A DNA stretch of 64,000 nt from Sialis fuliginosa (Eukaryota > Arthropoda > Insecta > Megaloptera > Sialidae). Below the pieces are notes generated by a model, which was not told where the DNA came from, did not search any database, and saw nothing but the letters and a program-made list of their open reading frames with translations. The stretch spans positions 15,597,001 through 15,661,000 of the forward strand of contig OY540817.1 in NCBI GenBank assembly GCA_961205875.1, read 5' to 3'. Numbering within the stretch: position 1 is the stretch's first letter; each line of letters starts with the position of its first letter. This document shows, in pieces, positions 1 through 64,000 of the stretch. A program made the position numbers and the translations under genes.

Positions 1-3000
1 TATTGGCCTCTGAACTCTTACAAGCTTAAAAATATCTATCATCTTATACTTTTCAAAATTTAATAATTATAATATATTTTATACAACTTGTAGGTATTTC
101 ATTTTTTTATTACGAAATGTTTCAAAAATAACTACAAAAATAAAAAACAGTAGTAATCCGTTTCCGGTTATCAAATTTTTAGTAAAGGGCGCTTTTTAGG
201 CTTACATAGATGTATAATAATTATAAAAAATATTTTGAAACACATTAAAAACACAAAATACAATTTACTGACTTTGATTTATTTTATTAAAAGAATAGCT
301 GAAATGTTTTAGTCCCTATTGATTTATTACATGTTTTATTCAGGTTTCAACAATTTCTCTTCCACTATTCTCTGAGATTTCAAACAAAAGAATCACAAGA
401 AGACATTAAAGTGTTTTCATATTTGAATTGAATTATTTATTTTTATAGATTTAAAGTTACTTATTTAAATGTATGTATATAGTATTCACTAATGAAAAAT
501 GTATGACATCTGATTCAAAAAAATTCTAGAGGCATTGGGATTTTTTTTAAAAGATGTTGGTTTTTTTAATAGAAGTTGAATCTTCTTTGTACAGATGTTT
601 ACTGTAATATATGATGAAACGTTCCTGAATTATATCCTGTCAAAACATTTCTAATTTGATCATTTATATTAGTATAATAAACAAAATCTTAACGACTGAA
701 CTATATGTATATTATTTATTATTTTAAAATAACTAAATCGAGTTAAAATTTAAAAACTATCACGGTTAATTCCATCAAGTCGATAAAATTGATTTTTTAC
801 AACTTAATTTTTGCAAGATTATAAGATACTTTCTGTCGATTTACTATTTTTTGCGCAGTAGTTCTTTATTTGTGAACGTAGAAAGACAAAAAAAATTTTA
901 AAAAAACATTTCTATTACCTGATTTCCAATCTATTATTTAAACTTGCTTGTAAAATATTGTGCCACCCTGGAGAGTCAAAACTTAACACAAATACTGATA
1001 AACTTACTTTCCAAATTTTATCAAAAATTGTATGGAAAACTGTCAAAGTAAAAGTAAAAGCTTATTATCAGCATCTATAGTGTAGATTATTTTCACAGGG
1101 CCTAAACCAAGAAATGAAAAATTAATACTGCAATACTAGCAAATAATACTGGTTCTCTAGGAGCTTGGGGAAAATTTATCTCAAGTAGTTTTTTATAGAT
1201 ACTCAATAAATGAATTATTTCTACTAAAAAAGTTGCGTCACCATTTTTATTTAATTTCAACCTTATTTTCGACTTTCTACAGGGTGTCTAACCCCTTAAC
1301 TCCGTCAAAATAACTGTCTCACACTGTATTTAAGTAAGGTTTTTGACTTTTAGCAGGATTCTAACAAGGAAGTAATTAACAACGAAGTGATAAGTGATTT
1401 TGGAATCACTGTACAGCAATAAATATAGTTCTTACATATTTTAATAATAGCACGTCTCTGGCGTGGAGTGTTAATGAGAATAGCTGAAGATTAGGACGTG
1501 GGGATGTTAAAATTCAATTTAACTTTGACACTAGACCTGATGCCAATTAAAGTCACTCTTTGCACGACCAGAAGCAATTTAAATTGTGTTATAATCAGCT
1601 CTCAGCCATGTCTAAAGCAGACTTTTTATTTTGTTTTCAAAACGTCAGTTCCATTTTTCTTTCCTTTTTCAATATGGAGTTTTCTCATTAAGCCCGGTTT
1701 TTCCCCGACATGTAATTCAATTAATATTCTCTCTATAAACATAATTTGATAAAGCAGGTACGTGAATTTTTACTTTGCATAATTAATATTTTTATGTTTG
1801 CCTTTCCCTTGATTTTTTACTTCCCACTCGTAAAGTATATAAGGAAGATATTGTGATTACATAACTCCACACAAATATTTTCTTTTACCAGATGTCTACT
1901 TTTTGATACCCAAAAACCGTATTTGGCTGTTTTCAAAATTATATCTGTATGTATCATAGACATAGAGCATGGACCACGCATCTGATTCGAAAACAAAGAC
2001 GTGTCAAAAGAAAGAGATGGAAACAGGTTTGGAATATACTTGTCCTTTTTTTAAACAGGACTGTAACTATTCATTCTTGGCTTCGAACATTAAAAATATT
2101 CATAGATAAACACATATAAAGAGGTTAAAGTACAAAAAATAATCAACGTTAGAAAAAATTTTATTAAAAAAAATGATTGTTAATTTCTAAATAATATAAG
2201 TTTCGTAGACCATAATAGAAACAACTTTCATCAAAATGTAAACAACACAGCATTGTCCATTTTTTTACAATTGCATCTTTTTCACCAATAATGCTTAACC
2301 ATTTTTGTTTTTCATGTTCTTTAAGAGGGAATCCCGTGACAACAGATTTATATTTAATTAATTACCGATAAGTATAATTTAATATTATTGAAAATATGAT
2401 TTACTTAACGATGAAAATATTTTTTAGGATGTTAATCCAACCGCCACTTACACACAAAACAAATATGAACCATTATAGTATATTTATTGTTTATATTATT
2501 TACTTTTCTAATAAAAAATTTATTGCACAAGAATCACAAGATGATATACAAAAATATATCGGACAGAAATACTACCCTGAACTGTAGTAAGCTACCAATC
2601 AGATTCTTAGAAAAAGAGATAGATATTTTCCAAACTACACTGCATCTCTCTCTCACTTTTTGAACAAATGTTACACCATTGTGTTAATACAGACTCTAGG
2701 GTATATATTGTATTGGTAAACGGATTTTAATACATTTTTTTTGTTAAATTTGACTCTATAATATCTAACATAGATCTAATTAGTTATGTTTCTGGTGAAA
2801 AAATGTCATTTTAACTTGAAATTAGAAAATATATATTTAGGGTTTTTTATCAATTTATTTGAACTTTGTGAATAGTAATAAGATTTTCAAATTGCTGTAC
2901 CTAATGCTACTATAACACTGATACAACAATTCTCATCATTATAATTACGATGGGTAAAGCAATCATCTCCCAATAAAATGATTATCTATTCACAAACGAT

Positions 3001-3370
3001 GGTGCGCGTTAATTACATCACACGTATAGTACCTCAATACACACGTAAACACACGTGAGTTTAAATTGGTTCTGCCTCGAGTACCAATAGCACACAACCT
3101 CCAGGGCTAACTTGTTCTGGAACTTAGTCGATATAGATACACACTTACTGTTTGATCAGAGTCGGGTCTAACTAATAGTTGCATTATATACTAAATACAA
3201 GCAACATGTTTAAACTTTAAGATGGTTATTAAAATAAACAAGAGGTCCAAGAGCCAACATGGTGAAATCTACAAAACTACAGAGAGAAATCAATATTTTT
3301 ACAAGTATACATATAACTGTCATCTATTTCCAATACTGGTCATGCCAATCACAAAAAGTTTTGGGTGAAA
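1..3370. other. AT-rich non-coding DNA, left edge
   Basis: No credible exon, RNA gene or complete mobile element seen. The short open frames here have AT-driven composition, no family resemblance and no splice context. Confidence 0.6.
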
Positions 3371-4238
3371 TGTGAAATTTTTAAAAGGGAAGCATATTTT
3401 GTCAATCCTCCCCCTCCTATTAACAAAAAAGAACGTTATGAAACAGCTTAAGTTCAAGCTTTTACTGTTTTAAATAAATTCTTATATATTTATATAGTAA
3501 CTAAATAATTCTACGTCTTATTTTCTTGTATTTTAGTCGATATTTGTATGACGAGTTGAAGTTCACTGCAGGAAATTTCACTTACAAATTTAGAATTTTT
3601 GATTTCGTTAAAAGTATGTTTATTATATAGAAAATGACGTGAAAAGTTGAAATGTTCAAACCGCAGGTCTGTATCTCAAACCGTTCTCGAGATATATCCT
3701 CTCAAAGTTTCAATTTTTTTTTAAATTTTGAAGAAAAATGGCCCTAACTTTTTAACGGATGGTCGGAATTGATTTTAGTTGACGGATTTGAAATCAGTGT
3801 GTCAAAATCTATCTAATGACATGTATAATACCTTAAAACTCGAAAAAAAAAAATTCGCGAAAAATCCAAAATATTCAAAGGGGTATACCTTAAAAAAATG
3901 TCGATTTTTGACGAAATTTTTTTTGTCGAATTTTAAAGTATTATACACGTCATTATATAGATTTTGACACGCTGATTTCAAATCCGTTAACTAAAATCAA
4001 TTCCGACCACGCGTTCAAAAGTTATAGCCTTTTTTCTCAAAAAATTTGAAAAAACTAAAACTTTGAGAGGCTATATCTCGAGAACGGTTTGAGATACAGA
4101 CCTGCGGTTTGAACATTTCAACTTTTCACGTCATTTTCTATGCAATAAACGTACTTTTAACGAAATCAAAAATTCAAAAAAATTTAGTGAAATTTCCTGC
4201 AGTGAACTTCAACTCATCATACAAATATCGACTAAAAT
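3371..4238 (-). mobile_element. Foldback-type repeat element, copy 1 (end-truncated)
   Basis: A long imperfect palindrome. The left arm contains aaaccgcaggtctgtatctc and tctcgagatat, and the right arm contains the reverse complements (gagatacagacctgcggttt at about 4090). The same unit occurs inverted at 37910-38860. Sequence shared with that copy starts near 3371, but the CAGTGGC terminus is missing, so this copy is broken. The small open frames across the palindrome centre are by-products of the repeat and not genes. Confidence 0.85.
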
Positions 4239-6227
4239 CACAAATAATATCCTCAATTGATATCCACAAACTCTATTGACATAAATAGTACAATTAGATA
4301 GATTACTCAACTATTGACATTAACATTTACAGTTTTTATAGGTTATAATTTTTTTATTTATGATATCATGTGGAACTGAATTTAAATTTAAATAGTGAAC
4401 ATTATCCTATCTGAAACATAGTCAATCAATATTTTTGTATTTAATTATTGTAAATAAACTACCTAAATTCTACCCTGTGTAAGATACCTAAAACACTACA
4501 AATGCTGTACAGCTTCCTCAATAGCAAGAATCCTACGTGGATGAAACTACAGATAAAGTAATAGTTCCTACTCTAGATATATTGCAGCAAGTTCTATGAG
4601 GATTACGTTTCTGTTAGAGTCTTGTTCCTCTTATTGCCAGATCTCGGTTTACGTCAAATGTCTGGAGATTATCTCTTTCAGGAATTATGTGATTATTTTT
4701 CAAAACTTTATTTTATCGATTTAAAGTTAAATTTGTATTTTATTGTTATATACAAATGTCAACAAAATATTATTAATATAATATAATTTATATAATATTG
4801 TTAACACAAATAACTGAGTAAAAATATCATCTTTGAGATGTCGTATCTCGAAAATATCGCTTTTATAACTGTATCTAAAAATCAAACTTTCTCAAAAATA
4901 TAAAATTTGGAAAGCTTTTATAGATATTTCAAATAACTAATTTTAATTTATGCAGTAGGTCCCTACATTATATTGTTAAATACTAAAGTACATTATAATT
5001 ATTTATTATCTGTCATGAAATATATTTTCAGAACTAAATTAATTAACAAAAAAAGATAAACCAAAGTAGTTCGAAATACCCTCCACCCCTCCCAAAGACA
5101 GTGAAATGTATCTTTGTCACACTACTCAAGGGGATGCTGTGAAAGATGTACAAAAGGTTGACAAATGAACCTGAACGTTCTACTACTCAAGTATTTTTAT
5201 AGCAGTATAAAGTTAATCAGAAAATTAAACTAAAAAGTTCTTAAACTTTATAAACCTAAACATCAATTTATGTTTTTGATTTCCAGCAAAATATAACAGA
5301 CTAAAAAACGCCAAATAAACATTTTTCTATATAGAAATCTTTTTTTTCGGGGACTTTAAATGTATATTCATCAAAATATCACTTTTTTATCACAACCAAT
5401 GATTCTTATAAAAGTAAAAACTACTAATATGTAAAACATTCAGAAACCAAAATGATCAACTATACAAAATATAACCTGATCTTATTGTTAGATATATACA
5501 TGTAGTTCTAAAAAAATGTATGAAATTCGACATCTATCCAGAGTGGCGGAATGGAACCTCGCCATAAGTAGAGAACTACATACCTGTAGGTATGGACAAT
5601 AATGATTATTCAAATGCAATGTAAAGCCATTGAAAAGCTTTCAAAATACCATATCAATGCGTAGCCATTAGTTTCAGAAGCATGCACAATGCACATACTA
5701 ACTACATTTAATTTGTGTACATATCTTCAGTTACCATGCATATATCTCAATTATTCCATATTGATAATAATATTGTATGTATCTGTACAATTTGTAATTA
5801 CACATTGCCGCTGTATGATTGTTACCTATATTTAATTTAAAACCTATTGACCGACATCACACAAAAGGGACGAATAAATATAACCATAGATGCTTAAACA
5901 TAGGCGTAACATAAAATTTTGTTTGGTTTTGGTCAAAATATATTGTACCATTTTATAAATTAAACTAGTAATCATCTCCAGTATAAAATTTACCAAAGAA
6001 ATTTGATTTTACCATAGCAGAATGTAAAAGCTGTTGAACAGTATCGCCGAATTTGATTGTTTACGATATTTTTTATCCATGCTATTAAATTTGACAACCA
6101 TTTGTTGCACATAATGCAATTTAAACATTTTATAAAAGATACCAGACTAACACATTTCTATATTTTGTTTATCTAGTTCTCGGTACATTACCAAAAAATT
6201 CGCTCCTTACTTTAATTTATATAATTA

Positions 6228-6290
6228 ATATTTTTTTGGTCGGATTTACTTAAAATATAAAATAAATACTCTACAATAAAAATAATGAAA
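6228..6290 (+). mobile_element. Short fragment of the Helitron-like family
   Basis: ggtcggatttacttaaaata and aaataaatactctacaat resemble the inner part of the elements at 35144 and 15085. It is a fragment only. Confidence 0.4.
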
Positions 6291-9200
6291 CATGTATTTC
6301 AGCATTTCCCACGTTAAAATTATTGTTTTATTGATAATATTTCGGTTGATGAAAGTTTGGTCTTTTGCTAAAAACAATTAATAAAGAAAGAAAATCAATA
6401 TAAAAATCGGAGGTTTTGGGAACTTTTGAAATTCTAATACTATTAATATTTTTATTTCGTATCAAACGTACATACGCGGTTAGAATCAATCTATTATTAA
6501 CTGCATTACTGCGTACGCCACTGCCTGCAAACACAAACCGTACGAATGCAACAACCGCTGCGTGTTACCTATAATTTCAATCGCCGGTGCAGTAAATCAC
6601 AAATAGCGTCGTGCGGTCATGTTAACGTCACGCAGTGTTACGTGGTTTTTGGCGACTGACAGCCAGATGCTGGTTTATACATCCATATAACGAATAACTA
6701 CATATCAATATATAACTGGATGTTGACTCTTTATTTACAGTTATACGTATTTGCTGTGAAATAAAACTTAATATAATTTAATCTTTTAGAAACCAAAACA
6801 ACTAAATGTTAACACTTGAATTCCGATTTCGAAGAATCCAGTTTCAAAGTAAAATGCTTTATTGTCAGCAAATAACAAAACCTACGTACTTTTTTTTTAA
6901 TTTTATCAATATATATTTTATCGACAGATATATATTCGTTTCAAATTACCAACGACCAAACCAGCGACAATTGTCTTTGTTTTTTGTTTTTTTGACATTT
7001 AAAAAAAGTTTTATTCTTGGAAATCAATTCTAATCTAAATAATTACCGATTGTTCTTGTAAAATTAGTCTCACAAAGGAATTGTTACCAGGAATAAAGGT
7101 GTTAATAATTCAGTCGAGAAAATTAATGTTTTATTTTTTATATTCAGTTCAATGAAAATTACAAAAATGTTTTCCAATTTGTTGAGAAAAATTGTGAATG
7201 TCACACGAGAGAAAACCGTCCAACTCTTCGATAAATGGCCCAAATTTTATAGAATGTAGTCGCATGCAGAAAAGATCGACCAGTTTTCATTCAAATTTGC
7301 TTATCACTTATCACATGTACCGAACAAAGACAGATATTTTGAAACTCATTTGCTAGATAAAGAAGTACTGTTCGTTTATAGTACTCATATATATTTGTGC
7401 GATTAAATTATTTTGTAATCTATTGACAATTTGTGGCAATAAATATTTGATATTCCGAATATTAATATTTTAATATGTTTAATTTGGTATAAACTTAATT
7501 AATGAAATGGACGTATATTTGTGTTTTTATTTAAAATGATGTAACTATATAAACTCCGCTCTAGAAAAAGATAACCGATGATGTTTGTCCGACTTCTGAA
7601 GTCCATAGTACATTGGGCATACTTGATTTTATCCTTGTCTGTGGAAAAATTATTTTTTTAAGAAATACATTGGTACTTTTTTGGTATTTTCATCTACAAG
7701 CATTCTTTAGCTATATCTTGTAAAAAGTTTCATTGGTAACAATTATTGGTGGAATGCTGTATAGTCGTTCCAATCCTAAAAAAATGTTTCTAAATATCGG
7801 TAAACGTTCTTATAAAAGTACAAAATTTAATAATACAATACAAAGTACTCTCAGATATTAATAATATTACGAAAAGAAACCAACCATTACCAATATTAAT
7901 TTTGATACCACCATACCCATTATTTCTAATCAGTTGTATGACCTGTACAGACATTATATATTGTTACTATATTCTTAGTTTCCTTGTCAAATACATATCT
8001 TCCCTGTCACACACATACACGCCCAATATACATGCATATATACACACATGTACATATACATACACACAATCACCTCTAGGACTGATGATATATCGAGGAC
8101 AAAAACCTTCCTACATTTTACATAACAATGGAAGTTTCGCAACGCCATCTAGTATTGGGTTCTAAATCATCGGGAACACTAGCGCCACGCAGACGGACGC
8201 GGTGTTTTGTAAAAACAGCGGCGACTAAAACAATGCCACGTATTATAAATTTATAACTGAAGTTGGAAAGAAATATCACAATGTTTGTGGCAAAAAAAAA
8301 ACACAATGGTCGTAAAAAAACACAGTGTCTGTCTACGTACAATACGTTGTTCCATTAGCAGAAATGAATTGTGCTATTTAAAACAGGTGTACTGTGTGCG
8401 TTAAAAAAAAACTTGTTATTAGCTGTACTTGCTAACTTGTAAAAAGTTCAGAGGTAAATTTGACCTTAATCTAGCAGATGTACTTCAATTACTCCTATTA
8501 TGTTTAAATATTTTAAATGTAGTGTAAGTTTGACTTTTATTCCGATGTTGATCTCAGTGTTTAGGGAATATCAATCTTGAAACTAAATAACTTTAAAATT
8601 TGACGATAACACCTTTAATTCTATATACTGACCACTACGAAATTCCTCATTAAATAAACTTCAGAAAAGGTCTAGTAACTTTTTTTTTGGTAGGACTTGT
8701 ACTTTTCGAGATAATCAAGGTTAATGGAGAAAAGGGGTTATTAAAATGTATTCCTCGTTGGAACTATTATTTTTTTACTTGATGAGCTATTACATAGGTA
8801 CAGTCAAAATTTCTCCCAACGACAGATTGGGTCTTTTCGCGGAAAAAAAGGATTTAAAAAAACATTAATGATTTCCATCGTTTAAGAAAGGGGTCTGTGG
8901 TCGGTCATAAACATTTTCAAGCTACATTGTTAGATTTTACTTACCAAGTTTATTTCTTAACACCAACCAAAATATCAATATACATATATATGTGATTTTA
9001 TTTTATGTATAAATAAATAATACCTCAACATGGCCTTCCTTGATTTGAATTACGAGCGGCGAGTGCAGACTCATTACTTTGCAACACAGATCGAAGACAG
9101 CACCATAAGTCTTGCGGTGGTGGCCGCCCGAACTAACCTATTCGCATAAAACATCCGAAACCGTAAAAACCCGCGGCAAAAACGTACTACGACGAAAGGG

Positions 9201-10248
9201 GGCGGGGCGACAGGGGTGCGGCGGTTTTTTTGCTCATTTCTTGACCAATGAACGAAAGAAAATTAATGAAAACTATGAACTTAAATTTGCACGCGTTTGG
9301 TATTATGGGAATAGTATTAGAGGTAATTTTTTACATGATTTTTTTGGGAATAGAAAAATTACGTGTTTTTTTCTTAATTTATTAAGTCTAAGTAACTTGA
9401 AATTTTTTTATTGTGTTTATTTGCTTTCAGAAAATGTACTTTATTATGCAGATATTGCAACCACAGATCTAGTTGTAAAAATAAAATAATGTAACCTTAG
9501 GGAACCAAACCATCCATTTATCTTGTCTACTTACATTGCATTCTTCCATAAGTACTAACACAGCTAGAAGCGAGGTAAGCAGAACTAGCATTTATCTGTA
9601 AACGGTTGGGATTTTGTTTTATTATCGTTTATTAATCTCTCCAAAAAAATTAACGACCAAAAAGACACTGAACTCAAAAAATATTCAAAGACTACAACGT
9701 ATGATGTCCAAAATTATACATCATACAGTCAAAAATGATTTAGTGACTTGCCAGTAGTTTTTTTGTGGTCCTATTTATCACTAGATAAAAAAAACGTAAC
9801 AGACGAAAGCTGTCAACTATCAAGTGCGACACATTTTCAATGTAGTTTTTAGGTTTCTAAACATTGTGCTTGAGTTTAAATCCCTTTACAGTCTGCAATT
9901 TTCAGCATCGTTAAAAGTAAACTTTAGAAAATCTAGCACATACATACATAAAAACTTAACTGGACAATTGTAAAAGCCAAACAAAACGGACTTTATTTAT
10001 CAACAGCATTAACAAAGTTTGTTCGTTAAACAAATTAAACAAACTACAATTTCTGTTGAAATTTGCTAATTGAAATCACCTCACTTTAAGAAAAAAACTA
10101 TAACTATGGTAACACGTAAATTAAATTTCTTATACGTGAAAGGTGTGTCATATCTTTATAATTTAACTACGATTCATATGGTAATCAATTTTACTATTGA
10201 TACTGTATTGTATTGTATATATGTATCTATAATATATAATATAATATA

Positions 10249-10272
10249 TAGGTTAGGTTAGGTTAGGTTAGG
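10249..10272 (+). repeat. Short interstitial (TTAGG)n tract
   Basis: taggttaggttaggttaggt, about four to five units of the ancestral insect telomere repeat, followed by taggat. It is a microsatellite in an internal position, not a telomere. Confidence 0.9.
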
Positions 10273-12189
10273 TATAGGATTAAAATTTAATAATGTATAT
10301 TAGAGATTAAAAATATGTAGATATTTAACTTGTACAGTTTTGTGAGAGTAGGTATTCATTCCTGTTTTAAGATTTGTGGAATAAAGGTTCATTTTTATGC
10401 AATAATGAGTGATTTTTAAAATAATACACTCTAATATATATACAGATACATACAAATATTTACTTTTCTGTTCATAGTGGAAAACTTGTAAATCTATTTT
10501 TAAGAAAATTGATTTTACTTTAATTTTATCATTTTATCATTTAAAAAGCGTTCTTCCAAATAATTTTAGAAATTACTCAGCGAGCCTTGAATTTTTGGTG
10601 TTTCCAAGTAAACCTAAGAAATAATAGAAAGAAAATAATAGTAAATTTTCAAGAGAAAATATACACACAAGTTTGACGTAATATGTACAAGAATGTTCTA
10701 TGATGTTACTATTGAGCAGATATACGAGTTTCCTCGTCTTCCGGTTTTTAATTAAAGTAAATACAAAAACAGCATTATAAAAAAAATAATCAAAATAGAT
10801 CAAACATGCATTTCCGTTAAAATCTCGTAACTGAATTTTTCATGATTACTATACTCCCGTATAACTGCGAGCAAGAAAGGAAATAATGTACACAAAACAC
10901 AAAACAAAAACTATGGAGAACAATACTTATTACAGCAGAACAAAGACAAAATTTAATATTCACCGACAGCGACAAAAATAACCCGACTAATAGATAAAAA
11001 AAAACAGGGGTTTTTACATACACATGTCCAACCCTAACTGTTATTTCCGGGGCTTGCCTAAGGAGCTATGTCGCCCCCACACTCACTCCCACCTTTAGCT
11101 CCTCAGACCATTAAAGTGAATATCATCACTCTTAGATTGTTGTGCTGTAAATTTGAAGCCGGTCTGAAATGGGTCGAGTCGTTTTTTTCCCTTCGTCTTC
11201 TTTCTTCCTCCCTTAGCTAATGTTTATGTTATACTCTAACAACAAAGTTCCACTTAATTTTAATTTTGTAGTAACCGGTGAAATAAAGACAGAATGACTT
11301 GAAATTTACTTTTTTCATGTTTGAATTTTTTTAATCAAATGCCTAAATATTCATAATGTTTATTAAACTTTTTGTGTTCAGGTTAATTATTGTGATTTAG
11401 AATAATTATGTTGACTCTTGTAGTTTTCTTTGGAATTGTTAATTTAGTTAATCACTGTGTAAGAACATTTTATTCCTACTAGAATCAATTGAATTTTTAC
11501 ATACCCATAGTGAATGTTGGGAAAAGAAGAACAGACAGTATTAAGTTTTAAGAATTCTTGATAATTAATAATTATATCATTTTCATTTTTTTCGTACTTT
11601 TCACTCTGTATAAAATCAATAAATATTCAATCTGTATAACGCATTGAAAAGTAGATATTTTAATCATTTTGAATGTATACGTTTCGATATCAAATAACTG
11701 TAAAAAAAATCAAAAATTAAAGCCCAAGAAAGTATTTTGAAGCTAAAACTTATCACTTTGAAACTGTATTGTTAAATTTTTAACCATATACACTTTTGCA
11801 CCCTAACAAAGACTACAAATTGCTTTGGATTTTTTAAATCCCATAATTTTATGGAAAATAAAAAAACTGCAAAAATCACTTAAAAGTATTTGTACTAATA
11901 TGTTATAGTTATTAAAATTATAGGAAATTTAATATTGCCTATATATTTTCTTTAGAAATATATTGGTCCCTGAATTATTTTGATTTTGTATATTTTTCTC
12001 AATATCTTCTTAATTTCTGTTACGGAGAAAGAGAGAAGATCAAAAAATCCGATACGTCTCTGTACAAAAGGATTAGTTTTATTTTACTTAAAAGAAAACT
12101 TTGAGAATCACTGCCATAAACGTTCTCCAAACATATAAGTAACTACATACATAACATACATTCACATATTGACTACGTAAGTTTGGGTA

Positions 12190-12390
12190 AGTTTTTCAGT
12201 CTCTTACCGGGTGTAAGTTTGCCGGTGCACGACTGGTAATCGTTTATTCGTGTTTGGAGCACTCACAACTCCGCCATGTTAGCGCGCGAGTTTCGAGTGC
12301 TGTATAAATATTGCGCGTGTAGAGGAGTAAATATCGATATGTGTCTATTTGTGTAACATTCTTCTAATCGGTGACAGTAATGTTGGATTG
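12190..12390 (+). promoter_or_regulatory. CpG-rich patch with a TATA-like box
   Basis: Contains gccatgttagcgcgcgag, then tataaata at 12303-12310, then gcgcgtgtagagg. CpG content is far above the neighbourhood. A 26-codon frame starting at the ATG near 12275 ends quickly and looks like chance. This is a candidate promoter or enhancer for the upstream part of the gene, but no matching transcript can be shown. Confidence 0.2.
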
Positions 12391-15084
12391 ATTACATTCA
12401 CTGAAATTAATGCACAGTTGTATATGTATGAAGAACGTATACTAGAAAATCGTGTTTTGATAAAATGAGCCCAGAAGGTTTTGCTTGTATATCAAATTTA
12501 AGCCAATAATATTACGCTATGATAGGTTTAAGTAACTAGTAGGTCAACAAAACAAATGTTTTTTTATTGTGCCCGCGGTTTTGCTCGCGTGGACTACGGA
12601 ATTATTGTTTAGGATTTTTGAAAAATATAGTTAAATTATTTGAGATCTTTTTTTTCTACACAATTCTTTACTTTATATTACTCAATATTTATCGTCACTG
12701 CTTATTCCTTATGTTACCTTATATAATAAAATATATACTCCCGGGAAAAAAATTTTGATTTGAAGTGATCAAATCAGATCTGCATTTTGTAAGTATAACA
12801 TCAAATAATAAAATTATAGGCAAATTAGCTATTAAACTTTTGTAGTAGAAAACATTTTAGTATTTTAGAGCATTTGAGGCCATAGAAGATATCTCTGCAA
12901 ACTTTAAAATGTTTGTATCACATTTTATTCTTTTGCGTCTATAATAAATGAAAAATCACTTTCTAATCAATTAAATTATGTAATGAATTTTACGTGAATA
13001 CCAAATAAAAAATTAATATAATACCTATCCACACAGATATAATAGTAAAATTCATTACTATGATCATTTACTAATTATTTTTTATGCTATACATTTCAAC
13101 TATGTTCCAACACTTCACGTTTGTAACTATATGAATATACTCTACAAAAGTACGTCATGTTAAATTTATTGTATCCATCCATCATGTGAAATACCACTTA
13201 ATAAAAAATTAACACCAACACAGGTAAACATACATGTACAAATATTGCACATATATAAATGGCATCAATTTTAAGCTGTTTCACAGCATTACTTGTTACA
13301 TGTATGTAAAAAGCAACAAACAAAACATGAAAAAAAACATATGTGTCATATCATAACAACACGTAACTCGATATGTTTACAAGAGAAAAAACTCAACATC
13401 CCTTTCTCTGTGTCTATCGTACGTAGTTGTTCTCTTTTTAGTCCTCCCAGTGGCAACTTTTTATAAGTCAAAAGAGGGCACTACCTAGTTACAATACACA
13501 GTCTTCTTAAATTACATATTATAAGTTACATACAAAAAAAACGAGTTTCTCCACAAAAATCAAACAGAAAAATAAATACTGAGCAATTTTTAAACCACTA
13601 AATATTTTTTTAATATCAAGTATAAGTCGTGCCTTGCGTAGAAGTTATAAACCAATTTAAAACAGTGCAATTATTAAATAACTAAATTTGCTAAACGAAG
13701 ATTTTTTTTAGCTTTCTTGAATTGTCAGCTTTCATTTGATACCCGGATTAAATTAAAAAAATTGGTAACAAAAAAGGAGCAGAAACATACAATTTTATTT
13801 TTATAATTCAGGTCTAATATTGGTCCATCATTTACTATAATTAAGCTGAGATAGATATATATAGTATTTATTCCATAAGTGTTCCTTTTTTAGGCTTTAT
13901 TTACATGACTTAAGAATGTCTAATCATTTTAATTTAGTTAATATTAAAATATTTCTCACAGTATAATATTCTTGAGCCGGCTCTGTCTTGCTCCCTCTTT
14001 CTGGGACTTATCATGTCGTATAAATATTAAATGAATACCTGTCTCTCCTAACAGGTAATTTCTGCTGTAATGTTACAACTCTAAGTTCCTTTGTATCTGA
14101 ATACTCTAAACTTAAGTTTCATCATCCTGTTTTCTTGATTACTTTTTCAATTTGCAGTATCAAATATTTAATCAATTCCTTGAAAAACAAATTAAAAATT
14201 GCTTTATTATATTTTAGAAACTTTCGCAGTCGATCTATTTAATCTTGTTAACTCTACAGAAGGTCGTAATCGCTTGTTGCAGTGGTGTTAAAACTTTTTA
14301 TGCTGCTCGAAACTTTCAATTGTTTTGTGTTTCTTTTGAGATTAGTTTGTGTCCTTATAGAATTCACTTTTTTCATCTTAAGAATATCAATTTTACTTTA
14401 TGTTTTGATCTACTACTATATTCTTTCTAAAAAAGAAAATATTGATCAATGAAATGCAATTTTATATTTTTATTATTTCTGGATATAACGTAAAATCTTG
14501 CCACAATAAAAAAGGTACCAATGAATATGGAAATAGTAAAATATAAACACATTGTATTTTAAACATTTTAAATCAATGTACTATCACTTTAATTACAACA
14601 GATACAAATAAATAATACATTTGTGTCCATACTTTTTAAAATTCTTTGTATATTTACGACTCTTGACCTTTCACGACGATCATTTTACTGAACAAAAGCT
14701 ACAACAAATTCCAAAATGTCGATAGCTATTCTGTTCGACTATGATTTTTATTAGAGTATTTGATATCGTCTATTGGATTGTAAATAAGTAATTGCTTTAT
14801 TGGTGCCATGTAGTTTATGATCACGTTTATTTTACACAAGATATTTATCCCTTTTTTATTTTATCTGTTCAATTACGTTTACGTTGATTCAAGTGGAAGA
14901 GAATTTATATGAATTTTGGATTTTAATTGAACGAATATAACAATGCAAGACGACAGGATTAAATTTCAGACTAAACAAGCAAAATGAAAATATTCTATAT
15001 TGTATTCTATAAATATATATTCTGTAATGTATGATTTTCATATATTATCAACACAAACAATAATTTTTTTAAGTTGGTGACACC

Positions 15085-15538
15085 CTCAGTATATTGAAAA
15101 CTATATTGCCCAAATTTTCCATTACAACTTAAGCAGCTATTCAGATAAACATATCGAAAACTCACCCCCTGGCTACTCCCTTACTATTATGTACAGTTAT
15201 GTTGATTAATATATCAAAATTTAAAAAATTTAACACAACCCTCTTCCCTCGCCATAAGAGTTGAATTTTCTAAAATGCTTTTTGTCTTGTAGAGTATGTA
15301 TGCCAAGTTTCATTCAAGTGAATACAGACAAAAAAAATTCTCGTTTCAAGTAAATCCGACCAAATATTTTTTCCCTTACAAACTTTTACATCCCCTTTTA
15401 CACCCGATAGGGTTGAATTCCGAAAAATATTTTCTTAGTGGGTGCTAAAAACATAAAATGAAGACATCCTCGAAATTACATGTTTCTAGGTCTAGGGGTT
15501 TCAACTCGGCGATGATGAATCAGTCAGGACATGTTATT
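15085..15538 (-). mobile_element. Helitron-like element, second copy (3' end missing)
   Basis: Read on the minus strand, this shares aataacatgtcctgactga, gaaacccctagacctagaaa and tgtttatctgaatagctg with the element at 35144-35757. The copy is diverged and stops before the CGAAGCCGCG-type terminus. Confidence 0.55.
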
Positions 15539-15975
15539 ATATGTATATTGTATATAGATTTACAATCATTTGATGTAATATTTTCACGCATCATCATACT
15601 CTATTAACAAAGTGTATTTTTCATACCTATACTCATTCATTATTATTAAAGACATACTTTTTGCTTGTGTTTTAAATAAAACACTCGAAGAGATAAAAAA
15701 AACTAGTAACACCCTGTGATGTTAAAGAATATAGGTTATGCCCTCCACAATAACAGCGCGGCTGTCACTCGTGGGGTGGGTGGGTGACGGATGAGTTGTA
15801 GCGATGATGGATTGCCCATGGGTGTCCGTGCGAATCTAACTGGAGACGCCAATGGCCATCGTCTGTAAAGAAAAACTGGTGCAGGGTCGGCAAGAACGAT
15901 ATGGTTCAGGATTATTCAGGAAATATGTTCTTATATATGGACCTTTACTCGTGTCTATTATATAATATTTTATAT

Positions 15976-16000
15976 CAGTGGTTTCCAAACTCAATAAGCG
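15976..16000 (+). mobile_element. Solitary hAT-like terminus
   Basis: CAGTGGTTTCCAAACTCAAT matches the reversed right end of the element at 39453-39804. No partner end was found nearby, so this is probably a remnant. Confidence 0.4.
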
Positions 16001-18338
16001 TAGGTGTTACTTTTAAAATTTATATTATTTAGTGAGTTAAGTATAGGAAGAATTTTTTACTCTGAAATCTTTAGACCAAAATAAATATTTTTTATATCCT
16101 ATACTGTTTCTCTCAAGTTAATAATTTATAAGTAAAACATTCTTGAATGTTCAAAATCTCAAAATTATTTTGTTAGATATCTTATAAAATTTAGTTTTCA
16201 ATTAAAATTCGTGTTTTTCACGTAGAATAAGAATATTAAATAAAAACTATAGTTTTCTATTTAAAAAAATGGTGCTAACCAAAAAACCTTGAAGGCCACG
16301 ATAAGAAATAAAAATTACTATTCGATTACCCCCTCACAAACAAACATTTTTTTCTAATAAGCGATGGTTCTGAAATAATAATCTGTAACACTTTAAATTC
16401 CCCATACATACATGTACAAAATATTTAAGAAAAAAAACACAAATAGACGACATAAATAACAGTATAGTTAAAAAGTTTTACCGACAGAAACACTGAATCC
16501 GACCATGTCTACAAAACGCTGACTGAAACACTGATGGGTTCCTACTCGGCAAAAAATAAATAAAGAGGAACTGCATCGTTTGTAACGACCGGCTCTGATA
16601 CCTACATATATATTGTTTGTGTTGTGAATCGGCTTAAATATTTATGGAGGGGACACTCGCTGGGTTTTAAACACCTGTGATTTTCAAAAAAACCAAAACA
16701 ATACGTGCGATCGAAACCTATGTGACACTGTACGTTATATTGATTTTGATTTAATTTTGTTACATGTTTTTAGTTCAGATTTGATTCATACATATATCGG
16801 TACTCTGAAATGATATCTGTAAAATATCGGTATGGAGAACCATGTTCTTTAATATCTTTTTAAATAAATTTTAATATATAAATAATTTCAATGGGATTTG
16901 TCAGAAATAAAACTCACTTTTGTATTATTAATATTAGTTTTATAATGTCAAAAATATAATAAACATTCGTAGAATAACTAATTTGATAAAATTGAATTAG
17001 TGATGTATTAATTAGTATTTAAAATTCACATTTTGAGTGTGATTTTCACCTCTTCAATAGCTGTTTAGGCACGTATAAAAAATAAATGTCCCTTAGGTTC
17101 AATTGAATTACAAATGTACCAAGTCTTATCAAAATTAGTGAGATAATACTCGCAACGTTCACTTTTTAGACGATAAAAGTTACAAAATTTCGAATATTTC
17201 TAAAACTCCTAATCATAGGTCTGGAGTACTCATTGAGACAAACATTTTCTCTAAAAATAATTCAGATCGGTGCATTTTTACAGTAGTTATCGTGAACGAA
17301 AGAAAATTCTACATCCAGACACAAAAACACACACACAACTGCCATGCGGAAGTCAACTTTTCTTTACGTTTTGAAGATAGTACAATCAGAGTTTGCTCGT
17401 CAAAATAATTTAAGATTTATAAGTAGGTAACAGTTCATAAAGAAAGTTTTGTGACAAGAAATAAAAACAAATAATAATATAAAAACTCTATTATGTATGG
17501 TCCGTACGTATTTAATATTACTAAGCATCTCCTTACGTGATGATATCAAGCTTAAACTATCTATTGGGTATAGGCTTTCAAATAGTGAAATTCGGAACAA
17601 ACTGACAAAGAGAAAAAAATCGAAAACTAACAAATCAAATTTTATTGCCTATCATAGACTCAAAATGTTTACAAAGTACAGGCAGAGCTTACATGCCTTA
17701 TAGAATATTATAGTATCAAAAATTTAATAGGAAATGAATTTAAAAGAAATGATAAAATTTACTTTTTAAAAGCCAAAAGCTCCGAGCTCGCGGTTGATCT
17801 GTGGAACACATTGGTTAGTGAGGACCTGGCAGCGGAGGCATGGTGACAGTAACGCCGTGAGCGGTAACCCTGGTAACCACTTGCTCTTAATTGAAAACCA
17901 ACCTGATGACGAATCAATAAACAGCGCACGGTACGGATTTACACGCGTCAGATGAAAATTATTATCTGCAATGTTTGGCGTTTTACTTTCTTATTATAGC
18001 AGTTAAGAATTTATTTGTACAGATAATTCAATTATCAGCAGTTTAAATACTACTTGAAAAGTGGCAGCACAATGAATGCATAGAATATTATAATAATTTT
18101 ATAATAATTTCTAAATATTTTCAGATTTTTCTCACAATTACTTTCGGAGATATGGTTATGGATAATGTGATCAAATTGATCAAATGAATTTCAAATATTT
18201 GATAAAAGTATAAACACCCAAGAAAAAAATGTAGATCTGAACTGATCAAATCAGATCTTGATAGATCTGCATTTTGAGACAAGATACAAAGATGTAGATC
18301 TTTATATCTTGTTTACAAAGATCTCTGAAGATCGTTTT

Positions 18339-18368
18339 AACGTTGAAAATTCTTGAATTTTCAACGTT
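18339..18368 (+). repeat. 14-bp perfect palindrome with 2-nt spacer
   Basis: aacgttgaaaattc, tt, gaattttcaacgtt. It lies in a 200-bp stretch crowded with agatct/gatc motifs and further short foldbacks. Confidence 0.85.
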
Positions 18369-19643
18369 TCAATCTCTATCACGATCTACAACGATCTTTG
18401 TAGATCGTTGTAAATCTTTGTAGGTCAAAAACCAGATCAAAAACCAGTGAAAAAATATTATTTTGTTTCAAAATACAGATCTATCTTTTCCCCGAGCATG
18501 TATTATAGGATTTTCAAGACCCGAATATGAAAACTAAAAATTAAAATTAATCGTAATATCTAAAAAATATATATTTATCTATTTATCTGTCAGATATATT
18601 AAGTAGCAAATCAAATTTCTAAATAACGGTATTCAACAATTGTTCCCACACATTTTAATTAACACATTCAACGTTAAGAATCCCAGCTCAAGTTGTACTC
18701 ATCTCAATTATTTATATTACATCTTTGTTTACATCAAACAAAACACAGGAGATCAGCATCATTGATCTTATAGACAGACAGGACCCGTCCGTCTGTGTCA
18801 TTTATAAAAGTCTTTAATTATCCCCTACACGGTTTCCGTTATTCAAGATTTCTTTCTCTCTATTTCTCATTACTTCTACACCTCGCTGTCCTAATTCCAG
18901 CAAGAAACTGTTAATTTTCTTATTTATTTCCACAAATTTCCACCTGAAAAATGTTTTTTTCATTCTACCTTTTTGTTTATACTGTGTTTCCCGTTCGACG
19001 TATGAATAGGTATAAAAAACAAAAAAATCAACTTGACTTTCTCCCTTTTTGAATAAAAATACATTTTTGTTATTTTAAAAAAATATATGGGCCTTGATAA
19101 TTACAAATATATATAAGGTACTGGCACCAGTTTTGGATATGATCCCAGTAATGGCTATTTTTTAATACTGAATTAGAAATATTTGTTGATATTTGATTAC
19201 TACCATTTCTGAATATTAATCTATATAATATATATATTTAACTATCTTACTGCGTGATTTGATGACAATCGGCCAATAAGTATCAAAATGGTGGATATTT
19301 AAACTAATTATTCGTATAATTTATTTATTAATTATTAAATTATTATCATTGCATAGCAACTGCATTACATTGTTTCAAATTTGACGATTCATTTTGTAAT
19401 CATTAGCAAGTGTCCATCACTGCGTGCTCATTACTGGAAAACACATAAACAAAATAAGAGGCTATAATTTAAAAAAAAAACTATATTTGCGGACTTTGGT
19501 CATTAAATTTATTAAATAAAGAGTACTTGTTTTATTAGTAACATAGTTCATGAAAATTACAAAAAAAAATCGTTAATCACAAAAATAGTAAACCTTGCTC
19601 TTATAGCGGCCATAACTGGTACCAGTATTTTATTTAAATAAAT

Positions 19644-19675
19644 AAGTCATTTTACACAAATGTGTAAAATGACTT
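19644..19675 (+). repeat. 15-bp perfect palindrome with 2-nt spacer
   Basis: aagtcattttacaca, aa, tgtgtaaaatgactt. Isolated in AT-rich non-coding DNA. There is no U-tract or gene context to make it a regulatory hairpin. Confidence 0.85.
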
Positions 19676-20742
19676 TTCTGTTTATCGTATAACATAATTA
19701 TATTTAGAAAAGTTAATCTAAATACAAAATATTTTGCTTTTTACATTTATACACATAAATATGGGTACTACGAGACTTTCTTATACAATGCTAACAATTT
19801 TTTGTTACCGATATTGCTGATTTTTTTGTCATCAATTCATACCTATCTAAATATACTAAAACTCCATAACGTTAGTAATTGCATTGTTGATGTATTCAGT
19901 CCAATACTCGAAAATAAGTATGATTTCAAACCCATTCGAATTAAAATAATCTTACAACTATGCAAAATCTTAACAAAAGCGTTCTGTTACATATATGTAA
20001 CGCTAGTCACGATTGGGTTAATTAATCAATTTTTTAAACACATTAATTCAAAAACACAGAAATAATTTTGTTAATATTTTAAAGACAGTGTCTTAACTTT
20101 TCTTTATTGAACACTATTAAATCAAAATACCCTACATTCTACAAGTCAATAAACAAAGTAACAGTAACACAAGTAACACCTTATAACTATTTCTAAAACG
20201 ATACCATTAACTGCAACAGTATTAATTCTGTTTATATCTCATTTATTATACATAAACTATATATTATTATGTATGTGTTTGTACATACTTGTACAACGTT
20301 TTATAAATATTTTACCCATATGCAACATGCATGCCCACTGCATGAAAACTGTAATATCTTTAAAAACTACAGCGACCCAGTGTAAGACACAATAATATTC
20401 ATAAAAGATGCCAACTTAAAGATATTTTATTCGAGTCTGAAAATTGTTCTCAGAAAATAGTGGGGCTGCACACCGGAAGCCAGAGCTGTTTCCGTTGTGA
20501 GAAACATTTTAAGTCACGTACTCAGATAACAACGCTCTGACTGTGTGAGTTTATGTGTATGTATGTAGTTTTCCACCAGCAGCTTGACAAATATGCACAT
20601 TATTATTTGTATGCATTGGTTTATTCATATACATATACAAAATCATCAAGGGAACCTTTTCAAGTGGCATATTCGTATCAAGTTTAGATTTTGTATATAG
20701 TTAGTAGGAAAAAAATATCTTAGATGCAGTAAAACGATTTAA

Positions 20743-21328
20743 GGGAGTAGAATAGAGTAATCCGGTCAAAAATGAAAACCCCTAAAAACCTGTTTAATGT
20801 AATCTAGAGATAAAAAAAATTGTAGAACATTTTTTCATACCCCAAAAGTTTATCCCGACCTCAAAATATAAAATTTAAAAAAAAGGTGCTTCTCAAACGG
20901 TCCCAATTGCGCACCATGTTACGTGACGTCATAATCTAAAATTGAAATGTCAGTCAATGTTTAAATATACAAGTGTCAACGATAAACATGAAAAATAATA
21001 AGTTATAAATATTGTTTCGTACCTTGTTGTAATAATTCAACTTATCCGGAAAAAAGAATTATAACTGTGCCAAAAGGAAACTAAAGAAAAAATTAAAAGT
21101 AAGGTTATTCTTTATAGTTGACAAAATACGATTTGTGACGTCACAAACCTTTTATTCAATCACGTTGCGTTTTAAAAGCTGATTTTTACGACTTTTAATA
21201 TTGAATAATTTAAAATTGAGCAATAAAAAAACATTTTCTTTATCCCTATTATTATATTTTAGCCTAATCTTTTCAATTAACTAATAAAAAAAATATGTCA
21301 AAAATTTCCTGATTACTCTATACCCCTA
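20743..21328 (+). mobile_element. MITE flanked by TTAA
   Basis: Left end gggagtagaatagagtaatc; right end gattactctataccccta. These pair as inverted termini around the shared TAGAGTAATC. TTAA occurs exactly at both outer edges (20739-20742 and 21329-21332), as expected for piggyBac-type target duplication, although the terminal bases are not the usual CCC. Inside are ttacgtgacgtcataatc and a second tgacgtcac, CRE-like sequences. It has no coding capacity. Confidence 0.65.
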
Positions 21329-21332
21329 TTAA

Positions 21333-24300
21333 AATATGCAAAATAATAGTCTTTCGAATGGCAACAGTCGAAATTTTGGGAAGTGATTTTCGGGAGATTT
21401 TTTAATGAAGGATATTTGAGATGTTTACTAAAAAAAACTCTCAAAAAAAGTAGCATAGTAATTTGTTTGTTTTTCGTAAAATTGAGCTACAAGTAATAAG
21501 TAATGTTCCAATTTAGTGTTTTTAATGAATAATGTTAATAATTATTTTTAAGTTGCAGTATATCCGGCGGCGCCACCTGTTATGTTAATTATTAACTTAT
21601 TATCAATTGCAAAATTTTTGTATTGATATGGAACATGGAAGTAATGCTAGTTCTCCTTACCATTTTCTTAAAGGATGTAATGTTCATTAGTTTTTTTCTG
21701 GAGTAAGCCTCTCTTTTAATTATTTTTTATATATTTGCTTTGCTTAACGTTGCGCCACTGTATATAAATATATGTATATGTGTTTGAATACAATAATACA
21801 TAGGATGAAATTTACATAAATTTTCTTCAAAACGTTTATTCAAATAAAAGGATGAAGTGTAGATTTATTTTTTCCTCTATATGTTTTTTTTTTTTATATG
21901 AAAGATAAATTTTTTTATATATTAAGAAATATTCGTAGCGATTTCTTTTCAGGTAACGTAGAGGCTATAAAAATATTATTGGAATAAATATATTTTTCTT
22001 TCTTTGATTATGTGGTTCTTTCACAAATACTTTTTTTTATTTGACAATTTAAAATCTATATTTTAATCATATTATTAAAAGTCAATGTTTCAAAAAACAA
22101 TTCTTATTTATTATTACTGTTATATATATTTCCCGAGATATTCCAGAGTTAATTTTTTTCAATTATGGTTGAGTTTAAAGCATATGAAAGTATATACGTA
22201 TTATTTTACTTGATTTCTCGAACTATATGCAAAATTATTTTAATAATCTCATTGTAATTTTAGAGTTGAAATAATATTTGTGATGGTTTGTTTACTCTGT
22301 AGAAATAATATTTTTTTTATTAGAAGATAAATAAAATAAAATTATTGTTTATTTAGAAAATATAAGTGTTTTTGCATAATTCTGAAAAATTTGCGAACTT
22401 CATTTGCAAGATGGGTTAAATAAAAACGATTTTATATTAAAAATAAATTATTCGAGCCTTACTATATATTATATAAACAAATCATTGATTATGCAGCCTA
22501 ACAAATAACTAAATAATTAAAAGCAATCAATTAACAAAATAAATAAAATTAAAATCAAAACATAAAACAGCTGTCTAAATGAACTAACAGTTCAACAGAC
22601 AGAATAAAATTAATAAAAAATAAAAATAAACATAAAAACAGTTACACATAATTAGATAGCTGAATTTTCAAAGAAGAATGACAAGAAATTGGAATAAAAA
22701 ATATTACAAATATTGAATTGTTATTATTTGCAACAGCTCTTAATTTTTTATGACGTCATCGTCCAGGGATATTACATTACCGAAAAATAAATATTTGAAT
22801 TTTAACATTGGTAATATTTGGATAAATTTAATATTTAAACCGATTTCTTGCATTTTATTAAACAAGATTTTTTCAAAATATTGTTAGTATGTATACCAAT
22901 ATTAATTTAAACATAAATATATTTTAATTAAGTAAACTAAACTAATTATAAAAACATTTAATAACAAACATAATAAGTAATTTCATTGATTGAACACAAT
23001 CACATAGGTTATTAACCAGGTATTATTTATTAATGAAGCATAATAAATATATCCGGTGTAATAAAATGAAAATCCCACACAAATCTGTACGGTTCATTAA
23101 GCCAATTAATCCGGAGTTTGTTGGAATTGATTTGAATACCATGCAATTTAAACGCATTTTATTATAAAACAATATCAGCTTTCATAACCCTTGTTACATG
23201 ATTTTACTATTTTCCAATTATGGTTATATGTAAATTTCGAAAGCTTATTTTAATAATCATATTGGTATACAATGAAATTTGGTATGTTATAATTTCCACC
23301 TATTTTCATATTTATTAAATATAATTTATTCGCTTGTTATTTGATATTTTTGAGCAGTATTGAGCTATTTTTTAAGTTAGTTTAATACATATAAGTTTAT
23401 AGAGATCTTAATTCACTCAAAAAATAGTATTAAAAAGACTAAATAATTAATTAACTTCAAATTGTCGAGAAAATTAACTTTTTGATAACAATATACGGAA
23501 TACTAAGCACATTTCAGTATTACAGAGTCTATGATCTTATCAACCCTTTTATTGGTTTTAATGGTTATGAATTGAATTAAAGAAACGCTTTGAAAAATTA
23601 TGAATTTATTTCAAATAAAAAAATGTATGACAAAAAACATTTAAAAAAAAATCAAGCTTTTCAAACATTTTTTAACGAATGTCGTATGATGGTTTGTTTA
23701 CTTTTTAATAGCTCACAAAATCAAAATAATAATTTTACTTAAGTAGGTACTGTTGTTGTTAGGTCTTAATTAACTTTGTGAAAAAAATTGTTTTTATAAA
23801 AACTGTTTAACTGAAACTCTCTGATTTCGAATAACATAAACAGATTTTGCATACCCCAGGCACCTTTTAAAATTTGCAAAAATATGCATTTTTTTGTTCA
23901 ATAATTCCATAACCCTGCAAAAAAATTCAATCTGTAAGAGAAGCAAAAAAAATTTTTTTGTAGATCTATTTTTACTTTGAATATTGCCTAATTTTTGTGT
24001 GAATATTTTGACCCTTAATGTGTATAAACAATCATGTAACGATTTAAATATACAGAAAATAGTCACCGAGAAAACCTGAAAGCAAGCGATCAATATCAAA
24101 TTACATTCTACAAGCTCATGCATGCAATTCACACCCACATGTACACAGGTTTGTGAATTTACCTGTTAATTATTTGACTTTGAAATCTCTGCCGTGCAAA
24201 ATATTCGCATAAATTTCACCGCAGTGCACAAGTTTTACAACTGCGAGAATTTAGTCAACTAGTTAACATATAAACAACATCTACAGAACAACTATAATTA

Positions 24301-25539
24301 GTTTATACAGCCCAATGTTCGACTCGAGAATCGCTAATACCTGCCAAATTTAAATGCTCTCTCATAAACACATATCTACAATCTACATATTATATGTGTA
24401 CAATATGTATGCTGCACGCATTCAAGTATATTTTCAAAATTGTATTATATTCTTCCTTTCTATGATCCCAGTTAGGTGGAGGTTTGTAATGTAAATAGTA
24501 ACTGACTGTATATGAAAAACGGACCAAGAAAAAAATCGGTCAAGACATACACACAAGGGTTCCGAAGTATGTACTACGTGAGCTGTTTGGAGCCACTTAC
24601 AGACGTATTTTTGAGTTAGAAAAATATATAAAAATAGAGTCATATTCTACTAATAATCATGTTCTACCTGCTGGCTTTATTTTTTATTTAAAAAAAATAA
24701 ATAGGGACAAATTCCACTAGTTTATTTACACATTTTGATGTGCCGCATGCCTTGATATAAAAAAATATATTTTTGCTTAAGTTTTAGCTCCTTAACGACC
24801 CCCCCCCTCCAGATAAATTATTTTTTACATCTTTTACTATAGGGCATTACTTTACATGTTCAGTAAGAAAAATCAAGTTTCTAGCTTATTTAATTTACGA
24901 GATATTTTGCTTTGACTGAAAAGGACGGACGGACGGATGGCAAAGTGAGTTTAATAAGGTTTCTTTGGAAATCTAAAAAAGTATTTTTAATTCTGAAATT
25001 CTTAATTTTTAAGGCGAAATTTTTTCACTCGCCAGCATTGGGAGTTTTGTTTAATTTAAAATAATATATAACTTTATTAGAAACTGTTAAATGATACCTA
25101 AGTAATTTTTCATCTAGGTATCTCTGCAACCCAAAACTACTAGTACAATAATCACACATCAAGTTATTCATGTTTAAAATCAACAATCACCCTAAACCCA
25201 TCTCTAGTACCCCATCTCACACGCGTATGTATGTAACCCCCTCATAGAATGTATGTATGTCGTTTCCTGAAATAAGTTAAACTCGAGTCAAATAATAATT
25301 ATTCATTATTTACACATGTGCGAGCATCAATAGTAGAGCGCATAACTCCGGCCACGGAAATAATTATAGAAGGAAAACCGGAACATTGATGCGCGCTCTA
25401 GCGGTACAACGCTCAAAACATTGTATATACAAACAATTGTTTTGGGAACTTAAAAATAATTGTGCTTGTTAATTAATAGATTTTGTCCAAATACAACTCA
25501 TTTTATATATTGTTTTTAAGTATAAAACACTGTACTGTA
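21333..25539. other. AT-rich non-coding DNA
   Basis: No gene supported. A splice-acceptor-like ttcttttcag at 21943-21952 is followed by a short ankyrin-like frame (see findings). A CpG-richer patch with an imperfect foldback (gagcgcat, atgcgcgctc) lies at 25325-25410. Confidence 0.5.
24700..24965 (+). mobile_element. Transposon-derived fragment with ggacggacggacgga motif
   Basis: The block ttctagcttatttaatttac followed by gacggacggacggatggcaa resembles a recurrent ending of insect non-LTR or MITE remnants. An 8-C run lies at about 24800. No paired terminus was found. Confidence 0.35.
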
Positions 25540-26135
25540 GGGTGTGTCAAATCAAAACAATTTTTTTTTCTTCTCTCCCATTACGAAATATGTTACTTTT
25601 TAACCTAAAATAAATTTTTGCCGAAGGATTAACCTGTAGTTCAATTTTAAAAGGTGCCGCAAAGGAGGGTCCAATTTCCCATTTAAATAACATTAAAAAA
25701 ATATTCTTTAGTACTAAAGTTGGTATTACAGATTCATGATAATGGATTTAAATAAAAATAAGGACGTTATTTTGTAGAGAATAATTATTTTCAAATATTT
25801 TCTAAAAGTTTTCGATAACTAAGTTTAAAATGCTGATTTTTGTAATGAATTAAATATTTAAAACGCTTATAAGTTTCAACTCTTTGCATTTATACTTATA
25901 CGTCTCTATTTTTATAGATAATTAAATTTATCATAAAATTATCATTTAACTTATTTATTTTATTTATAGAAAGATAATTTTAGCATATCTTACAAAATTT
26001 TATTTATACCCATTAAAAACAACAGACTTTCTTCTATTCAACGCTATTTTTGTTTTTTTCAACAACAGCATCTGTTTGAAAGTGACAGCTGATTAGTTTC
26101 AACACCTTCCCGTGGGACATCCTGTATTTGATGTC
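25540..26135 (-). mobile_element. Inverted-repeat element, copy A (boundaries approximate)
   Basis: The right end carries cagctgattagtttcaacac and cttcccgtgggacatcctgt, the reverse complement of the left arm at 41403 extended by an aggatgtccca terminus. The left limit is set loosely at the ctgtagggtgtgtcaaatc start at 25540. Copy identity of the middle part was not established. Confidence 0.45.
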
Positions 26136-29100
26136 AAATTTTTCATTTTGTTTTTTTTTTGTTTTCCTAACCCAAAATTTTCATCCCGGAGTAATCTTTC
26201 TGAATTCATTTCATTTATTATTAAACAATCAAAACATGTTTTAATTAGCAAATCGTCGAAAAGTGGATAAATTATATACAGATAGTGGCATCAGTACGAT
26301 AGATGCGACAGTGCTTTTAACAAGTCTTAGACAAAGCATTCCTGACATAATAAACGATCCCGTGTCGAGTAAGCGCTGATCTGCAGTTTGCCGCTAACAA
26401 TCACTCAGCTGACACAATTATACTAGATATACGTGATGTGTCGTTGAATATCTGAATCTGCTGCTGGTTCGCTTTTGTTCGCGTTTTCGGTTGCATGACA
26501 TATGCGAGCAGTTAAGTTTGCTCATTAAAAAACTTGTCGACCATATTAGTGAGTCAAGTTGAAATAATTTTCTTTATTTAGCTGCCTATTTAAAGAAATA
26601 CAATACAGTATACATGATTTTCTACTTTACTCACAATTATTAGTTAGTTTGATTGATTCACTATATTTTTATGGGTAGTATTTAAGCGCGCAATATTTTA
26701 TATACTTTGAACATTAAATATATTGTATTTAAGCAATAACATTTTGAATTCTGAGCATTGTACTAAACATAAAATATGACATAAAAAATAATTGTATAAT
26801 TTAATTTGCTTTAACTTTATATGTTCCACCCCTTTTTATAATCTTTTTTAAGTTATATATAAAATTTTAGCATATTCTTGATCTTTTTTTAATTTTCCGG
26901 GAAATTACATGAGTGCGTAATATCTATCTTTCCCTAATATATAACGAACCTTGTTGCTCTTTGAGAAATACTTTAATTACGTCTACAATATGAATATAAT
27001 ATAGATTAAAATAATTTGAACGTATACATAGATTTAAAAATATAATTAAAAAGACATTTGCAATAACTGTAAAACTTAATCACTTCTCTTATCGAATAAA
27101 AATTTCGCGTAAGTAACTACTTTTTCATTTTTGCAAGGTAAGTCTTTTAGTTCTTAGGGCAATTTATTTTAAAAGCGTATGTAATTATTAACGACCCCAG
27201 CAGTAGTTTTTTTTGTGTTATTTATCTCCAGGTGTTCTTTATTTCTGTAGCTATGCTCTAGTAAATATTTCTTAAACAAATCTTGATTCGATTTTACAAA
27301 GAAGATACATTCGAAAATGTCAATATGTATTAATACTTAACTGCTATAATACAGTTTAAACGACAATGTCCTTTCGATCCGACTGCACCTTTTTATATCT
27401 TTAACAATTTTTATTGAATCTAGGTGTCTTTAAGCGGTGGAACTTAACAGAAACGAAGATCGTCACCGTATCGACCTTGAAAATCTGTTATGTGTGATTT
27501 AATACTAGTGGCATTGTAGCTCCGTCGAAACGGCACGGCGAGCGTTTAAAAAAAACACTTTGCTACCGTGTAAGAACGACGACCGCCGTGACCTCGAAGA
27601 TCTATATTATTAAATTCAATCAGACTGGGATTTAAGAAAAAACGGTGCCCGTCAAGCGTTAGATATCTGTTCGATTGGATTTTATGCAAATGATACAGTA
27701 ACGGTCTCCGTTTTTGTTAAGTACCAGCGCTTTACAGACCTGATAAACCTGAACTAGAACATCCAGAGAGAAGATATCTCGTACAGATCCTAAAGCATAT
27801 AGATGTACTTATTTATTACTATTATACCATATGTGATAATTGAGTGCACATAATATGCGTAATAAATATATATTCAATAGTACAGAAAATAAAGACAGGA
27901 TTTGATTAAGATTTCTTATTAACTAACAATAAGTATATTTGTTAATGTTAATGTCCTTTACAATGAAGTTTACGGGTAGTTTTTCCATGTCTTTTAAAAA
28001 CTATTACAACTAATACATATACCTTTTTTACACACACGCTCTTTTGAGTAACTGTTAAAAACACTTCCTTGTATAATCTTAGTTAGTTAGTTGAGGTGTT
28101 TTAATAGTGCGATATCGTAAATTATAGCGAATCAAATACAGTGTTTAAAAGAGTGGCTTACGCATATAATCCACGCGCATAACGGAGGGTTAATATACAA
28201 GCCTATAGAAATTTTACTGTATTAGACGATTCAGGTATATGTAAGTGAAACTAGGTAAATTACGAACATTGAGGCCACTTAGAAGTTTCTATGATATGTA
28301 GTTTGTGAGTGCTATATCGACAAACATATAAGTATCGTAAGATACATACTTATTCACTTCCTCTCAGAAACGTAAATATAATTATTAATTTATATGTAAA
28401 TTATAATAATAATTATAACATTTATAAAATTATAAAGTAGAGATTTCAAGTGTATTTTTAAATTTTTGTGAGACCGTAATTACAAAGCTTTGTCTGTTGT
28501 ATTTTTATTTTTTCTCTATAAATATTTTAATCCTGTATTTTTTTGTTTGTTTATTTTGCAATCATCCTATATACGACTAGCACAAACACACACATACAAA
28601 AAGCTGTAGACGATGTAAGGAATGTAATCTTTTCAAAGCAGATACAAATGTTTGAGTGTTATTACGCGCCTCAGAAAGAAAACTTAATTTCCTCGGAGAT
28701 TAGGCGGTCTTTTAAACGATAAACCGGCCGGTAATTGGGTCGCGCACTAATCTCCCGTCGTTAGTGCTTAGTGCTCGCGGGGATTATTGAACAACACTTG
28801 TTAGTTCGGAGAAATTGAAAACGTGTATACGAATAGACGATGCTGTTGTTTTGTGTACTGGAGACAGATTTTAAAGGAAATTTTAATACGTTTGTTTTTT
28901 CTAAAATATAATGTCAGCAAAACAGTTAATTTCTTACAATGATCGTTCACTACTCTCTAAAACTGAAATAATACTAATTAATAGTTATTTCACTACTTCT
29001 ATTAGTTAATTTAAATTTCACTAAAAGAATATAAATATAAATTTCACTAAAGAATTATTCTTACTTCGATTTGTGAACGTTTACAAATAAACTGCTTTGA

Positions 29101-29240
29101 GTGAGTTATCTATTCACAATTTTGATAATTGGCATATTCATAACTGACATTGAAGTTAGGTTAAGGATGATAAAGAGATTATTGTCATGCATGAAGATTT
29201 ACTATTTATTTAAATTTTCAATGAATGATTTTTTAGGTTG
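26136..29240. other. Non-coding DNA with CpG-richer patches
   Basis: Patches at 26270-26530, 27425-27720 (aacgacgaccgccgtgacct) and 28660-28830 stand out. No exon, tRNA or complete mobile element was recognised. They may be cis-regulatory modules of the ADAM gene. Confidence 0.5.
28660..28830 (+). promoter_or_regulatory. CpG-rich intronic or upstream patch with mirrored TAATCT motifs
   Basis: GGAGATTAG at 28695-28703 and its exact reverse complement CTAATCTCC at 28747-28755 flank aaaccggccggtaatt. TAATCT-type cores are homeodomain-like sites. The block has no reading frame and no transposon ends, so a conserved enhancer is a reasonable guess. Confidence 0.25.
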
Positions 29241-29248
29241 CTCTAGTT

Positions 29249-29471
29249 CAGTGGCCTTCAAATTTTTTCTGCTCACGGAACCCTCAGTATTTTAACTCTT
29301 TACATACACTAGTAACTTCTTGGAAAGCATTAATTTTCAAATAAAACTAAATGTATTTTTATATTTTGTAGTTAATCAACTAGTGTGAGTGCTTTATAAT
29401 TTTTTTTTTCGAATTTTTATTTTGACTCGCGAAACCTCGGGATTCCGTGGAATACATTTTGAAGACCACTG
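29249..29471 (+). mobile_element. hAT-type MITE with perfect 8-bp target duplication
   Basis: 223 bp from CAGTGGCCTTCAAA to TTTGAAGACCACTG (inverted termini with one mismatch). It is flanked on both sides by the identical 8-mer CTCTAGTT (29241-29248 and 29472-29479). The CAGTGG ends and 8-bp duplication are typical of hAT elements. It has no coding capacity. The exact duplication implies fairly recent insertion. Confidence 0.9.
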
Positions 29472-29547
29472 CTCTAGTTTTTGACATCAAAAATAAATTA
29501 ATTAAAAATATTAGATTCTGTCATAACTTGATTAAGAAGTGACTGCT

Positions 29548-29634
29548 CACTAATTCAAATAGTGAATATTCATCAAATTCATAGTGGTATAGTTTTAAAT
29601 ATTTCAATAAGTGAATATTCACTATGAATTAGTG
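29548..29634 (+). repeat. Inverted repeat with about 23-bp arms
   Basis: cactaattcaaatagtgaat on the left pairs with attcactatgaattagtg on the right with few changes, around a loop of about 40 bp. It lies just after the hAT MITE at 29249-29471 but outside its target duplication. Confidence 0.75.
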
Positions 29635-30015
29635 ATTTCTCGCTAATTCTATTTTGTAGAGTATATAACAATATTAATACTTGTAGCTGACATCGTTATC
29701 CTGCTTTAATTATTAACAAAACTCGAGATTCTAGTGTTTACCTCAAATACAATTTATTAATTAAGACCTTTACGAATTGTAAACGCATTATACATTATGG
29801 GAACTATTGAAATCTAGTGTAAATACTACACACACACACATGAATCTAAAAATAGATTGTCAAGTGTATTGTTCTGCGAAACGGTATCAGGAGAACAAAG
29901 TTTAATTATGAATTTATAACGGAATTTTAAGCAAAGTTAGGATCGCGGGAGCCACTGTGCGTCAACGCCAACTTACTAACAAACAGCCTGAAGCTTCTCG
30001 TGTGCCTCTGTCAAT

Positions 30016-30490
30016 CATTCCCACCTATTTTCCTTGCCCTCCTCTTACTCCCCCATCGGCAAATTTAAAACGAGCGGTTTTCAACAATTTATCTTTTTAG
30101 TTGGTTGTATATCGATTCTTTTGAAGAGTTCATTTTTAACTTCGCAATGATATTTGCCCTAGTTAATTTTGGATTTTGTTATCAACCACTTTCCCCACGT
30201 TTCTTTACGATCCAACGGGAAGTTTGCAACAAGGAATTTTAACAATATATCTTTTTAGTTGTCTGTGTTTTTGAGGAGTTCTTTTTTAACTTCACAGTTG
30301 ATATTTGCCCTACTTAATTTAAGATTTTATTATTATTCTCATTCCACTCGTCTCTTTACCAGCAAGTTTCCTACGAGAGTTTTCAACAATATTTTTATTT
30401 GACTAGAGTCGGTTCTTTCGAGGAAGTTATTATTAACTCGCTTATTGAAATTAATTTCTGCGTTTGTTAATTTTAGATATTATATCAATG
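30016..30490 (+). repeat. Tandem repeat, three diverged units of about 150-160 bp
   Basis: Units start near 30016, 30180 and 30336. Each holds a c-rich start (cattcccacc, caaccactttcccc, cattccactcg), then tttcaacaat...ctttttag or a variant, gag(g)agtt..ttttaactt and gatatttgccctaattaatt-like ends. The copies are diverged, so the duplication is old. No coding frame is shared. Confidence 0.75.
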
Positions 30491-30982
30491 GTATTCTTAC
30501 TTTGATAAATTATGAGATTGTTTTTAATTCTTCAATTGGAAATTAAAATTTTTCAGTAGATGGAATTACTAAATGAGTAAATAATGAAGAATATAAAGTA
30601 ATATCAAACAGTTTGGAAAATATGTCTTTTGAAGCATTTTGCACATCGTCGAAAAATGTGTTGAAGACGTCTCAAGTATTTAATAAATATAAATCAATCG
30701 ATATTTGTTCATAAGCGTGAAAGAAAACGAAATCATAAAAGAAAAACACGACAAAAGCTTATATATACCTATACAGGGCCGTAACTTGAAGATTTGCCCG
30801 AGAAAAAATAAAAATAAACGAACAATTAATTGTGTTTGAATTTATAATAGACTAACGCATTGGACCCTACTCACCCGGGGATATTATTTCATTTAAACAT
30901 AAATTAATCATGCCCACCCGACATGCCTACCCAACATGCCCACAACACACGATTCACTGAGAATTGGTTTTTTTTTTCAATC

Positions 30983-31378
30983 ATTATGTTTCAAAATATT
31001 TAATTATTAGCATGTGTCAAAAATCATCTATTTCTTCGACAAAATATTTAAAAGAGACGTGATCATAGTGACCTAATTTAATAACTTTCTGAAACCGTAA
31101 ATTAAAGAATTCTGTATTCCATAGCTAGGTACTATGTTTTTATATACTTACTTAAATGACAATTGTATGCTATAACATTATGGAAACAAAACACGATTTG
31201 CTAAAAACTCTTTTTATTCTTTTGATGTTAAATCTTAGATTTTCATAAAATATTAATAACCACTATACTGCTCAGGAAAACTATCTAACTATTGGTGAAT
31301 ACCGCACTGAAATCGGTTCAGTAATTCCCGACTCAATAAGCCTCATACAAGCGAATATTCATTTTTATATATTGAGAT
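30983..31378 (+). repeat. Dispersed repeat, copy A (ends atttttatatattgagat)
   Basis: About 390 bp similar to 49142-49516 in the same orientation. Shared segments include tttcaaaatatttaat, gagacgtgatcatagtga, tatggaaacaaaacacga and taagcctcatacaa. The AT-rich end resembles the 3' tails of insect retroposons. Neither copy holds a reading frame of note. Confidence 0.75.
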
Positions 31379-33399
31379 AAATAAAGTATATTCTATCAAA
31401 GTAATGCAGATGTTTTTGATGTAGAAGCTACAGCGTATCCAATAATCATAGTGAAAATTGGGTAGATACTCGAAAAAAAACTTTCAATATTTTTATTTTT
31501 TATCCTTACACTGGAAAAAAAACTACGTTATACTCTCGTAAAAACCTAATTATGTTAATATGTTTCAGACCGTTTCATCATTCATTAGCAGAAATTACAT
31601 CAACAACGAAATTTTTGAAATTTGCTTTCATAGTTATAGACAGTTTACAGAAAGTATATATTTGATTTATGTAACTATATGCCCCCTGGATGCGCCCCTA
31701 TGTTTTGTGACAGTAGTGTAACAACGGGAACGCTGATAGTAAACTCAAATATAGCTGATTTGAAGTACAGTGTCAATAAACAATCAGCACTGCTTGCGAC
31801 AATAATAATGATTGCTGCGTTGGAACGGTATTGTGTGGAGGACATTCTACCTATCTACCCCATATTTCACAAAATTGCACATAACATATGTATTATATTA
31901 AATCTTGAAAAATAGGTTCAGTAGTAATTTAGATTAAAGCTTTAATTTTTCCTCCTACCTGAATAATTTACGTGACTATTTAATTTTACTAGAATCTGTT
32001 AACTTTTATCGTGGACTCGGCGCGGCGAATCAACAAACTTTTTTTGTCGTTGTCAAAAAATAGGGTCCCACCGAAAATTCTAGCCTGTATATGATCTTTA
32101 TTTTTTATGAAATGAAATTAATATTTTTTAAAAAACACTTCTGATTAAGGCTCCAGCGTTCAAACGTCAAATAAATAAATATTTGAAGATTTACCTTTTA
32201 GTTTACTTGTAAATACATTATCTGCTAAAAAAATTTAATGAGTATTTGAAATTTGACATCAATATTAATTACATTTCAAATTCCTCTATTTTCTCTGTAC
32301 AAAATGATTTCAAATCAAAATGTATAAATATTTCCCAGCTTGGGGTAGCGTTTATTTTATTATTATTAATATAGTATCTAAAAAAATTATAAATGAACAA
32401 TTTTGTTTGCCCAGTAGCTATATGCGTTACAAACAGCAGGTAAACAAAAATAAACACGGTTTATTTTTATTAATAGTTATTCTATATAGAAATCCTAAAA
32501 ATGTCTCAAATGAAAACAGTCTGAACAAACTTTAGGATTTTTATATTTGTGAAATGACTTTTTCTATTCTCCGAAATGCAAATATACTCATAGAGCAATG
32601 TATAGATAAAAGTCTAAAATTTCAATATGTTATTTATTTATGGATAGCTCATATATTTTACTAAATTTTTTAAATAATATTGGATATATGGTTTTTGAGT
32701 AATTGGATATTAAAAATAGAGTTTTTAATACACAGTAAATGAGAGAACTCGCCGGAAGTGTTCTATTTATTGAAATAATTCTACACAAAAATTCTATGCA
32801 GAGACGTTTTTAACACTGATTATTCAAAACTTCAACCCTTTTAAATATTATAAAAGTTATAAAATACATACACTCACGTGTAGTTTCAAAACCTGGTTAA
32901 TTCAAAATAATGAAAAACTAGAAATACAAAACTGCCATGACAGTATGTTTGTAAAGACGGATGAACAAATCATCCGTAACAGTAATAGAGTTACTGGTAA
33001 ACAACGTATGCGAGTGCAATAACTAGAGCCGGCGAAGCCATAGTAAAGTATATATTCTATAATCTTATATTGCGATCGCCAAATTATATCTAATTTTTTG
33101 TTTTAATTATTAACAATGTAAAAAATTCCATTTAATGTACATGTGTTTTGCATATAAATCAAAAACATTTTTTTTCGAAATCAAATGTTTTTTTTATTGA
33201 AAAAAATACGGATAGTTCACAACTAAAGCGGTGTTAGGCCAATAACCTTAAATATTAAGTATTATATTATGTCTATTATTATTAATGACAATGTCTGTCT
33301 TGTCATCGTTAACAATGTGCCATAGATTCCATTGTTTAAATTCAAAATTACTGTAATCAGGAAAGCGCGATACAATGGGGTGTGTTCAACTCTTTTTTA
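31379..33399. other. AT-rich non-coding DNA before exon 1
   Basis: No exon joins in frame to exon 1. The 78-codon frame at 31679-31915 has no recognisable domain and no convincing splice signals, so it is not called. Confidence 0.5.
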
Positions 33400-33475
33400 T
33401 TTGTTGTGACGTCAGGAACACGCTCTCTGATTGGCCAGGTAAACAACAATACGTCATTGTTGAACCAATTACTGT
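33400..33475 (+). promoter_or_regulatory. CRE- and CCAAT-containing cluster upstream of exon 1
   Basis: A perfect CRE palindrome TGACGTCA at 33407-33414, an inverted CCAAT box (ATTGG) at 33430-33434, a second half-CRE acgtca at about 33451 and a forward CCAAT at 33465-33469. The patch is more complex than the AT-rich DNA around it. It could be an intronic enhancer or an internal promoter. The nearby exon starts at a good splice acceptor, so a transcript starting here would need another 5' exon. Confidence 0.3.
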
Positions 33476-33602
33476 GTCGGTGACAGGTGAAAAAATATCA
33501 AATAAAATAATACCACTGTGTTGAATGGACAAGGGTGACTTACTTTGCTTTATATTGTGTTGTTTTTTTTTAATTAATAATGTATTTTTTGTTTGTTTTC
33601 AG

Positions 33603-33682
33603 ACTGGGAAACATTTTCATCGCACGTCACTGCTCATTAAGGCCTTTAATCACAAGTTCCGGCTCGATTTGGAACTTAACAC
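33603..33682 (+). CDS. mmd: ADAM gene exon 1 of the window (prodomain)
   Basis: Codes for 26 residues plus two bases of a split Thr codon. It begins after the acceptor tttgttttcag and ends at AC|gtgagt. The read-out contains [14 protein letters not shown], which matches the conserved prodomain strand of ADAM proteins (aromatic-rich F-x-L-D-L-x-L-N). There is no start Met or signal peptide, so earlier exons must exist upstream. CRE-like and CCAAT-like motifs lie about 135-195 bp before it. Confidence 0.85.
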
Positions 33683-36600
33683 GTGAGTATCTACAATCTA
33701 CATATTTTAATAGTCATTATTCATTTAATTTTATACAATATATATATTTAAGTCGATTTGTTTCATTTCACATCATCAATATTTAATATTCATTCTATTA
33801 TTTATAATTTTGCTTCCTCGTAATATCGAAAATACGAGAAGCTTTGTGATCGTTTTAAAATGAGACAAAAAAATTGTTCTCCGTATTCAAAATTTTAAAT
33901 TGATCTTCCCGTTTCAGGTCAAGACAAACACTTTTCGTTCCGTGTCTGTCTGTCTGTGTGTGTGAGTGTGTGAGTGAACCACTGAACCAATATTAATGAA
34001 ACTTCAATCAAAATCGTGTGTAAGGGGAAAAGGTGACATCCCAAAATATTTATTTTTTCAAGATATCTCAAGGACGATACACATTACGTGGAAATTTTAT
34101 AGAATCTTTTTTGTAGAGCATTCAATTTCCTATAGTATAGGTCTACAACGCAACGTTTGTTGTAAATTATTCTCTTACAAAGATTTATCTCAATTTGCTT
34201 TAAAACAATTTCATTTGTTTTCTGAAGAAAAATTTTGAACTAATATTGTTTAATAAAGTTGAATAAAAATTAAATGGTTAACCAATGCCAGGCAATTTTT
34301 CTGAACATTTTATTGGTTTTTATTTAAATTATTAACTACCTCTGGTGAATTTAGCACTAGGAAGCACTGTGCATTTACTTGGCAGATGATTTTAGTATTA
34401 ACTAGTTTTGGGTGGTATCAACAATGTACAATGCTTTGTTTCGATCAGTAGTGTAATCAGGATTTTTTTTGAGGGGAGGAGGGTATGAAGGAAACATTGA
34501 TATATGTATAACATACATTTTACATATATATTATACGTTATAACAATTTGGTCCCTCGTTGCTTACAACACTAATTTTCTCGTGAATTTTTTTTTTACTA
34601 TCAAAAAATTAATTAATTATTTGGGTAACCTAAAATTTTCTATATTAAAAGCGAGTATAAATAAACCAAAATAAAAAAAACTAAAAGATTGGTATAAATG
34701 GACCAAAATACCAAAAATCCACGCTCCAAAAGCTACTAAATTTTAAAATCAGTGCGCAATCAAGTACCGCAGTTTTAAGATTATTAGCGTCTAGACGGCA
34801 CTTAAAAAACAACGGACTGATGAAGAATACAGCATCACGTACGTATGCGCTGTTGCAAAGTTGTACAACATTTGAACAGTTTCACCTAGTCTAGTTTACG
34901 GCAATGTGTACCCCTGCCTTGTGATGTAGCGCCTCTAATGCGATAACTTTGTTACATTAAATTCTTTATGAGATAATAAAGATGATACCAGAGTGTGTTT
35001 GAACCTTAGAGCTTTTGTTTTTTTTCCTTATTGTTTACCACTCGCAAAATATGGGATTCTTAATTTAAGTAAAATAAAATATTATATTTTTTTCTGAAAT
35101 ATGATCATCTATTTCTAATATTATACAATTTAATATTAATTTTAATAACATGTCCTGACTGACTGATTCATTATCGCCGAGCCGAAACCCCTGGATCTAT
35201 AAACGTGAAATTTCAGGGGCGTCTTCCTTTTATGATGTTAGCATCCACTAAGAAAGGATTTTTCGAAATTCGATCCCTTCAGAGGTAAAAGTTTGTATGG
35301 GAAAAATATTTTCTGGTCGAAGCTTAAAATAAATACTCTACAATGAAACACATAAAATTAAAATTTTTATATATTTATCTACATAAGTGTTTATGATATT
35401 AAGGTAAATTTGGACAAAACAATATTCAATAAAAATTTTAAAAATCGACATTTAACACCTAATAGCTTGAGAGCTGGGAGAGGGAAATTTTTGACATGTT
35501 TATCTACATAGATGCTTAAGTTATAATAGTGTATTCGGAAAAAATAGTCTTCAATAAAAATAAACATTTTAACATTCAACCCCTAATAACAATGATACGA
35601 GATATTAACGATTTTGTGTTATGGATGAAGAGTAAAAGAATATAAAAAATTGTATTTCAGTCCCTGTCACACACTGTTTCATTCGACCCTGCTGTGAAAA
35701 TACTACGGGGGTGAGGTTTTCGAAATCCACGTGAGCGAAGCCGCGACTATCAGCTAATCGTTGATATTTTTTGCCTTTTTATTGTTTATGACCATTTAAT
35801 ACAGGTATCCCCAAACTACGATTCTTGAGCTATGATTATTTTTAACCTTATTATTATAAAATAATAATATTTTACTATACCAAATCAGCTAGGAATCGAT
35901 ATCGTCTTATAATTATTAACTTATGAATATTTTCCATGCTTTGATAATAATTAATCAAAAATTAAAAATCTTTGTAAGCATGTTCGAAATATTGAGTTAT
36001 TACAAGAAAGATTAAAATAAAATTATTTTTTAAGATCTGTATATTTTGAATTGTTATTTACAAGACCAATATTTTCATAATTGTATTATTACATTTACGT
36101 ATACAGACATTTTTTGCTCCGGCCTGCTATACATACGAACTTCTAAATCTAGCCCTCTGCTCAAAAAGGTTGGTAGCTTCTGCATTATAACATAACTTTA
36201 AATCTTGCCTTTCTCTTTATCCTCTAATTTATTTGATGAATATACAAGTATATGGTTCACTCCGCCTCATAAATTTAGTTTAAAATATATCACGATTGCA
36301 CGTACAGAAGGTCTAAGGTACTGCTTAACGTAGTTTTTAAAGTATAACTTTGAACTTGACGACTGGAATATCTTCTTATTCCATTTAAGTGTGATGTTTA
36401 CATAAATATTTTAGTGACACCGTTTTATATTTTTATTTACTACCACTTAATATTTACATCAAAATGAAAAAAGTTTAATAGGGTATTTAAAATAAGTTAT
36501 TTTTTGTATTTTTAAGTGTGGTTTTCATTTTTTTTTTTAATGTATAATAGGTATAGTACATAAAATACGGTGGTATTTTTTTTATTAACGTTTGGGGGGA

Positions 36601-39600
36601 AATGGTAAAATAATTTTTGATATCCTTTTTATACCATGTATATCATAAAAATTTAATTGTACTAATACTCCTTATTTTATAACTTAAAAAAGGTAAAAAA
36701 ATAACGTTTACACTTATAGGAAATTATAAATGAGTAGTGTTCGGTATTATCAAATTCAACTAAATGCTCCTTTAACTAACTGTCATATTATTAACAGAAC
36801 CAAACATAATACATTTAATTAAATGGAATTTTAATTTTCTGCACTGTTTTTACAACGCATATTATGTAGATACATTTTTCATTAAGAGCCTAAATATTGA
36901 TTTAAATCACGTTTGTAATATACAAAATCAAGGTTAAAATAGCATTTAGCGTTAAAGGAGCTTTAAACTATTTGAAAATACCGGATATAGGTGTTCTTAT
37001 TTTTAAATATTTGAAAAATACTATATTATAGATACCCGTATTCGAGTTTAATGGAATAAACAAATATGTAGGGGGACCAACATTTTAAAATCTTTCAATA
37101 ACTTGTAAAACAACTCATAGATTTAAAAATCTTATAATCTGCACAGACAGAAAAATTAACTGATCAATATTATAAAATTGACAAAATCGATGATGCTTAT
37201 TATTAATTCATTAAAACAAAAGTTAATTTAAAAATATTTGTTAGACAAAACAAATTTTATACACACAAATAATTTATTACAAATAAAATAAAATCCCACT
37301 GAATACCAATGGGGGACTATACAAAATGGCTGTTTTTCTATACCCAGTATGATAAATTAGTACGTTATAATTTTCAATTAATTTTAATACATTTAATTAT
37401 TCGTTTGACGTACGCTTTTGCAAGTTTAACCATGCTTAATTAATTTAAAGCCGGTACTCACTAACAGAACAAAAATAAAACGAGCATTTCTACATAATAA
37501 TCGTTTAGTAGGTTAGTGAAAGAGCAAACATATGTATTATTCTGATCAAAAAACTAAGTTACTGTGTTTTGATTAGTTTTTTGTTTGTAATTCCCATGAA
37601 CTCATGTTACTAATAAAACACCTATTTATTAAATCAATTTAAAGATCGAAATTCGCAAATGTAGTTTGTTTATGTTTTTTCTCCAATAATGGACAAAGTA
37701 AAACTAGTAATAGGAACCCAGTGATAGGCACTTGTTAATGATTAGAAAATGATAAATACTACGACACATAAGTAATAAAATAAAGAATCGTAAAATTTCA
37801 AACAATGTCAAACAGATACTATGAAAATATACAAAATAATTAATAAATAAATAAATAATATGTTATATGTCCACATTTTGACAACCATTGGCCGAATAAT
37901 ACAGTATTACAGTGGCGAAGCGTCCATGGAAGCAGGGGAGGCAGTGCTTCCCTTACTTTATGGGTAAATTAATACAAATCTGTGTTTTCAGTTCATAAAT
38001 AATTTAAAAATATTATTAGAATATTCATCTTTATGTGCAACTCAAACATTTTAACCAAAAGTCAAAAATAGCATATTGTATAGAAAATGACGTGAAAAGT
38101 TGAAATTTTCAAACCGCAGGTCTGTATCTCAAACCGTTCTCGAGATATAGCCTCTTAAAGTTTTAGTTTTTTTAAATTTTTGGAGAAAAAAGGCCATAAC
38201 TTTTGAACGTGTGGTCGGAATTGATTTTAGTTAACGGATTTGGAATCAGCGTGTCAAAATCTATATATTGACATGTATAATACCTTAAAACTCGAACAAA
38301 AAAATTTCGCGAAAAATCGAAAAAATTCAAAGGGGTATACCTTAAAAAAATGTCGATTTTTGTCCAAAATTTTTTTGTCCGATTTTAAAGTATTATACAT
38401 GTCATTATATAGATTTTGACACGCTGATTTCAAATCCGTCAACTAAAATCAATTCCGACCACCCGTTCAAAAGTTATGGCCTTTTTTCTCCAAAAATTTG
38501 AAAAAACTAAAACTTTAGGAGGCTATATCTCGAGAACGGTTTGAGATACAGACCTGCGGTTTGAAACATTCAACTTTTCACGTCATTTTCTATACAATAA
38601 ACATACTTTTAACGAAATCAAAAATTCGAAATTTTTTAGTGAAATTTCCTGCAGTGAACTTCAACTCGTCATACAAATATCGACTAAAATACAAGAAAAT
38701 AAGACGTAGAATCATTTAGTTACTATATAAATATATAAGAACTTATTTAAAAAAGTAAAAGATGAACTAAAGCTGTTTCATAACTAGTTTTTTTTGTTAA
38801 TAGGAGAGGGAGGATTGACAAAATATGCTTCCCTTTTAAAAATTTCACGCCTTGCCACTGCTGTACTACAGTAATGATAGTAATCAAATATCAACAAATA
38901 TTTCTAATTAGTACATTTAATTATACAAGTGTCCAACTCTGGGGTATTATCCAATACTCGTGCCAGTGATGGAGTAAAATCATTTATTTTGACCCAGTAT
39001 AATTTTCTATTCTGATATCAACTACAAACAAATAAATTCCTGTGTGCTCGCTCTTGCTCGCCTGTTTAATGAGTACACGGCTTTAGTAATAATTGTTGTG
39101 AACATTGGATGAATGAAATATATGTAACTAACATTGAATTCCTTCTTGATATAATTTAATATAATTTATCTGTATATTATACAACTCGTATATTAAATTT
39201 TAAATTGAAAATAGTTGAAATATTCTTTATTTATACTTATAATTAGTTTCATATTAATAAAATTTAAGAATGTTTTAATACAGTGTGCAATATAAGCAGA
39301 ATTTTGTAAAATAAAAGATAGTTATTTTTATTTCTAGACAAAATGAACAATTCAAGAAAATTATAAGCTGGGGGAAATGATTATTGTATATACTCATACA
39401 GTTTCATTTTTAATTTATATTGTATATTATACACCGTTTATATTTTGTAGAGCAGTGGTTTCAAATACACGACCCTTAAGATCCTAATATACGACTTGCG
39501 GACTAAAGCTTGTGGTTGATTTTACTAAAATAATAAAATAGAACATTTAAATAACAATAAATGATACAAAACTAGGAAATAATAATTTATTTTTTAACAT

Positions 39601-42600
39601 CTCTAATTATAATTTTTTTTTTACAATAACAGCAAAAATTAATATTTTTTTTACTTGTAAGAGATATAGGTACTGTACGAGAAATACACTGTTCTTTCGT
39701 TTTCTTATACTAGTCAATACGTGAAATGATAAAAATGCTTTAATACAATTTAATACATATTAAGTGTAGGTCACCAGACAGTTTATTGAGTTTGGAAGCC
39801 ACTAATATATTCCACAAGATTCAAATTCAAAATTGCAATCCTGACATATGGTAACATATTTGTATGTAGTTAAATTCTTTTATCAGCAGTAACAGTCATA
39901 CTGCACTGACTTGAGTCTAGAGGTAGCCAAAATGTCTGGGATATGATAACTATTTGTATATGGTGATAAATAATAGTTTTCAAGAAATATATGTTAGTAG
40001 TTTCCTACACCAAGTTGAAAGTTAAATGCGAGGTACACACAGGATGTTTGTTTTTACTACAGGACTCAGTTATTTTTAAAAAGTAAAAAATGTAGAAAAT
40101 CCAATGTTCTGTATTTTATTAAATATATTTTACGAATAATCAAAACAAAAACAGGTACTCCGAAACTAATGAAATTCTTTAGTATGAATAGTTACTGAAA
40201 ATTGTAAAAAAAATTAATCAAATATTTTCAACTTTTTACTATTGACGTATAAGAATGAAAAAAGAACTACAAACAGTGAAATTAATCGTATTAGGTTTTT
40301 ATTAATTGCTCTAATTTTAGATTAGGAAAAAACTATGGATACATAACGACCAATGCTAGGCCGTATATGAAACTGTTACCAAAATTTTACGGCGTCCATC
40401 TTTTTTTTTTCAATGTCACTATCGTCATTTCCAAACATATTATCCCAGTCTCTGTTAATCAATTATCACTGAAATACTTTTAAAGATATAATAAAACATT
40501 TTTTATTAATTAGTTTCATAATTCAAAACAATTGATATTTATTTTAAAATCTGAATGATACACCAATGACTCCTGAAGCGATATGGTAATGTGTTATTTG
40601 TCCTTTATCTTTCCTTGTCTAAGATTTTAATGAAATCGTTTGATGCTGAAATATTTTATTTATTTAATATTTCTGAAATAAATAAACAACCATGTAAAAA
40701 ATAAAACTTGACTTTATTTTAATGTAAAATATTTCTATTCATAAGGTAAACTAATATGGGAAAAGCTTTATTTTTCACCCACAAACATCGGGAGCGTGAA
40801 AATGCATTTCGTCGAAAACTTATAATGTGGAAAGTTTTCATGCAAAATTCATACACATGTATATAATTTAGAAAAGTTTTCTTTCCAGAAATGTATAATA
40901 ATAAAAGTGTTTGTACCAAAGTTCGCTAACTCTATTTGTAAAAAAAAACATGTTGTGCTTTTTATTAACAAGGTTCAGGAACACACATGGTAGATGCAGT
41001 GGCGTCACTACAGATATGTAGCATTTTTAAATACTTTAACGCCCGGTATTATAAATAATTTGCTAGAGTGCAAATGCAAATTAACTTCCAGCAAACGCTA
41101 TCTACTAGGTATTAAATATAAATGACAACACACTCACGAATGTAGCGAATAAAATCGTACATATCATAACCTTGATGCATGCACGATAAGTACAATCAGC
41201 GACTTAAAATAAGTGCTGCCAATTGTACCTCATAAAATGTATAGCATTTACATTATTATATATTTATTACAACTGCTTTAAAATACTGAGCAATTTCGTA
41301 ACAATTTGACACCTAGCAGATAGCTTTAGCTGGAAGCTATATAATTTCAATTGCACTCATACAAATTCTTTATAATACCGGGCATAAATATCTTATAAAC
41401 AGAATATCTCACGGGAAGGTGTTAAAACTAATCAGCTGTAATTTTCAAATGAATGCAGTTATTGAAAAAACAAAAGTTACGTTGGAAAGAGGAGAGTCTG
41501 CAATTTTATTCGGGCTATTGTAGAAACAAGTACGTGCACGTCAAAATGAGTTATCTGAATTTTACTCTCGAAAAGTGCTTTTTTCGAGAGGAAAAGTGCA
41601 TGGCAGTTCTCGTATTAAGTACGGAAAACGTAAAGTTAAGGGTAAAACCACACTAAAAAGGTTATAACTCATTATTTATTTAAACTTATGCGTTTCGTCA
41701 CTCCATTTTTGAGCAATAAATCTGCATTGGAATCATTTTTTGTGTTATTTTTAACAGAATTATTGATAATTTTGGCATATTTTTCATCAATAAAATAAAT
41801 TGATGCGCAAATATTTTTTTACATTTTTTTCTACCCATTAAAAACTGAAGACAATCTTCTAACTGCATCTATTTGAAAATGACAGCTGATTATAAATTTA
41901 ACAGAACAGTTTTCATTTTATCGCCTAATTTTTCAATTTCCTACTGCTACATTTTTATTTGATTTTTTTATGGGTCTGTTATATTGAAGTTTTGTACACA
42001 TGTAACAAAATTAGAAAATCGACGAAAATTAAATTAAAGTTAATAAATTTATATTTCGAATGGTAGATTATATTCCCACTGCAGGTTAATAAATCTAGAA
42101 TGCAGAAATACTTAAATAAAACTAAAAATCTAAACCATTAAGTTAACAAATGTAACTACATCTAATTTCACTGAATGAATAATTCCAGCTAAATCACCAA
42201 GTACACTGCCTTTTTATATATAAACTTTTATAAAGCAAAAACCGTTTAATACATGTATTTTTCTCTTTTTTCCAGGCAACTCTTAGCACCGAATTTAATG
42301 CAGAAACACTTTTTACCAAGCGGAGCGGAACACGTTTCCAAACAGGTAAATTTCTTTTAGAGTTTTTAATTTATTTTACTTTACATTCCAATTTAAGCAA
42401 AATGTTACGGGACCAAATCTCATCTGCTTTATATAAAACGAAATCATGTCTAAAATTGTATTAGGTATGTAATATAGGTTTATAAAAATACATTAACATT
42501 CTAATTTCGTTTTCAGTAGTAGAGACAGTAGCCAATTTTAGGATTAAAAAAAAATTTTTACATCACAAAAGGGTACTTTCAAATAAATACTATGTTTAAT

Positions 42601-45600
42601 TTTTATAGTACTTAGTTGATCTATTATTTTATTTACGAATACTCATTTTCTTATTTTTGGACCATCCTGTATATTGAAATATCTTATATATAGATATTTT
42701 GTCAACTGATATAATATTATGTTAATTTAAATAATATAAATATCTATTTCAATTACAAATGATAATATAATACCACGTCATTTTGAAATTAAAAAAAGAG
42801 ACATGTATCAAAAAGTTTGGAATAAGAGATAATCAAAAAAAGCCATGCCCATTAGTATTCTTCAGAGGTACATACTACTGAAGTAGCATTTTTGTTATTA
42901 TGTTCCTAATTTTGTAACTTTGGTGTTACTCTTTCTTATTCAGCAGAATATATATACATATATATATATTTCCACCTTCCTTCTATTGATTCAAAAAACA
43001 TCTATCATGTCTTGCAGGTTCCATTTTATAAGATTAAATAATCAGACAAGCCTCGAAGGGCTGACTGATCAATGTGGATCATTAGCCCACTAAAATATAT
43101 GTATATTTATAATTGCAGGAAATAGTACTGATTTGAAATTTAAAAAGTCTGACACAAAAATATATAAAACATGAATTTATTATCTTTGGCATCTGACCAC
43201 CAAAGTATCAAACTCCACAATATATATAAAATTTCAAAAAAATAATGGTATAGAATAAGCGTTTCCCAAAATGGTTTCCGAAAAACCTTGGGGTTCTACA
43301 GAATGTTTCAGAGGTTCCGCGTCATTTTGGTGTTTCTTTACTTATTTTTATAACGTTTAATGGTTCAGGTTCCTCAATTTTTAAAAATTTTGGGAAACGT
43401 TAATAATTGCTCAATATTAATCAAAACTAATTTGTTATAAAAAAAATATTGTGCTGTTATATAAAATTATGACTTTTAGTAAATAAAACATTTATAGCAC
43501 TTCTGCGGTACTTCTACGTTATACTCATACAAAAATATTTACATTTTATGTGTGTCTGTAGCATTCATTGCGTTGAAAAAAGTAAAAATCACAACTCTTT
43601 GAATTCTAATGGGGTAAACTCTAAAGTGTAAAACTCGTAAAAACTGATTACTAAAAACAACATTCTAACGTTATATTAACATAGATCACCTAATATAAAA
43701 ACACATTAGAATGATTACATTTTTTAAGGAGTCAGGTATATATTCAGGTCAATGTTAACTCAAAAATACAATTATTTTTGAAATATAATATCAATGTATT
43801 ATCTATTTTTCTGCAGACATAGGTAACATTGAAAAATTTAATGGCATAAAATTGTATCATAAAATGAGTAGAGCAAAGTTTAAACCAACCCTTCTATAAA
43901 GGTATGGGTGATATCATATCTCCTGAAAGGCAGGTTGCATACTCATATTGATTACACTTTTATGCTCGTTATTTTTAAATTTTCAACATTTTTTTAAATT
44001 CTGTATATTAATTTTTTCTTCATTGAAGTTTCAAGATTCAAAAGCATAAGAAATAATTGGTCCATAGATATCACAAATATATTTAGTACTGTCCTGCACG
44101 TCGTCAGTAAGAAAAAAATGTCGCCTTGTTTAAATTACGTAAACTAATTTCAGTAGAATTTCAAGTTCATCCTAACTTTGGCAATATATCTAACAGCATA
44201 CAATTTTCTTTACGATGAAGACGGGCCCGTTTTACTTAGATTTAATCTGTATTTGGGGGCCAATTTTGTTATGTAAATTTTGTCACCGCGATCCTTACCG
44301 GAACCTAAATAAATTCAACAGTTTATGACAAAGACAAATACAGTAAAAATTGTATATCTGTAAGAGAGACATAAAAAGTATAACCGTTTGCTGCTGACTT
44401 AGCATAAAACGGAAGACTAGCATTAAGTTACTTTTGAAGTTTTAATTTAATATGTAATCATCATTAATGTTTTTTTGTTTTTTTTTTTTAAAGATGCACA
44501 ATTGTTATGTTGTTATGCACTCATTGATTTTGTATATATATCTACTGCGATTGTGGAATCTAGAAAAATGACGATTTTTTGTAAAAAAAACGTTAGATGT
44601 TATGGTTCTTGGAAAAAATGTTCACTTTAGAATAAAGGCAATTTAATTTTATAGTAGGTACGTATGATGATATCCATAAATTGTATATACATTTTTTACA
44701 GTTGTGCTATATTGGTTTTAAAATTTTTATGTAAAGCGAAATTAATTTGAGAGTTTGTTTACTTTTATATGTTTTGTAATACTAACAATACGAATGTATC
44801 TGATTCTTTGACTTTAACTTATCATTTTGAGGAAGAAAAATTAAATAAGTAAATAAAGTTTGCAATTACTTGTGTAGCCACCTTTACATTTGAGTGAATT
44901 CTGACACTTGATTTTATTTTAGGAAATCGAGCACTGTTACTACCACGGGACGGTGAAGGACTACCCGGGTGCGAGTGCGGCGTTCCACACGTGTAACGGA
45001 GTTAGCGGCGTCATCCACGTCGGCAACGAGACCTTCGTAATCCATCCTTTCTACGGCGGCGATTTGTCGGTGCGTGTTCTTCCTAACAATATCTACATCG
45101 ATTTAAATTATAATGTTTTTTTGCATCGTATTTGACGTTTATACCAGGGCCGTAACTACCACCAGGGCAGTGCCCCGGGTGACCTCGTAGCAGCGTAAAA
45201 ATTGGAGTCGGCAAAAAAAGGTCATTAAAATTAGTAACAAGCAAAAATTGTAGATCGAGGTAGCAACGAAAAAAAAATTTCATATAGTCTCTAGTTACGG
45301 CCCTGGTTTAGACCAACATATGTATATTAATTTAATTCAAGCATTGTTGTAATTTTATAGCCTTATTGTACCCACATTACTAACATTGTATAATGTAATA
45401 ACAATTTTATATATGTATGTATATTAGGGTGTGTCAAAAAAAATTTTTTTGCTACGTTAGTCTAAAATAAAATATATCGATTCTTTTGACACACCCTAAT
45501 GTCTAAGCATTTTTTATAAATATGTATATTTCAAATTTAACTCCATTTAAAGGTAATATATTTCAATATTTCATAGTTTTAAATACAAAAAAATCTATAT

Positions 45601-48600
45601 GCAATAAAAAAAAACAGGTCGATGACGTCATATATTTGAAGTATATCTATAAATTATCCATTATTTGAAATAATTTAATTTCCTTTGTCGTATTTAAACA
45701 GAATAATGTCTTCCATCTTATTTAAGAATTTGTTATATATCAGAAAAAAATGTAATATTCGACTATGTGTCGAATAGCCGACGATTATATATGACTGCAC
45801 TCAATTGGTCTCTTTTAGCAGAAACATCCACATGTGATATTTGAAGCCCGCACTAAAGCAAATAAAGGTTGCGCGAACCACGGCAACCTGGAGCGCGGCA
45901 TCAAACACTACCATCGCTCCGGGAAAGGCGGCCCGGGAACTGGAACGGAGTCGCAGGGAAACACCGGCAGGAGAAAACGTGACAACCAGCAAGATCACTT
46001 CCATTGGAGAGAGCCCAACGATGATGAGGATGATATGACTAATTTCGTTAACACCATGTGGAGTCTGGATATGGTCAAGAGGTACAAGAGAGATGTGAGG
46101 GAAGCTACGAAGTATATCGAAACGGCGTTAGTCATTGATAAGGCTATGTTTGATAAGAGAAATGGAAGCACTAGGGCTGAGGTCGTTCATGATGCCATAC
46201 AAGTTGCTAATATTGCTGATTTGGTAAGTTAATTTCATTAGCTATGCGCGCTAGATTTTAGCAATTGTTTTCTACAGAAAAATCCACAACCACAATAACA
46301 TAACTTGATACCTTGTTAGATAAATTTAGCCTGGAAGCAAATTCTTTATAATGCCAGATATTATAAAAATTGCTAAATAATTATAAAATAAATGTTAAGT
46401 AGTCGCTTTGGTTTCTGAATGGTTTAATTATAATTATATTACTGCTATTGGGAAGAGTGCCTATTATTACGCATATGGTTTTTTTATTGTTGTTTTGATC
46501 TGTTGTTTACGATAATTTATGTTTATGGGGGAAACCGATTATCATTTTTCATACACGTCCAAATTCAAGGGCGATATTATTGTCCTCGATAATTAATGTA
46601 TTTTCGTTAATTTATTTAAATTCAACAGAGCAATTATTTCATAATATAACTCAACTAATAAAACATATTTAAAATGAAGATTTTCTCGATATTCTGTTAG
46701 CAGAATCCGTGTGAAAACGGAAAAGGAAACATAAGAATACCATGTTTTTGACGTTTATGTTTAATTAAATTCACAAACGAGCTTGTTAAACTTATATTAA
46801 ATATTATTCAAAATGACTAAAAACTTTACTAAAATAGAAAGTGTGATGATGAGAATTATTTATTTGAGTTGGAAGAAGAGTTAGATATTTTATTATGCAG
46901 ATTGAGATTGTTTCAGATGATATTATACCTTTACATGTCTAATTTTAAGTGTCTAATATTAATTTATTTTCTATTTCCAAAATTAGATGTTATCTCTCCA
47001 GTTATTTATTACATTTCTAACTAAAGATAATTACTAATAGATATTTTAATTGTTAAAGTAAATAGCAACAAAAAAAATAGAACCAACTTTATTTTTTAAT
47101 TAGTTCTTTGAAAATTTATTGTTTTGTTCATAGGTAGATTTCAAATCTCGTAATTGGTAATATTCCAAAGTTGGGATATCCAAGTTACAGTAATTGCTAA
47201 TTAGAAAATTTTCTATGTGGCTATTTATCTTAAGCTGGTACGGCAACTGAATATGATCCGATTTACGAGTCACAATGCACATGCAATATTTTTCTACAAA
47301 AAACACCACAATTTATGTTATAATTCTGTAGCCGCTGTTGTAATACTTTGGTACCGTTTTTCCGCTCGTAGCAGTATTTACGGAACTCATTTGTGCTCGA
47401 CATCGAATTGTAAATGCCGCTGCATGGATTTAAAAACTGGATGAAATGTTACAGCGAACGTAATTAAAACCATTGTCAATAATACATGTAATGTCGGGCC
47501 GGGATATACAAGTATGTATCATATTTTACTATATGACCATACATTTTCTTTTAAATTAACAGCGATTAATGCTGTGATCTGAAAAAAACTAAAAATCAAA
47601 GATCTCTTAAAATGTTCAATGCAATGAGTAATAAAACGTTAGACGAATTCGAGGGTATATCCAAAAGCCAAAATTCCCTCAAAATTTCCAAATATAACTA
47701 TAATTTAATTAAAACCAAATTTAGTTTTTCCAATTTTGAAAGTAATATAACTGCATCATATATATAATATAATATAATATATGTTTACATTGCCTTATAT
47801 GTTATAAGTCAGTTTAAAATTCTATTTTCACCATATAATTTTGTAAGAATAAAAATTAGTTTTTTTGGTTACTACTAAATTTTTTGTGATTTTTTGTTAC
47901 CGAGTCCTGATCTATATCGTTGTTTACACTCGTCTGCATGCAGACAAAATAAAAAAGGTACTTTTGTGTCTCGTTTTTGTTGTTAAAGATTTAAATATGT
48001 TAATCCTTACGCCAAACACGTCACAAAAATATCTATTTTTATAAAACTATGTGTAGGTATATAAATATTCATATCTATAACACCAGATTTTATTCTGCAT
48101 ACCAGATCAACTTATTATCATATTTTATTTTATTGATTTTTAAAATCTACTTGAACACTTATTTGATTAACTAATTTTCACAATATTTCAAAAATAAATA
48201 TTATTTTAATGGAGATTTTTCAAATATTTTAGTTTGCAGTGAATAAACACAAATTAAATACAAATAGGATTGAAAATAATTATACCAATTAATTTTTCCA
48301 GTCCAGCTCGAATATTGTTGTTTTTTTTAATTCTCAAAAATCGGCAATAATTATATGAACAAATATAGTCACAATGTATATATAAATATTTATTACATGG
48401 ATGATTTATAAAAATTTTAATTATGCACAATTGGATTAGCATTATTATTTATAGATATATTATATTTATATATATTGTCTGCATACTTGGGAGGTAACAT
48501 TTTCTACATAAAAATATGAAATAACCATTCAAGTTAATTTTTTTATAATTTTACAGTACTTTCGAACTCTCAACACCAGGGTATCTGTTGTCTACATAGA

Positions 48601-51600
48601 AACATGGCAAGGCTCAAACCAAACACCCATAGATAAGAGCCAAGATATCAGCCGCGCTTTGAATAACTTTAATGACTACACATCAAGAAAGCTATACAAA
48701 ATTGATAAAGATACAACTCAGCTTCTAACGTAAGCAAAAAATAAATTTATCTAGGACATAATTGGATTAAATGTTTGCCTTTCTTTCAGCGGTGAAACGT
48801 TCTTAGGAGATGAAGCAGGTATATCAGTTCCAGAGACGGTTTGTACAGCGAAATCTGTAGGAATCAGTGTGGATATCAATACGTACGAACCTCATTTGTT
48901 GGCGGGAACGATGGCGCATATGATCGGGCATAATATCGGGATGGGTCATGATGATGGAAGTAAGTAAATACAAGCAAATATTTTAACATATTGCATTAAC
49001 TTCTATTAGAATTAGTCAGTCCAAGCTCTAGACTAGTAATTCACTTAGAAGTGTCCATTTTCGCTAATTTTTATAAAAAAATCGATATTTTACCTTTCTT
49101 GGAAGTGGAATGTTTCTTTACAATATAAATTCAATTTTCAATCAATATATTTCAAAATATTTAATCACCCAATTGTTCGACAAAATGTTTGAAAGAGACA
49201 TGATCATAGTGATCTAAATTAATAAAATATTGAAACCGTAAATTCTTGAAAATTATATAATTCTTTATTCCACGGCTACTGTGTATTTATATAAATAACA
49301 GTTTTATGCTGTAACATCATGGAAACAAAACACGACTTGATAAAGAATTTTTTAGTCTTTTGATGTTAAATCTTAGGTTTTCATAAAATATTAATAGCCA
49401 CGAATATGTACAGAAAAATTATCTAAATATTGATGAAAACCGCATTGAAATCAGTTCAATAATTCCCGAGTCTATAAGCCTCATACAAACGAACATTCAT
49501 TTTTATATATAGAGATTTGTGCATCTTTTTATTTTTATTGCAACAAAAAATCCACGATTTTTTTATTTCATGGAAACAATATACCCCCCAAATTGAAATT
49601 TTTGGAAGTATCATATTATAAAACAAAATAATTTTTGTATCATACACAACTCAATATTCCAAATGATTTCAGTTTCGTCATTTTCAAAATTACATCTACA
49701 CTATGAAAGATAAGTTTTTTTTCAACGAGCCATGTACATTGTATTGTACATCCCTATATTACATTTTTACTAATGTAAGATTCATCAAAATCTAAGTGTT
49801 TTCATTTCAATTCATCAAATTAACAAATAAATAAACTACCTATTGTTTTAGCAAATAAAAGAACAAGAAACAATTTTCCTTGTTATTTTATTTTATATTT
49901 ATGTTAGTAATGGAAGAATTTTTTACAACAAATAACAAACTGAAACGTTTTGTTAAGACATGAATAATGAATGTACACTATACACTCTTCATTTAATACA
50001 TGATCTGTCTGCAGACAGATGAATTGCTGTCATGTTGGTCTGTTTTCAGGAGAAGAATGCATCTGCCGCGATTGGCACGGGTGCATTATGGCGCAAAGCA
50101 TTGTGGGTGCAGACAACGTTCAGCCTTACAAGTTCTCGGAATGCAGCCAGGCCGATTATATTGACGCGCTGCGGATCGGCCATGGGATTTGTTTACTCAA
50201 TAGACCTAACGAGGTATTCATACCCTTAATTAGTTAATTGATAATGTCAATGTGGTTTATTTCACAAAACTGACGACGAAATTCTTGTTTATATTATGAT
50301 GTTGATGAATAAATTGAGAAGTAGGTATTTATTTTTTTCAAATTTTTAGTTAATAAAAAACGTTTAGTACTGTTATTTCCTAAAACTATTTTTCTGTAAA
50401 TTAATCGCTACTTTTGGATGTTTCAAATTTTGTCGCTATAACATTTAAATATTTAATAAATTATTTTTAAACTTCAACAGTGAATAAAATATTCGTTGAT
50501 TTTTACCGTCAAATTAATTAGAGAGCTAAAATTTCTATACAAAAATTAAATCATGATACGTAAAAAATATATTCACTATTTTTTAAAGAACTGTATTATT
50601 TGGCAGATTTTTTTAAATGTTAAATAACTCGGTGTAACTAAATTATAAATCAAATTTCAAAATAGCATTGGTACTGTATTTTTATGTAACTTCTGGTTTA
50701 ATGAAATTTATTCCCGTCAGCTGCCGGTCGGTAGGACGTGCGGCAATGGCGTCATCGAAGAAGGCGAGGACTGTGACTGTGGTACAATCGAAGAGTGCCA
50801 CGACACAGATCCTTGCTGCGATCCAATTACGTGCAAGCTCACCAAGGAGTCAGAGTGCGCTTCGGGACCATGCTGTAGCAACTGCCGTGTGAGTACTTAT
50901 AATATTTTCTACAAAACTTTCCAACTATTTTTTGGGGTTATTGTTGAATATTCTTTATTTTAATTGAATTGCTTTTTTATCTGATTCAACGTTTGAAATT
51001 ACACAGATTAACAAAATGTACTTGACCAACTTGGGTGTACTATTTAAGTACCCAAAATATTTTTCACCATCTTGCTTAGTTTCCAATATATTGACCTGCG
51101 AAAATTTAAATGGTACACCCGATATATGAACCACAAATATATACTAGAAAAATCTAAATCCACCATAAGATAATTAAAATTTATATCAATTGTAATACCA
51201 GACTAGAATTTTTCTAATATTGTATATTTTCGTCGTTATTTTACTACATTTTCTCTTGCCCCCAGTTAAAAGCCAAAGGCGTAATATGCCGCGACGCGAC
51301 AAACGAATGCGACCTGCCAGAGCACTGCTCCGGCGAACACGGCCAGTGTCCGCCGGACGTACACAAGAAGAACGGCAACTACTGCGGCGGCCATAACGGC
51401 TACTGCTTTAACGGGTTCTGCCCCACGCTCGGCATACAGTGCGAGCACATCTGGGGTTACGGTGCGATATCGGCCGACAAGGAATGCTTCGAGCAGTTCA
51501 ACTCAAAGGGGTCAATCAACGGGCATTGCGGGGCTGACAGTTCTGGCAGTTTCGTTAAATGTGAACCAGAGTAAGTAATTGCCATGAAAAAATAAAACTA

Positions 51601-54600
51601 ATAAAGATTATGCAGTCAGTTAGTATACGACGTAAATGTATCCTAAAGAGAGTTTTCAACGAACAAACTATCAGAAATAATAACCCACTTCTGGGAATAT
51701 TTAGTTAAGGAATGGCCGACCACATTTATGTATTTACTGATCATCCTATGGAACAATAAGCACACTTGTTTGTTTTCTAGGAACGTGAACTGCGGATCTC
51801 TCCAGTGTCAATTAGGTCACAGCGTTCCAGTCATATCTGGAATGGACCAACATTATTCCAGAACAATAATTTCAATAAAAGGGGTCGAATACGAGTGCAA
51901 GTAAGTATGAATAATGATGATTTGTTTACACCTAGTGCTTCTTGCATTTATTATAGTGCTGATTGTTTGGGCTTGGTTGGTTTTGTTATTTATAAAAATA
52001 AATCAACGTTGGTATTCTTATTCGATTTTTAAAAGTATTCGGTTTGGATCATTCGATAGTTTTTGATTTTGGGATTTGAACTCGGGAATTTTGTATAGAT
52101 TGAAAAATATTAACCAAACGGTAATTCGTATCAAAAAAGAACTGGATAATATATTTTGATCTATTGAGATAAATTCACCATTTTGAAATCCTTAAAAAAA
52201 ATTTGCTGACTACGAACATTAACCGAGATATCAATAAAATCAATTTTTCAGACGAGTTAAAAAATATCATAGGTCATTTTTTTTTCAAGATTAATGAATG
52301 GTTTAATATATTATTTATTATTATATTATTATTTAAACTGTATAAAAACATATATAATACCTCTAAAACGTGCAAGAATACCTTTTGTGTAACCTAAGTT
52401 ATATATTTTTGTAATAATTTAGCTAATTCCTAAAAATTCTCTAACTCAAAATTATGTCTATTAGAAACAAAAAGCATGGCTTTATCTGCAAAAATAATCA
52501 CTTATCCATAGTTGATTTAATTATTCTCATTTTCGCCGCAAAATGCAGTCTTTGAGAAGAGAAAGACAGCTGTTTGTTTCTAATAAATACAATTAACTGC
52601 TGTTTCTAAAAGTGTATTGTTTGATATGTTCAAAAACCAAAATGACTAACTCCATTTATTTTTCTCGATAATTGAGTTATCTAATAAATTATTTGATTAT
52701 TTACACAAATATCGAACTATTAATCGATTTTAAAACAGAAATCTGTACTTATTTTGTGGAGTTAGTTGTTTTTACATTTTTTGTTTAATTTGTTCATGAA
52801 TTCATCTTCATTTACAATTTCGTTATTTTTGAATCAGCTTTTTATTGGAATCCTGCTTGTTTTCTATATTCAATTAAACATTAATATGAAAAAGTCCGCT
52901 AACAATAATTAAAAGGAGTTGTGATATTGATTAATTAAATCAAATATTGAATAATTCGTTCAATCACGTTATTAAGGCTGTATTGCGGTCTGACAACTTA
53001 ATTTTTTTTATACAGATTTCGAAAGTAAAATATATTGAAAATATACTGTGAAAATTGTAGACCAAAATTGAAAGTATTTACGAAATTATAGCACATAGAA
53101 GAAAACGGGCCGTGTTATTTTAAGTGAATAAAAAATCTGTTACTTACTAAATCTTTAAACGTGTTTTTGGATTATCGTTTTTTCGGTTGGTGGGAAGCAG
53201 AAACGAAATTCTAATCAACCGATCGGACAATAATTTTAACACGTTGTTCTACAAATAATAGTTATCGTATTACCTAAAATTATTTATTTTTATTAATAAT
53301 AATTTTTTCTTTTATTTCTCGATTTTCAACGAAAAAAACACGATTTTTGAAAACTTTTGATATTTTTTGCGCAGATTTATATATTTGTATAATATGATTT
53401 AATAGCAAATAAAAACTAGTTGTTTGGGTATTTTTCATGCTTGGAATAAACAGTATGTGTTTTTTATATATCGTATCAACAACCCAAGGCAAATTTACGT
53501 AAAACAGCGACATTTGAACGCCATAAATAAATCCACATCAGATAGCATGATGACAAATTGTATCATACATTCCAATCGCTGCCAATGAATCATTTACAAC
53601 GTGGTTCTGAAAGTTCCCTGGCTAATGTTTACTCGAATATATTTTCAGGAGACCTCGGATTTTAGGATAAATTCCTATTTTCCAATAAAAAATATTTTTG
53701 TAAAACCACAAAGTTTAAAGAGGTTCTGATAATGTTTAATATATTTATTTTGCTTATTAGTGCCTTTTTTGTTTTAATTGCTTATTTTACAATTAGTTTG
53801 CCTGTTGCAAACTTCACTACGGTACATAATAAATCAATATTTACTCTCTTTGTCGTTATTGTAACAAATTCGTAGGCACATTTTTGTAAAATTTAGTACG
53901 AATTGAATCCATATAAAACACTGTATTAATTACGTTAATAACTGATTTGGTGTCACATTATTAACAAGAGAGAAAGTATTTGCATGTATCTGAAATAACA
54001 TGTACCATAGTCAAATTTTACATATGGAAAATATCAATGCATATAGTGTTTTTTCTGAATTAAGTCCCATTTTATTTTATTTTTTACTTTAAAAAAATAA
54101 TAGTAAAATTGCTTATTATTTAGGTACGTTATTTTATTTTAAATTTAAACTTCTTAAAGTATTATTGACTCCTAAATGTGAAATTCTAGAGTTTGAATAT
54201 CCGAGGTCTAATTCTCAGTTAACAAAGTGCATGATAAAGATGTTAATTATCATCTAGGTATAAACCACAACTTCTTGGTTAGATATTTTCATTAGATGTA
54301 ATATGTATCATAAAATTATACGTAAAACCAAGAAGATGAGACTTATACCTAGAATTCTTGTCAGATCTTTGGTAAACTTATTGAAAAGCATTGTTGTTGA
54401 TCAGTGTTTCCCAACCTGTGTTTCATTAATGTCTTCAAAAATGTTACATAACATTTTATTTTATAGAAATCATAACCTGGATTAAAATAGACAAATGAAA
54501 TCAATTGTCTAATATTGCTGTCCAGTAACTTTCTTTCATTGCAACACTTCATTTTAGTGACTAAATATATATGTTTAATTTATTGAAAATTTTCTAGATG

Positions 54601-57600
54601 TCACGGGAGCTCCCCATCTGTAAAAAATACGTTGCGGGCTCCTCCAGTAGACAAAAGGTTAGGAAACACTGTTCTAGATTATATCTTCCGCCCTTCCCTG
54701 ACAAAATCAAAATATAGATATATGAATTCTTGAAGATTCACTTCTACAGATAATTTTACTATATGAACCCACAAAACAAGTTTTTTCAACATCCTTAGGT
54801 GAAGTTCATCCTTTCGAAAAAAAAACCGATATATTTTTCCTATTAAACGACAGAATATCTTATTCATTTAACTTCATAAGTAGATAAACTAATAAGGGTT
54901 CCTAAGATGCTTAAATGGTATCAGCAGTTTTGTTTTAATATCAAAAACTTTTGGCTTCGATATGTACTTCATGAATATTAATCTAAAAAGAGGTCAATAG
55001 GTTACAACTATTGACTCAATGAAAATTTTCCTATACGACCTCTACCTTAAACAACCAGTATTTGATAACACCTTCCATTATTATTTTTTATAACCAAAGT
55101 AAGTTTGTATAAGTTTCACTGTACTTTGCTCGCAATTGAAGAGTAGAAATTGAACCCAGTGTCAAAAATTAAATTAAGGGATTACATCTAATCGTCACTT
55201 CGGAAAATGATATTTCTTTAGGAATTTTTTAAGAATAATTAAAAAAGCGATCAAATGAAATTTGATAGGTCTATTGTACATGTCTCAAAATGTAAAAAAA
55301 CTTTTTTTCTAAATGAAATTTAAAAAAAATGGTGACTTTAGCGTTGCTACACTGTGTATCTTTTTGTTAAATGCTTCACTGCGAAAAACAACTTCCATGG
55401 ATCAACATCTAGAACAAAAAAAATCTCGTTATTTACGTGAGTTTCCTATCGAAGTACACAAGATTATTAAAAAATATCGATTTTTGCAAAAAAATTTTAA
55501 CAATGAACAAAAAATCGCTTTTACCAATCGTAAAAATCGTGTGTACTTCGATGTAAAATCTATCTAAGAAGTTACAGATACGATTTCAACTCGATCGGAT
55601 AGAAAATGGCCAAGATACGTTTTCTGCAGTTTTAAAAACGTGGTTTCGATAAAAAATGAGTTTAAAGTTTGAAAACTGTTTTACTACATTCAAACGTCGA
55701 CGTTAGTTCCGACTATTTTTCGAGACTATGTCGGTTTAACGATTTTCGGTTGCTTATTTTGCTTCTGTTTTGGCTTGAGACCAAATCACGGTGCCCCTTT
55801 ACATTACATAGCTGAACCAAACAACCTAGATGGTGAAAGTGATAATGAGTATATTCATTATCACTTTCACCATCTAGGTTGTTTCGTTCAGCTTTAGAAA
55901 GTGAGCTCTAAAAATTAAAAAAAAAATTCACTTATAATTTATTTTGAATATCATTTTTATGATGTTTATACATTATTTAAACCAATAAAAATAACCTCAA
56001 AAATTAGTTAGTACACTAGATGTAACGCCTTAAAAAGATGTACCACGAGTGTACCAAAATCAGCACAGTTGGAACATAAGACTTATTTTATTTTTATATT
56101 TATTATTTTAAATTAGATAGTCTATTCCTTCTTGGTATCCTTATGTATGTCTGTATACGATCTAAATCGATTGGAACCTTTCTAAACTTTCTTTACAGTA
56201 TCTTTCAGAATAAACGTCAAGCTATTTCTGTTTGAGATAGGTTTATATATGAAACTTTTAGGGAATATATAATTCCGAATGAATATTTATCATTCTAAAA
56301 GTTTTTAATCTGATTACAAGAAGAATTTATCTTTGAAGAGCATTAAAAACGATTTATCATAAAATACATCTAGGTTTCCACTAAATCGTAACCAAGTAAG
56401 ACATACCCTAAAAGTTTTACATATATTTATCATAGATACAGGTATAAATGAATGATTGGATTTTCTTAAACAATTCTTAAGCGATCATCACTTGTTTTAA
56501 CAATGCACGACGTCCTGTATTTGCAGAACGACGCGTGGTACCATTGAGAAGACGGATATTCCCGATATGGGCCTTGTGCGTGACGGCACGCAGTGCGGCG
56601 AGAACTTGATCTGCGTGAACCAGACCTGTACCAGTATCTTCCCGCACATAGACCAGGGCAAGTGCCCTTCAAACCTTAACAACCTCGAGTGCTCTGGACA
56701 CGGGGTAAGTCAGTCTATCTATCTGAAGATGGCGATACAATACACACTGAAAAAAATTGCTGAGAACAAATAAATATTATTTGATTCAAGTAAACAAAGT
56801 ATTTGTGCAGCTGCCAATAATTTCGTATTAAAAAATTAATTTTTTTTTTTCGTTATACCCAATAATTGTTCGTACTTATTTCTTAAAGAAAAAGGGGAGG
56901 GGGTAATTTTAAATTACCTTTTCTAAAGGTATGACCTGACTCACCGACAGTGGATTTGTAATAAATTATTAAATACATCAATTCAAATAATTATTGTATT
57001 AAATAAAATAATATTCATTTGTATCAATAAATTAGGCTGTTTGGATCAAATAGATTCCTATAAATAACTGAGTTATTGGACACAACGTCAATTGATTATT
57101 TAGTTCATATAAAATTTACTTGCTTTCAGTAAATATGATTCAAATAATTTGAGTTATTTGTATCCATTAATTTTTTTTCAGTGTATGTATATGTAGTATA
57201 CATACTATAACATTTGTTTTTACTTCTGTTAAACCGTAGGTGTGTACAAACGTGAATAAATGTTACTGCAACTCCGGTTGGAGCGGCCCCGACTGCTCCA
57301 TCCAAGTAGAAATCACCGACCCCCCAGTGATCGTGACGGAGATCGCCCCCACCGTTGTAAACCACATCGAAAGCAAAATGGAAAAGAAAACTACCCACTA
57401 CGGTAAGTTTTTCAATTCAATTGATTCTGTAATCCTTCAAACACCAAATATAATCAGAGCGAATTTATAATTGATTTTTGTGACAGTTTACATGAAAATG
57501 AGGCCCCCTAGATTATTTTTTAATAATTTTTTTGTATTAATTATTTTAATATCTTGACAGGGACTGTTTTCGTTTAAATTGTATATGATATGATAACATA

Positions 57601-60600
57601 TGTATTTTCTTAATTCTTGTTTGATTTTAAACGTTTTCTAGGAGCAGAAGAAGATTTATATTCAATAATATTTTTTACTTATTTAGTGTGCTATTAATAT
57701 TGACCCACTTCTACCCAAATATTACTAATAAAATAATTTCAACGTAATGAAACATAATTTGATTATTCTCTTGGTATTCTTCAGATTTACGATAACACAT
57801 ATATTTCTGTATTGGATTTAGTTCTACTATCTGAAATTATATAATTATATTTAAGGTGACTTAAGAAATAATTCTAGATTATCGCGCCTTATATTTTGAC
57901 TGAATATAATTTTTCGAGGTTCTATCCCGCGCCATTTAATCTATTTTAACAAACTTCAGTGATACATAATTTTACTATTATAATTTCATTATTAAACATC
58001 TTTTTAAAATAAGGGTTCATATAATATATAACAGTTGTTATTGTTATGACTCTTTGGAAGAAGAAAATCAAGAAATTTTAGTCGCAACACCAATCAAAAT
58101 ACAAAACGAGATACAATTTCGAAAATTCATATTTGGTCAAAATTAAAAATTTAACTTTCTCAGAATAACTTTTCTTTACATTAAATTATAAAACATATTT
58201 GTCAAAATTCCCTCAAACTTTCCAATTTAATTAAACAATTGAACAATACGGGTGAAGTTGGGTACGAGACGCGGTCGGTCCGTTCTCGTTGATTGCACTA
58301 GAGTGTTATTCCAGGTGACGGAGAGAATGACAACCTGAGCACGCTGTCTATGGTGTTTATACTGGTTGGGGTCGTCTCGCTAGTCTTCACTTCTTTTGCC
58401 TCAATGGCCGTTTGCTACAGGTACTTTGTCTGGGCTTCAGAACGGCAATATTGACAGTTATTACAAATACATCAATCGCGTGTAACTCATCTAATTCTTA
58501 TACTTTCTACTTAGGTATCATTTATATTAATTATTGATCATATGATGGTCGAGTTCACTTTGATTAACTATCTAAAGTGAAACAGAATTGTATCCTGTAA
58601 GTATTAAATCATTAAAATTGATCGTTTAAAGTGATAGATGAACCAAGTAGTGGCAAGTTCTACTCTTGTTCATTTTGGTTTAACTGTGTAAATATGTTCA
58701 CTGTTTTTGTCAAATATTATTTATGAATTGATTTAGTATTTAGCTGTAATTGTGTATATAAATTTTGTATCAATTTTAATTAATTACAATACGGACAACA
58801 TCAATTAAAGTAAATTGAACAGTTCGCTTTTGATGATACGTATGGATAAAATATGATGTCAGTTTAGATAATAAATCAAATTGGTTATACCAAGAACTTT
58901 AATCATTCTTTTAAACTATTCCTGCATTTATCCATTAACACAAGGATTAAATATGATATTTGCCTTTTATTGTTTTTATTTTGAAAATTCTCAATACAAT
59001 TACTTACTTCAAATACAAAAATAAATAATTTTTTTTAAATTTTATAATTCTTATTTATATTGAAACCATTAAAAAATGTTCCTAAGGATATATTTTTCTG
59101 CATTCGTTTTTTTAGACTTTCGTGTCCATAGTTCATTTTACGTGTTGTCTCTTATGTCAGACTATTCTCCAGGAAGCATTAATTTAATAAAACGGTTCAT
59201 GACAACTTCTGAAAAAGAATCCGACAAGAGAGCAGAACATTAATTTTACAACGTCCGCATTGAAATGATATTAAATTACGAATAAATTCCTAATTTTTAT
59301 AATATGTCTACTTTTCGTTACATAAAATATAAACGTTTCCATTTTAGCAATAGCTGTTATTTTTAAATGGAAAATGCAAGTTTAAACCAGAGTAGAAAGT
59401 ATATTGATCATTAAAAAAAGATGTATTTGTACTGTTTGAGGCCTGGACTGTTGGTGTCTGTGTCTCCCACCCAGTGTAAGTGGCGCGCAGTGTCGCTTGG
59501 TGGCTGCTGCAATACCGGATGTGACGTGTAGCGCTCTGATTATATTGTTGCTGTTTGTTGGACACTACTACTACAATCTATCACACTACTTGCCGATTGT
59601 CAGGTTATGTTCAACCGTCTGTGCGTGTTTTTAATCGCTTGGCTTTGGTGATAAATCATAATAAACTGCTTTATTCAATGTTAATTATAAGAATTACGAT
59701 ATTTCTTTCTTGTGTTCTATCTTGCTATGCATTGATGATTGTTCAAATTTTGATCATAATTTTTCAGTCTTATTTTAAATATGTTTTTTTTATGACCGTG
59801 AGTCGTGACAATACAAGGGATAGAACATAAAAGAAACAAAATTCATTTGAGACAAAAGTATTAAGTTAAAAATATCTGAGAAATGGATAATACAGAATTT
59901 TATAATGATTTCTTCTGTGTCGTCTTCTAGATTATGATATTTTTTAACAAAATTACAATAGAACATTCCTAAAATAATGTTTAAAAAATTAAATACTGCT
60001 CATATCAGAAATATCTCAAACAAGAAGACGAACCAAATCCAAGAAATAATTAACAATATATTTTAAATATTAATTACGATTATATGAAACAACTAATAGT
60101 TAAAATGTATTATATCAACAAAAAATAACAAGATACTGTATTTAATTGTTTCATAGAAATTTTAAAAATCGATTTGGACAAACTGAATAACATGGAGCAA
60201 CTTATTAAATGTAAAGAAATCTACCTTTCAAAATATAACTTTCGTATCTACTAACATAATCATCTTTAAAAAAAAATGCTTAATATATTCTAAATCCCAA
60301 GTCCTGCACTTTTACCAATTTGATAGTATAAATGAATAAGTATGTATTTATCAATTTGGTGAATCTGTAAAACATGCAACATTGAACATAGATTAACAAA
60401 CAGGGCCGGCAGAAAAGATAAATTTCGAGTGTCGAGTAAAAAAGTGGGGGGAGTTGGAGAGGTTTTTTTTCTTAAATATTATTTTTGAAACATTAAAAAG
60501 TATCAATGAATACAGTTATATAAATGAAAATTCAAATTAGCTTTTTATCCATAAAATCTGACTCAATTATTAATTTATTCTTTGATAATGCGAAAAGAGT

Positions 60601-62018
60601 CACTATGCTTTTCCAATTTCTGGTGGGTAATTCGACACACGCAAATTTTTCGAGTGTCTAGTACAACATACAGAAGACTAGACTGATGCCGGCCTTTTTT
60701 TATTAAAAGAACTCATTTCTTAACGTGAAATATTCCAATTTTAACATTAGTATGTTCCAACTCCAAGTTATTCAATTTGACCAGTATTAAGAACAAACGA
60801 ATAAAGGCCAGTATTGATCATTGTAAAGAAGAAGGGGTGTTTACAAATTATTTAAGAGAATTAGCCATAAATAAACTATTACGCCTTTAAAGGTCTAAGA
60901 TCCCCAAGTTATATACTTTCCCCAATACTGAATGAGTGAAATTTTACATGCCTATACTTGATCGATTTAGCCAAATTGTAAAACATATATAGAAATAGTT
61001 ATTTTAATCTAAAACTATTACTACATCTTTAAAGGTCATCTAAGATATTTCAGTTCCTCATTTTAGCTAATATTTAATTCTTAGAAAAGGAAAGATAAAT
61101 TGGCGTATCATTCAGATTTTAAAATAAATATCAATTGTTAATAATTGTTTAATTTATTGATAATAAATGTTTTATATTGTCTTTGAAAGTATTTCAGTGA
61201 TAATTGATTAACAGAGAAACGTCTATTTGGAACTATCATCTCTCATACATACTAAATTCAATTGTAATTTAAAGCATATTTGCATATTAAAAATTTTTAA
61301 CTGACGACTCTGGGATAATATGTATGGAAATGACAATTTTGATATTTAAACCATAAATTTTGGTGACAGTTTCATATATGGACTACCATTGACCATTGGT
61401 TATCTATAATCTTTCCTAATCTAAGATTTAATAAGTGAAAGTTTAAACTAAAAAACATGGCATTTAAAGAAATCTATTAACAATTATTAAATCCCCAAGT
61501 GCTTCACTTTGATCAATATTGATGAAATGAAAGCGCACAGGCTTGTACTTGATCGGTGAAACTAAAGAACTTGGTGTTTGTTTAAAATAACAAACAAACG
61601 ATTATAATATCTTTCAAAGCGTCAAAACCCCAAGTTCTTTACTTTGGCCGTAAATTATAAGCGCACTGGTCTGTACTTGACCAATTTGGTAAAACTAAAG
61701 AACATTGGGAATGGTTTTAATAACGATCAAATAATCTGTAAGTGTTCTTAATTTTTACCATAAGCTTAAAGCGCACAGTTGAACATAGCCCGCACAAAGT
61801 CGAGTACAATATGAAATGAACTGGTTGACTCGATGGATGTTTCTCTTTTTTTCCATACCTCCCCTGTTTGGTTGTGTTTCTGTCTGTCTCTCTGCATGCA
61901 CCGGACGACGGACTGCAGAGAATTACCACGGCTCTAACACGGTATTCCTAGTGGGTACGCTGATGTCGGTTGTGGGGGGTGTGTTCATTTTATTTGCGAT
62001 GATGGCACTCTGCTACAG
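33603..62018 (+). CDS. mmd: ADAM11/22/23-type pseudoprotease gene (mind-meld-like), partial; span of all exons in the window
   Basis: This entry is the whole gene as visible here; the exons are listed separately. The spliced product is about 748 residues with transmembrane exon a, or 746 with exon b. Domains by window-product residue: prodomain end 1-152 with RRKR at 149-152; metalloprotease-like about 186-402; disintegrin about 403-490; cysteine-rich about 491-640; EGF-like about 646-678; stalk; membrane helix about 722-746. The zinc site has Met335 where active ADAMs have Glu, while all three His are kept. Vertebrate ADAM11, ADAM22 and ADAM23 are also non-catalytic and act in cell adhesion and synaptic ligand binding; the insect member of this group is mind-meld. 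A neural surface role here is inferred from family only. Start, signal peptide and cytoplasmic tail are outside the visible exons. Every junction keeps frame and has GT-AG ends. Confidence 0.9.
33940..33976 (+). repeat. gtct/gtgt microsatellite
   Basis: tgtctgtctgtctgtgtgtgtgag-type run in the first intron of the visible gene, 260 bp after exon 1. It may be the edge of a decayed mobile element. Confidence 0.7.
35144..35757 (+). mobile_element. Helitron-like non-autonomous element, full-length candidate
   Basis: Begins near aacatgtcctgactgactga and ends gcgaagccgcgactatcagc followed by TAA then T. The CGAAGCCGCG...AGCTA end resembles the 3' ends of many insect Helitrons (CTRR before T). Sequence from its 5' part recurs inverted at 15085-15538 and in part at 6228-6290. 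There are no helicase or Rep frames. Family assignment is tentative. Confidence 0.5.
37910..38860 (+). mobile_element. Foldback/MITE element, copy 2, with CAGTGGC termini (hAT-like)
   Basis: Bounded by CAGTGGCGAAGCG at the left and the near reverse complement CACGCCTTGCCACTG at the right. The flanking 8-mers cagtatta (37902-37909) and ctgtacta (38861-38868) agree at six of eight positions, fitting a decayed hAT-type target duplication. The inner part is the same long palindrome as at 3371-4238, in the opposite orientation. No transposase frame is present, so it is non-autonomous. Confidence 0.8.
39453..39804 (+). mobile_element. Degraded hAT-like MITE
   Basis: Left end CAGTGGTTTCAAATAC and right end GTTTGGAAGCCACTA form imperfect inverted termini. 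The right end, read in reverse, matches the solitary start CAGTGGTTTCCAAACTCAAT at 15976, so both belong to one family. No target duplication is recognisable. Confidence 0.55.
41041..41383 (+). mobile_element. MITE with long (about 75 bp) inverted termini starting GCCCGGTATTATAAA
   Basis: The left arm starts gcccggtattataaataatt and includes ccagc..acgctatctactagg. The right arm carries the reverse complements (cctagcagatagct, gctggaagct, ttataataccgggc). The arms agree over most of 75 bp. A fragment of the same family lies at about 46318-46360 (tggaagcaaattctttataa) near the coding exon ending at 46223. A single CAGTGGCG end at 40997 belongs to something else. Confidence 0.75.
41403..41915 (+). 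mobile_element. Inverted-repeat element, copy B
   Basis: The left arm (cacgggaaggtgtt, actaatcagctgt, tttcaaatgaatgcag) recurs inverted near the right end (ctgcatctatttgaaaatga, cagctgatta). A related copy in reverse orientation lies at about 26000-26135. The open frame at 41453-41656 crosses this repeat and is not considered a gene. Confidence 0.6.
42276..42345 (+). CDS. mmd: ADAM gene exon 2 of the window (prodomain)
   Basis: Completes the split Thr codon and adds 23 residues, including [12 protein letters not shown]. The acceptor is ttttttccag and the donor is CAG|gtaaat; it exits in phase 0. An 8.6-kb intron separates it from exon 1. The joined peptide continues the ADAM prodomain alignment with no gap, so no exon appears to be missing between them. 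Confidence 0.88.
42346..44922 (+). other. Intron 2 (2.6 kb)
   Basis: Contains the short MITE at 43258-43402. Otherwise AT-rich with no recognised feature. Confidence 0.8.
43258..43402 (+). mobile_element. Short MITE with CGTTTCCCAAAAT ends
   Basis: About 145 bp between agcgtttcccaaaat and attttgggaaacgtt, near-perfect inverted termini. The inner sequence aaccttggggttctac resembles many insect hAT-derived elements. No clear target duplication remains. It lies in the intron between exons 2 and 3. Confidence 0.7.
44923..45069 (+). CDS. mmd: ADAM gene exon 3 of the window (prodomain)
   Basis: 49 codons, phase 0 at both ends. The acceptor is attttattttag and the donor is TCG|gtgcgt. It contains [20 protein letters not shown] then CNGVSGVI, the strongly conserved prodomain core of ADAMs (HCYYxGxV...S.AALSTC.GLRG). 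G+C is clearly higher than in the flanking introns. A hAT-type miniature element sits only about 75 bp beyond the donor. Confidence 0.95.
45145..45305 (+). mobile_element. Small hAT-type MITE in the intron after exon 3
   Basis: 161 bp with termini CAGGGCCGTAACTA and TAGTTACGGCCCTG, a perfect 14-bp inverted repeat. The flanking 8-mers are gtttatac (45137-45144) and gtttagac (45306-45313), seven of eight identical. It sits 75 bp downstream of a coding exon. A lone related end, cagggccgtaact, occurs near 30774. Confidence 0.9.
45423..45500 (+). mobile_element. Tiny MITE with 17-bp perfect terminal inverted repeats
   Basis: 78 bp from ATTAGGGTGTGTCAAAA to TTTTGACACACCCTAAT. The arms are exact reverse complements. 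A related end, agggtgtgtcaaa, occurs at about 25542. The superfamily is not assigned. It lies in the same 752-bp intron as the hAT MITE at 45145. Confidence 0.8.
45822..46223 (+). CDS. mmd: ADAM gene exon 4 of the window (prodomain end, furin site, start of metalloprotease-like domain)
   Basis: 134 codons, phase 0 at both ends, donor TTG|gtaagt. The acceptor is a tandem ttagcag: splicing at the first AG would add one in-frame Gln codon (45819-45821). After a conserved segment with HVIFEAR comes a Gly/Ser/Lys-rich linker, then RRKR at residues 149-152 (45969-45980), a furin-type cleavage site that would remove the prodomain in the secretory pathway. An acidic [10 protein letters not shown] stretch follows. 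The metalloprotease-like fold then starts with [14 protein letters not shown], the usual ADAM first strand (K-Y-[IV]-E-x-x-[LV]-V-[VI]-D). Confidence 0.95.
46224..48556 (+). other. Intron 4 (2.3 kb)
   Basis: A fragment of the GCCCGG-type MITE lies near 46318-46360. A CpG-richer patch with no coding signal is at 47220-47460. Nothing else was recognised. Confidence 0.75.
48557..48729 (+). CDS. mmd: ADAM gene exon 5 of the window (metalloprotease-like domain)
   Basis: 57 codons plus two bases. The acceptor is taattttacag and the donor is AC|gtaagc. It encodes [17 protein letters not shown], the conserved second-strand region of ADAM metalloprotease domains (R-V-x-L-V-x-x-E-x-W). A helix follows that ends in [11 protein letters not shown]. 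Only 60 bp of intron separate it from exon 6, the shortest intron in the gene. Confidence 0.95.
48790..48959 (+). CDS. mmd: ADAM gene exon 6 of the window (degenerate zinc-binding site)
   Basis: Completes a Thr codon, adds 56 residues and ends one base into an Arg codon; donor GGA A|gtaagt. It contains the zinc-site helix at residues 334-345, [12 protein letters not shown]. Active ADAMs have HExxHxxGxxHD. The three His and the Gly are kept, but the catalytic Glu is Met (codon 48920-48922). Zinc might still bind, but peptide-bond cleavage is not expected. This fits the non-catalytic ADAM11/22/23 group. Confidence 0.95.
48960..50049 (+). other. Intron 6 (1.1 kb)
   Basis: Largely occupied by the dispersed repeat at 49142-49516. 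The remainder is AT-rich with no feature. Confidence 0.8.
49142..49516 (+). repeat. Dispersed repeat, copy B, in the intron after exon 6
   Basis: Diverged direct copy of the repeat at 30983-31378. Shared segments: gacatgatcatagtga, catggaaacaaaacacga, attcccgagtctataagc. It ends atttttatatatagagat. Confidence 0.75.
50050..50213 (+). CDS. mmd: ADAM gene exon 7 of the window (Met-turn and end of metalloprotease-like domain)
   Basis: Starts two bases into the Arg codon and carries 54 further codons, ending in phase 0 at GAG|gtattc. It encodes [13 protein letters not shown], which holds the conserved Cys pair and the CIM Met-turn that lies under the zinc site in metzincins. The [14 protein letters not shown] helix and the domain-final [10 protein letters not shown] follow. 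All family-typical disulphide cysteines of this part seem present. Confidence 0.95.
50214..50720 (+). other. Intron 7 (507 bp)
   Basis: AT-rich, GT-AG ends. Nothing else seen. Confidence 0.85.
50721..50888 (+). CDS. mmd: ADAM gene exon 8 of the window (disintegrin domain)
   Basis: 56 codons, phase 0 at both ends. The acceptor is attcccgtcag and the donor is CGT|gtgagt. It reads [15 protein letters not shown] at its start, the hallmark opening of disintegrin domains (C-G-N-x-x-x-E-x-G-E-x-C-D-C-G), then DPCCDP and GPCCSNC, with Cys spacing typical of the family. It covers the first two thirds of the disintegrin domain. Confidence 0.95.
50889..51265 (+). other. Intron 8 (377 bp)
   Basis: AT-rich, GT-AG ends, pyrimidine-rich acceptor. 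Nothing else seen. Confidence 0.85.
51266..51570 (+). CDS. mmd: ADAM gene exon 9 of the window (disintegrin loop and cysteine-rich domain)
   Basis: 101 codons plus two bases; acceptor tcttgcccccag, donor GA|gtaagt. The disintegrin loop reads [16 protein letters not shown]. It has no RGD, as usual in ADAMs, where this loop is C-R-x-x-x-x-E-C-D-x-x-E-x-C. The cysteine-rich domain follows, with the conserved [14 protein letters not shown] motif and then CFEQFN. The exon is rich in GC-ending codons and stands out sharply from the AT-rich introns. Confidence 0.95.
51781..51900 (+). CDS. mmd: ADAM gene exon 10 of the window (cysteine-rich domain)
   Basis: Completes a Glu codon, adds 39 residues and ends two bases into a Lys codon; acceptor tgttttctag, donor AA|gtaagt. 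It encodes [10 protein letters not shown], the conserved C-G-x-L-Q-C motif of ADAM cysteine-rich domains, and ends in GVEYECK. The next intron is 4.6 kb and full of repeats. Confidence 0.93.
54402..54671 (+). mobile_element. hAT-type MITE in the intron after exon 10
   Basis: 270 bp with termini CAGTGTTTCCCAACCT and AGGTTAGGAAACACTG, matching as inverted repeats with one mismatch. Flanking 8-mers ttgttgat and ttctagat agree at six of eight positions and fit a hAT target duplication. It has no coding capacity. Confidence 0.82.
55810..55893 (+). repeat. 84-bp near-perfect hairpin (39-bp stem, 6-nt loop)
   Basis: The left arm starts agctgaaccaaacaacctag and the right arm ends ctaggttgtttcgttcagct. 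The 39-bp arms pair with one mismatch around a gtatat loop. It lies in the intron between exons 10 and 11. It could be a foldback remnant, a template-switch product or a source of small RNAs; nothing in the sequence decides this. Confidence 0.9.
56527..56704 (+). CDS. mmd: ADAM gene exon 11 of the window (cysteine-rich domain end, first half of EGF-like repeat)
   Basis: Completes the Lys codon and adds 59 residues, phase 0 exit at GGG|gtaagt; acceptor tgtatttgcag. It encodes [12 protein letters not shown] then CVNQTC, matching the ADAM cysteine-rich motif D-x-G-x-V-x-x-G-T-x-C-G...C-x-x-x-x-C. NQT is a possible N-glycosylation site. It ends in CSGHG, the first part of the EGF-like repeat, so that repeat is split between exons 11 and 12. 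Confidence 0.95.
56705..57239 (+). other. Intron 11 (535 bp), inside the EGF-like repeat
   Basis: AT-rich, GT-AG ends. No other feature recognised. Confidence 0.85.
57240..57402 (+). CDS. mmd: ADAM gene exon 12 of the window (EGF-like repeat end and extracellular stalk)
   Basis: 54 codons plus one base; acceptor taaaccgtag, donor TACG|gtaagt. It completes the EGF-like repeat with [19 protein letters not shown], the C-x-C-x5-G-x-x-C ending. A Pro/Val/Thr-rich stalk and the charged segment [11 protein letters not shown] follow. It exits in phase 1 and can join in frame to either transmembrane exon. Confidence 0.95.
57403..58314 (+). other. Intron 12 (912 bp), before the alternative transmembrane exons
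   Basis: Mostly AT-rich. The last 70 bp before exon 13a are CpG-richer (gagacgcggtcggtccgttc), unlike other acceptors of this gene, and may carry splice-regulatory sequence. Confidence 0.7.
58315..58420 (+). CDS. mmd: ADAM gene exon 13a: alternative transmembrane segment a
   Basis: Enters with the last two bases of a Gly codon, carries 34 codons and exits two bases into Arg (phase 1 to phase 2). The acceptor is tgttattccag and the donor is CAG|gtactt, weaker than most donors of this gene. It encodes a short acidic stalk end (GDGENDN), a hydrophobic helix of about 22 residues from [10 protein letters not shown] to FASMAV, and CYR. The helix, its position and the CYR ending match those of exon 13b, so the two look like duplicated alternatives. 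Confidence 0.9.
60291..61790 (+). repeat. Family of imperfect hairpin units between the two transmembrane exons
   Basis: Units at about 60291-60380, 60896-60986, 61488-61575 and 61625-61710, plus a partial one at 61735-61785. Each opens with a variant of CCCCAAGTTCTTTACTTT. Most have a 3' arm near TACTTGATC...AAACTAAAGAAC that is roughly complementary to the opening arm. Units at 61488 and 61625 give the clearest hairpins, with the 5' arm matching the 3' arm reverse complement at most of about 20 positions. Arms can also pair between units. The array lies wholly in the intron between exons 13a and 13b. It could be a splice-controlling RNA structure or a decayed tandem or mobile repeat. Confidence 0.6.
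60403..60698 (+). mobile_element. Possible degraded hAT-like MITE inside the 13a-13b intron
   Basis: Left end CAGGGCCGGCA and right end TGCCGGCC form a short inverted repeat; the last bases of the right end have changed. It contains two direct copies of a tttcgagtgtc motif. It interrupts the hairpin-unit array between the first and second units. Confidence 0.45.
61919..62018 (+). CDS. mmd: ADAM gene exon 13b: alternative transmembrane segment b
   Basis: Same phases as exon 13a (1 in, 2 out), with 32 full codons; acceptor ggactgcag, donor CAG|gtcagt. It encodes ENYHGSNT, then a hydrophobic helix from [10 protein letters not shown] to LFAMMA, then LCYR. Length, helix position and the CYR end match exon 13a, but the other residues differ greatly, so the duplication is old or the two are functionally distinct. 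Two further donors in the same phase lie 39 and 63 bp downstream (after 62057 and 62081) and could add 13 or 21 residues just inside the membrane. Confidence 0.88.
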
Positions 62019-62108
62019 GTCAGTCGTAGTACACAAAAACTTCTCCCTGTGTCTCAGGTTAGTGGGCAGACAAAGACCAAGGTAGTTCACTGTTACCTTT
62101 TCACGCAT

Positions 62109-62182
62109 CTGTCTCTCTCTCTCTCTGTCTCTCTCTCTCTCTTTCTATCTCTCTGTCTCTATCTCTCTGTCTATATCTTTCA
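62109..62182 (+). repeat. CT-rich microsatellite downstream of exon 13b
   Basis: Runs of ctctctctgtct-type repeats. The tract lies 90 bp after the exon 13b donor, in the following intron. Pyrimidine-rich tracts of this kind can bind PTB-like splicing regulators, but that role is only an inference here. Confidence 0.8.
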
Positions 62183-64000
62183 ATGGCTCCTGCATTGTTG
62201 GAAATTTTATTTTCGCGAGGGGGGGTGGGGGGTGACAATTTTATATTAATATTTATAAATCAATATTAACGTCATATGTAGCGAATATAATATTTATTTT
62301 ATTTACATGATTTATTTATTATTATTCGGTCTTAAACAATGGACAAAATTCTATACTTTTTGGCGGCTCAATTATTATCAAAAAAGAACTATGTCATATA
62401 GAATAAATAGTTATTACTGTAATAAATAATATATAAATGACTTTAAATTAAGAAATCAAAATTATGACCCATGTATTATTTTCGGCTTATTTTGTGCTAT
62501 TTAAGCTATAGTCATATTAAATGAAAAATACATCTTTATACAAAAATATATTAAATTGTGTAGGTCAGTTATTAAATACTAAACATTTATTAAGTATCTT
62601 AAAAATGTAACTTTGTATATATTATACTTTATAAAAAGTCCTCATCAGATTCATTAAATTTCAAATTATTCTACTATACTTACTCACGTATTATTGTGAA
62701 TATATTTTGAATATGGAAGATTAATTAGAGTTTAAGAAGATTATAAACATAAAGCATAGAAATAAGTAATTTTTATTTATTATCTACTTTATTGTTTGTA
62801 CTTTCCATCCTAAATAATCAATTTTTCATAACCAAATTACATACTTATAGAATATAACCTGAGAATAGTTGTGAAAATATTCTCTTTTTTTATTGAATTA
62901 TATATGATACTTATAATATTAATTATTAATTGATTGATAAAAAATCTAAGATTGACATATTTTTAGATATGAATAATTAAATAATACAAACATTTTATAA
63001 AAATAGTTTTAACATCCTGAAATAAAATACATTTATGAATATCAAAGTCTTGGCATCGTGTAATAATTTAAATAATAATAATTTTAATTGGAGAAGCAAA
63101 ATCATGTAAATAGCACAATTTTTCGTATGGGGAAAAAACATTTCTTTTTTTAGTTTGAAACATTAATAACAAAAATACTATTTCCAACAATGTGCACATT
63201 TAACTGTAGGTACATGTTACTCGGGCTTCTATTCTTTATTTGAATAACTTAAATGAATATGAAAAATAAATTTCTATAAATTATTTCTCCTATTCATTTA
63301 GTTTATTTAGATTTTAGTTGCAGTAATAACTATTAAAATAGTTATGCATGATATGTATTTTTATATGGAATATATTAAAATTACTTTATACTTACACAAT
63401 TTTTATTATGAATATGTTCAATTATTTTAAAGTATAAAGTAATATATAATTATAATATTCTGTATTTAAATATATGTGTCATAGAGAACACAGGCTGATC
63501 ATAAAGTCGTAGCCTACGTCTTTTCGGTCACCTGTATTTGTATATTCTCTCTCTCTCTTCCGGCATGCGTGGATTCATTCATACCATCGCTTTATGTTTT
63601 GCACTGCACATGCTAAACTACCCCCTTAGAATAAACTCTACATCACATCCCACTGTCTGTTCTACTTAAGTAGTAACGAGCCACAATGATAACCTAAAAT
63701 AAGCATGTTTGTGTACTTAAGTATAGGCCTAATTAATGTTAAGTGTATTATAATATATAATATATTTATTACTTTTTATAAGTATCAACATATCATAGGA
63801 TAATTGGCTGGGAGTTTTAGATAAAGCCGACGTTAAAATCCCACAAGTTCAGTAATTGTCTTCAAATGTGATTCGATTAACAATAAAAGCGTTGACAAGA
63901 GCTGAATTTGCTCGATTTGTGCTTCGACTTCATCTAAATCTCCCCACCAATTGATAAAATCAAAAAATTAATCTACGTATGTACATCCTTCTTCCTGATT
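62183..64000 (+). other. Intron after exon 13b, continuing past the window edge
   Basis: Very AT-rich. No exon starting in the required phase and encoding a basic ADAM cytoplasmic tail was found. A CpG-richer patch with another short ct repeat lies at 63500-63660. The tail exons are expected beyond the window. Confidence 0.5.

Follow-up and report, generated by a model that had tools for sequence, protein, structure and literature searches.

An ADAM11/22/23-type pseudoprotease gene

The window, i.e., the whole 64,000-nt stretch of Sialis fuliginosa DNA analyzed here, carries on its plus strand nine exons that join in frame into 615 codons (45819..57402), followed by two further predicted exons, 13a (58315..58420) and 13b (61919..62018), each of which encodes a stalk end and a membrane helix. 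The first of the nine (45819..46223), recognized by its open frame and in-frame join, encodes the end of a propeptide, an RRKR motif, which we take to be a furin-like site, and the start of a reprolysin-like domain, to which the Pfam Reprolysin profile gives a match below the curated cut-off (E = 0.01). This domain continues through the next two exons, 48557..48729 (Reprolysin, E = 3.7e-07; in-frame join) and 48790..48959 (E = 2.6e-08), the second of which holds a pseudo-active site, and the metalloprotease-like region ends in the exon at 50050..50213, as recognized from an alignment with ADAM22 and an in-frame join. The first part of a disintegrin domain follows at 50721..50888 (Pfam Disintegrin, E = 2.8e-12), and its end is found together with an ADAM cysteine-rich domain at 51266..51570 (Pfam ADAM_CR, E = 1.4e-15). 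The alignment with ADAM22 further covers the continuation of the cysteine-rich domain (51781..51900), the exon with its end and the start of an EGF-like domain (56527..56704), and reaches into exon 12 (57240..57402), which encodes the end of the EGF-like domain and a stalk. Exon 12 is the last exon before the pair and ends in phase 1 with TAC G|gtaagt. The order of domains is that of an ADAM, with the reprolysin-like, disintegrin, and ADAM cysteine-rich domains recovered by Pfam and the EGF-like domain recovered weakly, all its Pfam matches being below the cut-off (best E = 0.0003).

Among the best 60 of the 77 matches to PDB chains, the closest relatives are four ADAM22 chains (E = 1.3e-90 to 1.9e-90), and the ADAM22 ectodomain aligns over residues 93-583 of the query (E = 1.3e-90), up to and into the EGF domain. 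In the exon at 48790..48959, the catalytic Glu of the HExxH motif is replaced by Met, and all three zinc-binding His residues are retained. The ADAM consensus is given as HExGHxxGxxHD in a table in which the active site of ADAM22 itself reads QSLAHNIGIISD (PMC11266112); unlike that site, the one encoded here keeps all three His. With only the Glu replaced, binding of a metal without catalysis is conceivable. These features fit a mind-meld/ADAM22-type pseudoprotease of the ADAM11/22/23 group, the placement in that group coming from the ranking of the PDB chains. We call the gene insect type because of its reading as mind-meld (mmd), the Drosophila gene named as the fly counterpart of ADAM11/22/23 (PMC7503973). 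Against a simple one-to-one equation of mmd with ADAM11/22/23 count a tree from 2007 in which mmd takes a basal position, with Neu3, in the ADAM B subgroup (PMC1867822) and the labeling of the fly protein as a predicted metalloendopeptidase (PMC7503973), which contrasts with the site lacking the catalytic Glu in the present gene. A tblastn search with a 312-residue query retrieved no relatives from prokaryotic or viral contigs, only pattern stretches (12 genome and 3 viral).

Elsewhere in the window lie two long and related palindromes (3600-4168 and 38100-38573), whose main arm pairs are 84-91% complementary. The two can be aligned over about 590 nt and may be copies of a mobile element of the foldback type. 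A small palindromic element with 51-nt arms that are 88% complementary and have no spacer (55801-55902) lies in the large intron before the exon at 56527.

Two homologous exons for a single membrane anchor

Exons 13a (106 nt) and 13b (100 nt) are each entered in phase 1 and left in phase 2, are bounded by GT-AG introns, and encode about 33 to 35 residues. Each completes the codon split at the end of exon 12 and then encodes, in the same order, an outer flank, a single hydrophobic helix, and CY, followed by an AG|gt exit that leaves a CYR ending. The maximum hydropathy over 21 residues is 2.39 in both. The coordinates, phases, hydrophobic helices, and CYR endings listed in a preliminary description of this locus were all correct upon rereading, as was its statement that 13a spliced to 13b would read RELPRL and then TAA (61935-61937). 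Its further point, that skipping both exons shifts the frame of the tail, follows from their lengths, both of which are 1 mod 3. A full receptor can thus come from inclusion of a single exon alone, since both together lead to a stop and neither leads to a frameshift and loss of the anchor. The same description had concluded that the pair consists of mutually exclusive helix exons of an mmd/ADAM22-type gene. In view of the homology of the exons, the frame logic, and the gene family, this is still the best reading. The frame marks transcripts with both or neither exon as aberrant but does not thereby show how the choice is made. On these combined grounds, we infer, with good support, that 13a and 13b are used one at a time.

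The strongest evidence that the pair is more than a product of chance is the homology of the two exons to each other. They share 15 of 32 aligned residues and 59% of their nucleotides, and their DNA alignment score of 16.7 was reached by none of 2000 codon shuffles (maximum, 6.9). Of 2000 segment shuffles, 1 attained the protein score; with CYR held fixed, 5 of 2000 did. In a three-frame scan of the plus strand from 44 to 64 kb, the two are each other's best match (score of 63), and no third copy of the membrane exon was seen, the next best scores being 34 with 13a as the query and 32 with 13b. On this evidence, the exons are tandem duplicates.

A targeted scan points in the same direction. 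With an acceptor score of at least -1, a donor score of at least 2.5, a length of 90 to 115 nt, phases 1 to 2, an open frame, and a hydropathy of at least 1.6, thresholds that were set after 13a and 13b had been seen and were just loose enough for both, the two exons are the only matches on both strands of the 64-kb window. With the same thresholds, 40 single-strand simulations, each of 64 kb of first-order Markov sequence with intron composition, contained 5 matches in total, so that about 0.25 would be expected on two strands. Stricter cut-offs (acceptor of at least 0, donor of at least 4, and 60 to 220 nt) left no match on either strand of the window. When the region 57403-63990 was scanned with wider limits (acceptor of at least -4 and donor of at least 3), four rows were returned, all variants of 13b; 13a is missing from them because its donor scores 2.6. 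A scan by codon usage and splice sites, with no membrane or homology criteria, did not single out the pair: at least three control stretches on the minus strand (up to 25.9) ranked above both 13a (11.8) and the long form of 13b (15.8), as did two plus-strand stretches elsewhere, with scores of 22.4 and 18.2. We rejected such an exon finder as proof since control stretches outscored both exons. It is hardly credible that either or both arose by chance as open frames in an AT-rich intron: although the window has many hydrophobic open frames and exon-like scores, 13a and 13b are the sole matches of the targeted scan, are homologous to each other, and occupy the position at which an ADAM gene requires a membrane anchor.

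Their composition also sets them apart from their surroundings, with GC contents of 0.50 (13a) and 0.49 (13b) versus 0.22 to 0.32 in the flanking introns and the stretch that follows; among overlapping 100-nt intronic windows, 14 of 3017 have a GC content of at least 0.5. At third codon positions, the values are 0.63 and 0.67, respectively, versus 0.576 across the 615 upstream codons. We simulated drift by redrawing 30, 50, or 70% of the sites toward intronic composition (5000 runs). A GC content of at least 0.49 was then found in 3.4 to 4.0%, 0.3 to 0.5%, and 0.06 to 0.08% of the runs, respectively, and an open strong helix was found in 13 to 14%, 3.6 to 4.1%, and 0.9 to 1.0%. Silent changes are not clearly in excess between the exons, whose differences by codon position number 12, 12, and 15 of 32 codons. 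This may be expected of an old and divergent pair but gives no direct proof of selection. The lack of such an excess, together with the weaker donor of 13a (2.6) and the weaker acceptor of 13b (-0.9), might be taken as a sign that only one exon works and the other is a decaying duplicate. We consider this very unlikely because both have stayed open, with their phases, CYR, helix, and GC-rich third positions kept despite 41% nucleotide divergence, and simulated drift at half of the sites seldom preserves such features.

Splice signals and the downstream tail

The splice scores of the pair are unremarkable. Among the acceptors of the 11 exons scored, that of 13b is the weakest and that of 13a the third weakest (0.2). 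For 13b, a donor at 62018 scores 6.0 and a second in-frame donor, CAG|gttagt at 62057, scores 5.1; use of the latter would give a possible longer form (61919..62057) with 39 additional nucleotides encoding 13 residues (SVVVHKNFSLCLR) just inside the membrane and with the phase unchanged.

Upstream of 13b, at 61888..61898 on the plus strand and 21 to 31 nt before the exon, lies CTCTCTGCATG, a pyrimidine motif running into TGCATG. We take the former to be of the PTB type and the latter to be of the Rbfox type. A CU-rich tandem repeat lies shortly downstream (62108..62178). Within 150-nt flanks, CTCTCT and GCATG occur next to 13b only of the 11 exons, with one CTCTCT upstream and 12 downstream (overlapping counts) and one GCATG upstream. 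In the window as a whole, TGCATG shows no clear excess (13 observed versus 10.3 expected), and CTCTCT is in clear excess (27 observed versus 5.2 expected), in good part because of the repeat at 62108-62178. Placed between CU motifs and a GCATG, 13b looks like the regulated exon.

Three explanations for an exclusive choice were considered. RNA pairing as the switch left no signal in five stretches of about 300 nt near the splice sites: in each of 10 pairs of regions, between 4 and 19 of the 20 controls matched or exceeded the observed stability. An uncontrolled listing of inverted repeats numbered 108, of which the longest 25 are mostly AT rich. An incompatibility of U12 and U2 sites was rejected by reading, as the donors do not resemble the U12 consensus. 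Finally, at 3498 nt, the intron between 13a and 13b is not too short to be spliced.

No tail exon was recognized downstream of the pair before the end of the window at 64000; the tail exons probably lie beyond it. Between the two exons, an exon-like, hydrophobic open stretch on the plus strand (59475..59603; phases 2 to 2) has an acceptor score of 5.4, a donor score of 0.1 (at 59603), and a GC content of 0.48. It is entered in the phase in which 13a is left and would fit in frame behind it; read unspliced, it remains open as far as 59631 and then meets a stop. These properties, together with the unrecognized common downstream exon and the variable splicing of ADAM22 tails described in mammals and Xenopus (PMC3055250), lend some substance to the idea that the two exons head separate 3' ends, with 13a having a tail of its own in the 3.5-kb gap (e.g., the stretch at 59475) and 13b using a downstream tail. 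In that event, the swap would change helix and tail together. We nevertheless hold this to be improbable: 13a has retained a donor and is left in the same phase as 13b, which would be expected with one tail exon common to the two; the donor score at 59603 is close to zero; the stretch would add a second hydrophobic segment; and comparable or higher summed scores are also found on the minus strand.

A predicted choice of anchors and its parallels in other receptors

Returning to the reading that we favor, we are largely confident that this ADAM11/22/23-type receptor gene possesses tandem-duplicated anchor exons of which each mRNA carries one. The anchor exon of an insect-type relative of ADAM11/22/23 would have been duplicated in tandem long ago, and each transcript would most likely contain one of the two copies, so that two receptors would result that share the same ectodomain and differ in the outer end of the stalk and in the transmembrane helix. 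Transcripts with both exons would end six codons into 13b, and those with neither would shift frame and lack the anchor; such aberrant products would probably be removed by nonsense-mediated decay.

The helices themselves differ in their motifs. That of 13b has three Gly and a GxxxSxxxG motif, which forms a glycine-zipper-like face, and that of 13a has one Gly and no pair of G, A, or S spaced by three residues with another of these. Read by eye, 13a has SxxxTxxxS, and, with Thr counted as small, this weakens the contrast to a matter of degree. The outer flank of 13a, with two Asp and one Glu, is more acidic than that of 13b, with one Glu and one His. Both exons place a Cys beside the inner face of the membrane, which we take to be a possible lipid site. 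The zipper-like face of 13b would be suited to close pairing of helices and the SxxxTxxxS of 13a less so; given helices that differ in kind, pairing or clustering, and hence placement, would be likeliest to change. The choice of helix would thus most likely alter the packing of the receptor in the membrane and its destination. A swap of the helix alone, if true, would be a natural experiment on the role of a single-pass anchor in a nonenzymatic ADAM. Far more speculatively, the whole ADAM11/22/23 group might share an ancient anchor switch, by which insects, and perhaps vertebrates in ADAM23, choose under cell-type control between the zipper helix of 13b and the looser helix of 13a, so tuning clustering or placement in axons and dendrites of a pseudoprotease receptor that is identical in all else; we view so broad a scheme as improbable.

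Mammalian ADAM23 may occur in alpha and beta forms with an alternative transmembrane exon. In our search of the literature, we found no report of a swap of transmembrane exons in an ADAM, including ADAM23. Vertebrate ADAM22 and ADAM23 belong to the same gene group and likewise vary their membrane-proximal end by splicing, but the forms described in the work consulted differ in the tail or lack the anchor, as in Xenopus ADAM22, for which tail variants and a form lacking the membrane region are described (PMC3055250). The search also yielded no description of mmd isoforms. The main text of PMC6025963 is without "mmd," and the five terms searched are absent from the Kassiopeia paper (PMC3923563). 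It is quite possible that an mmd exon pair is already annotated in flies. The mmd gene lies on the fly X chromosome. New mutually exclusive exons have been predicted in 17 genes of that chromosome (PMC3228551), among which mmd may be found. With regard to the properties used in that prediction to define clusters, 13a and 13b are adjacent, similar in length, identical in frame and phases, and homologous; with regard to an internal position, upstream exons are present and the downstream exon was not recognized before 64000. The isoforms of Crumbs were considered as a parallel and set aside, as they vary an EGF repeat and not the anchor (PMC5312091).

Alternative pairs of transmembrane exons are a known kind, since two cases are established, and in both, as here, each exon of the pair encodes a single membrane helix. 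In several arthropods, N-cadherin has a mutually exclusive pair over the transmembrane region, ME-18a/18b, whose use has been confirmed in Drosophila and Tribolium, Apis having a single 18a-like exon (PMC2655722). Like 13a and 13b, this pair spans the membrane anchor, but it belongs to a cadherin and its exons encode 68 to 70 residues rather than about 33 to 35; no difference in localization was seen between the variants in that study, and graded homophilic adhesion was reported (PMC2655722). The second case is exon 17 of insect Dscam1, where 17.1 and 17.2 are two mutually exclusive transmembrane exons (PMC8042237, PMC12081453), the choice between them affects subcellular localization, and forms with 17.2 are preferentially axonal (PMC12081453). 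The likeness lies in the alternative transmembrane segments of a nerve cell surface receptor; Dscam1 is, however, an unrelated gene of the immunoglobulin superfamily with three further clusters of variable exons, and its exon usage and function were shown experimentally, whereas 13a and 13b are known here from sequence. If the present reading is right, this gene would offer, beside Dscam1, a further case in which to ask whether the choice of anchor directs a receptor to one neuronal compartment or another.
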